Part shown: piece after piece, positions 1-64,000 of the stretch
Numbering within the stretch: position 1 is the stretch's first letter
Layout: each line of letters opens with the position of its first letter
Source of the DNA: Prevotella sp.
GTDB lineage: Bacteria > Bacteroidota > Bacteroidia > Bacteroidales > Bacteroidaceae
Length of the DNA stretch: 64,000 bases
Reading direction: 5' to 3'
Assembly (NCBI GenBank): GCA_017417465.1
Contig: JAFPZD010000242.1
Span: 1-64,000 of the forward strand
Made by a program: the position numbers and the translations under genes
Notes under the pieces: model-generated
What the model saw: only the letters and a program-made list of their open reading frames with translations
The model's database searches: none
What the model was told of the DNA's origin: nothing

Positions 1-145
1 AACTATTCAAATTTAGTTTATACAAATCATCCTTTTTCCAACAACGAATTTGACGAATGAAACGAATTGCTGCGCGTTGTAATTCGTTTAATTCGTTTAA
101 TTCGTAGTTTTTATAAAATAATTGTGTTCATCTACTTATTATTAT
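1..145 (-). repeat. 145-bp dispersed repeat, copy A
   Basis: This stretch is nearly identical to the reverse complement of 26501-26642. Both copies hold runs of AATTCGTTTAATTCG type around a central GCGCGTTGT/ACAACGCGC core. Both lie immediately 3' of a stop codon and in the same orientation relative to the gene they follow (the hydrolase gene here, queE in the other copy). The outer boundary is unknown because the window starts inside or at the edge of the element. It has no coding potential and could be a 3'-UTR element or a MITE/REP-like repeat. Confidence 0.85.
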
Positions 146-1867
146 TCAATCTTTTTCGTAAATGTTGACGTGGTTCTCTTTCAGCCAGTTCTCTAAGAAG
201 AACAGGTAGTAGTCGGGCGTGCCGGGCAGCGGGCTCTTCTGCATCGCACGCTTTGCTGTCATCGGCTCTGAGAAGTCGGTGTTCGTTGCCCGTGCCGGGG
301 CTTCCTCTTCAGTGAGGTAAGTGTAGATTTCCGCGATTTCCTCTAACGACAGTCCGCTGTCGTCGGCAATCTGCAGCAGTTCGACAGATGTAAGATTCAG
401 TGGCTTCAGCTTCTCGTCGAGCGATGCGAGCAGGTCGAAGATCCCGCCCAGACCGCCGCCACTGCCGCCGTCACCCGAGCTGGCTAAGCGCTCCTGCACG
501 ATACCTTTCACGTCGATGCCCGCTGCCTCTAACTTCTTGATGATCTGCATCACCGAGAAGTCTTTCACGAGGTCGGAATAGTGGGTGTTCAGCTCGCCGT
601 CGTAGTAGAGCACCGGCAGGGCTGCCAGCGTGGCTGCGAGGTTCAGGTAATAGACGAGGCCTCCCACCGTGACGTGGTCGGTAGAGTTGATGACGAAGTT
701 GGTTTGCAAGTGTGTCTTTTCCGGAATGATGCTTTTATCGAAGAGTGGGCTGCTGTCGCCTAAATCCTCGTAATAATGGTAGGCGAGGAAGTTGGCGAAG
801 GCACGGCAACTGCTGGCTGGCACGATGTTGTCCTTGATGACACTCGTCACATAGTAGTTCTGCAGTGTGTCGGGTTCCCAATCGTTCTCTAAGGCCACCT
901 TCTGCATGGCTTTCTTCAACTTCTTGTAAACAGGTGAATCGGAGCGGTAGAGCGTATCCTTCAAAACTTCTGCGAGGGTCAAGCCCTTGAGTGAATCATT
1001 AGCCTCGGCCGTGGTGTATTTTCCACTTTGGAACCACTCCTCGAAGTTTGAGGCCAGCGGTTCGTTCATCATACTGGGCAGGTCAAGGCCCAGATCGGCG
1101 TGTTTGTTATAAGAGTCGAGAATCATCAGCACTCCGAAAAGGGCGGTGGAGGGGTCGTCTTTCCTCTCAATATAGGTGTTGAAAGCATCCACCATGTCGA
1201 AGGGGAAGCCTCCCACCAGCGTCTTGTCGAAGAATATCTGGTCACTGTAATACATATCGCGCAACTTCTGCGTGGCGATGGCATCGTACCCGCCGGAAGA
1301 ATAGCCGACATTGACCAGGAAGCGCCCCTGGCTGATGCCCCTTTGGTCAAGCAGCTTGCGGGCAGCCAGCAGACAGTCGATGCTGGCCTGGCCGTTGGCT
1401 GTGCCATAGCAGAAGTACTGGCCCTGGCCTTCCGTAATGCCGAAGCCGTAGAAGTCGCTGCACACGACAATGTAGTTGGGGAGCAGAGGGTTGGCTATGG
1501 CTAAGTCCTCGCCCTCGGCATTACCGCGTGTAGGGGCACCGTCGTAACTGAGCTGTGTGAAATGATTGTTGAGCACTATGCCGTCGACGGGTTGCTCGCC
1601 CGAATAGAGGTCGGCGGGAATGGCCACATAGCCGCTCAACTCCACGGGATTGCCTTTAAGGTCTTTCGACGGATAGGCAATGTCGATGCGGTGGATAGGG
1701 CGGCTGTAGAGGTTGATGCCCTGGAAGCCGAAATGCCATACAGTATCGATTTCGTTAATCACGCGCACATCGGTTTCGGTTGTTTGTGCGGTGACGGTGG
1801 TGGTGAAGGCTGTGGCTGCCAATAGTAGCTGAGCAGCAAGCCATTGCTTTGTTGCGTTTCTTCTCAT
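146..1867 (-). CDS. Secreted alpha/beta-hydrolase (lipase/esterase-like)
   Basis: This 573-residue protein has an N-terminal signal peptide ending near AFTTTVTAQ, so it is predicted to be exported. A nucleophile elbow GYSSG lies at residues 188-192 (Ser190). Asp346 (KDNIVP) and His398 (STDHVT) are well placed to complete a Ser-Asp-His triad. The layout resembles secreted lipases and large esterases of the alpha/beta-hydrolase fold; the substrate cannot be read from sequence. A Gly/Ser-rich stretch near residues 470-480 (GDGGSGGGLGG) separates the hydrolase domain from a helical C-terminal part. The protein lacks the Por-like tail seen on its neighbours. It has its own promoter at 1938-2021 with the paired TGCGCA operator and a leader of about 70 nt. 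The fold is fairly certain, the enzymatic role is inferred. Confidence 0.85.
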   Translation of the reverse strand: MRRNATKQWLAAQLLLAATAFTTTVTAQTTETDVRVINEIDTVWHFGFQGINLYSRPIHRIDIAYPSKDLKGNPVELSGYVAIPADLYSGEQPVDGIVLNNHFTQLSYDGAPTRGNAEGEDLAIANPLLPNYIVVCSDFYGFGITEGQGQYFCYGTANGQASIDCLLAARKLLDQRGISQGRFLVNVGYSSGGYDAIATQKLRDMYYSDQIFFDKTLVGGFPFDMVDAFNTYIERKDDPSTALFGVLMILDSYNKHADLGLDLPSMMNEPLASNFEEWFQSGKYTTAEANDSLKGLTLAEVLKDTLYRSDSPVYKKLKKAMQKVALENDWEPDTLQNYYVTSVIKDNIVPASSCRAFANFLAYHYYEDLGDSSPLFDKSIIPEKTHLQTNFVINSTDHVTVGGLVYYLNLAATLAALPVLYYDGELNTHYSDLVKDFSVMQIIKKLEAAGIDVKGIVQERLASSGDGGSGGGLGGIFDLLASLDEKLKPLNLTSVELLQIADDSGLSLEEIAEIYTYLTEEEAPARATNTDFSEPMTAKRAMQKSPLPGTPDYYLFFLENWLKENHVNIYEKD

Positions 1868-1937
1868 GATGTATAAGTGATTTTAATGATGTTGACGCTG
1901 CTGGGCATTGACAGGAATGTCTTGCGTAATTTCTCCG

Positions 1938-2021
1938 CAAAATTACTACTTTTTTTTTAAGATAAAAAAAAGAAATGGCAAAAAAAACAGATTCTCTGCG
2001 CAAAAAAGATTTCTCTGCGCA
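1938..2021 (-). promoter_or_regulatory. Promoter with paired TGCGCA operator (hydrolase gene)
   Basis: Read on the minus strand, a -7 box TAATTTTG lies at 1945-1938, preceded by an A-tract. No TTTG -33 box is found at the usual distance. Two TGCGCA cores (2016-2021 and 1997-2002) lie 19 bp apart, the nearer one 51 bp upstream of the -7 box. The same arrangement occurs at 4223-4307, 20828-20912 and 22937-23022. Confidence 0.7.
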
Positions 2022-2062
2022 GAAAATCTGCTTTTTGTGTCGTTATTTCGACGAACGACAGG

Positions 2063-2692
2063 TTATTTCATAGTAGCACCGCCAATGCCGGCATCGCGGC
2101 CGTTCCAACGGTTCATGATGGTTGCGAAGCTTTCTGCATCAATGCCAAAGCTGGCAATAACGCTCAGGCTGCCGTTAGAGGCGAGTTCTGAACGGTCGTT
2201 GCTATTGCCGCTGATGCGCTTAGCTGTAGAAATGACACAGGGCTGTACCACGCTGACGTCGCTTGTGGGAGTGGCGTAGTCGTTACGGACCACGATGGTG
2301 CCCTTGTAGGAGAACGACTTGCCAGCAGGCACACGCAGTGTGATATTGCGCACGATGATGTTGTCGAGGATAGTCACATAATCAGGTTTGCCGCGATAGG
2401 CGCTGGTGGCGTTCTTATAGATGTCCATAGCATCCTCGCTGATGTTCTGGCTCTGGTCGCCTTCCTTGACATACATGGTCTCGCTCTTGCCATCGGCATC
2501 GGAGTAATCGACCTTCAGCTGCATATAGGGTGCAGAGCAGCGGGGCAGCACAGCCGAAAGGGTTACTTCGTAGGTGTTGCTGCTTGATGATGGTGAGTCG
2601 TCGTCATCGTCATCTCCACATGCGGTAAATACAGTTGTCATGGTGCCGCAGAGAAGGATGGCGGCGAGCATCCACAAGAAATTCTTTTTCAT
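2063..2692 (-). CDS. Surface lipoprotein of unknown function
   Basis: The start is set at the methionine of MKKNFLW, which gives a proper lipoprotein signal ending VFTAC; an upstream in-frame ATG at 2776 would place 28 charged residues before it. The mature protein (209 residues with signal) begins Cys-Gly-Asp6 followed by a Ser-rich linker. An acidic run right after the lipidated cysteine is the kind of signal that sends Bacteroidetes lipoproteins to the cell surface. The rest is rich in beta-strand pattern, with no motif I can name. It lies 113 bp downstream of the Por-tail protein gene on the same strand and is probably cotranscribed with it. Confidence 0.75.
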   Translation of the reverse strand: MKKNFLWMLAAILLCGTMTTVFTACGDDDDDDSPSSSSNTYEVTLSAVLPRCSAPYMQLKVDYSDADGKSETMYVKEGDQSQNISEDAMDIYKNATSAYRGKPDYVTILDNIIVRNITLRVPAGKSFSYKGTIVVRNDYATPTSDVSVVQPCVISTAKRISGNSNDRSELASNGSLSVIASFGIDAESFATIMNRWNGRDAGIGGATMK

Positions 2693-2805
2693 TTTGTTTG
2701 GTTGTTTATAAAATTTGGGTTTCACATTTGCTTCACTTTCAGAAGTAAGAGTCGTAAGGAGTAGAGGACTTCTCAACTCCTTACTCCCCAGCTCCTTACT
2801 CCTTA

Positions 2806-4164
2806 TTATTTATTAATAACCTTCTTTCCGTCTTGTATGTAGATGCCCTTTTCGGGTGCCGTACCGAGTTTGCGACCCTGCAGGTCGAACAACACGCTAC
2901 TTGACGACTTCCTGTCTGCGAACTGACTGTCGCTGATGCCTACCGTATCCTCCGACTTCAACAGAACAGGCGTGAAGTCAGCGGAATACTGCAAATTCCC
3001 GTCGAATTCAACGGTAACACGCACGTATAAATTTATCTGGTTGGCGTCGCCAAAGAGATCGTCGGTCACATTGTCAAAATTCATCACCAGCTGGTCGCTG
3101 CGCAGAAGCGGTTCTACGGCAAGGTTCTGGTCGGCAATCAACAGAGAGTCTTTGAACAATATATCTCCTTTGGCTGTGATTTGATAGCGGATGCGCACAG
3201 TGGGAATCGTGTCAGGGGCAGTGGTATGGATGTACGGATAGCCGTAGTCTAACGAGAGGTAAGCGGTCAGCTCCTTGTCAGTGCCCATCTGGTACTTCTC
3301 TTTATCGATGGTCGCTTTAGCGCGAAGGGTATCGGCAACCTGGAAATGTCTGTTGCGAAGACTCATGTCACCCAGTGCCTCTTTCTCCCAGTCGGTCTTG
3401 ACCTCAAAGAAATACTCGCCGAGGGCGGGTTTCTCCTTGAAGATTTTCAGCGTGTCGATGGCTGCCAGCCGCGGCTGCTTGGAGTTGTCGAGGGTCAAAG
3501 CCATCTCGCCCTTGTCGATTTCTACCCTTTCCTTGCTGTTGGGAGCCTGATACTGGAGTGTCCATTCGGCCTTCTCCTGACCCGTCAGACGTGAATGGTC
3601 GTAGGGATAGCCCGTATTGAACAGTACCTGGCCGTCCAGGTTGCTACCGATCTTCAACGGCTTTATGTCGTTAATGCGCACGCTGGGTTCATCGACCAAG
3701 GTGAGATCGGTGGTTTTCTTAAAGTTCATCCAGGGTATGCCGCGCTCGAATACATATTCGCCGCCCCGCTCCACGAAAGACTTCAGGGATAAAATTAAGA
3801 AGTCGGCATCCTGGTCGGCAATGTATTCCAAGGCAGTACTTGCATCATCTGTTTTTTCTGTCACCAATTCACCGTAGCAGTTCTTCAGCCGGATATACAT
3901 TTCCACATATTCAGGGACGTCGTAACGTTTCTCCGCACGATGGGTGAAGAGGGTGAACTGTGCCATCTGCATACCTGCATGAAGTTCTTTTTTATCCCAA
4001 GGAACAGGCGCGTAGTCCTTATCGACAATGTGCTCAGTGTAGATTGTGTCCATGGAAGCCAGATACTTCATCATGTCGGGGTCAAAGGTTTGTGCATTCA
4101 CCCCTTGGGCAGCGCATAGCGTCAGGGCCATGGCCATTTGTTTGATAGTTCTTTTTTTTATCAT
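2806..4164 (-). CDS. Secreted protein with Por-type C-terminal tail
   Basis: The start at MIKKRT places a signal peptide ending VNAQ directly at the N-terminus; an ATG 48 bp upstream is less likely. The 452-residue product has no recognisable catalytic domain and reads as repeated beta-strand segments typical of a beta-sandwich surface protein. Its last 30 or so residues (VLFDLQGRKL, then KGIYIQDGKKVI) match the type A sorting tails of type IX secretion cargo in Prevotella-like bacteria. Export across the outer membrane by that route is inferred. The promoter at 4223-4307 carries the paired TGCGCA operator shared with three other genes here. The lipoprotein gene at 2063-2692 follows it. Confidence 0.75.
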   Translation of the reverse strand: MIKKRTIKQMAMALTLCAAQGVNAQTFDPDMMKYLASMDTIYTEHIVDKDYAPVPWDKKELHAGMQMAQFTLFTHRAEKRYDVPEYVEMYIRLKNCYGELVTEKTDDASTALEYIADQDADFLILSLKSFVERGGEYVFERGIPWMNFKKTTDLTLVDEPSVRINDIKPLKIGSNLDGQVLFNTGYPYDHSRLTGQEKAEWTLQYQAPNSKERVEIDKGEMALTLDNSKQPRLAAIDTLKIFKEKPALGEYFFEVKTDWEKEALGDMSLRNRHFQVADTLRAKATIDKEKYQMGTDKELTAYLSLDYGYPYIHTTAPDTIPTVRIRYQITAKGDILFKDSLLIADQNLAVEPLLRSDQLVMNFDNVTDDLFGDANQINLYVRVTVEFDGNLQYSADFTPVLLKSEDTVGISDSQFADRKSSSSVLFDLQGRKLGTAPEKGIYIQDGKKVINK

Positions 4165-4222
4165 TTTTTTAATAATTGTGTATGTAACATTACATTTGTG
4201 AGTTTTTTGCACATTTTCTCGG

Positions 4223-4307
4223 CAAAGGTACTACTTTTTTATTATATAATTTGTATGATAGCCGAAAAGCTGTCAGACTTGTTGTGCAGAAATGTTCACT
4301 TTGCGCA
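4223..4307 (-). promoter_or_regulatory. Promoter with paired TGCGCA operator (Por-tail gene)
   Basis: On the minus strand the -7 box TACCTTTG is at 4230-4223, with an A-tract just upstream and no -33 TTTG. Half-site cores are at 4302-4307 (TGCGCA) and 4283-4288 (TGCACA on the coding strand), 19 bp apart. The nearer lies 52 bp from the -7 box. A poly-A plus ACGGCG stretch precedes the distal site. Confidence 0.7.
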
Positions 4308-4390
4308 GAAACGCCGTTTTTTCGCAATATTCTTCCTCCAGTCGCGTTCAAAAAGGGTGCTCTTCTGCAGATCAGACGGCTGTATCAAAC

Positions 4391-4560
4391 CGCGCTGAAC
4401 CGTGTCTAACCCAAACCGCGTTTAACCGTGTTCAACCGTGTCAAACCGTGGCCATTTCAAACCGTGTTCAACCGTGTCAAACCGTGGCCATATCCAACCG
4501 TGGCTAACCCAAACCGTGTTCAACCGTGTCAAACCGTGGCCATTTCCAACCGTAGCTTGC
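4391..4560. repeat. Degenerate AACCGTG repeats
   Basis: A run of imperfect direct repeats built from AACCGTGTTCAACCG and GTCAAACCGTGGCCAT. At least three long copies are seen, with CCAT as the recurring end. The same core (AAACCGTGTTGAACCG) forms the ordered 27-bp array at 35062-35223. There is no believable reading frame. It lies in the roughly 710-bp gene-free gap between the promoter at 4307 and the small gene at 5021. Confidence 0.8.
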
Positions 4561-4748
4561 GGTCACATGGTCACAGCTGTGACCATGTGACCGTGTGACC
4601 CGTTGCCTATACTGACGGAGTAATTATTCAATACGTAAATACTTGTTATTCAGCTTAATAAATAAAATCGAGTTCCTGCCCACTCTCTCTGCGGTCACAT
4701 GGTCACAGCTGTGACCATGTGACCGTGTGACCGTGTGACCGTGTGACC
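4561..4748. repeat. Two perfect 32-bp palindromes with 9-bp repeats
   Basis: The 32 bases 4561-4592 equal their own reverse complement (GGTCACATGGTCACAG followed by its mirror). An exact second copy lies at 4693-4724. Both are followed by GTGTGACC-type 9-bp repeats, the second by several. Between them is AT-rich DNA. From 4749 to 5020 I see only an ACGCAAACGG/ACCCAAACGA type short repeat near 4855-4890 and no gene. Confidence 0.85.
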
Positions 4749-5020
4749 ATGTGTCGATGGAGAAGCCTTTGGCCGAGAGGTGGTGCACAAGTTCCAAACA
4801 GGGAGAGAACCATAGACAAAGAGGGAGAAAGCCGCGCTCAACCCTCGTTTGCCTATACGCAAACGGTTGTGTGCCTATACCCAAACGACCGTGCACCTTT
4901 ACGCAATTTGAAACGCATTCCAGGCCAATGAACCTTCAAAGGGAGTGGTTCAGTCTGCGGTCGCCTTTTCTCGTCAAACCTCCGTGTAGAGGGGTGGGCC
5001 TTCGTTCCGTCATACTCCAA

Positions 5021-5191
5021 CTACTCCTCGTCGTCCCATCCGCCTCGGCGGGAGTTGGCACCACCTTCATCCCAGCCGCCAGGGGGCGTGTCGTCAATGA
5101 ACTTTCCTTGTGTGGTAGTGCCCTGTAGCAGCTGCGCCTGGTGTTGCAGTCGGACGATGTGCAGGGTGGGGGGCTGATACGTTTTTTTCAT
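5021..5191 (-). CDS. Small Prevotella-type protein, 56 residues
   Basis: The 56-codon frame runs from the ATG at 5191 to TAG at 5021. The product begins MKKTYQPPTLHIV, continues with a Gln-rich amphipathic segment (RLQHQAQLLQG) and ends in Gly/Trp/Asp-rich sequence (GGWDEGG, then GGWDDEE). Short proteins of this form, with an MKK-Y-Q-P start and a W-D-acidic end, are common and unnamed in Prevotella. There is no signal peptide. It starts 36 bp after the stop of the GLUG/LRR gene on the same strand, so it is probably the last gene of that operon. The function is unknown. Confidence 0.7.
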   Translation of the reverse strand: MKKTYQPPTLHIVRLQHQAQLLQGTTTQGKFIDDTPPGGWDEGGANSRRGGWDDEE

Positions 5192-5227
5192 TGCTGTATT
5201 TGTTTTTTTAGTGATACGAATCTGTTT

Positions 5228-8200
5228 TTAGCGTACGAACTTGCGACCGTTCTTGATGACGATGCCTTTTGCGTTACCGTTGATGCGGCGACCGCTGAGG
5301 TCGAAGTATTGCTCGGTGCCGTCGCGGTCGATGGTGCGGACGACGGGCTCAATGGCGGTTGTCTCACTGCCTTCGTTGGGGTTGTCGCTGCTGCTGAATA
5401 TCATGGCGAGGCTGCGGGCACTGTTGGGTGTAGTGGCCTGGAAGTAGGCACGGAAGGGACCGACGTAGGCACGCGGCTCGGCGCTGGGCACCTTGTGCCA
5501 CCAGCCGTCGCTCTGCAGGATGTAGGCGGGCTTCTGGGCGTCAAAGAGCGTGGCGTTGGGAATGGTGGCGGTGCTGCCCTTGAACTGGTAGGAGGCGCCG
5601 TCGATGACGGTGGTGCCTGCTGTCTGGTGCTGTGCCACGCTGCCGCCCTGACCGTTGACGTAGGCTTCGCCGCTGCCCACTACTATGTAATAAGGTGTAA
5701 AGGCTGCCATCTGTCCGCCTTGCACCTCGCTGAAGGTGACGGTGGTCACACCCTCTACGTATTCAATCACCGACGGGGCATAGACCTTGGCTTGGCTGTT
5801 CTCTTCGACGTTGAGTGTCCAGGCGAAGGGCAGGCATACGGTGTAGCCCTTGTCTTCGTAGCCCTCGGTCGTGATGTGGGCCCTGAAGGTGCGGTCGTAG
5901 CTGCTGCTGGGGAACGTGAACGCCACCTTCGGGTCGAAGTCCATGCCGTCGGTGAGCACCAGCTCTGTACCCAAGTTGCCGATGACCACGTTCTTCTCGC
6001 TGTTGGCATTATGACTTCTGTTGGCAGGCAGGTAGATGATGGTCTGTTCGGACAGACCAGCGAAGGGGAGCTTAGTATAAATCACACGCTCACGAGCTGT
6101 CGGATTACGTCTCACTGTCACGCCGGCACTGAGCAAGCCTCCCTGCTCCCAGTCATTGCACTGGCTGAAATCAACGTAGCGCAGGTTGTCGCAGCCGATG
6201 AACAGGTCGTTGTAGGAACTGACCATAGTGGAGGGGAAGGTGATGCCTGTCAGCTGGGTGCAGTAGGCGAAAGCGTTGGCATAGACATAACCCACGCCTG
6301 CAGGCACGGTGTAGTCGCCCTTGGTGGTACCCTTCGCGGCACAGACGTAGAGAGAGGTGCCGCTTTTCGAGAAGAGCACACCATCTTCAGCCTTCAGCGC
6401 CGTGTTGCCGGCCGCTACGGTGATGGTGGCCAGACTCGGTAGCTTGCGGAAAGTTGTACTGCTCACAGTCATGCTGCCGCTGCCGATGCTGATGCTGGCG
6501 AGCGACTGACAGGCAGCGAAAGCCTCGTCGCCCAGTCTTGTGATGCTGTTAGGCAGCGAGAGGGAGGTGATACCTGTACCATAGAAAGCCTTGTTGCCGA
6601 TGTATTGCAGACCCTCTGGCAGCGTGACGCTGGTGACGTCGCTGCGCTCACAGAACACTTCGGTGTTAATCTTCGTCACGGGCTTGGTTTCGTCCTTAAT
6701 GATGACGGTAGTGGGTATGGTCACGTTGCCGCCCGCGCCAATATACTCTTTTACATAGTATGATGTTGCCTCGTCGTTGTTCGGATAGAATACGAAGTCA
6801 CCCTCTATCACCGTGGGGTCATCAGTGGTGTATTTACCCAAGCTGGCAGGAATGGGCAGATTGTTCTTTACAGTGAAATAGAACCAGTTGTCGCCCAGGT
6901 CCGACTGCATGCCGTCTTGGGTGGCGATGGTGGCGGGGCAGTTGGTCTCCGTCACGCTGGCAACGCTGCCACGGCCGGCGACCAAGGGAAGCCTTGTGTT
7001 GTTCTGATCGGTGGCATAGCAGCGGGTGACGGTCAGCGTGCCGTTGGTGCCGCCGATGAGTCCTGCCTTCAGTTCGCCCTGGGTGGAGCGGGTGATGGTG
7101 GCCACGCAGCCGCAGTCGGTGATAGCGCCGCGCAGCACGTTGCCGCAGATGCCGCCAGCCCATGCCGCATCGTTAGTGTTGGCATAGGCAGTGGTGACGG
7201 AGCCATTGAAGTAGCAGCGCTCGATGGTGGCGTAGGCTATATTCTTGTCGTCGGCCACGCGTCCGCCGATGCCGCCCACGCTGCCCAAGCCTGTGACGGA
7301 GCTGTTCTCCACCAGCACGTCGCTGATGTAGCAGGGGCTGAAGACAGCGGTGCCGAAGAGCACGCCCACATGGTTCTCTCCGATGATGGTGGCACCGTCT
7401 ATACGGACGTTGTGGACGTAGGCGTTCATAAGAGCACCGAACAGGCCCACGTTGTCATTCGTAGAAGTGATGCTCAGGTTGCTGATGGTGTGGCTCTGGC
7501 CGTTGAACTCGCCCATAAAGGGATGGTCGGTAATGCCGATGGTAGGCATGAGGACGCCCGTCATGTCGATGTCGGCACCCAGTCGCACCACGCGGCCCTC
7601 GTAGGTGCAAATGCCGTTGTTGACCTCTTCGGCCAGCGCCACGAGTTCTTTGGCTGTGGTGATGACCTTGTCGCTGGCGTAGTCCGACTGCAGCTGCGGC
7701 CATAGGTTCTCCATCTTCTTGAACCTGGAGTCCGATCCCATATCGAGAGAGCGCATGTCCGCAGCGGTCTTGTCTTCAGCTATCGTTTTGCCTGCAGCAG
7801 TACCCTCTAAAGTTTTTACGGGAGCAAGTGTACAGAATTCGGTGTCGTAGTAGTTGTTTGACACGGGAAACACTTCTACGGTAGAGATGCCATAAACGAC
7901 AGCAGCCTTGTGGTCGGTGTTGCCGTCAACAGTGGCATGAATCATATTGTTCTTTATCGTATAAAACCGATACCCAGACGAAGAGTAATCGGTACCCAAT
8001 GTTCCGATGGCACCGCCCACTATATCATCACCGCTGACGGAGCAGTTCAATACAAGATTATCTTGGCAATTGATCTGAGACTGTTTGGAATAAGAGTCAT
8101 TACTAAATTTTACTGACCAATCGGTCCCAAGCAAGGCACCGGCATATTCATCCTCACCACGGACAGTGGTGTTGATGACGCGGTTCCTTTCAATGTTTGC

Positions 8201-9052
8201 AAGCGTTGCCTTGCCAATAATGCCGCCTGCTATATCATCGGTTGTGGATATAGTGCAATTCATGATTAGACAATCAATGCACTGTACTCTTTGCTCATTG
8301 TCAACGATGACAGCTTTACCATTCTTATAGTATTTTCCGTCAACGTCGGGATCTTCAGTCGCAAATCCGATGATGCCGCCAACGCCGGTCGCAGCGCCAG
8401 TTACAGAACAGTCGATGACGCGTATGCCTTCAAATTTACAGCCTTTATAAACACGCATATTTGTATTCTCATCTGTGTACCAGTCCGGGGAGGCTTTCCC
8501 ACAGATGATGCCGGCATAGGTGTTTTCACTCAAAAGGCCGGAACCATCGCCTATGACATGATAGTTACGCACGACCAGGTCTTTGATATACCCGCCTTTA
8601 AGAACCTTAAAAAGGCCTTGGTAATAGCCTTGGGTATAGGATGATTGCAAGGCATAGCCGTTGCGGATGGTGTGGCCATGGCCGTCGAACGTAGCCTGAA
8701 TACCATAGATATTACTACGCGTGATGGAGAAATAATAGCCGTTGAGGTCTATGTCGCACAGCAGGTGTACGTTCGTACTACGGAGTTTCTTATCGGAATC
8801 TTTTTCGTGCATTTCCCGAGCATACCGGGCCAGCTGCGCAGCGTTGCGGATTTCGATTTCGCCGGCGCTGTTGATGGTGTAGTTCTGCATCGACTGTCCG
8901 TCCCACTGGCTGTAGCCGTCGATGGTGATGTTGGCACCGTTCTGCCCGAACGAGGCGTTCAGGGTCCATTCGTCGATGTCATACAGTTCACGCTGTGCTG
9001 CTGCCGGCAGCGTCATCATCGCCAGAAGCAGGAGTAGGGTGTTGTATTTCAT
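5228..9052 (-). CDS. GLUG/leucine-rich-repeat (BspA-like) surface protein, paralogue 1
   Basis: The start at MKYNTLL gives a signal peptide ending PAAAQ; MARKGRMKY 18 bp upstream is a possible alternative. The 1274-residue product has two blocks of GLUG-type glycine motifs (AGALLG, VGLFGALMN, VGGIGGRV, AGGICGNV). These are followed by BspA-type leucine-rich repeats (LPEGLQYIGNKAF, LPNSITRLGDEAF) near the middle and a C-terminal beta region. It ends in a Por-like tail (YFDLSGRRINGN, then KGIVIKNGRKF). This is the layout of adhesin-like cell-surface proteins. It is a close paralogue of the gene at 9141-13124 directly upstream. The central and C-terminal parts are nearly the same, while the N-terminal GLUG block has diverged. 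It is probably part of the operon that starts at 20757. An adhesive or glycan-binding role is inferred from the family. Confidence 0.85.
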   Translation of the reverse strand: MKYNTLLLLLAMMTLPAAAQRELYDIDEWTLNASFGQNGANITIDGYSQWDGQSMQNYTINSAGEIEIRNAAQLARYAREMHEKDSDKKLRSTNVHLLCDIDLNGYYFSITRSNIYGIQATFDGHGHTIRNGYALQSSYTQGYYQGLFKVLKGGYIKDLVVRNYHVIGDGSGLLSENTYAGIICGKASPDWYTDENTNMRVYKGCKFEGIRVIDCSVTGAATGVGGIIGFATEDPDVDGKYYKNGKAVIVDNEQRVQCIDCLIMNCTISTTDDIAGGIIGKATLANIERNRVINTTVRGEDEYAGALLGTDWSVKFSNDSYSKQSQINCQDNLVLNCSVSGDDIVGGAIGTLGTDYSSSGYRFYTIKNNMIHATVDGNTDHKAAVVYGISTVEVFPVSNNYYDTEFCTLAPVKTLEGTAAGKTIAEDKTAADMRSLDMGSDSRFKKMENLWPQLQSDYASDKVITTAKELVALAEEVNNGICTYEGRVVRLGADIDMTGVLMPTIGITDHPFMGEFNGQSHTISNLSITSTNDNVGLFGALMNAYVHNVRIDGATIIGENHVGVLFGTAVFSPCYISDVLVENSSVTGLGSVGGIGGRVADDKNIAYATIERCYFNGSVTTAYANTNDAAWAGGICGNVLRGAITDCGCVATITRSTQGELKAGLIGGTNGTLTVTRCYATDQNNTRLPLVAGRGSVASVTETNCPATIATQDGMQSDLGDNWFYFTVKNNLPIPASLGKYTTDDPTVIEGDFVFYPNNDEATSYYVKEYIGAGGNVTIPTTVIIKDETKPVTKINTEVFCERSDVTSVTLPEGLQYIGNKAFYGTGITSLSLPNSITRLGDEAFAACQSLASISIGSGSMTVSSTTFRKLPSLATITVAAGNTALKAEDGVLFSKSGTSLYVCAAKGTTKGDYTVPAGVGYVYANAFAYCTQLTGITFPSTMVSSYNDLFIGCDNLRYVDFSQCNDWEQGGLLSAGVTVRRNPTARERVIYTKLPFAGLSEQTIIYLPANRSHNANSEKNVVIGNLGTELVLTDGMDFDPKVAFTFPSSSYDRTFRAHITTEGYEDKGYTVCLPFAWTLNVEENSQAKVYAPSVIEYVEGVTTVTFSEVQGGQMAAFTPYYIVVGSGEAYVNGQGGSVAQHQTAGTTVIDGASYQFKGSTATIPNATLFDAQKPAYILQSDGWWHKVPSAEPRAYVGPFRAYFQATTPNSARSLAMIFSSSDNPNEGSETTAIEPVVRTIDRDGTEQYFDLSGRRINGNAKGIVIKNGRKFVR

Positions 9053-9140
9053 TCTACCTTTTCTCGCCATGGCAGAATTGATGCGAGCATCATTCTGCTC
9101 ATTTGGCTTAACGAAAACGTTGATTTTTTTGAGTATCATA

Positions 9141-12100
9141 CTATTTGCTAATATATTTTTTACCGTTTTGTATGTATATGCCTTTCTGGGCCCCGTCGAT
9201 GCGGCGACCGCTGAGGTCGAAGACACGCTCGGTGCCGTCGGCGTCGATGGTGCGGACGACGGGCTCGATGGCCGTTGTCCCACTACCTTCGTCGGGGGTG
9301 TAGCTGCCGCTGAACATCATGGCGAGGCTGCGGGCGCCGTTGGGAGTCGTGGCCTGGAAGTAGGCGCGGAAGGGGCCGACGTAGGCACGCGGCTGGCCGC
9401 TGGGCACCTTGTACCAGATGCCGTCGCTCTGCAGGATGTAGGCGGGCTTCTGCGCGTCGTAGAGCGTGGTGTTGGGGATGGTGGCGGTGCTGCCCTTGAA
9501 CTGGTAGGAAGCTCCGTCGATGACGGTGGTGCCTGCCGTTTGGTGCTGCGCCACTTCGCCGCCCTGACCGGCGACGGTGGCTGCGCCGCTGCTTACTACT
9601 ATATAATAAGGTGTATAAGCCTCCATCTGTCCACCCTCCACCTCGCTGAAGGTGACGGTGGTCACGCCCTCGATGTCGGCAATCTCCGACGGGGCATAGA
9701 CCTTGGCCTCGCTGTTCTCTTCGAGGGTAAGCGTCCATGCGAAGGGCAGGCATACGGTGTAGCCTTTCTCTTCGTAGCTCTCGGTGATGTTATAGGCCTG
9801 TACAGGCTGTGTCTTGTAGGTCACACCGTCCTCTTCATAGAGGTGGTTACCGTTCTCGTCGTACACAAATTCCAGCACGGGTTCGCCGTGTTCGTCCAGT
9901 TCATACACGGGGTTGCCGCTCTCATCCACCTGGGGCTCGGCTGTGGCTACCTGCTGGGCAGCAAAGTAGCGGTCGTAGCTGACAGCGGGGAAGCTGAACG
10001 CCACCTTCGGGTCGAAATCCCAACCGTCGGTCAGCACGAGGTCGGTGCCCGTGTTGCCGATAACAACGTTCTTTTCGCCGTTGGCGTCATGTCTTCTGTC
10101 GGCGGGCAGATAGATGATGGTTTGTGCGGATAGTCCGGCGAAGGGGAAGGATTTAAAAATATTCAGACGTTCAACAGCAGTCGGATTACGGTTCACGGTA
10201 ATGCCTGGGTCACTGAACAAGCCTCCCTGCTCCCATTCAGTGCACTGGCTGTAATCCACATAGCGGAGGTTGTCGCAGCCGATGAACAGGTCGTCGTGGG
10301 AGCTTACCATGCTGCTTGGGAAGGTGATGCCCGTCAGTTGGTTGCAGTAGGCGAAAGCGTTGGTATAGACATATTCCACGCCTGAAGGCACAGTGTAGTC
10401 GCCCTTGGTGGCACCCTTCGGGGCGCAGACGTAGAGATATTTGCCGCTTGCGGAGAGGAGCACGTCGTCGATAGCCTTCAGCGATGTGTTGCCTGCAGCG
10501 ACCGTGATGCTGGCAAGATTCGGTAGTTTGTTGAAAGTCGTTGAATTTACTCCTGTGCTTCCGCTACCGAAGCTGATGCTGGCGAGCGACGGACAGGCTG
10601 CGAAAGCCTCGTCACCCAATCCTGTAATGCTGCCTGGCAGCGAGAGGGAGGTGATGCCCGTTCCGTAGAAGGCCTTGTTACCGATGTATTGTAGGCCCTC
10701 TTGCAGCGTGACGCTGGTGACGTCGCTGCGCTCACAGAACACTTCTGTGTTAATCTTCGTCACCGGCTTTCCGTTGACAGTGGCGGGGATGGTTACGGCG
10801 CCGCCGGTGCCGATGTATTCTTTCACATAGTAGGAACTTGCTTCATTGGTGTTGTTGGGATAGAACACCAAGTCACCCACTATCACCGTGGGATCATCAG
10901 TGGTGTATTTACCCAAGTTGGCAGGGATGGGCAGATTGTTCTTTACAGTGAAGTAGAACCAGTTGTCGCCCAGGTCGGTCTTCATGCCATCCCTATAGGC
11001 GATGGTTTCGGGGCAGCTGGTCTCCGTCACTACGGCGTCGCTGCCACGGCCATCGACCAGGGCGAGCCTGGTGTTGTTTAGGTCGGTGGCATAGCAGCGG
11101 TTGACTTCCAGGGTGCCGTTGCTGCCGCCGATGAGTCCAGCCTTCAGTTCGCCCGTGGTGGAGCGGGTGATGGTGGCGATGCATCCGCAGTCGGTGATGG
11201 TGCCGCGCAGCACGTTGCCGCAGATACCGCCTGCCCATGCCGCGTCGTTGGCATTAGCGTAGGAGGTGGTCACCGTGCCTATGAAGTAGCAGCTCTCGAA
11301 GGTGGCGTAGGCTATATTCTTGATGTCGGCCACTCGTCCGCCGATGCCGCCCACGCTGCCCAAGCCTGTGACGGAGCTGTTCTCTACCAGCACATCGCTG
11401 ATGTAGCAGGGGCTGAAGACGGTGGTGCCGAAGAGCACACCCACGTGGTTCTGACCCGTGACGGTGGCTCCGTCGATGCGGACGTTGTGGAGGTAGGCGT
11501 TCATCAGGCAGCCGAAGAGGCCCACGTTGTCCTGCTGGGCGTTGATGGTCAGGTCGCTGATGGTGCGGCCCAGACCGTTGAACTCGCCCATGAAGGGATG
11601 TTCGGCCGTGCCGATAGGTTTCATGCTGACGCCCGTCATGTCGATGTCGGCACCCAGTCGCACTACGCGGCCCTCATAGTCCTGCCGACCGCTGTTCACC
11701 TCTTCGGCCAGAGCCACGAGTTCGGCGGCTTTGGTGATGACCTTGTCGTTGTTGAAGTTTGCCTGCAAATGCGGCCAGAGGTTTGTCCTGGTCTTGAATG
11801 CTGAAGGATCAGAGCCGAGGTAGGGAACTGACATGCCAAGCATTTCCACAGTAGTCTTGCCTTCGGGCCATTCCTGCCAATACATCCCCATGTCTAAAAA
11901 AGCAGGCAGCGAGCCGGAATAATCCTTGTTGTAGTAGTTGCGTAAAGCATACACCTCATCGCTTCCGCATTTAACGAAGAATGCCGCCTTATCACCGGTG
12001 CCTCCGTCAACCGTAGCGTGGACGATATTGGCAATTATTTTATTTGACATATTATCCCCCCACGTTCCTAAACCACCGAAAGCGCCTGCAGCCCAGTCGT

Positions 12101-13124
12101 CTCCGCTGACATTGCAGTTCAAGACAAGGTTGTCAACGGCATTAATCACTTCTTCACTTCTGCCTACCAGTCCGCCAGCATAGTCATCCTCACCATAAAT
12201 GGAGGTGTTGATGACGCGGTTTCTGTACAGGGCAAGAACCTCTGAAGAGCCGACAAGACCGCCAGCCGAGTTGTCGGTCGTGGATACGGTGCAATTCATC
12301 ACCAGGTTGTCGCAAAGTTGTACTTTCCACTTGTCTGGGGCAAAATAGTAATCTATTGCGCCGCCCCTCTCATCATATTTGATTAAGGCACTGCCACGTG
12401 CCCACCCAAGAATGCCTCCTGCGTAGGTGGCATCGCCGGTCAGCGTGCAGTCTATCACTCGAACACCCTCGATGATACAGCCATAATGGTACATTCCGTA
12501 CTCCTTCGCAGAGGAGTCTCCTGGACGGTAATTTGGTACATCGAATTGAATTTCTTTAACTCTTGCAAAGCTACATACGATTCCGGCATAGTTCGCGCCA
12601 GAGTCCTTCAAATGGTAGTCTTTCACCACCAAATCCCTGATGGTACTGCCTTCGATATATGAGAAGAGGGCATGATAGCTGCCGCTCTCCACAGCATAGC
12701 CGTTGCGGATGGTGTGGCCGTGGCCATCGAACGTGGCGCGGTCCATGCCATAGTCTTTGCGCAGGATGGAGAAATAGTAGCCGCCCAGGTCGATGTCGCA
12801 CAGCAGGTGTACGTTCCTACGCTTGCGGTCGGCCCGGATGTAGCTGTTTGCCTCGTACATATCCCAGGCATAGCGTGCCAGCTGGGCAGCATTGTAGATT
12901 TCGATGTCTCCGTCCTTGTTGAATCCGTAGTACTGCATCGACTGACCGTCCCACAGACTGTATCCGTCGGCGGTCAAATTGGCATTGTTCTTTCCGAAAT
13001 TGTCGTTGTTTGACCATTCGTCGATGTCCTTAGTCTCTTTCTGCGCCGCTACTGGCAGCGCTGTCAGAAGGCTTGCGACCACCATCAGTGCCGCTACCCA
13101 TTGTCTTGTCAAGTTCTTTTTCAT
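9141..13124 (-). CDS. GLUG/leucine-rich-repeat (BspA-like) surface protein, paralogue 2
   Basis: The 1327-residue protein has a signal peptide (MKKNLTRQW to PVAAQ), GLUG-type motifs in two blocks (AGGILGWARG, AGGLVGSSE, VGLFGCLMN, AGLIGGSNG), BspA-type leucine-rich repeats (LQEGLQYIGNKAF, LPGSITGLGDEAF), a beta-rich C-terminal part and the tail VFDLSGRRIDG with KGIYIQNGKKY. The order matches its neighbour at 5228-9052. It differs by an extra acidic segment of about 55 residues (VDESGNPVYELDEHGEP and following, DNA 9795-9970), where paralogue 1 goes straight from the conserved FSFP-S/YDR region to GYTVCLPFAWTL. Predicted to be secreted and surface-attached. It lies 88 bp upstream of paralogue 1 and 32 bp downstream of a lipoprotein gene, consistent with one operon. 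Confidence 0.85.
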   Translation of the reverse strand: MKKNLTRQWVAALMVVASLLTALPVAAQKETKDIDEWSNNDNFGKNNANLTADGYSLWDGQSMQYYGFNKDGDIEIYNAAQLARYAWDMYEANSYIRADRKRRNVHLLCDIDLGGYYFSILRKDYGMDRATFDGHGHTIRNGYAVESGSYHALFSYIEGSTIRDLVVKDYHLKDSGANYAGIVCSFARVKEIQFDVPNYRPGDSSAKEYGMYHYGCIIEGVRVIDCTLTGDATYAGGILGWARGSALIKYDERGGAIDYYFAPDKWKVQLCDNLVMNCTVSTTDNSAGGLVGSSEVLALYRNRVINTSIYGEDDYAGGLVGRSEEVINAVDNLVLNCNVSGDDWAAGAFGGLGTWGDNMSNKIIANIVHATVDGGTGDKAAFFVKCGSDEVYALRNYYNKDYSGSLPAFLDMGMYWQEWPEGKTTVEMLGMSVPYLGSDPSAFKTRTNLWPHLQANFNNDKVITKAAELVALAEEVNSGRQDYEGRVVRLGADIDMTGVSMKPIGTAEHPFMGEFNGLGRTISDLTINAQQDNVGLFGCLMNAYLHNVRIDGATVTGQNHVGVLFGTTVFSPCYISDVLVENSSVTGLGSVGGIGGRVADIKNIAYATFESCYFIGTVTTSYANANDAAWAGGICGNVLRGTITDCGCIATITRSTTGELKAGLIGGSNGTLEVNRCYATDLNNTRLALVDGRGSDAVVTETSCPETIAYRDGMKTDLGDNWFYFTVKNNLPIPANLGKYTTDDPTVIVGDLVFYPNNTNEASSYYVKEYIGTGGAVTIPATVNGKPVTKINTEVFCERSDVTSVTLQEGLQYIGNKAFYGTGITSLSLPGSITGLGDEAFAACPSLASISFGSGSTGVNSTTFNKLPNLASITVAAGNTSLKAIDDVLLSASGKYLYVCAPKGATKGDYTVPSGVEYVYTNAFAYCNQLTGITFPSSMVSSHDDLFIGCDNLRYVDYSQCTEWEQGGLFSDPGITVNRNPTAVERLNIFKSFPFAGLSAQTIIYLPADRRHDANGEKNVVIGNTGTDLVLTDGWDFDPKVAFSFPAVSYDRYFAAQQVATAEPQVDESGNPVYELDEHGEPVLEFVYDENGNHLYEEDGVTYKTQPVQAYNITESYEEKGYTVCLPFAWTLTLEENSEAKVYAPSEIADIEGVTTVTFSEVEGGQMEAYTPYYIVVSSGAATVAGQGGEVAQHQTAGTTVIDGASYQFKGSTATIPNTTLYDAQKPAYILQSDGIWYKVPSGQPRAYVGPFRAYFQATTPNGARSLAMMFSGSYTPDEGSGTTAIEPVVRTIDADGTERVFDLSGRRIDGAQKGIYIQNGKKYISK

Positions 13125-13156
13125 TTTTTTTATGTTATCATTCTCTTTCTGTGAGA

Positions 13157-13798
13157 CTACATGGAGGCTCTTGTCGTGCCCGTGGCACCGTCGGTGGAGA
13201 CCTCAGTGTCGCGGTTGGGGTCGTCGTTGTCGGCATTGCCACCCCATGTAATGGCGGTGTCGGTGATGCTGCCGTCGGCACTGATGGCTTTCGCCTCAAG
13301 CAGGCGGGTGCTGATGCGTGTCAGGAACTGGCCCAGGAAATCGGGGCCGAGCTGACCCTTCGCTTCCAATTTGTTGCCCACATAAGGATTGCCGAAGGTG
13401 GCACCCTTCTGGTCAAGCACGGTGACGGTCATCTTCCCGTCGGCCTCGATGGTGTACGCCTCCTGTGAGGGCGCACCCTTCAATTGAGGCTGCACGCTGA
13501 AGCCTGCCTGTGTGGGCAGCGCAGCGAAGCTGACGGTCTTTGTCCACGTGGTCGTAGTGGCAGTCTCCTGCGCCTGTTGTCCGTTGCCATCTATATAATA
13601 TATGGTGACGGTGGCGGCATCGAGCAGCCCCTGGTTCAGGTTCACCACATATTCGGCCGTGGCACTTGTGGCCTTCAGCACATCGGGTTGTGGCGTTGGC
13701 GTGGGATCATCGTTGTCGTCACTTCCGCCACACGAGGCAAGGCTGCCGAGGACCAGCAGGCCCCCGAGCAGCATATTCATTATCTTCAGATTCTTCAT
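13157..13798 (-). CDS. Lipoprotein of unknown function
   Basis: The 213-residue product has a lipoprotein signal ending GSLASC, then GGSDDNDD and a Thr/Pro linker (PTPTPQP). The acid-rich stretch after the cysteine suggests display at the cell surface. The remainder has beta-strand character with no named domain and is not obviously related to the lipoprotein at 2063-2692 beyond the signal. It sits between the 2283-residue BspA-like gene and GLUG/LRR paralogue 2 with short gaps, so it is most likely part of their operon. A role as partner or anchor for these surface proteins is possible but not shown. Confidence 0.75.
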   Translation of the reverse strand: MKNLKIMNMLLGGLLVLGSLASCGGSDDNDDPTPTPQPDVLKATSATAEYVVNLNQGLLDAATVTIYYIDGNGQQAQETATTTTWTKTVSFAALPTQAGFSVQPQLKGAPSQEAYTIEADGKMTVTVLDQKGATFGNPYVGNKLEAKGQLGPDFLGQFLTRISTRLLEAKAISADGSITDTAITWGGNADNDDPNRDTEVSTDGATGTTRASM

Positions 13799-13859
13799 TG
13801 TTCCTTTTACTTTTTACTTATTACTTATTCAAGTTTCGTCTGTAGTTAGAGGTCGTTAT

Positions 13860-13900
13860 CTATCCAGACATCCCTCCCTTCGGGAGGGCTTGGGTGGGCT
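13860..13900 (-). repeat. CCCTCCC palindromic repeat between operon genes
   Basis: The minus strand reads GCCCACCCAAGCCCTCCC-GAAGGGAGGGA, a GC-rich hairpin unit. The same family supplies the terminal arms of the element inside dnaG (23901-24026) and the unit at 28185-28220. It lies between the stop of the 2283-residue protein gene and the start of the lipoprotein gene. On the minus strand no T-run follows the hairpin, so it is more likely a REP-like unit than a strong terminator. Confidence 0.65.
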
Positions 13901-13905
13901 TTTTT

Positions 13906-16900
13906 TTATTTGATGACCTTCTTACCATTCTTGATGAAAATCCCCTTGGCATTACCATCCACGCGGCGACCGCTGAGGTCGTAGACGCGCTCGGTGCCGT
14001 CGCTGTCGACGGTGCGCAGCTGCTCAATGCCCGTGGCATCCTCGAGTGTCATGCCGATGGCGGCGCGGCTGTTGTAGCGGCTCTGCAGCAGGAAACAGCG
14101 GAAGGCGGGGATGGTGGCGGCGCGGTGCTCATCCGTGTCAGAGAGCACGGGGTGCCACTTCGCATCGTCGTTCATTACGTAGGCACCCAGCTCAACGGCC
14201 TCATGGTTGTCGATGCTGTTCAGCGTGCCACGCAGTGTGTATCCAAGCACCTGTTGCTGTTCGCCTACGGTATCACCATTGCTGGTGGGCAGCGTCGTGC
14301 TCACGGTTGAAAGCAGGGCATCGCTGTTTTCCGTCCAGACGAGGTAAGGCTGCATGGCTTCCATACGACCTGTGTGCTGGGCAAAGATGAGTTCGTTTGA
14401 TCCACGTCCAGAGAGGCGGTAGACCTTCGCACCGTTAGGGATGTCGAGGGCGTAGGGCAGGCAGACGGTGTAGGGGGCGGCGCTCTTGGCCAGCGTGCGG
14501 GTGTTCTCCACGTTGTCGGCCGTCACGGCGAAGGGCACGCAGTAGTCCAGTCCGTCCACTAAGCGGAAGGTCTTGGCGTGGAAGACGCCGCTGGTACTGT
14601 CGCCCATGGCCACGTTCACATCGGCACTCTCGCCATACTGTGCAGGTACATACGCCAGCGTGTTCTCGCCGATGCCGAGCGAGCGCACACCACCCTCGGC
14701 GGCGAGCGTCGGGGCATAGTCGGCACACTGGCTCAGGTCTACATAGCGCAGGCCGGCAGCGTTCTTGAAGGCATCCTTGCCCACGCCCTTGATGGAGGCG
14801 GGCAGGGTGACGTTGCGCAGTTGTGTGAGCGGCGCCACGTCGGCAGTGCGCAACGAGTCGATGCAGGTATACTGCAGCGCGTTGAAGTCGATAACACCAG
14901 TATGGTTGCGGAACCAGCCAGTGATGTCATTGATCTGTCGCAGGTCGTCCTCAGTGGCGGCGGCGTGAGCAGCGAAGGCAGCAAATGACTCGTCGTCTTT
15001 GAAGGCACCCTTCGAGATGTTGTTCGTGCGCTGTTCTGAACCGGTATATGCCCCATCGTTGACATACTCATCGTAGAGCGACGGTCGCACGTAGAAGGCG
15101 TCGAATGTCGGGTTGTAGTTGTTGCACAGGTTACGCCACACCCAGTTCTCATTGTCCATCTCCATTTTCTTCTTCGAGAGGATGTACATGCGGGTCATGG
15201 AGGCGCAGTCGTCCAATGCACTCCAGTTGAATTCCTCGCACTCGTCGCCGATGACTAATGTCTCCAAATATTCACATTCCTGCATGGCACGCCTATTCAC
15301 CTTCTTACATGAGCGTGGCAGGATGAGCGTCTTCAGCGAGTAGCACTTGGCCAGTGCATAGCTGGGCAAGATGTCCTCTTCGCCTTCAGCTTGAATTTTA
15401 CTTCCATAGTCACGCCAGTTGCCGTCCATCGCGTATTTGCTCACTACGATGTTGGCATCGTAGAGGTCGATGTACTCCAGTGGGCCGAGGTAATTGCGGT
15501 CGGCACTTGCATCGGGAATGTAACGCAGGGCTTTCTCTACGTCGTAGCCTGCCAGGAAGCGCATCACAGTAAAGTCGGCACCCGAGATGGGACCGTTGAC
15601 CTTCAGGCCTCGGATGTTCGAGTAGTTACCTGTGACGGAACTGATATATCGGAGTTCCAAGTAACGGAAATATTCGTCAGACGTGTCGAAAGTTGTCGTC
15701 GTCTTCAGTCCCAGTTTCTCGGCCAGCGTATTGGGCTCGGTCAGCGTCACCTCGATGATTTCGTTGCGGAACTCTTCATCCTCGCCCACGATGTGGTCGG
15801 CATACTGCTCCCACTTCTCGCGGTAACGTTTCACATGCGTCTTTGGCACGATGATCTTGAAGTCGGAAGGCAGGTCGCGCAGGGCGTTACGCTCCAGTTC
15901 AGGCACACTGTCGGCGCTGATTCGGATAGTGCCTAAACGCTCGCATCCTCTGAAGGCATCGTAGCCGATGCGCTCCAATGAGCTGGGTAGCGTGATGCGC
16001 TCTAGATAGGCACAGTTCTCAAAGTCGTGATCCATCTCGCGGATGTTGCTGAAGAGTTGGAACTCGTCGAAGGTCTTCAGCTGGCGGTCATAGTAGAAGA
16101 AGTAGCCGTCGCCACCGAAATAGCTGCCACGAGGATCCTTCGTGCTCTCCACGGCGAGGAACTGCGATGGGAAGTAGCATCGATGGGCCATCAGGTCTTT
16201 CAGCACTTGTTCGTCCTCGAAGAGGGCATTGACGCTTCTGGCGCGGTTGGTCAGGGCAGGGTCGCTCATGTAGTCGCCTAACTGCGACTTCTTGGTATAA
16301 ACCTTTTCGATGGGTCCTTCCCACGGGTCGTCGCTCTCGCTGGTGGCATGCCGGTCGGTCATGAACACCAGTTCCTCCAGCCCGGCAGGGATGCCCTGTA
16401 TCAGGTCGCGCGTGTACCTTTCTAATCTCTCTCCGATGCAGAGGCGGCGCAGGTTCGTTGCCTTCTCAAAGGCATTCTCACCGATCTCCGTCACCGACGC
16501 AGGCAGGATGAGCGTCTCCAGAGCATTGCATTTGTAGAACATGTATTCGCCTACCCAGTTCTCCTTCTCCAGGTATTCGTCGACGCCCCAGAGGTTGTAC
16601 GAGTATTTCGTGTCCTTGTCCAAGTGGGCATCGTGCAGGTCCAGGTAGCGCAGGCGTCCGTCGGTGGGGTCGCTGTCCCAGGCGTCGGCACCCATCATGT
16701 GGCGCAGCACGCCCACGTCGAGGCCGTTCAGGTGGCCGCTGACGGTCAGCGAGTCGTACTTCCAGTAGGCACCGCCTACGGAGCGCAGCCGGTCGCCGTT
16801 CATGATCAACGTCAGTCCTAACTGCTCTGCCAGCTTGCCGGGCTGGCTCACATTGACAACGGTCAGTTTGTGGTCGTCGGCATTGCTCTTGATGTACTGT

Positions 16901-19900
16901 GCATAGCTGGGCCAGGCCGTCTTGTAGGCATCTACAGCCGAAGCGGGCACATAGATGGTGAAACCGTCGTAGTTGCTGAGGTCGAACACGCTGTAGTCCA
17001 GCTTGGCGGGCTTCGTGCCCTCGCAGCGTACGGTCTTCAGTCCGCTGTACTGGAAGGCGCAGGCATCGATGGTCTCCACAGCGGCGGGGATGCTAATCTC
17101 CTTCAGCTTAGAGCAACCGTAGAAGGCCCAGCCGCCGATGTGCTTTACGGTCGAAGGCAGGTCGATGGCGCTGAGGTTCTTACAATTCTGGAACCACGAG
17201 CCACCCACCTGCGTGAGTCCGACCAACTCGAAGCGCTTGAAGTCGGGGAAGGATTGCAGGTCTTCGTTGTCCGAGAACTTGCCGTTGAGGTAGTCGCTGG
17301 ATGTCACCCGTGTGATGTCGAGCCAGTCGCCCCACTTCGGGGCGTTGTTGTCGTACCACGGACGCGCTACGTCGGTGCGGTATTTCAGATCGCTCAGTTT
17401 GCTCACCACCACGGGGTCGGCGGGCAGGAAGAGACAGGGCATGAAGCGGTCCTGGTATTTCACCCAAGTGGTGTCGGCAGCGAACTGCCGTGTTTGCCGC
17501 TCGGTCATCTTGAAGCGTACCTTCGGCGAATGGTCGAACACGCCCTTGCCCAGTTGCAGCATTGTGGGCGTGAGCGGTTCGGCAATGTTCGATCCGTCGG
17601 TGCGCAGGTAGAGCATATCCACATGCTCGAGGTTTGGACATTCGGCGAAGCACGAGTCCTGCAGCGCCATCTGCAGGTCAGTATAGGCATCGCCCGTCCA
17701 CAGCCAGCCCGCTACGTCCCAGAACGAGACGCTCTTCACGTTCTGGTTCTTGCGGAAGGCATTCTTGCGGGCATAGTCGAGCTTGTAGTTGTTGTAGGAA
17801 CCGATGTCGTTGAAGAAGCCCAGCGCACCGTTGTTGTCCTTGATATAGTCGTCGTCGGGGCCGATGGCGTGCAGGTGCTCGATGGTATGTCCGCTCAGCT
17901 TTTCCACATACTGGTTGCCGTTCTGATAAGAGAATGCGTATTTCACGCCAAACTCAGTGAAGTTGGTCTTTTCTTCCACGTCCTCATACTTGAAGAAGCG
18001 CTTGTACTGACCCCACATCTCGTCGTTCTCAAAGTCCTCACGGCGCTCCTTGGGAATGATAATCCTGAACTTCAGCGAATCGAGGCCGGCAAAGATGTCG
18101 CTGCCGCAGAGCACGAAGTTCTCAGGCCCCATGGCGCGGCTACCGTTGTCGTCGGTCAGCAGGCGCAGGTCGAATGTCTCCAAGGCATCACAACCCACAA
18201 ATGCCGAGTCGGGGATGTATATGAGGTTGGCCGACATGTTGTGGCTGGTGCGGGCGCTGTTGTCGTGGAAGCGCACTGTCTTTAGCTGTTTCTTGTTCTG
18301 GAACACCGTGGGCAGCCACGTCGTGGTGCGGGTCACCTTCGAAACGCCGGTGTAGATCACAGCATCCTTGATGTCATCAGGAGCACTCTTGATGAAAGTA
18401 TGGTAGATGAGGTTCTTGTCGGGCGTGATGATAATCATGTTGCTGGCATGTGTGCTCACCTGGTGCATGTTGGCTATGATGTTGCTTTGCATGCCCTGTT
18501 TCAGCGAGGCAGCGTTGAGGTTGCCCATTAAATTGCAAGTAGCCAGGTTGCTGCCAATGGTCGCTCCGATAAATGACGAGTTTGAAAGCAGCGAGTAGTT
18601 CATGGCATTTCCTGCAACGAGGGCGGCAACATCCTTTCTCGACACATCGGCCATAAGGGCAGCGGTGTTTCGTCCGGCTTCTCTCATGCTATTGAAAATT
18701 AATTGAGAAGAACTGCTTTGGAAGGCCATCATATACTGCCTCAAAACCTTTGCAGCCTCCGAATTCATATTTGACATGAAAATACTAAACACCTGATCGT
18801 ACTCCAGTTGGAAAATGCCTTTGCTATCGACTAATCCCAAATTGAACATTTTATTAAATAGTGGGGTACCTTGATTCCAAACACCCATTTTGGTAACATC
18901 CACACCCTTTCCGAACAGCGATAGACCCGTAAATTGTGTTGGATAGGCTTGGCCCGCTGCATAATCTCCTAAAACAGTTGCCGTTTCTTGCGCGAGTTTC
19001 TGTAAGTCCACGACATTATCCGCCATTTGCTCAATGTCTTTCAGCTTTGCCGTTGCAGCCTTGAGCGCAGCCTTCGCAGTGGCTGCTTCCTTGACCGCCA
19101 CCGCGATATTATAGGCCGAATAGGCTATCATAGCCACCTCGGCAGCAATGACGGGAATGCTCCACAGCGAGAAGTCCTGTGTCACCACCTGATCGGTGTT
19201 GTAGGTGCCGTCGCCCGTTGCTATATAGCTGTAGGTCAGACCGTCCTTGGTGATGTCGGGCTTGGCGGTGGGCATGTAGTCGGCTGGTTGTAGATAAGCG
19301 GTGTAGTTGACCCAGTTGGGGTCTTCCTGGAACTCGGCATAGCGGTCGGGTGCAACAAGGATGCGGAAGTCAGGATTCACTATCCATGCGTCACTTGCTT
19401 GATTTTCATCCATCATGACGATTTCTTCGGAAGTTGGCAGTCCCAAGATGTTGTCGCCAGGGATGACATCCTTCGGCCCTAACACCTGCCAGTGGTCTTC
19501 GCCGTCTTCCACCTTGTAGAACAGGCGTATCTCCTTCAAATTTTTGCAGTTTTTGAAGGCACCGTTCTCAATCACCATCTTCAGGTCGCTGTAGGAGTTG
19601 TCCGAGCGGCCGTTGGTCTGCCAGAACTCCACCGCCTTCAGCTCGTCGCAGCCCTCGAAGGCTCCGCGGCGGATGGCGATGGTCTTGTAGTTGTAGTACG
19701 AGCCGGGGTCGTTGTAGATGCGTAGCACGCCGTCGTGGCTCTTCAGGTAGTTACTGTCCACGCCCTTCACCGTGGTGTACCACAGGTTGGCATTGTCCTC
19801 GGTTCGACTCTTGTCCGAGAGCAGCGAGGCAGCATTGAACTCCTGATAGTCGGCGTTCCACAGGCGCAGCGTCTTCATGATTTCCTCGTGCTGCTCGTCG

Positions 19901-20757
19901 GCATTGCTCAGGGCAGTGCCATCCTCAGCCTTCAGGAAGCTATAGACGGTGCCGTCCACCGTGATGTCGTCAGAGGCGTGTTCGAAGGTGGTGATGCGGT
20001 CGCGCACCTGCACCCACGTCTGACTCCCTAAGTACTGCTGATAGACGCTCGTGCCCACACGCAGCCACGCCTTGGGCGAGTTGTCGAGCATCGAGCCCCA
20101 GATGCGCTTCACCGCTGTCGGCGGCAGTGCCTCCCAGTGGTTAGAGCCGCTGGTGGTCCACTGCATCAGGTTCACCTCCTCAAGGTTCTCGCAGTCGGCA
20201 AACGCCTTGTCGCCGATGAAGAAATAGAAGTCGCTGTTGGCAGAGTAGCTCGCAGCCGCGCAATCCTGGAAATAGATGCGCTTGACGCCCGGCATGCCCC
20301 AGAAGGCGTTGTCGGCGATGCAGCCCAGATGGGTATGGCCCTTGAAGAAGCCCACGAGGTCGTTGAGGATATAGACCTCGCCGCTCGACGGGAAGTCGTC
20401 GGCATCGATGCTGGCGGCCGTGATGTAGGCTTTCTCGGCGTTCACGTACCAGCCCTCGGCATCGAGATACCATCCGTAGTCGCTCGGCTTGTGGACCGCG
20501 GTGTTGAAGTAGCGGGTGTAGTTGTGCTCCGTGATGTAGGTGTACTTCACGCCCTTGTATTTGTACACATAGTCATCTGTCGGTGCTCGTTTCGGTGCCT
20601 TTTGGGACTTGGCCACCGTGCTGTCGAGCAGTTCCACCTCGCTGGCGACAATGTCAGCAGATTCGGTGCTCTGACGAACATTCAATTCGTCAGCCCATGC
20701 GCCCGTGGCCATCATTGTCAGCCACAGCGCAAGAATTGTTAGGATACTTTTTTTCAT
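13906..20757 (-). CDS. Giant BspA-like leucine-rich-repeat surface protein
   Basis: The start at MKKSILTILA gives a clean signal peptide ending GAWADE; an ATG 30 bp upstream is less likely. The product is 2283 residues. Many BspA-type leucine-rich repeats are seen (LPSTVKHIGGWAFYGCSKL, LPASVTEIGENAF, LPSSLERIGYDAFRGC, LPASIKGVGKDAF), with the family's I-G-x-x-A-F core. About residues 525-790 interrupt the repeats with a non-repetitive, Ala/Met-rich helical region (VAMIAYSAYNIAVAV and onward) encoded by visibly more AT-rich DNA. The C-terminus is a Por-like tail (VYDLSGRRVDGN, KGIFIKNGKKVI). It is probably a secreted, surface-exposed adhesin-type protein and the first gene of an operon reaching to 5021. 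It is driven by the promoter at 20828-20912 with the paired TGCGCA operator. Confidence 0.85.
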   Translation of the reverse strand: MKKSILTILALWLTMMATGAWADELNVRQSTESADIVASEVELLDSTVAKSQKAPKRAPTDDYVYKYKGVKYTYITEHNYTRYFNTAVHKPSDYGWYLDAEGWYVNAEKAYITAASIDADDFPSSGEVYILNDLVGFFKGHTHLGCIADNAFWGMPGVKRIYFQDCAAASYSANSDFYFFIGDKAFADCENLEEVNLMQWTTSGSNHWEALPPTAVKRIWGSMLDNSPKAWLRVGTSVYQQYLGSQTWVQVRDRITTFEHASDDITVDGTVYSFLKAEDGTALSNADEQHEEIMKTLRLWNADYQEFNAASLLSDKSRTEDNANLWYTTVKGVDSNYLKSHDGVLRIYNDPGSYYNYKTIAIRRGAFEGCDELKAVEFWQTNGRSDNSYSDLKMVIENGAFKNCKNLKEIRLFYKVEDGEDHWQVLGPKDVIPGDNILGLPTSEEIVMMDENQASDAWIVNPDFRILVAPDRYAEFQEDPNWVNYTAYLQPADYMPTAKPDITKDGLTYSYIATGDGTYNTDQVVTQDFSLWSIPVIAAEVAMIAYSAYNIAVAVKEAATAKAALKAATAKLKDIEQMADNVVDLQKLAQETATVLGDYAAGQAYPTQFTGLSLFGKGVDVTKMGVWNQGTPLFNKMFNLGLVDSKGIFQLEYDQVFSIFMSNMNSEAAKVLRQYMMAFQSSSSQLIFNSMREAGRNTAALMADVSRKDVAALVAGNAMNYSLLSNSSFIGATIGSNLATCNLMGNLNAASLKQGMQSNIIANMHQVSTHASNMIIITPDKNLIYHTFIKSAPDDIKDAVIYTGVSKVTRTTTWLPTVFQNKKQLKTVRFHDNSARTSHNMSANLIYIPDSAFVGCDALETFDLRLLTDDNGSRAMGPENFVLCGSDIFAGLDSLKFRIIIPKERREDFENDEMWGQYKRFFKYEDVEEKTNFTEFGVKYAFSYQNGNQYVEKLSGHTIEHLHAIGPDDDYIKDNNGALGFFNDIGSYNNYKLDYARKNAFRKNQNVKSVSFWDVAGWLWTGDAYTDLQMALQDSCFAECPNLEHVDMLYLRTDGSNIAEPLTPTMLQLGKGVFDHSPKVRFKMTERQTRQFAADTTWVKYQDRFMPCLFLPADPVVVSKLSDLKYRTDVARPWYDNNAPKWGDWLDITRVTSSDYLNGKFSDNEDLQSFPDFKRFELVGLTQVGGSWFQNCKNLSAIDLPSTVKHIGGWAFYGCSKLKEISIPAAVETIDACAFQYSGLKTVRCEGTKPAKLDYSVFDLSNYDGFTIYVPASAVDAYKTAWPSYAQYIKSNADDHKLTVVNVSQPGKLAEQLGLTLIMNGDRLRSVGGAYWKYDSLTVSGHLNGLDVGVLRHMMGADAWDSDPTDGRLRYLDLHDAHLDKDTKYSYNLWGVDEYLEKENWVGEYMFYKCNALETLILPASVTEIGENAFEKATNLRRLCIGERLERYTRDLIQGIPAGLEELVFMTDRHATSESDDPWEGPIEKVYTKKSQLGDYMSDPALTNRARSVNALFEDEQVLKDLMAHRCYFPSQFLAVESTKDPRGSYFGGDGYFFYYDRQLKTFDEFQLFSNIREMDHDFENCAYLERITLPSSLERIGYDAFRGCERLGTIRISADSVPELERNALRDLPSDFKIIVPKTHVKRYREKWEQYADHIVGEDEEFRNEIIEVTLTEPNTLAEKLGLKTTTTFDTSDEYFRYLELRYISSVTGNYSNIRGLKVNGPISGADFTVMRFLAGYDVEKALRYIPDASADRNYLGPLEYIDLYDANIVVSKYAMDGNWRDYGSKIQAEGEEDILPSYALAKCYSLKTLILPRSCKKVNRRAMQECEYLETLVIGDECEEFNWSALDDCASMTRMYILSKKKMEMDNENWVWRNLCNNYNPTFDAFYVRPSLYDEYVNDGAYTGSEQRTNNISKGAFKDDESFAAFAAHAAATEDDLRQINDITGWFRNHTGVIDFNALQYTCIDSLRTADVAPLTQLRNVTLPASIKGVGKDAFKNAAGLRYVDLSQCADYAPTLAAEGGVRSLGIGENTLAYVPAQYGESADVNVAMGDSTSGVFHAKTFRLVDGLDYCVPFAVTADNVENTRTLAKSAAPYTVCLPYALDIPNGAKVYRLSGRGSNELIFAQHTGRMEAMQPYLVWTENSDALLSTVSTTLPTSNGDTVGEQQQVLGYTLRGTLNSIDNHEAVELGAYVMNDDAKWHPVLSDTDEHRAATIPAFRCFLLQSRYNSRAAIGMTLEDATGIEQLRTVDSDGTERVYDLSGRRVDGNAKGIFIKNGKKVIK

Positions 20758-20827
20758 TTGGGTTGGATTAGTTTTGTCGTGTTGCATAGATACTCCATTT
20801 TTAGGGGCTTCTCCCCCAATTAGCTGG

Positions 20828-20912
20828 CGAAGTTACAACTTTTCTTTTATATAAGAGGTGTAAATGGTGAAAAGTCGTTGAGTTTGTTGCGCAGGAAACG
20901 CTATTCTGCGCA
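20828..20912 (-). promoter_or_regulatory. Promoter with paired TGCGCA operator (BspA-like operon)
   Basis: On the minus strand a -7-like box TAACTTCG lies at 20835-20828 behind an A-tract, without a -33 TTTG. TGCGCA cores lie at 20888-20893 and 20907-20912, 19 bp apart, each preceded on the coding strand by TTTC or TTCC. The nearer core is 52 bp upstream of the box. The divergent gene at 21008 starts beyond it, so the operator could serve both sides. Confidence 0.7.
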
Positions 20913-20964
20913 GAAACGGAGGTTTTTTTTGGCAAGACGGCGATTTAGAGAGCCAATCGTTGGG

Positions 20965-20991
20965 TTGTTTAATAAAAAAGTTGTACCTTTG
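20965..20991 (+). promoter_or_regulatory. Promoter for the polytopic membrane protein
   Basis: A perfect -7 box TACCTTTG lies at 20984-20991 after AAAAAAGTTG. A TTG at 20965-20967 is a poor -33 match because the gap is only 16 bp. The box ends 16 nt before the ATG at 21008, so the leader would be very short. Confidence 0.55.
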
Positions 20992-21007
20992 CCAAACAAT
21001 TGAAGAT

Positions 21008-21619
21008 ATGGAAAAGATAGAACAAAACAAAGCCGCCATCGGAGTGGCTGAGAGCATTGAGAGCAAGTATCGCGTTAACTACGTAGAGAGTGGACTGCCC
21101 CGCTGGCTGATTGAAGCTGCGTTCGTCTGCTACCTCCTGCAGGCTACCATCAACTGGGCACCGCTGATGCACTGGATGGACGACATGTCGCTGTCGTGGG
21201 TTAGTGCCATCATCCAGACATTTGGCCCTGTGGTGATGTATGTGGGGCTGATGAGGGGCATGAAGCCGCTCTACAGGCCCATGACCGTAGCATGGTGGAT
21301 CGTCATCGTGCTGAACATCGCAGGATTCTTTACGGAAATGATTCCGGCTGTCTCGTACACCATCGGACTGCCCGTCGCCGTGTCGCTGATGCTGGTCTAC
21401 CTGCCTTTCGGCTGTGCCATCGCCTTCTGCTATCGAGGGCACTTGCGCCAGGTGGGCATCTGGATGGCGCTCTACATCCTCATCTCAAGTATCATTCCCG
21501 TCCTCTCGTTCCTGCTGGTTGGGCCTGAGTCGGGCCTAGCCAACCTGCCGATGGAAATTCCTACCATCGCCGTCATCGTCATCTACGCTTGGGTGCAACG
21601 AAGGGTGCTCGTGAAGTGA
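21008..21619 (+). CDS. Polytopic inner-membrane protein of unknown function
   Basis: The start is at MEKIEQNKA, just after a clear -7 box; an upstream in-frame ATG at 20960 lies before the promoter. The 203-residue product has a hydrophilic N-terminus of about 40 residues and then about six hydrophobic segments (for example FVCYLLQATI, VIVLNIAGFF, ISSIIPVLSFLLVG). It ends in a short basic tail (QRRVLVK). I do not recognise the family. It stands alone on the plus strand, divergent from the BspA-like operon and followed by long repeat arrays. Transport or sensing cannot be assigned from sequence. Confidence 0.7.
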   Translation: MEKIEQNKAAIGVAESIESKYRVNYVESGLPRWLIEAAFVCYLLQATINWAPLMHWMDDMSLSWVSAIIQTFGPVVMYVGLMRGMKPLYRPMTVAWWIVIVLNIAGFFTEMIPAVSYTIGLPVAVSLMLVYLPFGCAIAFCYRGHLRQVGIWMALYILISSIIPVLSFLLVGPESGLANLPMEIPTIAVIVIYAWVQRRVLVK

Positions 21620-21643
21620 GGTCCCCTCATGGCGCTCAACAAA

Positions 21644-21743
21644 ACCGTATCTTCTGGTTGAGAGTACCGTATCTTCTGGTTGAGAGTACCGTATCTTCTG
21701 GTTGAGAGTACCGTATCTTCTGGTTGAGAGTACCGTATCTTCT
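21644..21743. repeat. 22-bp tandem repeat array, 4.5 copies
   Basis: The unit ACCGTATCTTCTGGTTGAGAGT repeats exactly at 21644, 21666, 21688 and 21710, with a partial fifth copy at 21732. It begins 25 bp after the stop of the membrane protein gene. No spacers separate the units, so it is not CRISPR. It contains no believable gene. Confidence 0.9.
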
Positions 21744-21820
21744 TTTGCAGGGGATACGGTTTTCTCTTTCTTCCAATTGAGCGGGTAACTGTAAGGGCCG
21801 GCGTTTCCGCGGATGTTTTT

Positions 21821-21949
21821 CCGCGAATGTAGGGGCAGGCCTTGTGCCAGCCCGATGGCCCGACAGGGCCAGTGTGCCCATAACATTTCCGCGAACACTG
21901 GCCCTGCCGGGCCATCGGGCAGGCACAAGGCCTGCCCCTACATTCGCGG
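21821..21949. repeat. 129-nt REPIN-like hairpin element
   Basis: Two inverted arms of 55 bp (21821-21875 and 21895-21949) differ at only about two positions and enclose a 19-nt loop. The arm starts CCGCGAATGTAGGGGCAGGC. A single, unpaired half of the same element lies at 28256-28310. This is how REP sequences and their paired REPIN forms look. Translation of the arm gives the spurious peptide (VGAGLVPAR) that often appears in over-predicted genes. Confidence 0.85.
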
Positions 21950-21977
21950 CCCGCACCCGAGTGGCGGCCCGCACCCG

Positions 21978-22117
21978 AGAAGTCTCACAGTTTTCTCCTA
22001 GAAGTCTCGCGGTCTTCTCCGAGAAGTCTGGTAGTCTTCTCCTAGAAGTCTCACGGTCTTCTCCTAGAAGTCTCGTGGTCTTCTCCTAGAAGTCTCGCGG
22101 TCTTCTCCGAGAAGTCT
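21978..22117. repeat. 22-bp quasi-palindromic tandem array, 6 copies
   Basis: The unit AGAAGTCTCGCGGTCTTCTCC plus one base recurs at 21978, 22000, 22022, 22044, 22066 and 22088, with a remnant at 22110. Most changes fall in the middle of the unit (TCTCACAG, TCTCGCGG, TCTGGTAG, TCTCGTGG), while the AGAAG and CTTCT ends, which pair with each other, are kept. It lies between the hairpin element and the 3' end of the AraC-type gene. Confidence 0.85.
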
Positions 22118-22188
22118 ATGGGGGTGCTATTATAATAAGGTGGGGAACAATGGCGTCTCTGTGCGAGGACGTCACCTCTAATTACAAA

Positions 22189-22905
22189 TCACGCATCACC
22201 CTTCACGGCTAGTGCCTGCCGATACTGCAACGGCGTGATGCCGAGACGCCGCTTCACTTCCACCTGGAAGGTGCGGCGCCCGCCAAACCCTGCTTCTGCT
22301 CCCACAGCCTCGATGGTCCAGTTGGGCTCTTCGCGCAGCAATCGGCATGCCAGCAGGAAACGCTTCTCGTTGATGTATTCGCCAAGGCTGGCATACTTCT
22401 CATTGTTTCTGAACAGGCTGCCGAGTCGCTTCTGCGTCAGTCCTAATGCCTTGGCCATGGTCTTCAGCGTCAGGTCGGTGTCGGTGTAGAGGCGGGTCTC
22501 ATCCATTTTCTGGTCTACCCAAGCCATTAGTTCTTCGTCGGTCATGTCAGCCGTCAGCTCAATATGCTCACGGTGTTGGCGGGTTTGTTCGCGTAGCAGC
22601 GTCACCTCGTCGACGGTGTTTTGTTTCAATTGCTTGGCTAACTCCTCTTGTTGTCGCTGCAGCGCCTCGATCAGCTCCTTCTGTTCCTCCATCTCGCTTT
22701 TCTGCTCTTCCAGTTCGTTCATTCGCCTCTCCAGTTCGCTGCCCTGAATCTTGTTCTGTTCCAACAACGCGTTTTGGTTCTCTACCAGCATGGTGTTGGT
22801 AGAGATAATCTTCTTCGCATTGTTGTTCAGCACCAGCATCGTGATAATAAATGCTATCACGAGGGCAATGATGATGGCAGCAATGAGTAGGTGTGCTCCG
22901 GTCAT
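22189..22905 (-). CDS. Membrane-tethered AraC-family transcription regulator
   Basis: The start at MTGAHLLIAA puts a single transmembrane helix at residues 3-25 directly at the N-terminus; an in-frame ATG 75 bp upstream lies inside or before the promoter. The 238-residue product continues with a long coiled coil (about residues 40-100, many Glu/Gln/Leu heptads such as ELERRMNELEEQKSEMEEQ). It ends in an AraC-type helix-turn-helix domain (LTLKTMAKALGLTQKRLGS, then IEAVGAEAGFGGRRTF, RLGITPLQYRQ). It has no periplasmic sensor domain, which is unusual, so the input may be membrane state or a partner protein. Its own promoter carries the paired TGCGCA operator found at three other promoters. AraC-type proteins often bind direct repeats about two helical turns apart, so it is a candidate for the factor that reads that operator and controls itself (inference). 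Confidence 0.8.
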   Translation of the reverse strand: MTGAHLLIAAIIIALVIAFIITMLVLNNNAKKIISTNTMLVENQNALLEQNKIQGSELERRMNELEEQKSEMEEQKELIEALQRQQEELAKQLKQNTVDEVTLLREQTRQHREHIELTADMTDEELMAWVDQKMDETRLYTDTDLTLKTMAKALGLTQKRLGSLFRNNEKYASLGEYINEKRFLLACRLLREEPNWTIEAVGAEAGFGGRRTFQVEVKRRLGITPLQYRQALAVKGDA

Positions 22906-22936
22906 TGAAATGCGCAGTATTGTTAGTTTTGGACTG

Positions 22937-23022
22937 CAAAAGTACGCTTTTTTTGTCGATAATACAGCATTATTATCCATAAATCGTCATTATTGCTTGC
23001 GCAAGAACTTGTATTTTGCGCA
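22937..23022 (-). promoter_or_regulatory. Promoter with paired TGCGCA operator (AraC-type gene)
   Basis: On the minus strand the -7 box TACTTTTG is at 22944-22937, behind an A-tract and without a -33 TTTG. TGCGCA cores lie at 22998-23003 and 23017-23022, 19 bp apart; the nearer is 53 bp upstream of the box. AAAAACGGGTG precedes the distal half-site, as at the other members. Confidence 0.7.
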
Positions 23023-23048
23023 GAAACACCCGTTTTTAAAAGAAAGGG

Positions 23049-23300
23049 GCTGCGCTCGAAGGTACTTGCACTCGGAAATAAAAAAAGAAAACGACTTTTC
23101 TTTTGTATTTCCCTCGTTTTTTCGTACCTTTGAGCTGCGCTCGAAGGTACTTGCACTCGGAAATAAAAAGAAAATGATTTTTCTTTTGTATTTCCCTCGT
23201 TTTTTCGTACCTTTGAGCTGCGCTCGAAGGTACTTGCACTCGGAAATAAAAAGAAAATGATTTTTCTTTTGTATTTCCCTCGTTTTTTCGTACCTTTGCA
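23049..23300 (+). repeat. Three tandem 83-85-bp promoter repeats before dnaG
   Basis: Copies start at 23049, 23134 and 23217 with GCTGCGCTCGAAGGTACTTG and end with TTTTTTCGTACCTTTG. Each holds a full Bacteroidetes promoter (TTTG, 19-bp gap, TACCTTTG). The third copy passes straight into the dnaG leader. A related array in the opposite orientation lies at 29939-30146 and shares the parts TTCGTACCTTTGAGCTGCGC and TCGAARGTACT. Reading frames through it are repeat artefacts. Confidence 0.9.
23268..23298 (+). promoter_or_regulatory. dnaG-proximal promoter
   Basis: TTTG at 23268-23271, a 19-bp gap and TACCTTTG at 23291-23298 match the consensus exactly. The ATG of dnaG is 36 bp further. It is the last of three tandem copies, so dnaG may have three start sites. 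Confidence 0.75.
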
Positions 23301-23333
23301 CCCGCAAAGCATACTGAACCATTAGGGACACAA

Positions 23334-25451
23334 ATGATTGACAGGGCAACAGTCGATAAGATCTTGGACGCGGCACGCATCGTCGATGTCGTGGGCGAGT
23401 TCGTGACGCTCCGTAAGAGCGGCGTGAACTACAAGGGGCTGTGCCCGTTCCACGACGACAAGAACCCGTCGTTTATGGTGTCGCCGTCGAAGAACATTTG
23501 TCACTGCTTCGTCTGTGGCAAGGGTGGTACGCCCGTCGGCTTTCTGATGGAGCACGAGCAAATCAGTTACCCTGATGCCCTGCGCTGGCTGGCCCGCAAG
23601 TATAATATAGAGGTGGTGGAGAAGGAACTCACCGACGAGGAGCGTGCTGCACAAAGCGAGCGTGAGTCGATGTTCATCGTCAACGAGTGGGCGCGCGACT
23701 GGTTCCACAACACGTTGAAGAACGACCCTGACGGCGTGGCTATTGGTAAGCAGTACTTCCGTAGCCGCGGCATCCGCGACGATATCATCGAGAAGTTCCA
23801 GTTGGGCTATGCGCCGCAGCGCCGCGATGCGCTCAGCTCGGCAGCCCTCAAGGCCGGCTATCAGGCTGAGTTCCTGGTGAAGACAGGGCTGTGCTATAAG
23901 CCCACCGCCAACCCCTCCCCAAGGGAGGGGAGTTCAGGCACTTCTACTATAGAGAAAAGCACCGTAGCTGAAAATGACGTACAAAGTAACCAAGCCCCCC
24001 TCCCTTGGGGAGGGCAAGGGGGTGGGTTAATCGACCGTTACCGTGGTCGCGTCATCTTCCCCTGGCTGAACGTGTCGGGCAAGGTCGTAGCCTTCGGTGG
24101 CCGCGTGCTCGACTCGCGGACGAAGGGCGTGGCGCAGAAGTATGTCAACTCGCCCGACAGCGAGATTTATCATAAGGAGCGCGAGCTCTATGGCATCTTT
24201 CAGGCTAAGAAGGCCATCGTAAAGGAAGACCGCGTGTTCATGGTCGAGGGCTACACCGACGTCATCGCCATGCACCAGGCTGGCATTGAGAACGTGGTGG
24301 CTAACAGCGGTACGGCCCTGTCGTTGCCTCAGATACACCTGCTCCACCGCTTCACTAACAACATCACCCTGCTCTACGACGGCGACGAGGCCGGCATTCA
24401 TGCCGCCATGCGCGGCACCGACATGCTGCTGGCCGAGGGTATGAACATCAAGGTGTTGCTGCTGCCTGACGGCGACGACCCCGACTCCTTCGCACGCAAG
24501 CATTCAACGGAGGAGCTGCGCAAGTATATCGAGGAGCACCAGACCGACTTTATCACCTTCAAGACACGTCTGACGGTGCAGAGCGTAGATGACCCAGTAA
24601 AGCGCAGCGAGGCCATCGGCGGCATCGTCAAGAGCATCTCGGTGATTCCCGACCAGATATTGCGCACGACCTACCTCACCGACTTCGCACAGCGCATCGG
24701 CATGAAGGAACAGCCGCTCATTGCCGAGATGAACAAGTATATCCGTGCTGCCATTGAGGAGAAGCAGAAGGAGAAGGAGCGGGAAAGGGAGAGAAGTAAC
24801 AACGGCACCGTGCCCCCTGCGACCACCGCTACACCTGCTGAGCCTGCCACGCCGGCCGAGCCCGCTACCGCCACCGCGTCGACGACGCCGTCCATCGAAG
24901 CTCCCGTCATTGGGGGCAGCTCACAGGTGGAACTGCTGTTGCTGCGCGAGATTGTGCGCCACGGCGAAGAGATCATCTTCGAAGACATCGAGACCGACGA
25001 TGGTCAGAAAGTGTCGCTGTCGGTGGCCCAGTATATTGCCTTCGACTTGGGGCAGGATGGCCTGATGTTTGCCAACCCACTTGCCAACCGCATGCTGCAA
25101 GAGGCTGTGGAACACCAGCAGGAGGAGGGCTTTAAGGCCGAGACCTACTTCTGCAGTCATTACGACCCGGACGTGAGCCGCTTGGCAACACGTCTGGCCA
25201 TTGACCGTCACCAGCTGGGAGGGCGCTTCGTGTTGACGCCACGCGAGGGTAGCCTGCGCCAGCGGGTGCTCCATCTGGTGATGGACTATCGTCTCGACAT
25301 TGTGGAGAACCGCCTGAAAGCCATTCAGCAGCAGCTGCGACAGGTGGGCAACAATGTGGAACGCATGATGCAACTTTTAAAAGAACATAAGGACACCAAG
25401 GAGCTGCGCGACGCACTGGCCCGTCGGCTGGGCAGCGAGCTCATTGTCTAA
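23334..25451 (+). CDS. dnaG: DNA primase
   Basis: DnaG makes the RNA primers for DNA replication. The 705-residue protein has the CHC2 zinc finger (Cys37, His40, Cys58, Cys61), the catalytic core with DRYRGRVIFPW and AFGGRVLDS, and a Toprim domain with VEGYTDVIAMHQAG, SGTALS and LLYDGDEAG. A low-complexity Glu/Arg then Thr/Ala/Pro linker (RERERSNNG, ATPAEPATPAE) leads to the C-terminal helicase-binding part. Residues 190-231 are an insertion just before DRYRGRV, a site where other primases have only a short loop. It is encoded by a palindromic repeat element kept in frame (separate entry). The gene is preceded by three tandem promoters and followed 8 bp later by queD, so the two may be cotranscribed. 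Confidence 0.97.
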   Translation: MIDRATVDKILDAARIVDVVGEFVTLRKSGVNYKGLCPFHDDKNPSFMVSPSKNICHCFVCGKGGTPVGFLMEHEQISYPDALRWLARKYNIEVVEKELTDEERAAQSERESMFIVNEWARDWFHNTLKNDPDGVAIGKQYFRSRGIRDDIIEKFQLGYAPQRRDALSSAALKAGYQAEFLVKTGLCYKPTANPSPREGSSGTSTIEKSTVAENDVQSNQAPLPWGGQGGGLIDRYRGRVIFPWLNVSGKVVAFGGRVLDSRTKGVAQKYVNSPDSEIYHKERELYGIFQAKKAIVKEDRVFMVEGYTDVIAMHQAGIENVVANSGTALSLPQIHLLHRFTNNITLLYDGDEAGIHAAMRGTDMLLAEGMNIKVLLLPDGDDPDSFARKHSTEELRKYIEEHQTDFITFKTRLTVQSVDDPVKRSEAIGGIVKSISVIPDQILRTTYLTDFAQRIGMKEQPLIAEMNKYIRAAIEEKQKEKERERERSNNGTVPPATTATPAEPATPAEPATATASTTPSIEAPVIGGSSQVELLLLREIVRHGEEIIFEDIETDDGQKVSLSVAQYIAFDLGQDGLMFANPLANRMLQEAVEHQQEEGFKAETYFCSHYDPDVSRLATRLAIDRHQLGGRFVLTPREGSLRQRVLHLVMDYRLDIVENRLKAIQQQLRQVGNNVERMMQLLKEHKDTKELRDALARRLGSELIV
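23901..24026. repeat. In-frame palindromic (MITE-like) insertion inside dnaG
   Basis: The ends 23901-23930 and 23997-24026 are inverted repeats of about 30 bp with few mismatches (CCCACC at one end, GGTGGG at the other). Each arm has its own CCCTCCCCAAGGGAGGG palindrome. Its length of 126 bp is a multiple of three and adds 42 residues, beginning PTANPSPREG, to DnaG. Related units lie at 13860-13900 and 28185-28220. Confidence 0.8.
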
Positions 25452-25459
25452 AACGAACT

Positions 25460-25810
25460 ATGTACTACATCAAAAAAAAGATTGAGATTTCAGCCAGCCA
25501 CAGGCTTGTGCTGGACTATGAGAGTAAGTGCAGCCAGCTGCACGGTCATAACTGGGTCATCGAACTCTACTGCTGCAGCAAAGAGCTCGACCACAACGGC
25601 ATGGTTGTGGACTTCACCACAATCAAGCGCGTCATCAAGGACCGTCTGGACCACCAGAACCTGAACGACGTGCTCCCCTTCAACCCCACGGCTGAGAATA
25701 TTGCCCGCTGGTGTGTGGAGCAGGTGCCTACGTGCTATAAGGCTACCGTTCAGGAGAGCGAGGGCAACTGGGCGGCGTACGAGAAGGATGGGATAGTGAA
25801 TAGTTTATAG
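25460..25810 (+). CDS. queD: 6-carboxytetrahydropterin synthase QueD
   Basis: QueD turns dihydroneopterin triphosphate into 6-carboxytetrahydropterin, the second step of queuosine (and other 7-deazapurine) synthesis in the cytoplasm. The 116-residue length fits the family. Zinc-binding His14 (ISASHRL), His28 and His30 (CSQLHGHNW) and the nearby Cys24 are present, as are MVVDFTTIK and ATVQESEGN. It starts 8 bp after dnaG, and queE follows 42 bp later across a tandem GAATAGT repeat, so dnaG-queD-queE may be one transcript. Confidence 0.95.
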   Translation: MYYIKKKIEISASHRLVLDYESKCSQLHGHNWVIELYCCSKELDHNGMVVDFTTIKRVIKDRLDHQNLNDVLPFNPTAENIARWCVEQVPTCYKATVQESEGNWAAYEKDGIVNSL

Positions 25811-25852
25811 TGAATAGTGAATAGTGAATAGTTTATAGTGAATAGTTGGGAC

Positions 25853-26500
25853 ATGAAGACATATCGCGTCAATGACATCTTCTATTCGCTGCAGGGCGAA
25901 GGGCACAATACAGGGCGTGCGGCGGCGTTCGTGCGCTTTGCGGGCTGTAACCTGCGATGTGCGTTCTGCGATACGTCGTTCGACAGCTTTTCGGAGATGA
26001 GCGGCGAGGACATCGTGGCTGCCATTGACGGCTACGGCTGTCGTTTCGTGGTGCTTACTGGCGGAGAGCCGACTTTGCAGGTGGACGAGGACTTCGTTGA
26101 CCTGCTCCACAGCCATGGCTTCGAGGTGGCCATGGAGAGCAATGGCACACGCCCCGCTCCTCGTAACCTCGACTGGCTGACTGTGTCGCCGAAAAGTCTT
26201 CCCCCAACATCCTCCGACCAGAGCGGGGGCTGTGCACCGCTATTCGCCGGGTGGCAGCAACAGGTCAACGAACTCAAGATTGTCTTCACTGACGAGGCCT
26301 CGCTCCTTCAAATCAGCAGTGCCATTGGCCTTCCTCTCCAGCCCAAGGAGGATAGGGAGATCTTCTTCTACCTCCAGCCCTGCGACACGGGCGATGTCCA
26401 TCGGAATGCCCGCATCACGTCCGCCTGTGTGACATATATCAAGCAGCACCCGCACTGGCGACTGTCCCTGCAGACGCACAAACTCATTGGCATTGAGTAA
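25853..26500 (+). CDS. queE: 7-carboxy-7-deazaguanine synthase QueE
   Basis: QueE is a radical-SAM enzyme that makes 7-carboxy-7-deazaguanine from the QueD product. The start at MKTYRVND gives 215 residues; an upstream ATG 15 bp before lies in the GAATAGT repeat. The radical-SAM cluster motif is C-x3-C-x2-C at Cys32, Cys36 and Cys39 (GCNLRCAFCDTSF), preceded by YSLQGEG, with GGEPTLQ as the SAM-binding segment. The loop after VSPKS holds extra sequence (LPPTSSDQSGGCAP) with a GC-rich palindromic look in DNA and may be another repeat remnant. queC and folE are not in the window. Confidence 0.95.
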   Translation: MKTYRVNDIFYSLQGEGHNTGRAAAFVRFAGCNLRCAFCDTSFDSFSEMSGEDIVAAIDGYGCRFVVLTGGEPTLQVDEDFVDLLHSHGFEVAMESNGTRPAPRNLDWLTVSPKSLPPTSSDQSGGCAPLFAGWQQQVNELKIVFTDEASLLQISSAIGLPLQPKEDREIFFYLQPCDTGDVHRNARITSACVTYIKQHPHWRLSLQTHKLIGIE

Positions 26501-26642
26501 AATAGTAAGTAGATGAACACAATTGTTTTTATAAAACAACGAATTGAACGAATTTAACGAATTACAACGCGCAGCAATTCGTTTAATTCGTCAAATTCGT
26601 TGTTGGAATAAAAATTATTTTATAAACTAAATTTGAATAGTT
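26501..26642 (+). repeat. 145-bp dispersed repeat, copy B
   Basis: Nearly identical, in inverted orientation, to 1-145. It starts immediately after the queE TAA with AATAGTAAGTAGATGAACAC and ends AAATTTGAATAGTT. It contains inverted ACGAATTGAACGAATT / AATTCGTTTAATTCGT segments around ACAACGCGCAGC, so a transcript would fold into a long hairpin. Because both copies follow a gene end in the same orientation, a 3'-UTR role is possible. Confidence 0.85.
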
Positions 26643-26644
26643 AC

Positions 26645-26718
26645 TTAAAATCGTGAAATCGTGAAATAGTAAATCGTGAAATAGTAAATTGTGAAATAGT
26701 AAATTGTCAAATCGTCAA
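26645..26718. repeat. Short GTGAAATAGTAAAT repeats
   Basis: About six imperfect repeats of AATCGTGAAATAGTA type fill the space up to the ATG of the cardiolipin synthase gene. They are of the same kind as the short direct repeats found in several other intergenic gaps of this window. Confidence 0.75.
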
Positions 26719-26723
26719 ATAAC

Positions 26724-28172
26724 ATGGGGGTCCTTGGTCTTTTCTATTGGTTGTCGCGCCTGATAGCGATTGTCGCCATTATCCACGTGGTGCTCGACAA
26801 TCGTCAGCCGGCCAAGACCATGGCCTGGATTCTCGTGATTTACTTCCTGCCGATTATTGGCGTCATCGCATACATCTTTTTTGGTATCAACACCCGCAAG
26901 GAGCGCTATGTCAACCGACGCCAGTCCGACGAGCTGACGAAGCGCTCGATGCTCGCCTTTGTAGAGCAGCGCGACTTGCAGCTGCCCGCCGAGCATCAAC
27001 CCGTCATCAACCTTTTCCTCAGTGAGAGCTTCGCTCTGCCTTTTAATGGCAACCAGGTGGGCATCCTTACCGACGGCTACCAGTTCTTCCCGTCGCTGCT
27101 GCGCGACATCGCCCAGGCGCACAGTCATATCCACATCGACATCTACATCTTGGCCGACGACCCGTTGGGACAGCTCGTCACCGACGCCCTCATTGCCAAG
27201 GCCCGCCAGGGCGTCGAGGTGCGTGTCATCTACGACGACGTGGGCTGCTGGCAGGTGAAGAACCGCTTCTTTGAGCGCATGCGTGTCGAGGGCATCGAGG
27301 TGGTGCCTTTCATGCCGGTGCGCTTCCCTTCGTTTGCGCGTCGTGCCAACTATCGTAACCATCGTAAGATCTTCGTCATCGATGGTCGCGTGGGCTATAT
27401 CGGTGGCATGAACATCGCCTTGCGCTATGTGAAAGGGCCCGCAGCCCAACATGGTTCGGCACGGACAGCGTGGCGCGACACGATGCTGCGCGTTGAGGGC
27501 CGTGGCGTCTACTCTCTGCAGCGTGCTTTCCTCACCGATTGGTACTTCGTCGACCGCACACAGCTGAGCGACCAGAAATACTATCCGGCGCCCACCGCCG
27601 TCGTTCCGGCGGGTGAGGGTGGGGGACTGCTTCAGACCGTCACCAGCGCTCCCGTCGCTCCTTATCCAGAGATTATGCAGGGCTACGTGCGCATCATCAT
27701 GGCCGCCCGTCGCTATGTGTATATTGAGACGCCCTACTTCTTGCCCACGGCGGCCGTGCTCAGTGCGCTGAAGATGGCGGCACAGTCGGGCGTTGATGTG
27801 CGTGTGCTCATCCCGTTGAAGAGCGATGCACGGTTTACCGAGTGGGCCAGCCGCAGCTATCTTCGTGAGGCTGCCGAGGCGGGCGTGAAGGTGAGCCTCT
27901 ACGCCGACGGTTTCCTGCATAGTAAGCTGATGGTCTGCGACGACAGTCTCTCCACTTGCGGGTCGACCAATGTCGACTTCCGTTCGTTCGAGAATAATTT
28001 TGAAGCTAATATGTTCGTCTACGATGCATCGGTAGCAAGCCGCATGAAGGCCGTGTTCATCGCCGATGAGCAGCACTCTGTGCCGTTGACGCGCCAGAAG
28101 CACCTCATGCGCCCCACTTTCGGCGCACGCCTTTGTGAGTCGCTGGCGCGACTGTTCTCACCGCTGTTGTAG
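26724..28172 (+). CDS. cls: Cardiolipin synthase (PLD superfamily)
   Basis: This inner-membrane enzyme joins phosphatidylglycerol units into cardiolipin. The 482 residues are the usual length. Two N-terminal transmembrane segments (FYWLSRLIAIVAIIHVV and WILVIYFLPIIGVIAYIFF) precede two phospholipase-D motifs: HRKIFVIDG from His213 with GYIGGMN after it, and HSKLMVCDD from His399 with STNVDFRSFENNFE. Both catalytic HxK pairs are intact. It starts after a repeat-filled gap and is followed by a repeat region before the convergent rsmD, so it is probably its own unit. Confidence 0.95.
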   Translation: MGVLGLFYWLSRLIAIVAIIHVVLDNRQPAKTMAWILVIYFLPIIGVIAYIFFGINTRKERYVNRRQSDELTKRSMLAFVEQRDLQLPAEHQPVINLFLSESFALPFNGNQVGILTDGYQFFPSLLRDIAQAHSHIHIDIYILADDPLGQLVTDALIAKARQGVEVRVIYDDVGCWQVKNRFFERMRVEGIEVVPFMPVRFPSFARRANYRNHRKIFVIDGRVGYIGGMNIALRYVKGPAAQHGSARTAWRDTMLRVEGRGVYSLQRAFLTDWYFVDRTQLSDQKYYPAPTAVVPAGEGGGLLQTVTSAPVAPYPEIMQGYVRIIMAARRYVYIETPYFLPTAAVLSALKMAAQSGVDVRVLIPLKSDARFTEWASRSYLREAAEAGVKVSLYADGFLHSKLMVCDDSLSTCGSTNVDFRSFENNFEANMFVYDASVASRMKAVFIADEQHSVPLTRQKHLMRPTFGARLCESLARLFSPLL

Positions 28173-28184
28173 GGCAATAGGGCC

Positions 28185-28310
28185 CCCAAGCCCCCTCCAA
28201 ACCTCCCCCGAAGGGGGGAGGCTTTTGGTTACAAAAAGCCGCCAATGTGGGGGCACCAATGTAGGGGCAGGCCTTGTGCCAGCCCGTTGGCCCGTAGGGC
28301 CAGTGTTCGC
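28185..28310 (+). repeat. REP-like units between cls and rsmD
   Basis: Two dispersed repeat units stand side by side. 28185-28220 is a CCCCCAAGCCCCCTCC / GGGGGGAGG hairpin related to the arms of the insert in dnaG. 28256-28310 is a single half of the 55-bp arm that forms the hairpin at 21821-21949 (ATGTAGGGGCAGGCCTTG). They fill most of the 174-bp gap between convergent genes; no gene is present. Confidence 0.8.
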
Positions 28311-28346
28311 GAATTGTTCTTCAGCGTATGGGCATTCCGCCAAATG

Positions 28347-28964
28347 TTAGGGCTGCACTTCGCTTGTCTGGCGGAACAGTGAGAAATTGACACTGCCGTA
28401 GGTACGGTGCTCAACGAAGTTCGGATGGGTGTCGAAGGAGTGGTCCTTGCCGTGCTCGAAGACGAAGATGCCTTCCGGGCTAAGCAAGCCGTGAGAGAAG
28501 ATGAGGTCGGGAATCTTCGGTAGTTCCGGCAGGGCATAGGGTGGGTCGGCAAAGATGATGTCGAATGTCTGGTGGCATGACGCTACAAAACGGAAGACGT
28601 CGCCGCGAAGACATTGAACGTTGAGCGTTGAGCGTTGGATGTCGGATGTTGAACGCTGGTCTTCGGACGCCGAAGACGCTCCATTCTTATCCGTGTTCAG
28701 TTTGCCGATGCACTGCAGGATGAAACGGTGGTGGTCACGGTCTTTCTCCACGCTGACCACCTGTTGACAGCCACGCGACAGCAGCTCGAGGGTGATGCTG
28801 CCCGTGCCTGCAAAGAGGTCGAGGGCGGTGGCACCTTCGAAATCGATGTACTGTCGCAGCACGTTGAAAATGTTCTCCTTGGCGAAGTCGGTAGTGGGCC
28901 GCGCCTTGAACGTGCGGGGTATGTCAAAATGTCGACCTTTGTATTTGCCGGTAATAATTCTCAT
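28347..28964 (-). CDS. rsmD: 16S rRNA (guanine966-N2)-methyltransferase RsmD
   Basis: RsmD methylates G966 of 16S rRNA in the assembled small subunit. The protein is 205 residues. The N-terminal MRIITGKYKGRHFDIP and RPTTDFAKENIFN are typical of the family. Motif I is ALDLFAGTGSITLE (residues 47-60), and the catalytic motif is FADPPY. Between VEKDRDHH and the GDVFRF segment lies an extra stretch of about 25 residues (about 93-117, DQRSTSDIQRSTLNVQ) that is not needed for the fold and is encoded by GTTGAACGTTG-type repeats. It lies 38 bp downstream of the DUF3822 gene on the same strand. Confidence 0.93.
   Translation of the reverse strand: MRIITGKYKGRHFDIPRTFKARPTTDFAKENIFNVLRQYIDFEGATALDLFAGTGSITLELLSRGCQQVVSVEKDRDHHRFILQCIGKLNTDKNGASSASEDQRSTSDIQRSTLNVQCLRGDVFRFVASCHQTFDIIFADPPYALPELPKIPDLIFSHGLLSPEGIFVFEHGKDHSFDTHPNFVEHRTYGSVNFSLFRQTSEVQP
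28613..28688. repeat. In-frame GTTGAACGTTG repeat inside rsmD
   Basis: Short repeats (TTGAACGTTGAGCGTTGAG, then GATGTCGGATGTTGAACG) and a CTTCGGACGCCGAAG palindrome encode the extra residues of RsmD. Repeats of this type are usually intergenic in Bacteroidetes, where they give spurious NVQRST peptides; here one is kept open inside a gene. Confidence 0.65.
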
Positions 28965-29002
28965 CTCTCTTCACACTTATCATTTTTCACTTCCCACTTC
29001 CC

Positions 29003-29806
29003 TTACCTTCCTCGCACGAAGAGTGTCTGCAGGTCGTAAGGCAGTCCTTTGACGGTGGCTGCTGCGAGGCTCGTGAAATCGGCTGCGGGATTGATCACGT
29101 AGGCATTCTGCACGAAGCGCTTGAGCTCGGTGAGTATCCATGTCGGCTCAGGAATGTCGCCCACGAGGTGCAGCTCGTCGTACTCGGCCTGCAGCTGTAG
29201 CTGCTTCCACACGTAAAGCAGGAAGTAGAGACAGTCGTGGGCATGGCTGGCCTCAAAGTTATTGCTGAACTTGAAGCGGTTCTGGCTGAAACTGAAGACG
29301 TCGAGGTGCTGCTCATGGAAATAGCCGAAGAGCTTGTGGCGGATGCCCGTGTAGCTGCGCTGATGGAGGTGGCGCCACACGGGCGTCACGGCGGCGATGA
29401 GCTGCACATCGCGGAAATGGTCGTCGACGACGAGGCGCAGGTCGCGGTTCATGGCGAAGACAGCCACGGCGTTCAAGTCGGGCAGCACGTTGTAGTAGAC
29501 AGCATCGGCGGCGGTCTGCGGGAAGGCATGTGTCATCATGTCGCCCATGGTCGACTCGCTGAACACATCGACGGGCACCAAGAGCACGTCGCTGTCGAGC
29601 ACTACCCTGACACGGGGTGGCGGGCTCGCCAGCAGGTCGGCCGTCTTGAAAGCCTCGCGCAGGTTGGCAGCCATGGACATGCCGCTTTTCACGACGTAGG
29701 GTTCATAGATAATCTCTCCGTCCTCGCCGTCAGGCATCGCAAACGACAGGGTGTTCCGCCCGATGCGGATGGTCAGCTGCTGTTTAGGTCTAAGGGGTTC
29801 TGCCAT
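29003..29806 (-). CDS. DUF3822 family protein
   Basis: The 267-residue protein resembles the Bacteroidetes DUF3822 family, whose members usually lie just upstream of rsmD, as here. The role is unknown. It has an ASKHA-like look (beta-rich N-terminal half with RVRVVLDSDVLLVPVDVF, then a second half with a conserved F-x-N-N-F-x-A segment) but I see no clear catalytic motif and no signal peptide. Its ATG overlaps the stop of the small membrane gene upstream by 17 bp, and rsmD follows 38 bp later, so the three genes form one unit driven by the promoter array at 29939-30146. Confidence 0.8.
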   Translation of the reverse strand: MAEPLRPKQQLTIRIGRNTLSFAMPDGEDGEIIYEPYVVKSGMSMAANLREAFKTADLLASPPPRVRVVLDSDVLLVPVDVFSESTMGDMMTHAFPQTAADAVYYNVLPDLNAVAVFAMNRDLRLVVDDHFRDVQLIAAVTPVWRHLHQRSYTGIRHKLFGYFHEQHLDVFSFSQNRFKFSNNFEASHAHDCLYFLLYVWKQLQLQAEYDELHLVGDIPEPTWILTELKRFVQNAYVINPAADFTSLAAATVKGLPYDLQTLFVRGR

Positions 29807-29930
29807 GTTCGGATTGTTGCTGTTTGGCTTCTGACTTCATCTCCCGCTGCACACTCTGTACGCATAGTGCCACCAGCACGGCGACGAGCACGCCTAACAA
29901 TGCGGTCAATAGTCGGTCTGATATCTTCAT
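29790..29930 (-). CDS. Small single-pass membrane protein, 46 residues
   Basis: The frame begins MKISDRLLTALLGVLV and has one hydrophobic helix (about residues 7-24) followed by a charged, Gln-rich tail (REMKSEAKQQQSEHGRTP). It starts 8 nt after the proximal TACCTTTG box and overlaps the DUF3822 start by 17 bp, which suggests translational coupling. A longer in-frame reading upstream runs through the promoter repeats and is not believable. I recognise no family. Confidence 0.65.
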   Translation of the reverse strand: MKISDRLLTALLGVLVAVLVALCVQSVQREMKSEAKQQQSEHGRTP

Positions 29931-29938
29931 AACGCCTG

Positions 29939-30146
29939 CAAAGGTACGAATAAGCGAGCAAAAAACCAAATTTATTTGTGTTTTTTCGAGCGAGAGTACT
30001 TTCGAGCGCAGCTCAAAGGTACGAATAAGCGAGCAAAAAACCAAATTTATTTGTGTTTTTTCGAGCGAGAGTACTTTCGAGCGCAGCTCAAAGGTACGAA
30101 TAAGCGAGCAAAAAACCAAATTTATTTGTGTTTTTTCGAGCGCCAT
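29939..30146 (-). repeat. Three tandem 75-bp promoter repeats before the DUF3822 operon
   Basis: Copies start at 29939, 30014 and 30089 (period exactly 75 bp); the third runs into diverged sequence near 30146. Read on the minus strand, each holds TTTG, a 20-bp gap (GTTTTTTGCTCGCTTATTCG) and TACCTTTG. The same 32 bases form the dacB promoter at 36877-36908. The linker between copies (AGCTGCGCTCGAAAGTACT) matches that of the dnaG array. Confidence 0.9.
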
Positions 30147-30169
30147 GGTGTACTTTCATTTTTAATTTG

Positions 30170-30177
30170 TACCTTTG
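30170..30177 (+). promoter_or_regulatory. -7 box of the helicase gene, almost touching the ATG
   Basis: TACCTTTG ends only 4 nt before the ATG at 30182. No TTTG is seen 19-20 bp upstream. If transcription starts the usual few bases after this box, the mRNA would be leaderless or nearly so. Confidence 0.55.
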
Positions 30178-30181
30178 TGCC

Positions 30182-31828
30182 ATGATTCAAGAAGAACTGA
30201 CACGCCGCATACGTGCCTCGTTCGGTTTTGTACCCACCGCCGATCAGGAACGGGCCATCACCCTGTTTGCCGACTTCGTGACCGACACAGATCCGCAAGT
30301 GGCAATGGTGCTGCGTGGGTCGGCGGGTACGGGCAAGACGTCGCTGGCCAGTGCCATCGTCAGGGCCTTGACAGCCTTGCAGCAGAAGATGGTGCTGCTG
30401 GCACCGACAGGCCGTGCTGCCAAGGTGTTCTCGCTCTATGCCGGCCATCCGGCCTACACCATCCACCGCCGCATCTATCGCCAGAAGACTGCCGGCGACC
30501 TGTCGGCCTTCAACCTAAACGAAAACCTGCATACCAACACTCTGTTCCTGGTCGACGAGGCGTCGATGGTGAGCCACGGCGTAGGCACCGTCCAGCAGCG
30601 TGGCACTGCCGACTTTGGCTCTGGCGACCTGCTCGATGACCTTATACATTATATATATAATGGTGCAGGCTGTCGCCTGTTGCTGATTGGCGATGCCGCC
30701 CAGCTGCCACCCGTTGGCGAAGAGGAGGCGCCGGCGTTGTCGGGAGGTCTGCTGCGTGGCTATGGCCTGCGTGTCTACGAGACCGACCTGAGTGAGGTGC
30801 TGCGGCAGAGTCAGACATCGGGGGTGCTGTGGAACGCCACCGTTGTGCGCCGAATGGTCGAGCAGGTTAGACACGGTGGATGGCAGGGGGCTGACGGTGA
30901 CGCTGGTGTGTCGGTCCTGTTGCCCCGCCTGCAGCTGAAAGGGTTCACCGACATCACGGTGGTGCCTGGCGACGAGCTGATAGAGTCGTTGGCGGGGAGC
31001 TACAGCCGTGTGGGCATCGACGAGACCATCGTCGTCACCCGCTCGAACAAGCGTGCCAACATCTATAACCGTGGCATCCGTAACACCGTGCTCGACCGTG
31101 AGGAGGAGCTGACACGCGGCGACCAGCTGATGGTGGTGAAGAATAATTATAGCCTCATCCCCAAACCCTCTTCCAAGGAGAAAGGAGCGGATCCTCTAAC
31201 TTATCCCCTTTCTACAGGAGGGGTTAGGGGAGCGGATCCTCTAACTTATCCCCCTCCTACAGGAGGGATCATGGGAGCGGATGGTCTAACTTATCCCCCT
31301 CCTACAGGAGGGGTTAGGGGAGGTCTTGACGATAGAGAGACGCCCACTTTTCTGGCCAACGGCGACCGCTGTGTAGTGCAGCGGGTGCGTGGCGAGGAGG
31401 CTCTCTATGGTTTCCGTTTCGCTGAGGCGACACTGGTCTTTCCTGACTACGACGATTACGAGCTAACGTGTAAGGTGCTGCTCGACACCTTGACGGCCGA
31501 GGCACCGGCGCTGACGCACGAACAGCAGGAACAGCTCTTTGCCGGCGTCATGGCCGACTATGCCGACCTTGCCCTGAGGGCTGACCGTGTGAAAGCCCTG
31601 AAGAGCGACCCCTACTACAATGCCCTGCAAATAAAATATGGCTATGCCGTAACGTGCCACAAGGCTCAGGGTGGCCAGTGGGCGCATGTCTACATTGACC
31701 AAGGCTATATGACCGACGACATGCTCACCCCCGACTACCTGCACTGGCTATACACAGCACTGACACGTGCTACCGAGAAAGTGTTCCTCGTGAACTGGCC
31801 CAAAAAGCAAGTGGAGGGTGAAGAGTGA
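30182..31828 (+). CDS. RecD-like ATP-dependent DNA helicase
   Basis: The start is at MIQEELTRRI; an in-frame ATG at 30128 lies upstream of the -7 box. The 548-residue superfamily-1 helicase has Walker A GSAGTGKTS (residues 46-54), a motif Ia-like LLAPTGRAAKV, Walker B LFLVDEASMV and motif III GDAAQLPPVG. The C-terminal UvrD-type part has TCHKAQGGQW and YTALTRATEKVFL. The form fits the single-subunit RecD2/Dda-like helicases common in Bacteroidetes; a RecBC partner is not nearby. Residues 335-379 are three copies of a 15-residue repeat (GADPLTYPxxTGGV) with flanking PSSKEKG, encoded by 45-bp DNA repeats. They interrupt the region between VVKNNYSLIP and the domain beginning FLANGDRCVV. A role in recombination or repair is inferred. 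Confidence 0.88.
   Translation: MIQEELTRRIRASFGFVPTADQERAITLFADFVTDTDPQVAMVLRGSAGTGKTSLASAIVRALTALQQKMVLLAPTGRAAKVFSLYAGHPAYTIHRRIYRQKTAGDLSAFNLNENLHTNTLFLVDEASMVSHGVGTVQQRGTADFGSGDLLDDLIHYIYNGAGCRLLLIGDAAQLPPVGEEEAPALSGGLLRGYGLRVYETDLSEVLRQSQTSGVLWNATVVRRMVEQVRHGGWQGADGDAGVSVLLPRLQLKGFTDITVVPGDELIESLAGSYSRVGIDETIVVTRSNKRANIYNRGIRNTVLDREEELTRGDQLMVVKNNYSLIPKPSSKEKGADPLTYPLSTGGVRGADPLTYPPPTGGIMGADGLTYPPPTGGVRGGLDDRETPTFLANGDRCVVQRVRGEEALYGFRFAEATLVFPDYDDYELTCKVLLDTLTAEAPALTHEQQEQLFAGVMADYADLALRADRVKALKSDPYYNALQIKYGYAVTCHKAQGGQWAHVYIDQGYMTDDMLTPDYLHWLYTALTRATEKVFLVNWPKKQVEGEE
31184..31318. repeat. Three 45-bp in-frame repeats inside the helicase gene
   Basis: Units start at 31184, 31229 and 31274 with GGAGCGGATCCTCTAACTTA and contain a CCCCTCCTACAGGAGGGG palindrome. 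Each adds exactly 15 codons. The unit resembles the CCCTCCC palindromes found between genes and in dnaG, so it is probably an intergenic-type repeat that landed in the gene and was then amplified. Confidence 0.85.
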
Positions 31829-31849
31829 TATCTCTACAAACAGAAAAAC

Positions 31850-31914
31850 ATCCTGCGCATCCGACGCATCCGACGCCTAAAATTTAGGCGTCGGATGCGT
31901 CGGATGCGCAGGAT
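31850..31914. repeat. Perfect 32-bp-arm hairpin downstream of the helicase gene
   Basis: Arms 31850-31881 and 31883-31914 are fully complementary around one base. The arm is ATCCT followed by two GCGCATCCGAC-type 9-bp repeats and ends near the AAATTTAGG core. It is flanked by AAAAAC and AAAAAA. On the minus strand a T-run follows, so it could end transcription from that side. A sister hairpin lies at 32167-32230. Confidence 0.85.
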
Positions 31915-31952
31915 AAAAAATGGTTTCTGAATCCCGAGATTCATACACTTTT

Positions 31953-32120
31953 TCTCGGGTTTTGCAATCTGAATCTCGGGTTTTGCAATCTGAATCTCGG
32001 GTTTTGCAATCTGATTCTCGGCTTTTGCGATTTTATTCTCGGGTTTTGCGAATCTATTCTCGGGTTTTGCGAATCTATTCTCGGGTTTTGCAATCTGAAT
32101 CTCGGGATTTGCGAAGGAAA
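31953..32120. repeat. Eight 21-bp tandem repeats
   Basis: Unit TCTCGGGTTTTGCAATCTGA plus one base, at a strict 21-bp step from 31953 to 32100. Variants change AATCTGAA to AATCTATT, AATCTGAT or GATTTTAT. Read on the minus strand the frame stays open and gives a seven-residue IAKPENR repeat, but there is no start signal or sensible protein. It lies exactly between the two hairpins at 31850-31914 and 32167-32230. Confidence 0.9.
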
Positions 32121-32166
32121 AAGCGGCGGTTAGAAAACACAAAAAGTATTAGGATTAACAAAAAAC

Positions 32167-32230
32167 ATCCTACACTTCCTACACTTCCTGCACCCAAATT
32201 TAGGTGTAGGAAGTGTAGGAAGTGCAGGAT
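32167..32230. repeat. Sister hairpin with 28-bp arms
   Basis: Arms 32167-32194 and 32203-32230 pair with two mismatches or wobbles. The arm is ATCCT followed by two ACACTTCCT repeats. The flanks (AAAAACATCC, AGGATAA) and the loop core AAATTTAGG match those of 31850-31914, while the arm sequence differs. It lies 83 bp from the 3' end of the DUF4435 gene; the rest of that gap shows nothing else. Confidence 0.8.
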
Positions 32231-32313
32231 AATTTTCTGTTTAACCAAGTATCGATAGGCCTAAAACTGAGGAATGTAACCTACACTATCCATCCTCCCC
32301 TGCGTAGAGGTGC

Positions 32314-33378
32314 TCACTGTTCGTTGATGTACCTGGCCACGTCGTCCTGCAATTGCAGGAAACGTGGACATTGCTGGTAGCCGGTGTTCTTCTTAAGCAT
32401 GGCCTTGATGTCCTGGATGGAATTCTCGTAACACGACATCTCGTTCTGCTTTTGTGTGCGGTGGGCACGGGCGTGGTTGATCTCATGCTGGCGCTCCTGA
32501 CGCAGCAGGTTGCACACCTTCGTCAGGATCGGTGCCGTCACGGTGTCGAACAGGTGATGGCCTTGCATGTAGAGGTAAGTGGTCTGTGGCGTCACGCCGA
32601 GCGCCAGCAGGTCGCTCTTTGTCTTGAGGTAGGCCTCCTTGTTCTCAGGGTACTGCCTTTGCAGTTCCCGTATTTTCACACCCACCTTGCGGCGGATATT
32701 GGCAATCGACCTCTCCGGCTCCTGTACCGAGAAGCCGCCAGGGTCGCAGACGCGGTTGAAGTCGGTGAGTGAGAACTTGTTATGATGCCCCGTGCGGTAA
32801 GCCCACACCGACCATACGAATAGCGGGAAGCAAGCCTCGCTGTATTGCTGGAAATAGGCACGGAAGTCGAAGATGCGGTGGTCGTTGAGCGTCACGGCCA
32901 CGCAGACATCGTGGAGCGAGGGTGCAAAGCACTGGTAGTTTTCGATGGCATAGACGTAGGTATGGAACACGTAGGGACTCTCGATGACACGGCGCGACTG
33001 ATCGGTGACGCCCTGCAGCAGATAGTCGTAGTCGGCATCGACGCAGGCTATCATGTCGCGGCCCAGTCTGGAGCTGTCGGTGGGCGCATTGCCCGCTTCG
33101 GCGCTGTTGCCGCCACTGTTGTTCACGGCATTGCGGTTGTCGGTCAGGAAGTTCATCAGTACCGACTTCTTGCCGCGCGTCAGTCGTGCCTTCGACGGCA
33201 ACATCACCTCGAAGTAGCGCTTGTCGTCCTCAAAACGGCTGAGCACCGTGCGCCAGAAATAGACATCGTCGTAGCTCTCGACGTAGGCTGCTATCCTGCG
33301 CCGTGCCTGCTTGCCTCGCAAGGCGTTTGCCGCCTCGATATACTGGCTGTTGATGTTGTCACGCAGTCGGTTTGCCAC
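32314..33378 (-). CDS. DUF4435 (TOPRIM-like) protein, AriB-like
   Basis: The 354-residue protein matches the DUF4435 family, which has a TOPRIM-like nuclease fold. The acidic residues expected of that fold are visible: Glu34 in AYVESYDDVYFW, and Asp114/Asp116 in IACVDADYDYLL. VYAIENYQCF follows, a segment typical of the family. The C-terminal half is helical and basic and may bind nucleic acid. It lies 54 bp downstream of an AAA ATPase gene on the same strand. ATPase followed by DUF4435 is the gene order of the PARIS anti-phage system (AriA then AriB, where AriB is a tRNA nuclease). It could equally be a conserved Bacteroidales pair with a housekeeping job, since it sits downstream of glyS and an FKBP gene. 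The family call is good, the defence role is inferred. Confidence 0.8.
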   Translation of the reverse strand: MANRLRDNINSQYIEAANALRGKQARRRIAAYVESYDDVYFWRTVLSRFEDDKRYFEVMLPSKARLTRGKKSVLMNFLTDNRNAVNNSGGNSAEAGNAPTDSSRLGRDMIACVDADYDYLLQGVTDQSRRVIESPYVFHTYVYAIENYQCFAPSLHDVCVAVTLNDHRIFDFRAYFQQYSEACFPLFVWSVWAYRTGHHNKFSLTDFNRVCDPGGFSVQEPERSIANIRRKVGVKIRELQRQYPENKEAYLKTKSDLLALGVTPQTTYLYMQGHHLFDTVTAPILTKVCNLLRQERQHEINHARAHRTQKQNEMSCYENSIQDIKAMLKKNTGYQQCPRFLQLQDDVARYINEQ

Positions 33379-33432
33379 CTTTCAATGCTCACTTATCACT
33401 TATCACTTTCTTAAACTGTGTTGAGCCGTTGC

Positions 33433-34278
33433 TCACTTCTCACTTTTCACTTCAATCTCGCTCACCTCTGTCACATGGTCTACCCAGCCGTTCATCACCA
33501 CGGCGGGCGAGTGTGTGGTCAGGATAATCTGCACGTAGGGATTAAGCTCGATGATGAGGTCGATGAGCCGTTTCTGCCACTCGATGTGGAGGCTCACCTC
33601 CGGCTCGTCCATGAAGAGCACGTAGGGTTGCTCGTCTTCCACGAGCACCGTGAGCAGGATGGCCAGCATCTGCTTCTCACCGCTGCTGAGCTGGTATGGG
33701 GTGAGCACCTCGCCAATCTGTGTGAAGCGAATCTCGTTCTCTGTGCGCAGGATGCGCTTGCCCGTCTCCTGGAACAGGTCGTCGACCATGTCCTGAAAGC
33801 GGGTCTTCTTCTGCGACAGCCGCTGGGCAGCCTCGGCGTTGCCCTGCTGCAGCTCAGCAATGATACGGTTGCCGACGTTCACCTGGTAGTCCAGGTACTT
33901 GCGCTGCAGGTGGTAGAGCTGGAAGTCGAGTAGCGAGCCACCGCCGCCCTTGATGACGGGCAGCACCTGTCGCAGCCCGTTCTCTTCATCGGCGATGACC
34001 TGCGTGAGGCTGGAGTCGAGCGAGCGTATCATGTCGTAGCGTATCCACTTGGCGTCGGCCGGTTCCACGTCGAGGCGCACGCCCTTGAGCATGTGGCTGG
34101 GGAACTCGCCGCCCGCCGAGAGGCCTTTCACCACCTTGTTGAGGATGGTCGACTTACCCTGTCCGTTGATGCCGCTAAGGATATTTACGCGCGGGTCAAG
34201 TTCCCACACGATGTGCTTCTTGCCGCTCCACAGCGAGTCGATCTCGATGCGCCGGATGTACTCTGCGAACTTCTGCAT
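33433..34278 (-). CDS. AAA/ABC-type ATPase, AriA-like
   Basis: The start at MQKFAEYIRR gives 281 residues; an in-frame ATG 69 bp upstream overlaps the preceding gene. The ATPase has Walker A GINGQGKST (36-44), an ABC-type signature LSSGEKQ (197-203), Walker B YVLFMDEPEVSLH (from 219) and a H-loop ILTTHSPAV (His256). This is the arrangement of SMC/RecF-like AAA_15/AAA_21 ATPases. A middle helical stretch (about 140-180) could form a short coiled coil. It is clearly shorter than PARIS AriA proteins. It precedes a DUF4435 gene, so the two probably act together, the ATPase controlling the TOPRIM partner (inference). It follows the FKBP gene after 40 bp. Confidence 0.85.
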   Translation of the reverse strand: MQKFAEYIRRIEIDSLWSGKKHIVWELDPRVNILSGINGQGKSTILNKVVKGLSAGGEFPSHMLKGVRLDVEPADAKWIRYDMIRSLDSSLTQVIADEENGLRQVLPVIKGGGGSLLDFQLYHLQRKYLDYQVNVGNRIIAELQQGNAEAAQRLSQKKTRFQDMVDDLFQETGKRILRTENEIRFTQIGEVLTPYQLSSGEKQMLAILLTVLVEDEQPYVLFMDEPEVSLHIEWQKRLIDLIIELNPYVQIILTTHSPAVVMNGWVDHVTEVSEIEVKSEK

Positions 34279-34318
34279 TTCTTTTGGTCGTTTGGTCCTT
34301 CTAACTTCTTCTAAGGAA

Positions 34319-34966
34319 CTACTGCCACACCGGCATGACCTGTCCAACAGGGCTGAAGTCGACCAGCGTCAGGTCGAAAATCAGCGTGCTGTAGGCCGGT
34401 ATGCCGCTGTTGCTCTTGTCCTGGGCACCATAGCCTAACTGATGCGGAATGTAGATGCGCCAGTGGTCGCCGCGGTGCATGTGCAGCAGGGCAGTGATCC
34501 ACCCGCTGATGAGCACCTCGGAGCCGCTGGCAGCCATCACCATCTTCGCAGTGGCGTTGGTGGCGCTGTCGTAAGTCCCGTAAGCGGTGCCGTCGAAGAC
34601 GTAGCCCTGCGGGTAGGTGCCCGTGGGGATGAGGCGTCCCTGATAGCTCACGCGTACCGAGTCGGTGAACATCGGGGATTGCAGATTGCTGCCCGTGCCC
34701 TGACTGATGATCTTGGCATAGACGTAGTCGGTAGCGTTGCCCTCACTGCTCTGGTCCAGCGAGTAGCTCTTATAGCGCACCCACTGCTGAGGCTGCTGCC
34801 GCAAGCTGTCGGCGAGCGTGGCGAAATACGCCTCGTTGCGCTCCTGCCAGTTGTCGTAGTCGCTGCTCTCGTCGTCGCTCTCGCTACAGGCAGTCATGAG
34901 AAGTGACAGGTGACAAGTGATAAGCATAGTTACCACTATTGTTATCTGTCGGATGATGTTTCGCAT
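34319..34966 (-). CDS. FKBP-type peptidyl-prolyl isomerase lipoprotein
   Basis: The start at MRNIIRQ gives 215 residues with a lipoprotein signal ending LLMTAC, followed by SESDDESSD. The C-terminal half is an FKBP domain: VRVSYQGRLI, YVFDGTAYG, ISGWITALLHMHRGDHWRIY, IPHQLGYGAQ and FDLTLVDF. It should help fold proteins in the periplasm or at the outer membrane. The N-terminal part resembles the linker of Bacteroidales FKBP lipoproteins. It lies downstream of glyS across a 270-bp repeat-filled gap and just upstream of the ATPase gene. Confidence 0.9.
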   Translation of the reverse strand: MRNIIRQITIVVTMLITCHLSLLMTACSESDDESSDYDNWQERNEAYFATLADSLRQQPQQWVRYKSYSLDQSSEGNATDYVYAKIISQGTGSNLQSPMFTDSVRVSYQGRLIPTGTYPQGYVFDGTAYGTYDSATNATAKMVMAASGSEVLISGWITALLHMHRGDHWRIYIPHQLGYGAQDKSNSGIPAYSTLIFDLTLVDFSPVGQVMPVWQ

Positions 34967-34982
34967 ACAGTAATCTCTCATT

Positions 34983-35223
34983 CTAATTAGAGGTAGTTAG
35001 AAGTAGTTAGAGGTAGTTAGAAGTAGTTAGAAGTAGTTAGAGGTAGTCTCTTCACTAACTTAAACCGTGTTGAACCGTTGCTCACTTTAAACCGTGTTGA
35101 ACCGTTGCTCACTTTAAACCGTGTTGAACCGTTGCTCACTTTAAACCGTGTTGAACCGTTGCTCACTTTAAACCGCGTTGAACCGTTGCTCACTTTAAAC
35201 CGTGTTTAACCGTTGCTCACTTT
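34983..35223. repeat. AGTTAGAGGT repeats and a 27-bp array of six copies
   Basis: 34983-35047 holds about seven imperfect copies of AGTAGTTAGA / GGTAGTTAGA. 35062-35223 holds six copies, 27 bp each, of AAACCGTGTTGAACCGTTGC followed by TCACTTT; copies five and six carry single changes. The gap lies between the FKBP start and the glyS stop. The 27-bp core is also seen at 33413-33430 and, in another form, at 4391-4560. Confidence 0.9.
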
Positions 35224-35237
35224 CCACTTCTCACTAC

Positions 35238-36776
35238 TTACAGCCGCTTCAGCAGGCTGGTGATGCTCACCTTGTCCTCGATGATGGCGAGCAGGTCCTC
35301 AATCTTGACGCGCTCCTGCTCCATGGTGTCGCGGAAGCGGAGTGTGACGCAGCCGTCCTGCAGCGAGTCGTGGTCGACGGTGACGCAGTAGGGTGTGCCG
35401 ATGGCATCCTGACGGCGGTAGCGCTTGCCGATGGAGTCCTTCTCGTCGTACTGACAGTTGAAGTGGAACTTCAGCGTGTCGATAATCTCGCGAGCCTTTT
35501 CGGGCAGGCCGTCCTTCTTGACCAGCGGCAGCACAGCCAGCTTGACGGGAGCCAGCGCTGCGGGCAGGCGGAGCACGACGCGTGTCTCGCCACCTTCTAA
35601 CTGCTCCTCGACGTAGCTGTGGCACATGACGCTGAGGAACATGCGGTCGACGCCGATAGATGTCTCGATGACAAACGGCGTGTAGCTCTCGTTGGTCATC
35701 GGGTCGAAGTACTTGATGCTCTTGCCCGAGAACTTCTCGTGCTGCGAGAGGTCGAAGTTGGTGCGCGAGTGGATGCCTTCCACCTCCTTGAAGCCGAAGG
35801 GCATGTGGAACTCGATGTCGGTGGCAGCGTTGGCGTAGTGAGCCAGCTTGTCGTGGTCGTGGAAACGATAGTTCTCAGCGCCGAAGCCCAGGTTCTGGTG
35901 CCACTTCATGCGCGTCTCCTTCCACTTGGCGAACCACTCCAGCTCGGTGCCGGGCTTGACGAAGAACTGCATCTCCATCTGCTCGAACTCACGCATGCGG
36001 AAGATGAACTGACGGGCAACGATCTCGTTGCGGAAGGCTTTTCCTATCTGGGCGATGCCGAAGGGAATCTTCATGCGGCCCGTCTTCTGAACGTTCAGGT
36101 AGTTGACAAAGATGCCCTGAGCCGTCTCCGGGCGCAGGTAGATCTTCATCGAACCATCGGCGGTGGAGCCCATCTCGGTGGAGAACATCAGGTTGAACTG
36201 GCGCACGTCGGTCCAGTTCTTCGTGCCGCTGATGGGGTCGACGATCTCCTCGTCGATGATGATCTGGCGCAGAGCTTCCAGGTCGGGACCCTGCATGGCG
36301 GCGGCGTAGCGCTCGTGGAGGGCGTCACGCTTCTGCTTGATTTCCAGGACGCGGGGCGAGGTAGCCAGATACTGCTCCTCGTTGAAAGCCTCCTTGAAAC
36401 GCTTGCGGGCTTTCTCCACCTCTTTCTCTATCTTCTCGTCGTACTTGGCTATCTGGTCCTCGATAAGCACATCGGCGCGATAGCGCTTCTTCGAGTCGCG
36501 GTTGTCGATGAGCGGGTCGTTGAAAGCATCCACGTGACCGCTGGCCTTCCAGATTGTAGGATGCATGAAGATGGCGGAGTCGATGCCCACGATGTTCTCG
36601 TGGAGCAGCGTCATGGCCTGCCACCAGTACTGTTTGATGTTGTTCTTCAACTCTACGCCCATCTGTCCGTAGTCATAGACTGCGCCCAGACCGTCGTAGA
36701 TGTCACTCGACGGGAACACAAACCCGTACTCTTTGCAATGCGATACAATCTTTTTGAAAACGTCTTCTTGTGCCAT
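35238..36776 (-). CDS. glyS: Glycyl-tRNA synthetase (homodimeric class II)
   Basis: This enzyme charges tRNA-Gly with glycine. The 512-residue single-chain form is the alpha2, eukaryote-like type used by Bacteroidetes. Seen are the N-terminal FVFPSSDIYDGLGAVYDYG, class II motif 2-like FRNEIVARQFIFRMREFEQ, EMQFFVKPG, and motif 3 (ETSIGVDRMFL). The C-terminal anticodon-binding part is KLAVLPLVKKDGLPEKA to RYRRQDAIGTPYCVTVD. It starts downstream of a consensus promoter at 36828-36858 that lies back to back with the dacB promoter. The FKBP, ATPase and DUF4435 genes follow on the same strand. Confidence 0.97.
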   Translation of the reverse strand: MAQEDVFKKIVSHCKEYGFVFPSSDIYDGLGAVYDYGQMGVELKNNIKQYWWQAMTLLHENIVGIDSAIFMHPTIWKASGHVDAFNDPLIDNRDSKKRYRADVLIEDQIAKYDEKIEKEVEKARKRFKEAFNEEQYLATSPRVLEIKQKRDALHERYAAAMQGPDLEALRQIIIDEEIVDPISGTKNWTDVRQFNLMFSTEMGSTADGSMKIYLRPETAQGIFVNYLNVQKTGRMKIPFGIAQIGKAFRNEIVARQFIFRMREFEQMEMQFFVKPGTELEWFAKWKETRMKWHQNLGFGAENYRFHDHDKLAHYANAATDIEFHMPFGFKEVEGIHSRTNFDLSQHEKFSGKSIKYFDPMTNESYTPFVIETSIGVDRMFLSVMCHSYVEEQLEGGETRVVLRLPAALAPVKLAVLPLVKKDGLPEKAREIIDTLKFHFNCQYDEKDSIGKRYRRQDAIGTPYCVTVDHDSLQDGCVTLRFRDTMEQERVKIEDLLAIIEDKVSITSLLKRL

Positions 36777-36827
36777 AATTTATCCTTTTTAGCTTTTTCT
36801 ATTTTACCTTTTAAAGTAATTCGGGTG

Positions 36828-36858
36828 CAAAGGTACGAAAAAACGCGTGAAATGCAAA
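36828..36858 (-). promoter_or_regulatory. glyS promoter
   Basis: On the minus strand TTTG (36858-36855), a 19-bp gap and TACCTTTG (36835-36828) match the consensus exactly, 51 nt before the glyS ATG. Only 18 bp separate it from the divergent dacB promoter. Confidence 0.75.
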
Positions 36859-36876
36859 AGAAAAGCTCAAAAATCT

Positions 36877-36908
36877 TTTGGTTTTTTGCTCGCTTATTCG
36901 TACCTTTG
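36877..36908 (+). promoter_or_regulatory. dacB promoter, identical to the DUF3822-array unit
   Basis: TTTG (36877-36880), a 20-bp gap and TACCTTTG (36901-36908). All 32 bases equal the promoter repeated three times at 29939-30120. The box ends 8 nt before the ATG, so a leaderless or very short-leader mRNA is expected. Confidence 0.75.
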
Positions 36909-36916
36909 CCGACGAT

Positions 36917-38122
36917 ATGAAGAAGTTTCTGCTATTATGCTTGGTATTAAGCGTTGAGAGTTTAGTGTTCGCCTACCGTGCTGTGCCACAGAGTGGAGAT
37001 TGGCGAATGTTTACACGGCTCGACTCGTTAGTGCGGGCCGACTCGCTGTTAGTGACAACACAGCTGGGGCTGATGGTCTGGGACCTGACGGACGACCGTG
37101 AGGTGTACGCGTGGAACAGTCAGCAGCTGATGCGCCCTGCCTCGACGATGAAGGTGCTGACGGCCGTGACGGCCCTCGACCGGTTGGGTGGCGACTATGA
37201 GCTGCGGACGTCCATATATATAAGAGGTGAAGTGAAGGGCGGTGTGCTGACGGGCGACCTGGTGTGCGTGGGCGGTATGGACCCGATGTTCGGGCGCGAC
37301 GACCTGCGGGCCATTGTCGGCGAACTGAAACGGCAGGGCGTGAAGACGCTGCGTGGCAACATCGTCACCGACAACACGATGAAGGAGAGTGAGAAATGGG
37401 GCGAGGGCTGGTGCTGGGACGACAAGAACCCCACGCTGGCACCGCTGCTCGCGGGCGGCAAGGCCGACTTTGGCGAACAGTTGCTGCAGGCTCTGAAGGA
37501 CGGTCGCATCGTGGTGGCCGGCGTGCGCGTAGTACCTGGAAGCGGAAAAGGGGAGAGGGGAGCGTTGCTGTGTACACGCTCTCACAAACTGAGCGAGGTG
37601 CTGGTGCGGATGATGAAGGAGAGCGACAACCTCTTTGCTGAGAGCGTGTTCTACCAAGTGGCGGCGAGCATGGGCCGACGACCAGCTACGGCCCGCGATG
37701 GCCGTGAGGCGGAGGTGGCGCTGCTCGACTCGGCAGGCCTTGACGGCCGTAGCTATCGCATTGCCGATGGCAGTGGCTTGTCGCTCTACAACTATCTGTC
37801 GGCAGAGGCCGAGACGATGGTGCTGCGCTATGCTTGGCGCAAGAGGGCGATCTACGACTGGCTGCTGCCCACGCTGCCCGTGGCAGCTGTCGACGGCACG
37901 CTGAAGAAGCGAATGTTGGGAACGGCGGCGGCAGGCAACGTGAAAGCAAAAACGGGCACGGTGTCAGGCGTCATCGCACTGGCCGGCTATTGCATGTCAG
38001 CCCAGGGACATCAACTCTGCTTCGCCATCTTGAACCAAGGCATCATGCGGGCCGCAGATGCACGGACGTTTCAAGACAAGGTGTGCGTGATATTAAGGGA
38101 GGGGAGCACTTCAGCTTCATGA
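36917..38122 (+). CDS. dacB: D-alanyl-D-alanine carboxypeptidase (PBP4, S13 family)
   Basis: DacB trims or cuts peptidoglycan stem peptides in the periplasm. The start at MKKFLLLC gives a signal peptide and 401 residues. The three active-site motifs are present: S-x-x-K at Ser76-Lys79 (PASTMK), S-x-N in ESDNLFAE, and K-T-G in AKTGTVSGV. The large domain inserted between SxxK and SxN has VCVGGMDPMF and the NIVTDNTM segment typical of PBP4. Its last 80 bp overlap the 3' end of the convergent RND transporter gene. Confidence 0.93.
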   Translation: MKKFLLLCLVLSVESLVFAYRAVPQSGDWRMFTRLDSLVRADSLLVTTQLGLMVWDLTDDREVYAWNSQQLMRPASTMKVLTAVTALDRLGGDYELRTSIYIRGEVKGGVLTGDLVCVGGMDPMFGRDDLRAIVGELKRQGVKTLRGNIVTDNTMKESEKWGEGWCWDDKNPTLAPLLAGGKADFGEQLLQALKDGRIVVAGVRVVPGSGKGERGALLCTRSHKLSEVLVRMMKESDNLFAESVFYQVAASMGRRPATARDGREAEVALLDSAGLDGRSYRIADGSGLSLYNYLSAEAETMVLRYAWRKRAIYDWLLPTLPVAAVDGTLKKRMLGTAAAGNVKAKTGTVSGVIALAGYCMSAQGHQLCFAILNQGIMRAADARTFQDKVCVILREGSTSAS

Positions 38123-41100
38123 AGATGGGCATGATAAATACAATGGCTATGACAGAAGACAGCAGCCCTCCTGTAGAGCCCACTGCAAATGAAAACCAGA
38201 AAGCCTCTTCCTTACCATCTATTAAGAATGGTAATAATCCCAGTACGGATGACAGTATGGTGAGCATCACAGCGACTATCTTATGATTATAGGCCCTTAC
38301 ATACAGACGAATGAGACTATTGTGACGTTTTGTCCCAAATTGTCTGCATGTATTTTGGTATTCATTGACAATATAGATTCCACCATTCACAGTCAGTCCG
38401 CTCTGTAGCACAAGTGAAGCAAAACCACCTGTGCCGAACTCCACACCAGAGAAATAGTAGGTGAGGAATGTGCCGACAAACGATGCGGGGATAAGTGAGA
38501 TAATCACCAGAGGTAGACGAAGAGACTCAAAGAGAATGGCACAGATGAAGAAGATGATAACCACAATGAGCAGGACAAGCCAGTATTGGGTACCTTTGTC
38601 CTCATACCAGCCATACGACGTGTTCAGACATCGATACCCTACAGGCATCTTGGAATTGAACTCCTTGGTAACCTTCTCAATAAACTTGCTGGTATAGGTA
38701 TAGGATCCCAGCACATTGAAGGCCACCCTTAGCACATACTCCTGTTCTTTCTTGGGAATGCAGTTCTTGGCCTCACGCTCCTCTATCTGCATGAAGTCCG
38801 ACATTTTAGTGTCGGTCTCGTCTACTTTCAGATAGACATTCTGCAGGTGCCAAAGGTCAAACTTGTCCTTGACAGATGATTTTAGGTACATATCGGCCGA
38901 CATGTATGCATCCTGATAGTGCTGTATGTCGTACCCCGAAAGAATCTCCATTAGGGTGCGATGGGTGGAATAGATGTCAAAACCGTAGAGTGCTATTCTC
39001 TCTTTATCATACTTCATGTAGAACTCGTCTTCCTGATTCTCATGTCCTGGTGTCTCTATAATCAAATCAACCACACGGCTATTCTGCTTCATAGCTCCAC
39101 ACATGTCCTCGGCAATCCTGTAAAGATGCTCATAGTTATAGCCCGCAATCTCAATGCGGCTGGAGCGATATTGCAAGTTCAGCGAATTGCTGAATCCTCT
39201 TTCGCTCACCCCACTGGTGCTCCAGTCGGCTCCACCGATAGATATCACCTTACCAATGACCTTGTTCTCCAACAGATACGGGAAGGACGTGTGCTGATAT
39301 TCGTCCTTGAACTCAACGATAATCTCTGCACCCCACCGGTTGATCCGTGTTTCAAATCGTTTGATTTCTTGGAAGCCCAGCAGGAAGTTCTCCAATATCA
39401 CAACCTTCTGATTCAGCTGCGCAGCACTTCCGCCCAGTGGCATCTGTCCCCTTACGGTAAGTCTGAGTTCCTTGTCTCTCTCTTGGCTGAATGTGTTTCT
39501 TGACAGTGACTGAGCAAACAGCCGCATAGTGCCGCCAAATACTTTCGACAACGTCTCCTTGCATTTCAGTTGAAAGAAATCGCTTCCTAATGTGGCATTA
39601 TACACCTCATGCTTATCCCATTTTGCAGGCAGGGCATGAAAAGGAATGCCAAAGGCCAAAACGAGCAAGACGGCATAGACCCACTTATGCCTTTGAGTGA
39701 AAACTATATAGCGTGTGTAAAAACGCGTCCACCAAGCAATCATTACTTTCCACCTGATATGTCCTGTCTGACAACTCCTATACCCCAAATGTTCTATCAG
39801 TGCCGGTGTATAGGTGTAGGCCACAAAAAGTGCCACCGAAAGGTTAATAATGACAATCCATGCAAAGTCAAACAGGTCCTTCTTTATGAAGTCCGGTAAC
39901 CAAAACACAACCACCAGTGAGCCGATGGTTGTCAACAGTGCCGCCAAGATGGCCAAGAAGGCTTTTCGGTTGCGGTAATAGCTGTAATGGTCGGTCATGA
40001 CGACAGAAGCGTCAATAACCAGTCCTACCGAAACCGTGATGCCTGCCAGTGAATAAATATGCAGTCGGATGCCAAACAACCAATAGACAATAACTGCCGT
40101 CAGGATTATAGCAGCAAGCGTTACCATCATAATACTCAGGTATCTCCATTCCCTTTTGGCCAGCCAAATAAAAAACAGCAGTATGCCCATAGCCATCAGT
40201 GAGCGCCATACCAGTTTGTGGTGTTCGTTCACCCGCTCCTTGGCTCCATCGTATGTCAGCGTCAAGTAGACACCTTTCTTGAAGTGCCGTTTTAACTCCT
40301 GCATCTGCCGTTGCAATTTGCTCGACAAGGCTATCTTGTTGGCTTGCGCATCTACATGGATATTCAGATAAATAGTGTTCAGGCCGTTCACACGAAAATA
40401 GCTGTCCGGTTCCTGGTTCTTGTATTCGTATGAGGCCAAGTCGTTAAGATAGATCGTCTTGCCGTCCACCACGCCAATGGGCATCTGTTCAAGAGGCTTG
40501 GCAAATTTGCTGGTGGTCAGAAGCAGTACTTTTCGCTCCCGTTCATGCATCACCTCGCCCACGATGTCCTCTCGTCCCATGAAACTCCGGATCCCTTTTT
40601 CAATGTCGTATGCCGTCAGCCCGTAGTTGGCAAGAACAAAAGGATTGTAGGTTATCTCTATGTATTTGCTGGTGCCTCCCGTCACCTCCACGCGCTTCAC
40701 ATCCTCCATCCTTTTCAGTTCCGGCTCCAACTTTTGCTCTATGTATTCCTTCAGTTGTCCGTCACTCAGGTTGGAGTTGAGCTGATAGGTAAGCAGTAGC
40801 TGTGTCGTCTCACTCTTCCCTTTGTCGTGTACCACCTCTCCGCCCGTCAGCAATGGATAGCTCACTCCTTGAGGCAGTTTCTTATTTATCTGCTTCAAGA
40901 GCGACGAAATCTCAAATTTTGCGGATGACACATCAGTTCCTTTCTTAAGTTCAGCAATCACCCTGCCCGAACCAAGATACGACTCCGACGATACACTCTC
41001 CACGCCTTTCACTGACGACACCAGTCCCTCAATTCTCGATGTGACATTCTGCTCAATGACCTTGGCCGACGCATTGGGCCACGAATAAGTCACCGTGAGC

Positions 41101-41216
41101 GTCTTTCCCTGCCGAGGTTTGGGACTGTCGGCTACGTCTATCTTTGGCAGTAATGCAGCACCTGTTACCATCAAGATTGCCAGCGTCAGCAGCAGTGTGA
41201 AATTGGAGATTCTCAT
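38043..41216 (-). CDS. RND efflux permease, second of a tandem pair
   Basis: The 1057-residue inner-membrane pump belongs to the AcrB/MdtBC/CusA superfamily. It has an N-terminal transmembrane segment, a long periplasmic domain, a transmembrane block with GIRLHIYSLAGITVSVGLVIDASVVMTDH (TM4 region; the aspartate of the D-A-S segment is the likely proton relay), a second periplasmic domain and a C-terminal block ending in SFAVGSTGGLLSSVIAIVF. The last residues (KLKCSPPLISRTP to the end) are encoded within the overlap with dacB and look unlike the family. Its ATG overlaps the stop of the upstream permease by 4 bp (ATGA), so the two are translationally coupled and may form a mixed trimer as MdtB/MdtC do. 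The substrate is unknown; metal-binding methionines are not evident. Confidence 0.9.
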   Translation of the reverse strand: MRISNFTLLLTLAILMVTGAALLPKIDVADSPKPRQGKTLTVTYSWPNASAKVIEQNVTSRIEGLVSSVKGVESVSSESYLGSGRVIAELKKGTDVSSAKFEISSLLKQINKKLPQGVSYPLLTGGEVVHDKGKSETTQLLLTYQLNSNLSDGQLKEYIEQKLEPELKRMEDVKRVEVTGGTSKYIEITYNPFVLANYGLTAYDIEKGIRSFMGREDIVGEVMHERERKVLLLTTSKFAKPLEQMPIGVVDGKTIYLNDLASYEYKNQEPDSYFRVNGLNTIYLNIHVDAQANKIALSSKLQRQMQELKRHFKKGVYLTLTYDGAKERVNEHHKLVWRSLMAMGILLFFIWLAKREWRYLSIMMVTLAAIILTAVIVYWLFGIRLHIYSLAGITVSVGLVIDASVVMTDHYSYYRNRKAFLAILAALLTTIGSLVVVFWLPDFIKKDLFDFAWIVIINLSVALFVAYTYTPALIEHLGYRSCQTGHIRWKVMIAWWTRFYTRYIVFTQRHKWVYAVLLVLAFGIPFHALPAKWDKHEVYNATLGSDFFQLKCKETLSKVFGGTMRLFAQSLSRNTFSQERDKELRLTVRGQMPLGGSAAQLNQKVVILENFLLGFQEIKRFETRINRWGAEIIVEFKDEYQHTSFPYLLENKVIGKVISIGGADWSTSGVSERGFSNSLNLQYRSSRIEIAGYNYEHLYRIAEDMCGAMKQNSRVVDLIIETPGHENQEDEFYMKYDKERIALYGFDIYSTHRTLMEILSGYDIQHYQDAYMSADMYLKSSVKDKFDLWHLQNVYLKVDETDTKMSDFMQIEEREAKNCIPKKEQEYVLRVAFNVLGSYTYTSKFIEKVTKEFNSKMPVGYRCLNTSYGWYEDKGTQYWLVLLIVVIIFFICAILFESLRLPLVIISLIPASFVGTFLTYYFSGVEFGTGGFASLVLQSGLTVNGGIYIVNEYQNTCRQFGTKRHNSLIRLYVRAYNHKIVAVMLTILSSVLGLLPFLIDGKEEAFWFSFAVGSTGGLLSSVIAIVFIMPIFMKLKCSPPLISRTPCLETSVHLRPA

Positions 41217-44200
41217 GCCCTTTCCTTATTATTATATATAAGGTAATAGAACATCGGAACCATAAACAAACTGACCATCGTACCGATACCCATTCCCACG
41301 ATGACAGTCACCGACAACGGATATTGCAGGGCTGAGCCCATGTCGCCCCTGTGGAGGAAGGGCACGATGGCCAGCATCGTGGTCAGCGATGTCATAACAA
41401 TGGGCTTAAGCCTGTTATGACCTGCCGTCAAGATGGCTCTGAGCAGTGGCATGCCCCCCCGCCGCAGCCTGTTAATGGTGTCTATCTTCAGGATGGAGTC
41501 ATTGACGACTACACCGCTCATCACCACAATGCCAATCATCGACATCACATTGACCGATTCTCTGAGGAGCCAGAGCGTGGCAATAACAAAGAACACGTCG
41601 ACCACTATCTCAATGAGGATAATCAACGGCTGGATGAAACTTTCGAACTGTGCTGCCAGGATGAAATAGAGCAGTGCCAGTGCTACACTCAGAACCAATG
41701 CAAGTTCACGTATCATTTGGCGGCTTGTGAAATAGCTGCCGGCATACGTGGCTGACAGCACACTTTCCGGTCGATGCACCTGACGCTCGACGAAGTCCAT
41801 CACTTGTTCCGCCTTCCTGTCGCTTACATCCAGGTCGATGCTGTAGTATTCGCCACCGTTGCCTGCCGTCAGTCGCTTATAGTCTTCACCCTTTGTCTCT
41901 TTCACTAAAGAGGCAATGGGAATGTCAGTCCCCTCGCTGTTCCTGACGGTACTGTATAGGATGCGGTTGCTCTCCCCCGCGTCTGTTCCCACAACAACGG
42001 GTATGCTCTGCGCACCGTCGTTGATGTCAAAGATACGGCTCTGGCTAACCAGTTCCTTCAGCCTGGTGTATAGCTGGTCGTAACCGACTTTATAGACTGC
42101 CATCTGCTCCATGTCGGCCACATAGCGGATATTGGTCTCTGTGACGACGGGCATTATAGAGATGTCGGGGAAGCGGGTGCGTAGCGTGTCTGTAAAACTA
42201 CGTGCCGTAGCCACGTCCGGCCGCCTGCCGTCCTGATGCTGCAGGTGTATTTCCAAATCTGCCTCGTCTGTTGAGAATATCATGCTGTAAAGATTGCCGG
42301 ACTCTCCAAAGACTACAGTCGCTGCCGGGTACTCCTGCTGCAGTAGCCTGCAGGCGCGCTCCTTTATCTGTTGCAATCCTTCCACCGATTTGGCTTTCAC
42401 ATAGACAACGGCCTCTGATGCCGTAATCTCCTTGGTGTGCGACAGCAGGAACTCCTGTGTCCCCGCCATCGAGGTAGAAGTAACAGCCTCGTCGCCAAGA
42501 GCGTCTATGAGAGCTGTGACCCTCCGGTCATTTTCTGTCGTTGAGACACCTGTATTCCAGTCTATTGTCATCAACATGTCATCCTGTTCCACCTTGGGCA
42601 TACGCTCCTTCTCAATATGCCTAAATATAACGCCGGCCAATGGAGCCATTAGGATCAATGCCAACAGGCATATTCGGACATGACGGAGCACCCACCTCAT
42701 GCCTGCTTCGTAAGGTTTGCTCATTTTTTTATCCCTACTTGATATCACTGGGGCCTGGCTATGTTTCCTGAAGAGCAGATGGAAATACACCGGCATCACC
42801 ACTGTCGCTACGACCAGCGAGGAAAACAAAGCTGTCGTCACGCCCAAAGCCTGGTCATAGAATAGTGTTCCCGCCACGCCACTCAGGAATATTAGCGGTA
42901 TAAACACCGAACAAGTGGTAAGCACTGAACTCAGCATCGGGGCAAATACCTCTTGTGTCCCCTTCACAACAGCTTCTTTCAGACACAGTCCCTCTTGCCA
43001 TCGTCGCATCACATTGTCTATGACGATGATGGAGTTGTCCACAATCATACCCACTCCCAAAAGCAGCCCCGACAGCGAGACAATGTTTATCGAGATGCCC
43101 AGCACATAGAAGCAGAGCATTGTCAGTATCAGCGAGAGCGGGATGGTCATCACAATCAGCAGCGCTGGCCGCCACTGCCGCATAAACACGAAGAGGATCA
43201 GGCAGGCCAGCAGCACACCCACATAGAGGTTTGCCTGCAGCGTGCTGATGGTATATGTCAGCAGACGGGTTTGGTCCCGGGTCAGCTCAAACTGTATGTC
43301 AGGATAATCCCTTCTCATGTCTTCCAGCAAATTGGCCATGCGCTGCTGGAGGTCGGCCATCTGGGCGTCGTTCTGCTTGATGATGGCCATTGTCACGGCC
43401 CTCTTCTTGTCATGGCGGACGATGCCATTGCGCCCAGCTGCCCGCTCTTCTATGTGGCATAGGTCCTTCAGCTGTAGCAGTCGGCCGCCGTGATTGATAT
43501 AGATATTGGCCACGTCGTCCTTCGTGAGCAGCTGTGAGTCGAAATGAATGTTATAGCGATACAGTCCGTCCACCACACTGAGTGCCTCTAACGTGATGTT
43601 GTTCCTCTGGATAGCCACTTCTATGCTCTGAGTCGTCAGCCCCAGCGTCTGTAGCTTGTCATAGTAGGGCTGGCAGGTAATCTCTGTACCTACCGTTCCG
43701 CTGATGTCCACCATCGCCACCTGTGGCAGCTGTTCAATGCGCCCCCTCACCACGCCCTTGGCAAACCGTCCCAACTGTGCAAAGGCCAACTCACTCGTTT
43801 CATTCTTGAGCCAGATGTCTAAATAGAAGGCTGGGATGTCCATCGCACTGGCCTTGATTACCTTAGGACGCTCCATGTCCTTGGGCATGGTATTCATCGT
43901 GCGGTCAACCTTCTCGTTCACCTCGATAAAAAGCAGGTCGATGTTACTCCCTGGTTCGAAGGTCAGCACCACACAACCCGCATCCATCCTCGACTCGCTG
44001 CGGATGTCCTTCACCCCAGCCACTTGCATCAGCTGGCCTCGGAGCGGGCCCGTCACGTCCCGTTCAATCTCACGGGCAGAATAGCCAGGCATATTGGCTT
44101 GCACCGTAATCTGCGGTATGTCGATGTCGGGCATCAAAGAAACGGGGATATATCGCAGTGCCACGCACCCCATCACCACAATGGCGATGAGGCACATGGT

Positions 44201-44233
44201 CACAGCTATAGGACGGTGGAGAAGCTTCTTCAT
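41213..44233 (-). CDS. RND efflux permease, first of a tandem pair
   Basis: The 1006-residue permease has the family features: an N-terminal TM (AVTMCLIAIVVMGCVALRYIP), the start of the pore domain (PQITVQANMPGYSAREIERDV), VSLSGLLLGVGMIVDNSIIVIDNV in TM4 (acidic proton-relay residue in IVDNS), a loop with EGTQEVFAPMLSSVLTT-like sequence, and SMIGIVVMSGVVVNDSILKID near the C-terminus. It lies between the adaptor gene (4 bp gap) and the second permease (4 bp overlap). It works with the TolC-like channel and the lipoprotein adaptor encoded upstream. The proximity to the NVEALA peptide cluster raises the idea of peptide or lipid export, but drug or bile-type efflux is as likely. Confidence 0.92.
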   Translation of the reverse strand: MKKLLHRPIAVTMCLIAIVVMGCVALRYIPVSLMPDIDIPQITVQANMPGYSAREIERDVTGPLRGQLMQVAGVKDIRSESRMDAGCVVLTFEPGSNIDLLFIEVNEKVDRTMNTMPKDMERPKVIKASAMDIPAFYLDIWLKNETSELAFAQLGRFAKGVVRGRIEQLPQVAMVDISGTVGTEITCQPYYDKLQTLGLTTQSIEVAIQRNNITLEALSVVDGLYRYNIHFDSQLLTKDDVANIYINHGGRLLQLKDLCHIEERAAGRNGIVRHDKKRAVTMAIIKQNDAQMADLQQRMANLLEDMRRDYPDIQFELTRDQTRLLTYTISTLQANLYVGVLLACLILFVFMRQWRPALLIVMTIPLSLILTMLCFYVLGISINIVSLSGLLLGVGMIVDNSIIVIDNVMRRWQEGLCLKEAVVKGTQEVFAPMLSSVLTTCSVFIPLIFLSGVAGTLFYDQALGVTTALFSSLVVATVVMPVYFHLLFRKHSQAPVISSRDKKMSKPYEAGMRWVLRHVRICLLALILMAPLAGVIFRHIEKERMPKVEQDDMLMTIDWNTGVSTTENDRRVTALIDALGDEAVTSTSMAGTQEFLLSHTKEITASEAVVYVKAKSVEGLQQIKERACRLLQQEYPAATVVFGESGNLYSMIFSTDEADLEIHLQHQDGRRPDVATARSFTDTLRTRFPDISIMPVVTETNIRYVADMEQMAVYKVGYDQLYTRLKELVSQSRIFDINDGAQSIPVVVGTDAGESNRILYSTVRNSEGTDIPIASLVKETKGEDYKRLTAGNGGEYYSIDLDVSDRKAEQVMDFVERQVHRPESVLSATYAGSYFTSRQMIRELALVLSVALALLYFILAAQFESFIQPLIILIEIVVDVFFVIATLWLLRESVNVMSMIGIVVMSGVVVNDSILKIDTINRLRRGGMPLLRAILTAGHNRLKPIVMTSLTTMLAIVPFLHRGDMGSALQYPLSVTVIVGMGIGTMVSLFMVPMFYYLIYNNKERA

Positions 44234-44237
44234 CGCT

Positions 44238-45326
44238 TTAGTTTAATTTCACTTCCGTTCCGTCGGCAAGGTTCAAGTTGCCTGAAGTGATGATAGTGTC
44301 TCCTTCGTGGATGCTCGTCTCTTTCCGTCGGCATCCTGTGATGGCATAGGAGTTGATGTTGGAGTGCAGTACATCCACGTATGTCCATACGGCACGACCA
44401 TCTTCATACAGGAAGACCACATGATAGCCGTCGCGCTCCACCACGGCATCCTTTGGCACGACGAACATATTCCGCACCTGCTCCTCTACAACAATACGGA
44501 CATTCATACCATCAATCAGCATGCTGTTTCTGTTATTAAGCCTTGCCATTACCTTGATTAGTCCCTTGTCGTCAACAAGAGGGTTGATTTCTGTAATGAT
44601 ACCATCGAACAACACACTGTCTGCCACAAACGGCGCGACCTTGACATGCTGCCCTTTCCTCACATTCCCGAATTCCGCTTCCAGAATTCTGAACTCCACC
44701 TCAAACTGCGAATCGTCAATCAGCGTACATATTTTGTCGTTGTGCTGATAGGGGCGGGCGTCCAAGTTGGCTATCCTGCCACTAAAGGGCGCATAGAGGT
44801 TACACTCGTCCAAAGCCTTCCTGGCAGACTGCAACTGGTACTGAGCCGCGTAGTAGCCGGACGTCACCTCTGCACGTTTCATCACATCCTCAGGCACCGC
44901 TTGTTCGGATTTAAAATCCGAAATCACCGTGGCATCATAGCCCAGACCTATCAGTTTGTCTACGAGTTCCACTTTGGCGCGTTCCAGTTCCTTCTCTGCC
45001 TTCTCCAGTTCACGCAGTCTTTCACGTTTGTCCACGGATGCGATTAATGTGCCTTTATGCACGTACATGCCCTCGCTGACATAGATCTCTGCGGTCACAC
45101 CCTGCGCCACGAAGTTCAGTTCGCTCTTGGCCTTGGCGCGCAACCGTCCATTGCATACTATCTGCTTGTTGAAGGTGGACGTGCGGAGTGTCATCGTGTC
45201 CACATACGTCTCACCCAAGGCTTGCTGGTGCATCTCCATTTCTGTAGGTGCCTCTTCCTTCTTGCTGTTACAAGAGGTAAGCCCCATACACACTAAAGCG
45301 AATAGAAGTGTCGCTGATCTTTTCAT
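44238..45326 (-). CDS. RND periplasmic adaptor (HlyD/MFP family) lipoprotein
   Basis: This adaptor connects the inner-membrane pump with the outer-membrane channel. The 362-residue protein has a lipoprotein signal (GLTSC, Cys19), a lipoyl/barrel-sandwich half (VAQGVTAEIYVSEGMYVHKGTLIASVD), a helical hairpin (RLRELEKAEKELERAKVEL), the second lipoyl half (NLYAPFSGRIANLDARPYQ) and a beta-barrel plus membrane-proximal part (VPKDAVVERDGYHVVFLYEDG). It follows the TolC-like gene across a 33-bp gap made of TAGGAGT repeats and precedes the permease by 4 bp. Confidence 0.93.
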   Translation of the reverse strand: MKRSATLLFALVCMGLTSCNSKKEEAPTEMEMHQQALGETYVDTMTLRTSTFNKQIVCNGRLRAKAKSELNFVAQGVTAEIYVSEGMYVHKGTLIASVDKRERLRELEKAEKELERAKVELVDKLIGLGYDATVISDFKSEQAVPEDVMKRAEVTSGYYAAQYQLQSARKALDECNLYAPFSGRIANLDARPYQHNDKICTLIDDSQFEVEFRILEAEFGNVRKGQHVKVAPFVADSVLFDGIITEINPLVDDKGLIKVMARLNNRNSMLIDGMNVRIVVEEQVRNMFVVPKDAVVERDGYHVVFLYEDGRAVWTYVDVLHSNINSYAITGCRRKETSIHEGDTIITSGNLNLADGTEVKLN

Positions 45327-45359
45327 ACACCTTTTCTCCTAACTCCTAACTCCTAACTC
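45327..45359. repeat. AACTCCT repeat between tolC-like and adaptor genes
   Basis: About four copies of CCTAACT lie between the stop of the channel gene and the start of the adaptor gene. On the coding strand they read GGAGTTA. Short direct repeats of this kind fill many intergenic gaps in this window. Confidence 0.75.
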
Positions 45360-46829
45360 CTAATCGAAGTCAGCTGTCAAGTCTCGTTTTCCTACCCAGT
45401 CATAGAGTGTCGACTTTCTCAGACTGTAATATCCCGTCCAGAAGGTCTGCAACTGGCGGATATATTGGGCACGGGCACTCTCCGACTCCTGCTGAGCTGT
45501 GTTCAGGTCGGTCACGGTGACGGCGCCAGCCTCAAACCGGCGCTTGGTGATGTCATAGCGCTCGTCGGCAATGTCCTGTGCCCTTAGGGCATTCTTGCAT
45601 TGTCCTGCCTGCATGTTAAACTGAAGTACACAATTCCGCAAATCCTGTATGTATGTTTCGTGGGCCTGCTCCAGTTGTGTCTTCTTGACCTCAAGGTCGG
45701 CCTCAGCCATCTTCACCCTCCCTTTGCTTACGCCCCAGTCGAAGATGGGCAGGGTGACTGTCAGCCCGACAATCTCATTGTCTTTAAGCATCCTATAGGC
45801 GTCATTAAAGTGGTTGGCAGTGCGATTGAACCCCAGTTCACTGCTGAGTTGCACCTGAATGCCTTTGTTTGCCTTTGCTTGTGCCACCAGCTTTTCCGAC
45901 TCGAGCCTGCTGATTTGCTGTTGAAGCGTATGCGTGGAGTTTGCCAATGCTTTACTGACCACCTCGTCGGCACTGATGATCACTTCAGGAACGCTGTAGG
46001 GCGGCATCAGCTGGATGTCATCATAATCATATAGTCGTAGATAGGAGAACAGACGGAACTTCTGGTTCTTGAGCGTCAGGCGATTGTTTTCCACTTCTAC
46101 CTGCACATTCAGCAACGAGAGTTCAAGTTGCAGCAGTTCGCTCTTGGTGATGGTGCCAAGGTCAAAGCGCTTCCTGGCAATGTCAAACAGGTACTGTCTG
46201 TCTTTCAGTGTGCTCACACTCTGTTGATATATGGACTGGGCTGAAAGCACATTGAAAAACAGGTTGACAGCCTGAATGGTAATCTCTTCCATCGATTCCA
46301 GATAGGCACGCTTCGCACACTCATATCTCAATGGCTCTGTCTTCTTCTGCCATTTCAGACTGTTATAGGCCCTCAGCGGCTGTGTATAACAGAGGCGTAC
46401 AGGCTGAGAGTTGTAAATCCTGGAGTCATAGCTGAATTGGTCTAATCGGTAGAGATACGACTGTACCGACAACTTGCCTCCCAAGGCCGCGATGTTCTGG
46501 TCTACAGACAAGGCTATGCTGTTGCCCATGGAGTTGTTCTCCACATACGCTATACGCCCGTCGTCATAGTTTCGGGCCTCCACCATCGAGCGGTCAAACT
46601 GGAGCAGGTTGCCAGACAGACTGGCCGCAGGCAACAGCTCTGCCTGGAACGACCTGTAACTCCAATACTGACTCATAAAGCTCAGTCGCGCCAACATCGC
46701 ATCGTAAGACTGCTGCTGGGCAATCCGTATGGTGGAGGTAAGCGTCAACTGCTGTGGAGACTGGCTGAAGACCTGTCCACAACCTACATACCATGTCAGA
46801 ACAGTAACGAGAGACAACCGTCTATACAT
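45360..46829 (-). CDS. TolC-family outer-membrane efflux channel
   Basis: The 489-residue protein (start at MYRRLSL; an ATG 15 bp upstream is also possible) has a signal peptide ending GQVFSQ and two long helical TolC halves, each with the family's alternation of helix and short beta segments. Typical features are LTLTSTIRIAQQQSYD at the start, LGTITKSELLQLELSLLNVQVE in the first half and AGAVTVTDLNTAQQESESARAQYI in the second. It is the first gene of the channel-adaptor-permease-permease set. The gap to the propeller lipoprotein gene upstream is about 95-110 bp with no clear terminator, so read-through from the peptide cluster is possible. Confidence 0.92.
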   Translation of the reverse strand: MYRRLSLVTVLTWYVGCGQVFSQSPQQLTLTSTIRIAQQQSYDAMLARLSFMSQYWSYRSFQAELLPAASLSGNLLQFDRSMVEARNYDDGRIAYVENNSMGNSIALSVDQNIAALGGKLSVQSYLYRLDQFSYDSRIYNSQPVRLCYTQPLRAYNSLKWQKKTEPLRYECAKRAYLESMEEITIQAVNLFFNVLSAQSIYQQSVSTLKDRQYLFDIARKRFDLGTITKSELLQLELSLLNVQVEVENNRLTLKNQKFRLFSYLRLYDYDDIQLMPPYSVPEVIISADEVVSKALANSTHTLQQQISRLESEKLVAQAKANKGIQVQLSSELGFNRTANHFNDAYRMLKDNEIVGLTVTLPIFDWGVSKGRVKMAEADLEVKKTQLEQAHETYIQDLRNCVLQFNMQAGQCKNALRAQDIADERYDITKRRFEAGAVTVTDLNTAQQESESARAQYIRQLQTFWTGYYSLRKSTLYDWVGKRDLTADFD

Positions 46830-46938
46830 ACTTTTATGTATCACGCAGTTTTTTATAAAGCAACTCTTCTATTATCTGGTTATGAACTGGATTCCCAACG
46901 AGTAACACCCCTCCATTTTACGATTGCCATTTACATTT

Positions 46939-48021
46939 TCATACTGAGAGTTTAATAAGATATGGATTATCATCCTTCCCTAATGTGGTTGCATAAAACA
47001 CGTCGTCAGCTTTCCCTTTGGAAATCGAGAACAAATAATAATCGGTGGAATATGTTTTTATTAATTCCCCATCCCATGAAAACTTTAGGATATAACTTTT
47101 AAGATCGCTCATTTTTTTCCCAGCAGACAAATAGTCACCTATATAAGTTACGTATATATAGTTATCATCACAGCAGTAATTTGTGTATGAATAAGGGATT
47201 CGCCTTTTAAAGACAACATTTTTCAAGTTGCCCATTTTCATAACTGCATATTCAACATCCAAGGTCAAGGGGCCTTCTATTTTCTTAAAAAGCTGCATGT
47301 TGTTCCTGTGATAAAATTCCAGATATGACTGATGAGGAGACATGTAGACAATCATATCGTCACCAATTACAATATTTCCTCCTCCTGCTACATTTCCTGT
47401 AAAGAATTCACTCTCCTTAATCAACGGATCCACAGACGCATCTGCCACATACACAAGTCTTGGAAATTGAGGAGGAGACTGTCTGATTCCAAGATGCCTA
47501 TCAGAAAAGCACATGGGATTTGCATAGACTACACCTTCTCCCAACGGGAAAACGATGGGTACTGGCTGACTATGTTTAACCAGGTCCACTTGATAATTCG
47601 GATTTATCAAAATGGAATCTAATGATAAAGATACTACCTGTTGCTTAACCCAGTCATTGATTATAAGATTATTGTTCGTTAGGCGTATATCTATGCCTAA
47701 TATTTCGTTATGACCATTACCGCGATTAAATGAACGGTACAAGTCCTTTTTTGTTTTCAAATCAAGAATACTGAGAAGGCACCCATTTATATTATCCCTT
47801 TTCGCAATTATTAATATTGAATCATTGTATACAAGATAATTCTTTCCATATACTACAGAGTCATTGAAAAAATCATAATCAACAACTTCCGCATCAAGAT
47901 GTATGCTCTTTTCCAACGTATCAGCGTTTAATCGTTCGACAGAATTGTTAACGTCTTTGGAACAACTTCCTACAAAAAACATCAAAACAAGTAGATTGAA
48001 AATGTATTTCATATATTTCAC
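46939..48021 (-). CDS. Six-bladed beta-propeller lipoprotein, copy a
   Basis: The 360-residue protein has a lipoprotein signal (LVLMFFVGSC) and resembles the TolB-like six-bladed propeller lipoproteins (BF3164 type) that in Bacteroidales travel with NVEALA peptides. Recurring blade-like strands are seen (LLSILDLKTKKDLYRSF, VVYANPMCFSDRHLG, YIYVTYIGDY, KADDVFYATTLGKDD). ATG codons at 48021 and 48012 are both possible. It lies downstream of NVEALA-like peptide gene a, separated by a hairpin, and is a homologue of 51457-52524. The role is unknown; binding or display of the peptide is a guess. Confidence 0.8.
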   Translation of the reverse strand: MKYMKYIFNLLVLMFFVGSCSKDVNNSVERLNADTLEKSIHLDAEVVDYDFFNDSVVYGKNYLVYNDSILIIAKRDNINGCLLSILDLKTKKDLYRSFNRGNGHNEILGIDIRLTNNNLIINDWVKQQVVSLSLDSILINPNYQVDLVKHSQPVPIVFPLGEGVVYANPMCFSDRHLGIRQSPPQFPRLVYVADASVDPLIKESEFFTGNVAGGGNIVIGDDMIVYMSPHQSYLEFYHRNNMQLFKKIEGPLTLDVEYAVMKMGNLKNVVFKRRIPYSYTNYCCDDNYIYVTYIGDYLSAGKKMSDLKSYILKFSWDGELIKTYSTDYYLFSISKGKADDVFYATTLGKDDNPYLIKLSV

Positions 48022-48082
48022 CTTGAAAGATTATTGCTTAAATAGACTAATTTCAATACCATGATAAACCTAACTTTCGCGT

Positions 48083-48133
48083 GTTCATACGCCCACGCCC
48101 TTGAAGGGAGGACGGGGCATGAGGCGTATGAAC
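48083..48133 (-). terminator. Hairpin between peptide gene a and propeller gene a
   Basis: GTTCATACGCC at 48083-48093 pairs with GGCGTATGAAC at 48123-48133; an inner GC-rich part and an outer AACCT/AGGTT pair extend it. No long T-run follows, so partial termination or 3'-end protection of the peptide mRNA is likelier than full stop. The matching position in the other cassette also has a hairpin (52541-52581). Confidence 0.6.
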
Positions 48134-48147
48134 TAGTGAGGTTAGAA

Positions 48148-48405
48148 CTAAAAATTAAAAATCAATGTGCTACCTTTACATCTTATCGTAGTACCTGTAC
48201 TCTTATTTTTGTATGTGCAATACTGTGTTTGATCTCCTGTGCAAATAGCATTTTTCGGAAGATCGCAATCTGCCAATACTTCCACGTAATCTAAAAGTAA
48301 GCCAGACAAATCAGCACAATGCATCTTACCGCTGTAATGTACCATTACTGACAAGGAAAAGCTAAAAACTACAAGAGTAGAAAAAATAATACCAGATCTT
48401 TTCAT
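48148..48405 (-). CDS. NVEALA-like secreted peptide, copy a
   Basis: The 85-residue precursor has an export signal (MKRSGIIFSTLVVFSFSLSV) and then the segment LLLDYVEVLADC, which resembles the conserved NVEALA core. Five cysteines are present (30, 47, 55, 63, 76), four of them in the mature part. The sequence between is Thr/Lys-rich without a known domain. The peptide at 52592-52819 shares the LLL-x-D-VEVL-x-x-C core and the cysteine-rich tail. NVEALA proteins are found in gut Bacteroidales beside propeller lipoproteins; their job is not known. Confidence 0.75.
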   Translation of the reverse strand: MKRSGIIFSTLVVFSFSLSVMVHYSGKMHCADLSGLLLDYVEVLADCDLPKNAICTGDQTQYCTYKNKSTGTTIRCKGSTLIFNF

Positions 48406-48448
48406 AATTTTAAAATTTTAAGTGGTCGTTTTGTTTATAACTGAAATT

Positions 48449-50128
48449 TCATAAATCATTCATAGATTCTTTCAAATAATAAGCTATTTCTTTGGCCTTT
48501 TCTCGCATTTCATCAGTTGCGGGCGAGACAATCTTTTCATTAAAGGAAACAACTCTCATCGCCATGGATTCCATTTGCGCTTTACAGCCCTCCTTTTTAT
48601 AAAGGAGCATCAAGCGATAGAGAGGGTAGATACGGTTAGGCATGACACTGAAAGCCTTTAGATATGCCTGTTCAGCTTCCTGATAAAAGCCCATTTCGCT
48701 GTAGTTGTTACCTTGAACAATATAGAACATCGGATCATTACTAACAAGGGTCCCCATGCACAATATGGCATTGCTGTCATTATATCGTTTTTCTTCTGAC
48801 AATATCTTTCCAAAATCAAAAAGGAAATGGGGGTTATTTCTCAAAAGAGGAAGTATGCTGTAATAATTGTCAATAAAGCCAGCATGACTAATTCCCGCTG
48901 TAATCTTATAATCTGTCTCTGCTATTGCTCTATTCTTTATGGCCTTGTATATTATATTGGAAAACATTATTACACAACAAGTGATAGTAATTGGTATAAG
49001 ATACCGTTGATGCTGTCTCGTTAATAAAACAGCTCCTTTATTCTCTGATGCGGCGAAAGCACTTATTAGTACAAACAAAATCTGATATGGCAACAAATCA
49101 AGCGGATAAGAAAACATAGAGAAAATCAACAGGCAAAATAATCCCATTCCTAACACCTTTCCTTGTGCTTTCAACTTAAAAAACAACAAAGCAATCAGAA
49201 CTACTGTAATAACTACTCCCGTCAAGCCCTGTTCCACACCTATCTGTAGTAAACTATTGTATGCGCTATCAGTAACGTCTGCACTCTGAAAACTGAAAGA
49301 CGGATGCCATGCATAGAAACTGGACAATCCCTCGGCATACTGATGGCAGAAACTGCCTATGCCAGAACCAAAGACAGGATGCTGACAGATACAAAGCAGG
49401 GATATAAGATATATAATGGAGCGGCCATTGGCGGAGCCTTGTTTCAAGAAATATAGTCCTGACATCGCAAGAACAGCAGCCAAGAAGACCCACCAGCGCC
49501 ACCGCTTCCATTGATCCCAATAGATGATTCCCAAGCATACTGCTGCTGATACCAGTGCCGCCCTGCTCCAGGTGGCAGGTAAGAGAACGAGAAAAACAGC
49601 TGGTAACCAATAGCCTTTCTTCAATTGACAGGACATAACCAGCCCCATACTTAGAAATGCGGAATAGGGGCCAGGATTTAAAAATGTGCCAGAAAGTGCA
49701 TAAAGATAGTGTCGGCTGGTACCATTAAGCAGTTGCCCTGCACCAACAAACACTTCGTATCCTGCACAGATCAAAATACCAACGACCAGAACCCGTTCCG
49801 TCATGTCTACCGATGACAAGAGCAAACGTACTACGATATAAAGCGCAAACATCTGCATTGAACGAAGGCAGAAATTGGCACAGGGATACACAGGATCCAC
49901 GTAGGCTCTAAGCATCACATAGACAAACCATAGCGTGACCACAACATCTACAGCCGACAAACACGTCTGCCGTCTACGCCAGAGCAACATCAGGACAGCT
50001 ACGACCGCCACCCCACCAATGACCTCCGTGAGACGGACATCGGTCTCAGTCCAGCTCATCTCCACCGGCTGTATTGTAAACCACAAGATGAAGCCGATGC
50101 ATATTACTGCCAATAGCTTATACCTCAT
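48449..50128 (-). CDS. O-antigen-ligase-like membrane protein with TPR tail
   Basis: The start at MRYKLLAVIC gives 559 residues; the ATG overlaps the signal peptidase stop by 11 bp, and the alternative at 50158 lies deeper in that gene. About ten transmembrane segments carry the Wzy/WaaL-type segment ATWSRAALVSAAVC and HPVFGSGIGSFCHQY, followed by a cytoplasmic or periplasmic TPR-like tail (YYSILPLLRN, QGNNYSEMGFYQEAEQAYLKAF). This layout is also seen in some oligosaccharyltransferases and polymerases. In this position, between a signal peptidase and a peptide gene, a role in modifying the peptide or its anchor is possible but unproven. Confidence 0.8.
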   Translation of the reverse strand: MRYKLLAVICIGFILWFTIQPVEMSWTETDVRLTEVIGGVAVVAVLMLLWRRRQTCLSAVDVVVTLWFVYVMLRAYVDPVYPCANFCLRSMQMFALYIVVRLLLSSVDMTERVLVVGILICAGYEVFVGAGQLLNGTSRHYLYALSGTFLNPGPYSAFLSMGLVMSCQLKKGYWLPAVFLVLLPATWSRAALVSAAVCLGIIYWDQWKRWRWWVFLAAVLAMSGLYFLKQGSANGRSIIYLISLLCICQHPVFGSGIGSFCHQYAEGLSSFYAWHPSFSFQSADVTDSAYNSLLQIGVEQGLTGVVITVVLIALLFFKLKAQGKVLGMGLFCLLIFSMFSYPLDLLPYQILFVLISAFAASENKGAVLLTRQHQRYLIPITITCCVIMFSNIIYKAIKNRAIAETDYKITAGISHAGFIDNYYSILPLLRNNPHFLFDFGKILSEEKRYNDSNAILCMGTLVSNDPMFYIVQGNNYSEMGFYQEAEQAYLKAFSVMPNRIYPLYRLMLLYKKEGCKAQMESMAMRVVSFNEKIVSPATDEMREKAKEIAYYLKESMNDL

Positions 50129-50948
50129 CTCTTCCTTTCTTAACGATATGGTGTACAACTCCTACAATATACTCTTCCGGCACCAGCCCCCAATAACGCG
50201 AGTCGTTAGAATCCAGTACGTTGTCGCCAGCCATGAAGTAATAGTTATGTTTCCACTGGTGACGGCGGAAGTGTTCCTCGCCAGCCCATACTTCCCCCCT
50301 ATCCCAGTCACAGGCGATGGGCTGTCCCGTCTCCCATTCCAGCAGTATATGATAAAGCGTGGCCTCGTATGGAGTGACACGCATCACATCACCCTTTCTT
50401 GGGATATACATAGGTCCGAAATGGCGGATAGTCCATGCAAAGTGGTCGTCAAAGGGTATGGCAGGCAAGGAGGGAGGCCACAGCAAGGAGTCGGGTGTCT
50501 GCTCCAGCCGGGCTTGTTCTTCCACTGTGCCCAGTACTCCTCCGTAATTGTTGTTACGGTAGTGCCCGTCAACAATACGCAGGCTGTCACCAGGCATCCC
50601 GACAATACGCTTGCAATACACATTATTGATGACAAAGCTTATCCTGCCCTCATGGTGAGGGAAATTAAACACCACAATATCATTTTGGCGAAGCATACGT
50701 AGCCCTTTCAATCGCCAAGACTCCAGGTCCTGCCCAGAGGGAACAAAGTGCAGGCTCTTATAGATTCTCGGACCCATCAGCAGCTTGTTCACAAACACTT
50801 TGTCACCTGATTGCAAAGTAGGATTCATGGATGAAGTCTTTATGGTGAAATAGTCAACGACGAAGCAACGCAACAGTAACCATCCTCCATATATCAGCAG
50901 GATGACACATAACGAAAACGACATGTATTTCAAGCATTTGTATATCAT
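50118..50948 (-). CDS. lepB: Type I signal peptidase (S26 family)
   Basis: The start at MIYKCLKYM is fixed by a TAATG overlap with the upstream gene. The 276-residue enzyme has one N-terminal transmembrane helix, catalytic Ser40 in KTSSMNPTLQSGD, catalytic Lys113 in YCKRIVGMPGDSL and the family box GDNVLDSNDSRYWGLVPEEYIVG. All active-site parts are intact. An insertion with an Asp/Trp-rich stretch (LLWPPSLPAIPFDDHFAW) lies between, as in Bacteroidetes signal peptidases. A dedicated copy inside the NVEALA cluster suggests it matures the peptide precursors or the cluster's proteins; the gene could also be a general leader peptidase. Confidence 0.92.
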   Translation of the reverse strand: MIYKCLKYMSFSLCVILLIYGGWLLLRCFVVDYFTIKTSSMNPTLQSGDKVFVNKLLMGPRIYKSLHFVPSGQDLESWRLKGLRMLRQNDIVVFNFPHHEGRISFVINNVYCKRIVGMPGDSLRIVDGHYRNNNYGGVLGTVEEQARLEQTPDSLLWPPSLPAIPFDDHFAWTIRHFGPMYIPRKGDVMRVTPYEATLYHILLEWETGQPIACDWDRGEVWAGEEHFRRHQWKHNYYFMAGDNVLDSNDSRYWGLVPEEYIVGVVHHIVKKGRDEV

Positions 50949-51460
50949 TACTGACACAATGTTGCTAATGCTTCTATGTTCCACTCACCGACAGGATCTT
51001 TACTCTTGACTATATTGACAATTTTATTTCTCCACACGACAAACAAGGCATTGGTATAATAACACCTTAACTTCTCATGGAAGATATCTTCTGGGTCTTT
51101 GCACAAAACCGTATTATCAGACAATTCCACTTCGTATTGATTCATATAATACTCCATAAGCGTACTATCAACCCCTGTCATCCATAAAACGACAGGCAGC
51201 GACATCGAGTTTGTGGTATATACGACATGGTTGAAATCAATTAGGTTCGCAAGACATTCTGAACATTCATTGGTGCTGAGATAGAAAAGCAAACAATCTC
51301 TTGAGTCCATAATCTCAGCAAGTGAAAAACCTTTCGATAAGAGAACACTGTCAAGTGCTTCATACTCAACAGACTCTGCCTCTTCCAACGAATAGCGGGC
51401 TGATGTTTGGCACGAAGAGTAGGCTATCAACCACACAAACGAACAAAACAATTTCCTCAT
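50948..51460 (-). CDS. Thioredoxin-like lipoprotein with CxxC
   Basis: The 170-residue protein has a lipoprotein signal (LIAYSSC, Cys17) and a thioredoxin-like stretch with the redox motif Cys66-Ser-Glu-Cys69 in LFYLSTNECSECLANL. A basic-aromatic strand TNALFVVWRNKIVNIV follows, as near the end of a thioredoxin fold. It overlaps the propeller b stop by ATGA and the signal peptidase start by TAATG, so all three are coupled. Because the cluster's peptides carry several cysteines, a disulfide or peptide-handling role is a natural inference. Confidence 0.7.
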   Translation of the reverse strand: MRKLFCSFVWLIAYSSCQTSARYSLEEAESVEYEALDSVLLSKGFSLAEIMDSRDCLLFYLSTNECSECLANLIDFNHVVYTTNSMSLPVVLWMTGVDSTLMEYYMNQYEVELSDNTVLCKDPEDIFHEKLRCYYTNALFVVWRNKIVNIVKSKDPVGEWNIEALATLCQ

Positions 51461-52524
51461 TTTAGTTTAAATTTTACCAACTCTGTAGCACCAGATTCGG
51501 AATCCACGCAAGCTCCATATAAGTTTTCTTCTTTGCTATCTACTGATATACAATAGGCATACCGGTCTAACTTATAATTACATACCAATCTGCCATTCCA
51601 ATCAATTTTGAGTATCTCAACTGGTTGAGGCTTGATGGGAAATGGAGCATCGTTAATATTTCTATATAAAAAGTATACATGAGAGTTTGTTGCAATAGCC
51701 GCATAATAACATCCCACATGCATGTCTTTTCCAAAGGACACAAACTTTTTATTCTTTACAGGAGTAGTCACATATTGTTTGCGCGCCTTTTCAGGTCCTT
51801 TCATTCTACGCTTTAATTCTAACGACTTGTCATATATCTCAATGAGATTGTCATGATTATATGCAACCCACACATCGTCATTATGTGGATTCCTTACCAT
51901 TACAGCCCCCGTTACATTAGCAACGAAATAATTATACTCTGTAGATCTATTCCTTTCATTTGGCACACCAGTATCATACCTTTCAATCGCCTTGTTTATT
52001 CCGTTATCGTAATCAGAATCATTCAAATACCAAAAGTTGAAACCTATATATGTTGTGTCTTCTGGCAATATAGTTATCACGTCTCTGGAGTAATCGGAAG
52101 TCGCACATATTGGACTTCTGCCATTTTTTAATGAATCAACAGAACATACCCAATACCTACTCTGTGTAAAGTCGTCTATATAAAAAGTGTCACTCACTGA
52201 AAAAGGAATTATTATGTCACAAGACACCAATTCATTTCTGGCATGGCCTTTTGCACCAAAAGAAGATATGCGATGACCTGTCTGTAGTGAAAACAACTGT
52301 ACTTTGTCTCTTTGGGCAGGGTCATCGTTACTGGCTATGATCATTGAGTCACTGACCAAGAACATGTCATCTGGGTTAAGCATGTCACTCAATTCTATTT
52401 TTTCTCCTTTTAAACCAATGGTCTTGCTAAAGTCATTATGCGAGAATTCATATTCAATAGGATTCTCTGGTGCGGTACAGCCTACCAATATTATTGGGAA
52501 AAAGTATATAATGATCCTTTTCAT
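51457..52524 (-). CDS. Six-bladed beta-propeller lipoprotein, copy b
   Basis: The 355-residue protein has a lipoprotein signal (FFPIILVGC) and blade-like repeats (MVRNPHNDDVWVAYNHDN, YAAIATNSHVYFLYRNI, YAYCISVDSKEENLYGACVD). It is a divergent homologue of 46939-48021 and of the BF3164-type family. It lies just downstream of NVEALA-like peptide gene b across a hairpin, and its stop overlaps the thioredoxin-like gene. The function is unknown. Confidence 0.8.
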   Translation of the reverse strand: MKRIIIYFFPIILVGCTAPENPIEYEFSHNDFSKTIGLKGEKIELSDMLNPDDMFLVSDSMIIASNDDPAQRDKVQLFSLQTGHRISSFGAKGHARNELVSCDIIIPFSVSDTFYIDDFTQSRYWVCSVDSLKNGRSPICATSDYSRDVITILPEDTTYIGFNFWYLNDSDYDNGINKAIERYDTGVPNERNRSTEYNYFVANVTGAVMVRNPHNDDVWVAYNHDNLIEIYDKSLELKRRMKGPEKARKQYVTTPVKNKKFVSFGKDMHVGCYYAAIATNSHVYFLYRNINDAPFPIKPQPVEILKIDWNGRLVCNYKLDRYAYCISVDSKEENLYGACVDSESGATELVKFKLK

Positions 52525-52540
52525 AATTCAGTGAATTTTT

Positions 52541-52581
52541 TGCCATAGAGGTTCATTCACGCATGAAGAACCTATATGGCA
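52541..52581 (-). terminator. Hairpin between peptide gene b and propeller gene b
   Basis: TGCCATAGAGGTTC (52541-52554) pairs with GAACCTATATGGCA (52568-52581) with one mismatch and a 13-nt loop. On the minus strand AAAAAATTC follows, not a T-run. It mirrors the hairpin at 48083-48133 in position, so the peptide mRNA may be shielded or the downstream gene attenuated. Confidence 0.6.
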
Positions 52582-52591
52582 ACATTTCTGG

Positions 52592-52819
52592 CTATACATT
52601 CCTACTTATACAATTGTCTGCGGTATACTCTGAATAATAGCATTTACTGCCTTGTGATTCAACGCAGTGTTTGCTAAGATTATAGCCATCTCTAGACTCA
52701 CATTTGGTAAGTACTTCAACATCTTCACTTAACAATAAAGAAACTCCTGAACTCTTCGGAAGAGAGAGGATGGCAGACACTACCAATGTTGGAACTGCCC
52801 AAATAAGCACTTTTTTCAT
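52592..52819 (-). CDS. NVEALA-like secreted peptide, copy b
   Basis: The 75-residue precursor starts MKKVLIWAVPTLVVSAILSL (signal), then has LLLSEDVEVLTKC, related to the NVEALA core, and a mature part with four cysteines (40, 52, 60, 70). It has the same plan as 48148-48405 with little sequence identity outside the core, so the mature parts vary quickly. It is followed by the hairpin and propeller b. It lies 30 bp downstream of the transglutaminase-like gene. Confidence 0.75.
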   Translation of the reverse strand: MKKVLIWAVPTLVVSAILSLPKSSGVSLLLSEDVEVLTKCESRDGYNLSKHCVESQGSKCYYSEYTADNCISRNV

Positions 52820-52849
52820 TTTTAATTGTTTTTTAATCGTTAATATTGT

Positions 52850-54439
52850 TTAGAATTGCATGAAGCATCCCTCGCCGGTTTCCTCATCGGTAAACAGGTA
52901 GCCTAACGGGCGTGGCGTCTCATTGTCGGTGAATACAGTCCATTTAGGCAGACGTACTTGCAGGAGATGGAATACAGGCTTGAACACTCCACGCATGGAC
53001 TTATCGAACACACGCCACTCCATTGTCTTTTCATTGAATCCCCATAGTATGGCATCCTGCGTGAAGGGTTGCCACTCATTCCTGTCGTTCCAATAAAAGG
53101 TGGTGACGCGGCGCGTCAGGCGCGTCTCGTCAGCCTTGCAGCCGTAGACCATTTTGAAGAGAACAGTGTCGCCTGTCAAGTTATAGGGGCGTATCTGCGG
53201 GGAACTGCCTTTGGCGATGGCGCCGGAGTCGGCCACTAATGTGAATGTGCCCCCGAAAGTCTTCACGCTGTCGGCATCAGGATAGCCTAAACGGTACCAC
53301 TGCCGTATGGTGGAGTTGCTGAAACGGACGCTGTCGCCGTCGACCTTTCCTGCCCTGATAGGATACCACTTCCAGTCATGGAACCGGCAAAGGAACAGGT
53401 GGCGGTGATGCCTGAGGCTGTCGGGCACAGGCAGTGAGAGGCACCTGTAGGTGGTACTCATGTCGGGTGTGACGTCCTGTCGGGTGACAGGCAGGGCAAA
53501 CCGTTGCAAGACCCGGTGTTGCCTTCTGGAGTTGCTGTAGTCGTCAAGCAGTTCCAGCAGGTCTTCGTTAGGCTCATAGCTGGTCTGCCACGTACACCAG
53601 GATGCCATGGTGTCCTTTGGCTCACCCATATAAATCAGACTGTCGCCAATAGTCAGGCGAAAAGCCCGGTCGTTGCTACCCACGGCAGGGAAGTGTACCG
53701 AAGTGTGCGGCACCTCGGTAAAGCGCCAATGGGTGGTAATCATGGCACAGGGAATGCCACAGGCTCGCATGGCCAAGGTGACATAGTGGGCACACCCCCT
53801 GCACTCCATCCAGCGGATGCGCTCCATTCCCTCAACCGTGAGCAAGTTTCGGGTGAAAGACCCCATGGCGGGACCGTATGCTATCTCTCTGCGCAGCTGG
53901 CGTATGAGGAAGAGGACCACCTCACGAATGGACGTAGGGTCTGCTACTGAATCGAGGATTGCCGACTCGTATTTCTCCTTCAGGTAACGACGCCAGCCAT
54001 GCAGTTCCTCGTCACCGTTGCGATAGGGCAGTATATAGCGGCAGAAATCGTCGAAGGAGACGTCCCTGGCCCAGGGACGTTGCCACGCCTCAAAGGCCAG
54101 GTCGATGTTCTCGCGGAGGAATTCGTCGGTCAGCGTGTCCTCATCCATCACCGGACTGCCTATAACGTACGAATATTCGAGGCTGTCCAAATGGTGCCGG
54201 AAGACCGAATCGTTGGCAATACCCTTGCGGAGCCGCTCCACCTCAACGGGGTGGTTGAGGTGGCGGCTCACGCCATAGTGGTATTTTGCATACTGCTGTA
54301 GATAGTGCACTGCCTCCTTCTTTTGCGGGTCATCGGCATAGCTGGCAGCGACTCTGTCGAAGACGGCCGGTCCTTCAAAGGCCGAACAAGAGGTCAGTGC
54401 AAACAGCAGGATAACGTAAAGTGGCTTCATTCCTAACAT
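52850..54439 (-). CDS. Transglutaminase-like lipoprotein
   Basis: The 529-residue protein (start 54439; 54430 also possible) has a lipoprotein signal (LFALTSC) and a transglutaminase-like core. The likely catalytic Cys is in RGCAHYVTLAMRACGIPC, the His in EVPHTSVHF, with the downstream acidic segment LTIGDSLIYMG. The C-terminal half is beta-rich (TVLFKMVYGCKAD, FHLLQVRLPKW). Members of this fold act as proteases or acyl transferases, so a role in cleaving or cross-linking a partner is possible. It follows the DUF3244 gene by 24 bp and precedes peptide gene b by 30 bp. Confidence 0.75.
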   Translation of the reverse strand: MLGMKPLYVILLFALTSCSAFEGPAVFDRVAASYADDPQKKEAVHYLQQYAKYHYGVSRHLNHPVEVERLRKGIANDSVFRHHLDSLEYSYVIGSPVMDEDTLTDEFLRENIDLAFEAWQRPWARDVSFDDFCRYILPYRNGDEELHGWRRYLKEKYESAILDSVADPTSIREVVLFLIRQLRREIAYGPAMGSFTRNLLTVEGMERIRWMECRGCAHYVTLAMRACGIPCAMITTHWRFTEVPHTSVHFPAVGSNDRAFRLTIGDSLIYMGEPKDTMASWCTWQTSYEPNEDLLELLDDYSNSRRQHRVLQRFALPVTRQDVTPDMSTTYRCLSLPVPDSLRHHRHLFLCRFHDWKWYPIRAGKVDGDSVRFSNSTIRQWYRLGYPDADSVKTFGGTFTLVADSGAIAKGSSPQIRPYNLTGDTVLFKMVYGCKADETRLTRRVTTFYWNDRNEWQPFTQDAILWGFNEKTMEWRVFDKSMRGVFKPVFHLLQVRLPKWTVFTDNETPRPLGYLFTDEETGEGCFMQF

Positions 54440-54463
54440 CCAAATGGTAAAAAGGACTGTTTC

Positions 54464-54835
54464 TCATTCTTCTATGTAGAGCCGTCCGACGTATGAAACG
54501 GTATCGAAGACGACCTCTACCAAATAATAGCCGGATGGCAAAACACCCAAGTTGATGGAGCTGGTTCCTGCGAGGTTAAAAGCACCTGTGCCGCCAACCA
54601 GGAGAATCCCGTCTTCATCATACACATAATAGGTGTAAGCAGCACCCGACTCCGAGTACAATAAGGCGAGCTCGCCCGTGTACTCATCGTAGTTGGCCTG
54701 CAAAGCGGGTGAGCGATGAGGACCAGAAGGAAAATCAGGATTATTGTTTTCCTTCATTGGCACTTCAACTGCCATCGCACCTCCAATGCTGAACAATAGC
54801 ATCATTGCAATCATTGACAATCTGATTCTTTTCAT
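54464..54835 (-). CDS. DUF3244-type secreted protein
   Basis: The start at MKRIRLSMIA gives 123 residues with a signal peptide ending GAMAVE. The mature part is a small beta domain of the DUF3244 kind (YDEYTGELALLYSE, YYVYDEDGILLVGGTG, LPSGYYLVEV, YVGRLYIEE). This domain resembles Por-type C-terminal tails and is often a small stand-alone surface protein in Bacteroidales. It is the first gene after the promoter at 54939-54969 and is probably cotranscribed with the transglutaminase-like gene. Confidence 0.75.
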   Translation of the reverse strand: MKRIRLSMIAMMLLFSIGGAMAVEVPMKENNNPDFPSGPHRSPALQANYDEYTGELALLYSESGAAYTYYVYDEDGILLVGGTGAFNLAGTSSINLGVLPSGYYLVEVVFDTVSYVGRLYIEE

Positions 54836-54938
54836 AACGATAATGATTTTAAAAGTTATACTGCTGTTGCCTTTATGAGACCGAAATCTACAGGTGTTTT
54901 GACCCGTCCCTGCTGCCATTCAGCCCAAAAGACTGCTG

Positions 54939-54969
54939 CAAAGGTAGTGAGTTATAGCCATAGTACAAT
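54939..54969 (-). promoter_or_regulatory. Promoter of the DUF3244/transglutaminase/peptide cluster
   Basis: On the minus strand ATTG (54969-54966), a 19-bp gap and TACCTTTG (54946-54939) fit the consensus with one change in the -33 box. The leader to the ATG at 54835 is about 100 nt. It lies back to back with the promoter at 55041-55072. Confidence 0.6.
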
Positions 54970-55040
54970 AGAAAAAACGTTCCAAGTTGTTCCAGTGAAA
55001 CGAAATGGAACGGAATGGAGCTGAAAAACCCGCCTCAGTG

Positions 55041-55072
55041 TTTGGCCGTTAACCGTTTTATTCGTAACTTTG
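55041..55072 (+). promoter_or_regulatory. Promoter of the TPR-HTH regulator gene
   Basis: TTTG (55041-55044), a 20-bp gap and TAACTTTG (55065-55072) match the consensus; the ATG is 26 nt after the box. Confidence 0.65.
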
Positions 55073-55098
55073 CAGCCAGAATTGCAAAAGAATTGGCC

Positions 55099-56799
55099 AT
55101 GAACAGAGTGTTAATCCCTATGACACTATTCCTGATGCTGGCAGTGTCGTGTAGCGACCACCGCCTTGTAGGCAGGATGGATAACATCAAGAGCGTTGGT
55201 AACAGTAACCCGAAGCTCGCCATGCTGATGCTGGACTCTATACAGTCGGAAATAGGCCGGGCCTCGAAGTATGTAAGGATGAAAGGGATGATGCTGGAGA
55301 TACGGCTGCGTGACAAATCTTTTCTCAATGCGACAACGGTCGACTCTGCCAAGCTCATTGTTGAGTACTTCGACCGTCACGGCAGCAAGTACGATGCTGC
55401 AGAGGCTCACTACTATGCCGGAAGTGCATACCGTGACCTGAAAGACATGCCCCATGCACTCCAGCACTTCCTGCTGGCAGAGAAGCTGGAGACCCAGGCT
55501 GGCGCCCATGATTCGCTGATGCTCGTAATCATCTATTCAAATCTCATGAATGCCTATTTCTACGTTCAGGACTATCATCATGCGCTGGAAATGGCCCTTA
55601 AAGAGTATGATATTGCAAAAGCGTCAAATCTCATAGACCCTGTCACCCTTATGGAGGTCGCGAAAAGCTATGGGATGTTGGGGGATGACAGGATGAGCTG
55701 CAAATATCTGAAAGAAGCTCTGGATATGGTGTTGGCATCGGGTATTGAGAAAGGGCACATTCTCGGCCTCTATGGGATGCTTCAGGATTTTTCCAGTATG
55801 AAGATGACGGAGGAGGCTGACAGCTGCTATGCACTCATACAAAGAACGGACGTGCCACCCTATCCTAAGGCACTTGGAAACTATTACCGACTCAAAAACA
55901 AAGCCGACTCTGCCATTGCTTGCTACAAGGATGCTATGAAGGCGTCAAAAGACCTTTTTGACACATACGACGCAGCCCGGAGACTCTACTATACCTATAA
56001 GGAGGACGTCGGGAATAAGGATAGCATCTGCAAATATGCCCACCTCTATATCAAGATAGCCGACAGTCTTGACCTCGGCAAGCGGCAAGAGATGGCCTCT
56101 ACCATCAACAACCAGTTTCAGTACGCCCGCAATATTGAGGAAGAGGCTATGATAAAGGAGGAGAACAACCGTATACGTCTATGGCTGTATACAGCGATAG
56201 GAACTATTGTCATGCTGTCGCTTCTCTTCTGTATTTATCATATTCTGAGGAAGAACAGGCATCTGAACGAGTTGCTTGAGCTTTCAGAACAACTGACTGA
56301 AACGAGGAATGATGCAGAAGCTCTGAAGCATGAAATCAGTGACTATAAGTCGCAACTCAGCAAGTCTGAGGAATCTCTGTCTGCCACCAAACAAGAACTG
56401 ACAAGGGTGAACAATGAAATAGCCCACTATGAAGAAGAACTACGACACAAGGAACAACAACTTGCTGAAAAGTTGGACGAAAACAGGCGGTTCATCCTCC
56501 TGCTGCATAAGGCCGACTTAGAGGCCAATGCCGAGGATGTGGTCAAGGCCATCCGAAAAGCATCTGAAGGAAAATACACGATGACGAGCGCAGAATGGCA
56601 AAAGCTCTACCATGCAGTAGATGAATTGCAGCCAGACCTTTCTGAGAAGTTGGCTCAAAAGATCAAGGGTTTCACCGAACAGCAACAGCAGATTTGCTAC
56701 CTTCTCAGTATAGGTCTCAGCAATGCACAAATCGAAAACCTCACAGGCCTCCCACACGTCACAGTATGGAGATGGGTAAAGAAGTTCGACTGGATATAG
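55099..56799 (+). CDS. TPR / transmembrane / HTH regulator
   Basis: The start at MNRVLIPMTLF gives 566 residues; an in-frame ATG 84 bp upstream lies before the promoter. It has a lipoprotein-like N-terminal signal (MLAVSC), then TPR-like helix pairs (about residues 60-340, for example AEAHYYAGSAYRDLKDMPHALQHFLLAE), and a transmembrane helix near 365-385 (LYTAIGTIVMLSLLFCIYHIL). A long coiled coil follows (about 390-460), and the C-terminus holds a helix-turn-helix (LSIGLSNAQIENLTGLPHVTVWRW). Sensor-regulators of this form, with a periplasmic TPR part and a DNA-binding part joined by one membrane helix, are common in Bacteroidetes. It is divergent from the NVEALA/transglutaminase cluster and likely senses something at the envelope to control it (inference). 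Confidence 0.8.
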   Translation: MNRVLIPMTLFLMLAVSCSDHRLVGRMDNIKSVGNSNPKLAMLMLDSIQSEIGRASKYVRMKGMMLEIRLRDKSFLNATTVDSAKLIVEYFDRHGSKYDAAEAHYYAGSAYRDLKDMPHALQHFLLAEKLETQAGAHDSLMLVIIYSNLMNAYFYVQDYHHALEMALKEYDIAKASNLIDPVTLMEVAKSYGMLGDDRMSCKYLKEALDMVLASGIEKGHILGLYGMLQDFSSMKMTEEADSCYALIQRTDVPPYPKALGNYYRLKNKADSAIACYKDAMKASKDLFDTYDAARRLYYTYKEDVGNKDSICKYAHLYIKIADSLDLGKRQEMASTINNQFQYARNIEEEAMIKEENNRIRLWLYTAIGTIVMLSLLFCIYHILRKNRHLNELLELSEQLTETRNDAEALKHEISDYKSQLSKSEESLSATKQELTRVNNEIAHYEEELRHKEQQLAEKLDENRRFILLLHKADLEANAEDVVKAIRKASEGKYTMTSAEWQKLYHAVDELQPDLSEKLAQKIKGFTEQQQQICYLLSIGLSNAQIENLTGLPHVTVWRWVKKFDWI

Positions 56800-56863
56800 T
56801 TAACAGGGAAAATATGGCCAATAATGTGCCCTGAAAAATGAACTTAGGTTCGTGGGCCAACTA

Positions 56864-56893
56864 ACTTATGTTCGTGGGCCTACGAACATAAGT
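56864..56893. terminator. Hairpin after the TPR-HTH regulator
   Basis: ACTTATGTTCGT (56864-56875) and ACGAACATAAGT (56882-56893) are perfectly complementary around GGGCCT. Further GTTCGTGGGCC copies surround it. It begins 65 bp after the stop codon. It is not followed by a clear T-run. Confidence 0.55.
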
Positions 56894-56987
56894 TCGTGGG
56901 CCGATGAACCCTATGTTCATTTTGGGAGCACGAAAAAGACCATTTCCCCCTGTCTCATTTATGAAGATTTACGTTCAAGAAATGCGA

Positions 56988-57034
56988 AAAAAGTGCTGCC
57001 GCCGTTCCCCATACACTGTAGGGACGGCGGCAGC
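56988..57034 (-). terminator. GC-rich terminator for the outer-membrane barrel gene
   Basis: GCTGCCGCCGT (56995-57005) pairs with ACGGCGGCAGC (57024-57034). On the minus strand the hairpin is followed by a CACTTTTTT run, which is a standard intrinsic terminator for the gene at 57060-57707, 26 bp after its stop. It may also stop plus-strand transcription. Confidence 0.7.
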
Positions 57035-57059
57035 AAACTTTTCACTTTTCACTTTTCAC

Positions 57060-57707
57060 TTAGAAGTTGACGCCGACGTTCAGGAAGAGGGCGTTGCTGT
57101 GGATTGTGAAGTCGTCATTCTTGGCGATATTGGTCAGACCGAACTGGTAGCCAGCCTCTAAGTAGAGGTTGTTCCACTCGGCACCGCAGCCCACCTTGAT
57201 GCCCATGTTGGGTCGCTTCAGACCGCCATGGATGGCTTTCTTCTCGTCGAAAGTGCCAACCTTTGCCAGCTCAATGGTTCCGTCTGATGCTTGCTGATAC
57301 TGCTTCGTCTTACCACTAAAAGCATAAGAGAACACGGGGCCGAGGAACGGCAGAACAGCAATCTCGTCGGTAGCCTGGAAACCGTACTTGATGAGTACGG
57401 GCAGTTCGAAGTTGGTGTAACCTACGCTCTGCTTGTCCTTCTTGGCACCACGCTCAGTGTAGTAGAGACCACTCTCGAGGAACACGGGCACACCGTCAGA
57501 GAGACGCAGACCGACGACACCTGCGAGCGTTAGGCCAGCCTTACTGTCCATGTCGACGTCGTCTCCACCGAGGTTTGCCATTGACAAGCCCAGACGGACA
57601 CCATAATACACATTACTCTCGCTGAGCGTGAATCCACCGCTGGTGAACTGCGCGAACGTAGGCACTGCGAGGAGTGCTGCTACGATTGAAACTAAAAACT
57701 TCTTCAT
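57060..57707 (-). CDS. Outer-membrane beta-barrel protein (PorT/OmpW-like)
   Basis: The 215-residue protein has a signal peptide (MKKFLVSIVAALLAVPTFAQ) and alternating beta-strands typical of small outer-membrane barrels (VYYGVRLGLSMANLGG, GVVGLRLSDG, FLESGLYYTERG, FELPVLIKYGF, NNLYLEAGYQFGL). It ends in LFLNVGVNF with a terminal aromatic, as barrels need for assembly. A role cannot be read; members are often called porin-family or outer-membrane beta-barrel proteins. It has its own promoter at 57751-57782 and a terminator. Confidence 0.88.
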   Translation of the reverse strand: MKKFLVSIVAALLAVPTFAQFTSGGFTLSESNVYYGVRLGLSMANLGGDDVDMDSKAGLTLAGVVGLRLSDGVPVFLESGLYYTERGAKKDKQSVGYTNFELPVLIKYGFQATDEIAVLPFLGPVFSYAFSGKTKQYQQASDGTIELAKVGTFDEKKAIHGGLKRPNMGIKVGCGAEWNNLYLEAGYQFGLTNIAKNDDFTIHSNALFLNVGVNF

Positions 57708-57750
57708 ACGTTCTTGTTGTTTTGTACGTTAATAAAATGGTTTTCTGCTG

Positions 57751-57782
57751 CAAAGTAACACATTTTTTTTCAACTGTGCAAA
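57751..57782 (-). promoter_or_regulatory. Promoter of the outer-membrane barrel gene
   Basis: On the minus strand TTTG (57782-57779), a 20-bp gap and TTACTTTG (57758-57751), one change from consensus. The leader is about 43 nt. Confidence 0.55.
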
Positions 57783-57798
57783 CATTTTGGCAGAAAAA

Positions 57799-60675
57799 CT
57801 ATCTGTAGACGTCTTCTTTGTGCAGTTCAACGACTTTTCCGTAGTTCCGAAGGGCATTAAAGTCAGCCTGTTTGCGGTCACCGATGACTATCCACACGCG
57901 CTGGTTTGATGCCACATGGTCGCGGTGGAACTGCTCTATCTGCGCATCGGTAACCTTCGGTGCCAGCTCTGCGGTGTGCATGTCTGGGTCGGCAGTATAG
58001 CCCATTCGCCGCATGGTGGCGATGTAGCCAGCGACACTTCGGAAGGTGGGGTAGGCATTCTGAATGTCGTTCAGCACCTCTTGGCGGGCGGCCTCGATGT
58101 TTTCCGAGTTGATGGGCATTTGGCGTAGCAGCGAGTCTACGGTGTGCATGGCCGTAGCCGTCTTGTCGGCCTGCGTGCCAGTAACGGTTAAGAAGGCCAG
58201 CTGCTCGGCGCTGTGGCGTGCCATGTCGGGCTGAATCAGCTTGCCGCCCGTGCTGTAGGCCAGCGATCGGAACTCACGCACGTTCTGGAACAGCACCGAC
58301 GACATGCCGCCGCCCATATAGCGGCTCCACAGCGCGGCGACGGTGCGCTCCTCCCAGGTTGGAGCGGTCCCCGTCAGCTCGTAGCTGAGGATATAGTTCT
58401 GGCGCGACTTCGGCACGTGGTAGAAGTAGACGGTGTTCTCAGTGACAGGCTGCACCGGACGGAACGTGTCGGCAGCAGGCGTCTGGCAGCGGTCGAGCGG
58501 CAGCAGGCTCTGGGCCATTGTGCCCACCTGCTGGGGGCTGAGCCGTCCACAGTAGTTCAGCTCGCAGTCGTACTGCTGGAGTTGGTCGAACAGGCGGAAC
58601 ATGTCGTCGTCTTTCAGGGCATTCACCTCGGCCAGCGAGGGCTGGCGCAGATAGTCGCTCAGCTGGCCATAGGCGACTTTCGACAGCACGGCCTGCATCA
58701 CGGCGTACTTCTCCTTTCCGAACGACTTGTTGTTGACCTTGGCGCTCTGTTTGATTTCCTTCAGGGCCTGTTCGTCAGCTTTAGCGTGGCCTAAGAAGTG
58801 TGCCAGCAAGCGCAGCGCTGGTTCCAACTGTGCGTCGCGGCCTGTCAGTGTGAAGCTGAAGGTGTTGTTGCCTGCCGTGACGTCCATCGTCACGCCGAGG
58901 TGCAGCCAGGCAGCCTCAAGTTGTTGCTTCTTCAGCGAGTCGGTGCCCACTGCCGACAGGTAGGCGGCCAGGTGTTCGAGCATCGGCGTGTGGCGCTTGC
59001 CGTCAAGATAGCTTAGCGAGAACGTGAAGATGTCGTTGACGGGATTGGCCTTTGCGTAGAGCGTGACGTGGGGGCCGACCACCCTCCGCTCAGCATCGTG
59101 CTCGAAGTCAACGATGCGGACCTCGTTGTCGTTCACGGGCATCTGTTCCAGTTGCCTTGCAAATGCCGACTTTGCTCCGGCGTTCTTGGGCTTTATAGGC
59201 TTGTAGCCGGGTTGTTTCAGGGTCTCCTTGTTACTGATGCCAAACTTCTTGACCAGCGTCAGGTAGTTGTCGGTATAATACTTGCGGGCCACGCGGATGA
59301 TGTCGTCGCGCCGGATGGTCTTCAGCTGGTCGAGCTTCCGTAGAACAACATCCCACGACTGTCCCTGCGAGTAGGCATCGAGCATCAGGGCTGCACGGCC
59401 ATCGATGGTCTCCAGCGACCGTTCTGCGTCCAACAGGGCTTCGCGTTTCAGCTCTTCAAGGCGCTCGTCGGTGAAGTCACCCTGCTTGATGCGTTCCATC
59501 TGCTGCAGGCAGGCGTCGATGGCTTTCTGCTTCTTGCCGAAAGGCAGCTTGGGGATTGCGGCCAGGAACTGCACGCCGGCATCGTTGAAAGCCAAGCGCC
59601 CGGCCATGCCCAGCATGATGGTGTGCTCGTTCATCAGCGAGTCTATCAGTCCGGCCTTGCCGTTGGTCAGCAGCCCATTGGCCATGTCGAGCGCGTCGGC
59701 GTCGGCCTCGAAGTCGGTGGGCGCCTGACTGGCGAGTGCCTGAACCTTGATGAGGGGGATGGGCAGCTTCACGGCTATCCGCTCACCCTTGTTGATCGGG
59801 GCGACAGCGGTCTTGGCGCGCTCGGGCAGAGTGCCGGTCTGGACGCGACCGAAGGTCTGCTCCAGCAGGTTGGCCAGGGTGTCGGCCTTGATGTCGCCAC
59901 AGAGCAGCAGCCCCATGTTCGATGCCACGTAATACTTCTTGTAGAACGTGTCCATGTCCGAGAGGCGCGGGTTCTTCAGGTTCTCCGTCGTGCCTAAGAT
60001 AGGTTGGCCGTAGGGATGGTCCTTGAACAAAGCCCTGAGGGCCTTCTCCATAGCGTCGCCCATGGCATCGGCCGAGCGGTTCTTCTCTTCGTAGACATTT
60101 TCCAGCTCAGCCTGGAAACCGCGGAAGACGGGATGGAGCAGGCGCTCGGAGTTCAGCCAGCACCACTGCTCGATGTACTGAGGCAGGAAGAAGTTGTGAT
60201 AGTAGGTGACGTCGTAGCTGGTGGCAGCGTTCAGGTCAGAGCCGCCAAAGCGTGAGATGAGTCGGTTGAACTCGTTGGGAATGGCGTAGTCAGCAGCCTT
60301 AAGGCTCAGCTCGTTGATGTGCTTCTGGATGGCGGCGCGCTCGCTCTCAACTGTCGTCTGCGACAACAGGTCGTACTGCGCCGAAATGGAGTCGAGCCAG
60401 GGGCGTTCGGCCTCATAGTCCGTGGTGCCAATGCGGTCGGTGCCTTTGAACATGATGTGCTCGAAGTAGTGGGCGATGCCGGTGCCGGGGCAGTCCTTTG
60501 CACCAGCCCTGACGACGACTGCTCCGTAGACCTTAGGCTGCGAGTGGTCCTCATTGAGCCAAACGGTCATGCCATTCTTGAGCTTCAGCTCCTTGACCTC
60601 GAAAGCTTGGTGCTGTGCGAGCAGGGAACTGAAGACGAACAGAGCTGGGAGAAATAGCTTGTAGCGAAGTTTCAT
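57799..60675 (-). CDS. M16-family zinc protease (pitrilysin/insulinase type)
   Basis: The 958-residue protein has a signal peptide (MKLRYKLFLPALFVFSSLLAQ) and a catalytic N-terminal M16 domain with the inverted zinc motif HYFEH (residues 69-73). The downstream ELENVYEEKN segment supplies the third ligand. A second, inactive-looking M16 domain and two further half domains follow, as in two-lobed pitrilysins. It should degrade peptides in the periplasm. The 17 bp to the barrel promoter show nothing else. I see no sign of truncation. Confidence 0.93.
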   Translation of the reverse strand: MKLRYKLFLPALFVFSSLLAQHQAFEVKELKLKNGMTVWLNEDHSQPKVYGAVVVRAGAKDCPGTGIAHYFEHIMFKGTDRIGTTDYEAERPWLDSISAQYDLLSQTTVESERAAIQKHINELSLKAADYAIPNEFNRLISRFGGSDLNAATSYDVTYYHNFFLPQYIEQWCWLNSERLLHPVFRGFQAELENVYEEKNRSADAMGDAMEKALRALFKDHPYGQPILGTTENLKNPRLSDMDTFYKKYYVASNMGLLLCGDIKADTLANLLEQTFGRVQTGTLPERAKTAVAPINKGERIAVKLPIPLIKVQALASQAPTDFEADADALDMANGLLTNGKAGLIDSLMNEHTIMLGMAGRLAFNDAGVQFLAAIPKLPFGKKQKAIDACLQQMERIKQGDFTDERLEELKREALLDAERSLETIDGRAALMLDAYSQGQSWDVVLRKLDQLKTIRRDDIIRVARKYYTDNYLTLVKKFGISNKETLKQPGYKPIKPKNAGAKSAFARQLEQMPVNDNEVRIVDFEHDAERRVVGPHVTLYAKANPVNDIFTFSLSYLDGKRHTPMLEHLAAYLSAVGTDSLKKQQLEAAWLHLGVTMDVTAGNNTFSFTLTGRDAQLEPALRLLAHFLGHAKADEQALKEIKQSAKVNNKSFGKEKYAVMQAVLSKVAYGQLSDYLRQPSLAEVNALKDDDMFRLFDQLQQYDCELNYCGRLSPQQVGTMAQSLLPLDRCQTPAADTFRPVQPVTENTVYFYHVPKSRQNYILSYELTGTAPTWEERTVAALWSRYMGGGMSSVLFQNVREFRSLAYSTGGKLIQPDMARHSAEQLAFLTVTGTQADKTATAMHTVDSLLRQMPINSENIEAARQEVLNDIQNAYPTFRSVAGYIATMRRMGYTADPDMHTAELAPKVTDAQIEQFHRDHVASNQRVWIVIGDRKQADFNALRNYGKVVELHKEDVYR

Positions 60676-60771
60676 CTTAGGTAGGAGTTTAAAAACAACT
60701 TAGTATTGTGTTGAAAGAAGGAAACGAATTGTCCTAATTGAAAACTAATTTTATTTAATAGTTTCATCAAG

Positions 60772-60877
60772 CCCACATTCGTGGCCCAAATTAAAAACAA
60801 ATTAAATAAATTCGTTTCAAAAAGCCCACATTCGTGGCCAAAATTAAAAACAAATTAAATAAATTCGTTTCAAAAAG
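60772..60877. repeat. 53-bp tandem repeat, two copies
   Basis: GCCCACATTCGTGGCC followed by AAATTAAAAACAAATTAAAT and ATTCGTTTCAAAAA recurs at 60772 and 60825, with a decayed part upstream. It lies in the 363-bp gene-free gap between cdsA and the M16 gene. The only other feature there is the microrepeat at 60936-61036. Confidence 0.8.
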
Positions 60878-60935
60878 AAAGAATCGTTTCTCCATATCTA
60901 TATGTTTCTTTTCAACCGTACAGTTTGAAAATTTT

Positions 60936-61036
60936 TTTTACTACTTCTAACTACCTTTTACTACTTCTTACTTACTACCTTTTACTACTTCTCACTACTT
61001 CTTACTACCTTTTACTACCTTTTACTACCTTTTACT
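60936..61036. repeat. CTACTTTTACTACC-type microrepeat before the cdsA stop
   Basis: About ten imperfect copies of TTTTACTACTTCT / CTACCTTTTACTA run up to the stop codon of cdsA. Confidence 0.75.
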
Positions 61037-61038
61037 AC

Positions 61039-61878
61039 TTAGACAAGCGTCAGCGTGAAAAGGTAGACAACGGCAGCGGGAATGGCCAGCAGCGACGAGT
61101 CGAAGCGGTCCAGCATACCACCGTGGCCGGGCAGGATGTTGCCACTGTCCTTGATGCCGAGCGTGCGCTTGAAGAGACTCTCCACCAGGTCGCCCCATGT
61201 GCCGAAGACGACGACGGTAAGGCCCAGGCCAGCCCATTGCAGCATGGTGAGGTTAGCCTCGTCAGGGGCGTAGGTCTTGAGCAGGTACCAGACGAGCACG
61301 GCGATGGCTACGACGAGCACGCCGCCGCCAATGCTGCCCTCCCAGCTCTTTCCCGGCGAGATGCGTGGGAACAGCTTGTTACGTCCTATCAGTGACCCTA
61401 CGCAGTAGGCCCCCGTGTCGTTCATCCAGAGGAAGACGAAGACGCTCAGTGGCAGCACGAACGAGTACTGGCCGTCGGCGGGGAATGCCAGCACGTTGAG
61501 CATCGAGAAGGGTAGGGCGATGTAGAGCTGCGACAGCATGGTGTAGGCCCAGTTGCTGATGGGGTCTTCCGCCTTTAGGTAGAGCTCGGCCACCAGCAGA
61601 TAGATGATACTTATTAAATAAGGTATAAAGACGGTCGACGGCGTCAGGCCGCTGTTGAAGCCGGCCATGGCCAGGAACAGATAGACGGCGGCGACGGTCG
61701 AGATGAAGCGGTTCACCTGCACGTTCTTGTGCTCGTTGACGAGTCCGCAGAACTCCCAGACGGTCAAGCCTGTGACGATGGCAAACAGCAGCACCATGGC
61801 TCGCGGGTTCAGGAAGCTGATAACGATGGCGGCGACGAAGATGACGCCCGTAATGGTTCTGACGACGAAGTTGCTCAT
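61039..61878 (-). CDS. cdsA: Phosphatidate cytidylyltransferase CdsA
   Basis: CdsA makes CDP-diacylglycerol, the precursor of bacterial phospholipids. The 279-residue, multi-pass membrane protein carries the family signature GDLVESLFKRTLGIKDSG followed by LPGHGGMLDRFDS, and the upstream PRISPGKSWEGSIGG. Its ATG overlaps the ftsH stop by ATGA, so the two are cotranslated. Cardiolipin synthase, which uses phosphatidylglycerol made from its product, is elsewhere in the window. Confidence 0.96.
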   Translation of the reverse strand: MSNFVVRTITGVIFVAAIVISFLNPRAMVLLFAIVTGLTVWEFCGLVNEHKNVQVNRFISTVAAVYLFLAMAGFNSGLTPSTVFIPYLISIIYLLVAELYLKAEDPISNWAYTMLSQLYIALPFSMLNVLAFPADGQYSFVLPLSVFVFLWMNDTGAYCVGSLIGRNKLFPRISPGKSWEGSIGGGVLVVAIAVLVWYLLKTYAPDEANLTMLQWAGLGLTVVVFGTWGDLVESLFKRTLGIKDSGNILPGHGGMLDRFDSSLLAIPAAVVYLFTLTLV

Positions 61879-63941
61879 GCGTTTCCCCTTTCTGCCCCCG
61901 ACGGGGCTGCATTAGTTTCTGCTCCTGTTTCTGTGGCCGTCCCCTCTGGAGCCGTTGAGGAGGCTTGCTCTTTGTCTCTTTCGGCCAGCATACGCTCTGC
62001 CTCGGCGCGCATCTGGGCTTCGAGGAGCTCGTCAGCACGGCTGGTCCACGGGCGCTTGCCGAAGATCTTTTCCACGTCCTCGGCGAAGATGACTTCGCGG
62101 TCGATGAGCAGCTGTGCCAGCTGGGCGTGGCCGTCGGCGTGGTCGCGCAGTATCTGCTTGGCCCGCTCATACTGCTCGTTGATCATCTTCAGCACCTCGT
62201 TGTCAATCAGCTTGGCCGTCTCTTCGGAGTAAGGCCGCTGGAACTGGTACTCGGCATTGTTGTAGTAGCACAGGTTGGGCAGGCGGTCGCTCATGCCTGC
62301 AAAGGCAATCATGCCGTAGGCCTGCTTCGTCGTACGCTCCAGGTCGTTCATGGCGCCTGTCGAAATGTGGCCCACGAACAGCTCTTCAGCCGCGCGGCCG
62401 CCCAGCAGCGAGCACATCTCGTCGAGCATGGCCTCCTTTGTCTGTAGCACGCGCTCCTCGGGCAGGTACCAGGCGGCGCCGAGCGCCTGTCCACGTGGTA
62501 CGATGCTGACCTTGACGAGCGGATTGGCAAACTCGGTGAACCACGAGATAGTGGCGTGGCCGGCTTCGTGGATGGCGATGGAGCGCTTCTCGGCCTCGGT
62601 CATCACCTTTGTCTTCTTCTCCAAGCCGCCGATGATGCGGTCCACGGCGTCGAGGAAGTCCTGCTTGCTCACCTTCGGACTGTCGTGGCGGGCAGCGATG
62701 AGGGCTGCCTCGTTACAGACGTTGGCGATGTCGGCACCCGAGAAGCCTGGCGTCTGACGGGCTAGGAAGTCCACGTCGACCGTTTCATCGACCTTGATGG
62801 GCTTCAGGTGGACCAGGAACACCTCCTTGCGCTCACTCAGGTCGGGCAGGTCGACATGTATCTGGCGGTCGAAACGGCCGGCACGCAGCAAGGCCGAGTC
62901 GAGCATGTCGGCACGGTTGGTGGCGGCCAGGATGATGACGCCGCTGTTCGTGCCAAAGCCGTCCATCTCTGTCAGCAGGGCGTTCAGCGTGTTCTCGCGT
63001 TCATCGTTGCCACCCATGGCGGGGTTCTTCGAGCGGGCACGGCCCACGGCGTCAATCTCGTCGATGAAAATGATGCAGGGCGACTTCGCCTTGGCCTGTT
63101 GGAACAAGTCACGCACACGGCTGGCACCCACACCGACGAACATCTCGACGAAGTCGGAACCCGACATCGAGAAGAACGGCACGCCGGCCTCGCCAGCCAC
63201 GGCCTTCGCCAGCAGCGTCTTACCCGTGCCCGGGGGGCCTACGAGCAGGGCGCCCTTAGGAATCTTTCCGCCCAGGTCGGTGTATTTCTGCGGGTTCTTC
63301 AGGAATTCCACAATCTCCTGTATCTCCTGCTTAGCGCCGGCCTGACCAGCCACGTCCTTGAACGTGATGCCCAGTTCGCCGCCTTTCTCGTACATCTTGG
63401 CTTTCGACTTGCCGACATTGAAAATGCCGCCCATGCCGCCGCCCATGCCGCCGCCCATCATTCGGAAGAACAGCATATAGATAAGCACCAGGAAGAAGAT
63501 GGGCATCAGCATGCTGAAGATGTTGCCGAGGAAACTGCTCGACTCATGCTCGTAGCTCATCTTGCCAGTGAACTTGCCAGCGTCGCGCGCCTCGTCGAGA
63601 AGCTGTTCCACTTTCTCGATGCTGCCAATCTCGGTGGAGAGGAAGGGCTCAGTGCCCACTTGGTCGACACCTTTGTGGAACACGGCACGGATGCTGTCGG
63701 CCTTGACATACATCCGTAGCGTACGCTTGTCTTTGTTGATGACCACCTTCGAGGCGTAGCCGCCGTCGATGTAGTTGCGAAACTCATCGTACGTCGCCTC
63801 CTTCTGTCCCGTCAGCGGCTGCTGCAGCACGCTGTTCTCGCCGGAGAAGTAGAAGAAGGTGAGGGCCAGGATCACCAGAAGGTAGATCCAGTTCATGTTG
63901 AACTGGGGCATCTTGGGTTGTTTGTTCGGATCTGCTGCCAT
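61875..63941 (-). CDS. ftsH: ATP-dependent zinc protease FtsH
   Basis: FtsH is a membrane-anchored AAA protease that removes damaged membrane proteins and controls short-lived regulators. The 688-residue protein has two transmembrane helices (about 17-33 and 139-158), Walker A GPPGTGKT (235-242), Walker [12 protein letters not shown], the SRH region with [19 protein letters not shown], and the zinc motif HEAGH (458-462). A Gly/Met stretch ([10 protein letters not shown]) follows the second helix. The C-terminus is Glu/Ala-rich. It lies between rsfS and cdsA with short gaps, the standard Bacteroidales order. Confidence 0.97.
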
Positions 63942-63944
63942 GAT

Positions 63945-64000
63945 TTAGTCTTCGTCTTCAAGATAAGTAATAGGGGCATCCTCCCACAGGTGCTCCAGGT
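63945..64000 (-). CDS. rsfS: Ribosome silencing factor RsfS, C-terminal end (partial)
   Basis: Only the last 17 codons are in the window: LEHLWEDAPITYLEDED and stop. The LEHLW-x-DAP segment fits the end of RsfS (DUF143), which in Bacteroidales directly precedes ftsH and cdsA. Its stop is 3 bp from the ftsH start. The call rests on this short tail and the gene order. Confidence 0.65.
   Translation of the reverse strand, partial: LEHLWEDAPITYLEDED

Follow-up and report, generated by a model that had tools for sequence, protein, structure and literature searches.

The 64,000-nucleotide stretch of Prevotella DNA analysed here (the window) contains four minus-strand promoters marked by a pair of short direct repeats, which precede a gene for a membrane-anchored AraC-type regulator, a set of genes for BspA-type LRR proteins and a lipoprotein, and two further genes for secreted proteins (Table 1). 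A gene for a hydrophobic membrane protein lies between the BspA-like genes and the regulator gene. The original prediction had proposed the four pairs from the letters alone; all are present as placed, with cores 19 bp apart in four of four cases, and the distance that it gave from the nearer core to the -7 box also held (51, 52, 52 and 53 bp). The pair at 4283 is accompanied by an extra tandem unit, TGCGAA at 4321-4326, 19 bp further upstream.

Table 1. Genes, paired sites and -7 boxes of the regulator locus in the window
Feature	Position	Strand	Remarks
Secreted hydrolase-like protein	146-1867	-	PF03583 LIP, barely above cut-off; recurrent target cluster
-7 box TAATTTTG	1938-1945	-	51 bp from proximal core
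Paired site TTTCTGCGCA-N9-TTTTTGCGCA	1997-2025	-	before hydrolase-like gene
Secreted protein of unknown family (2806 protein)	2806-4212	-	export signal; likely start 4161
-7 box TACCTTTG	4223-4230	-	52 bp from proximal core
Paired site TTTCTGCGCA-N9-TTTCTGCACA	4283-4311	-	before 2806 gene; cores TGCGCA/TGCACA
BspA-type LRR protein	5228-9283	-	start unsure; presumed target operon
BspA-type LRR protein	9141-13124	-	presumed target operon
Lipoprotein	13157-13798	-	presumed target operon
BspA-type LRR surface protein, 2293 aa	13906-20787	-	signal peptide; likely start 20754; first operon gene
-7 box TAACTTCG	20828-20835	-	52 bp from proximal core
Paired site TTTCTGCGCA-N9-TTCCTGCGCA	20888-20916	-	between membrane-protein and BspA-like genes
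-7 box TACCTTTG of membrane-protein gene	20984-20991	+	71 bp from shared site
Linked hydrophobic membrane protein	21008-21619	+	six segments by hydropathy; tail to tail with regulator
AraC-type regulator, 238 aa, membrane-anchored	22189-22905	-	hydrophobic segment 7-25; HTH_18
Third half-site TGCGCA (ACTGCGCATTTCAATG)	22911-22916	-	immediately 5' of regulator start codon
-7 box TACTTTTG	22937-22944	-	53 bp from proximal core; regulator promoter
Paired site TTTCTGCGCA-N9-TTCTTGCGCA	22998-23026	-	upstream of regulator; presumed autoregulatory

The regulator, its membrane partner and the secreted proteins

The regulator carries the C-terminal HTH of the AraC/XylS family (Pfam PF12833, 6.7e-13; PF00165, 8.5e-09), and this region matches chains of SoxS, AraC and MarA in a sequence search of the PDB. 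Across the 238 residues Pfam returned HTH families only, with no ligand-binding domain detected, and a long charged stretch, coiled-coil-like by eye, separates the hydrophobic segment from the HTH. The protein combines a DNA-binding domain and a membrane helix (by hydropathy) in one chain, as one-component transmembrane regulators do. About six residues precede the helix, and the regulator therefore has no periplasmic sensor domain. One hydrophobic segment is found in 37 of 39 aligned regulator rows and none in the remaining two, judged by hydropathy only. A single scan of a species collection yielded 27 relatives, including 26 close ones (57 to 84% identity) that all come from uncultured or MAG assemblies assigned to Prevotellaceae, Bacteroidaceae or, more broadly, Bacteroidales/Bacteroidia. 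Samples of rumen, reticulum, omasum or abomasum are named for six of these 26, and many of the others bear 'RUG' names, which we take to denote rumen genomes.

The membrane protein (~203 aa) belongs to no Pfam family and gave no match in a PDB sequence search; in 39 aligned rows its hydrophobic segments number six (19 rows), five (13), four (6) or three (1). It adjoins the regulator in 24 of 26 homologous loci, lies ~6 kb away in L059 and was not found in L056. When 59 loci were reduced to 41 nonredundant cassettes at 97% regulator DNA identity, 37 had the two genes tail to tail, three (subfamily D, below) had another layout and one had no partner; the second pair is located beyond the far end of the partner gene. 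Used as a search marker in overlapping draws of genomes, the partner had a patchy distribution. Within the genus, 31 of 398 genomes gave a match, two of them weak or partial; two other genera of the same family gave 3 of 13 and 9 of 139, a draw from the family 7 of 399, and 294 others from the order none. At one locus, L190 (G262:C83), a weak membrane-protein relative (E 1e-14) stands with no regulator match in the 9 kb read. The gene dnaG, a neighbour in the window, was detected in none of the 26 homologous loci, with flanks of up to 10 kb and some much shorter, and the cassette therefore occupies different genomic places. No relative indicating a mobile-element origin was found among viral contigs or, at E up to 1e-15, among plasmids.

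Repetitive DNA surrounds the regulator gene in the window, as seen by eye. Arrays of ~20- to 24-base repeats of the CCGTATCTTCTGGTTGAGAGTA and AGAAGTCTCGCGGTCTTCTCCG types occupy 21650-21745 and 21980-22115 in the tail-to-tail gap; a long inverted repeat, GGGCAGGCCTTGTGCC... against its complement, spans 21785-21960 in the same gap; and GCTGCGCTCGAAGGTAC occurs twice within 23046-23150, immediately upstream of dnaG.

From their order and common strand, the BspA-like and lipoprotein genes at 5228-20787 are presumed to form one target operon. The proposal that the targets are secreted proteins is borne out: all 35 non-regulator genes behind strict sites encode a protein with an export signal, as against 12 of 31 other genes, the latter drawn from one window only (p 8e-09). 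Of 63 genes behind strict sites with a -7 box, 28 were first removed as regulators, 25 of them by rule and three (L076, L174 and L175) by hand. Each gene was represented by the longest ORF with a start no more than 420 bp from the -7 box and was scored with a home-made hydropathy and cleavage-site heuristic. One counter-example, L053, has a degenerate pair and a -7 box at 53 bp followed by a 114-aa protein with no export signal. Among other loci outside the strict pattern, L057, L059 and L140 lead to proteins with export-signal-like starts, and the sequence read at L069 contains neither a notable gene nor a -7 box. The 35 targets fall into 14 sequence groups, nine of them singletons. The largest are a group of eight that includes the window hydrolase and a 259-aa family, also of eight, which occurs under the A, B and C words described below; they are followed by six BspA-like proteins, two members of the 2806 family and one group of two that is presumably clostripain-like. 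The G161 relative of the 2806 protein likewise lies under a pair with the TGCACA variant. The suggestion that such proteins carry Por-type C-terminal tails was rejected: five window proteins matched no T9SS sorting model of NCBIfam at E up to 10, in a check whose filters mostly dropped matches above E ~0.1.

Paired sites and promoter geometry

When one mismatch is allowed, TGCGCA-N13-TGCGCA matches five times in the window against 0.42 expected, a number reached by none of 100 shuffled sequences; two of the five matches overlap at 4283-4326, where the third unit stands beside the 4283 pair. Counted from the -7 box, TTTG at -26 to -22 is present in 5 of 54 promoters with a site and in 21 of 84 controls (Fisher p 0.025), which lends modest support to the further claim that these promoters lack the TTTG -33 box.

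The genome of origin (4.42 Mb in 278 contigs, 90.8% complete) was searched for further sites. With up to three mismatches, TTTCTGCGCA-N9-TTTCTGCGCA gave six rows, which are the four sites and two opposite-strand echoes of them, and the reversed-pattern control gave one match. The bare cores, with up to one mismatch, occur at 15 places (reversed control, 4), five of them in this region, and a -7-like box at 49-65 bp is found only at the four reported sites. All four pairs lie within 21 kb of the 238-aa regulator. Because pairs with a -7 box occur at only four places in this genome, the four window pairs are a circuit local to the regulator. Of the original prediction, one regulon that includes the AraC-type gene is supported; a regulon dispersed across the genome is rejected, as the whole-genome scan placed the pair and -7 box at no promoter beyond the four.

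The geometry is kept in relatives. A motif-free period scan (10-mers repeated at 9 of 10 letters, low complexity removed, periods 11 to 40) found a period of 19 in 20 of 41 regulator upstream regions and 16 of 40 target sides, where each other period scored 0 to 5. Among 57 sites, TAnnTT[TC]G follows the proximal repeat at 51 bp (13 matches), 52 bp (26) or 53 bp (10), so that 49 matches fall in the range seen in the window; two lie at 63 bp, one helical turn further, both in subfamily C regulator promoters, and six are stray matches at 1, 2, 23 and 44 bp. In subfamily A, to which the TGCGCA word belongs, the strict pair is present in 24 of 32 regulator upstream regions and 21 of 31 target sides. 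Among the misses, some have degenerate cores or lie at contig ends and L147 has its repeats 20 bp apart; some cassettes have no site at all, such as L072 on both sides.

The position of the third half-site bears on the sign of regulation. Of 32 subfamily A regulators, 13 have a TGC[G/A]CA half-site no more than 22 bp 5' of the ATG and another 9 have one at the -7 box, counts that fit autoregulation with feedback in part of the subfamily. They could also mean that the regulator is a repressor or has a dual role, with the third half-site near the start codon or -7 box shutting its own gene by negative feedback. We think this unlikely: 10 of the 32 have a half-site in neither position, TTTGCA beside a -7 box is common and part of the count may be chance, and the fixed upstream position (51-53 or 63 bp) together with the scarcity of TTTG -33 boxes points to activation of the targets.

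The site shared with the divergent partner gene has a geometry of its own. In 26 of 27 cassettes the distal repeat lies 40-41, 62, 68-73, 81-82, 92-93 or 102 bp from the partner -7 box, the 27th having no such box, and a scan of periods between 5 and 30 has its maximum at 10.25-10.3 (R 0.82). The phase test was conceived after the distances were known, the cassettes share descent and distinct values only give p ~0.02. The helical phase suggests control of the partner gene from the shared site, and three cassettes found later (G826, G1104 and G796) have the partner -7 box at 72, 71 and 71 bp. The membrane protein, having neither a Pfam family nor a PDB sequence match, could instead be cargo, for instance an immunity or transport function for a secreted target with no part in signalling. 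We consider this the less likely reading, since the protein is retained while the targets span 14 families, the divergence of its copies parallels that of the regulator groups (by identity only) and its -7 box keeps helical phase with the shared site (26 distances, period 10.3). We accordingly keep to the membrane protein as a probable signalling partner.

Half-site words and regulator subfamilies

Pair and regulator occur together across genomes. With up to two mismatches, the pair is present in 26 of 26 regulator-bearing relative genomes (reversed-pattern control, 1 of 26), and the upstream DNA of the regulator in most of the 26 relatives has the same pair, often as TTTCTGCGCAAAAT-N5-TTYYTGCGCAA. 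It stands beside the regulator or the linked membrane protein in 24 of the 26, the exceptions being G172, where it is ~5.7 kb away, and G170, where it is found only on another contig and has no -7 box. In a set of 149 genomes including that of the window, which are related and not independent samples, core-perfect pairs (chosen by eye among matches with up to three mismatches) occur in all eight genomes with a regulator match of E below 1e-60 and in 3 of 141 others (Fisher p 3e-11). These three are G081, G058 and G070, and the pairs of G058 and G070 have no -7 box at the right distance. In G081 (locus L141) the regulator ORF behind the pair and its -7 box at 52 bp is just 134 aa long, and the cassette may be decaying.

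Similar conserved TTTCTGCACA..TTTTTGTGCA sites, seen in many relatives and in five rows of the 26-genome search, were excluded from these counts because another gene follows them; in five of six loci read this is a long ORF whose N-terminus is conserved. A TTGCACAAAAANTTTNNNNATGTGCAGAAAA-like conserved element at ~1480-1560 in L035, L039, L041, L043 and L048, five loci all from genomes of the same genus (L037 differs), lies immediately 5' of such a long ORF with a conserved N-terminus, and a further TGTGCA lies near the ORF start codon.

Regulators that are ~40 to 50% identical, with partner copies of their own, have different half-sites. The subfamily B word, TTTGGGGACA (GGGGACA), occurs at both ends of three cassettes. 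That of subfamily C, TTTCTTACA (CTTACA), is found on three target sides and in two of three regulator upstream regions, with no pair before the regulator of L168. Subfamily D has GATTTGAGCGA (GAGCGA) with a period of 20 in a shared divergent region in two of three cassettes, L119 having no pair. In the regulator tree, B, C and D each form one side of a branch with support of 99/95 or better, where long branches meet. One genome, G009, holds two cassettes, one with TGCGCA (A) and one with CTTACA (C). The second repeat extends into ACAA at most target-side sites of every subfamily, and the second-HTH region varies in step with the word (A, GFGGRRTFQ; B, GFVSRTTFQ; C, GFSNRLMLH), at residues presumed, from AraC-type HTHs in general, to read the DNA.

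Twelve loci were found later; five re-find L052, L053, L067, L068 and L070, and seven are new. Three of the seven have a clear target-side site, at 52, 52 and 53 bp (G826, G1104 and G796). The cores of the first two are variants (CGCGCA; TTCGCA/ACGCA), and their regulators are not preceded by a clear pair. G796 has a fifth word, TTTGCCA, as a 19-bp repeat before both regulator and target, each 53 bp from its -7 box, and two lipoprotein genes separate its regulator and partner. Listed by genome, G1151 has an ambiguous pair and no pair is seen in G941 (partner with internal stops), G1161 (contig end on the target side) or G1099 (partial partner); listed by locus, L187 is ambiguous and L181, L186 and L188 show no pair. 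The regulator upstream region of G796 (L189, ~4330-4385) also contains AAGTGCTTGGA repeated 23 bp apart, separate from the TTTGCCA pair. The layout of 19 bp and 52 bp that had been proposed is kept in relatives and belongs to a cassette family with a linked membrane protein and several half-sites.

These observations bear on what binds the pairs. AraC-type regulators may be targets themselves, and the pairs could be bound by another regulator encoded in trans, for which the AraC gene would be one target among others. We regard this as very improbable, because core-perfect pairs track the regulator (8 of 8 against 3 of 141), pairs in the genome of origin are restricted to its neighbourhood, and each regulator subfamily goes with a word of its own, also where one genome holds two cassettes. 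Co-occurrence, confinement and subfamily-linked words together support the proposal that the AraC-type protein itself is the likely binder.

Proposed mechanism and relation to known systems

Taken together, the sequence comparisons make it likely that the locus is an autoregulating, membrane-tethered AraC cassette, whose regulator would read the paired word and activate its own gene and nearby units encoding secreted proteins. The N-terminal helix would anchor the regulator in the membrane, and the coiled coil behind it would probably serve for dimerization; a tethered dimer could then set two HTH domains side by side, one direct repeat per subunit, on one face of the DNA. Bound to TTTCTGCGCA repeats 19 bp apart, the regulator would activate in a class-I-like manner from a -7 box 51-53 bp downstream, at promoters that usually have no TTTG -33 box. 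Its predicted targets are its own gene and three units within 21 kb: the BspA-like operon, the 2806 protein and the hydrolase. The membrane protein, whose gene is divergently transcribed from a promoter in helical phase with the BspA-side site, would probably receive or transmit the signal and may control the regulator, and in relatives the half-site may have diverged together with the regulator into separate words of the same geometry. On balance, we favour a broader reading in which these are self-wired cassettes with a constant partner and interchangeable secreted cargo, in which at least four rewritings of the word have left the architecture (19-20 bp, 51-53 bp and a phased partner) unchanged.

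Parts of this design are familiar. AraC itself binds direct repeats, as is typical of the AraC/XylS family at a spacing of about two turns, and the sites here have a period of 19-20 bp. AraC, MarA and SoxS share the HTH region with the regulator described here, which differs from them in being membrane-anchored and in having no ligand-binding domain detected. ToxR/ToxS and TcpP/TcpH each consist of a membrane-bound regulator encoded with a second membrane protein, a linkage that the cassette shares; their DNA-binding fold differs from the AraC-type HTH, and the partner here has several hydrophobic segments and a tail-to-tail gene order.

The closest parallels lie within the Bacteroidota. For Bacteroides HTCS, which have an AraC-type HTH, PMC3878776 reports predicted motifs made of direct repeats, 21 bp apart on average, in groups that follow the regulator protein tree. 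HTCS share with the cassette a membrane anchor joined to an AraC-type HTH, repeats in direct orientation spaced by about two helical turns, regulons that are local and motif groups that follow the tree; periplasmic sensor, kinase and receiver domains and the mean repeat of 21 bp are theirs only. The cassette differs in its 238-aa regulator, which shows only HTH families in Pfam and none of the HTCS domains, in its 19-bp spacing (20 in subfamily D) and 51-53 bp to the -7 box, and in its linked hydrophobic membrane protein and varied secreted-protein targets. Transmembrane one-component regulators (TTRs), which PMC10269533 describes as enriched in Bacteroidia, share the one-component plan of a DNA-binding protein with a membrane helix; the word 'AraC' is absent from the main text of that paper, and the regulator here has no periplasmic sensor. 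Because the regulator has neither the HTCS domains nor an extracytoplasmic sensor, we regard the cassette as a distinct form of membrane-anchored AraC-type regulation. No description of this cassette or its motif was recognised among the open-access papers searched.

In rumen relatives of Prevotella the cassette would represent a defined switch, open to experimental test, for secreted and surface proteins, BspA-like LRR proteins among them, and a membrane protein with no family becomes a candidate signalling partner. Natural pairs of recognition helices and DNA words at constant geometry could reveal the specificity of Bacteroidota AraC-type proteins. If the proposed reading is true, these bacteria hold a set of separate membrane-to-promoter circuits, diversified in nature, and, with it, a readable AraC recognition code.
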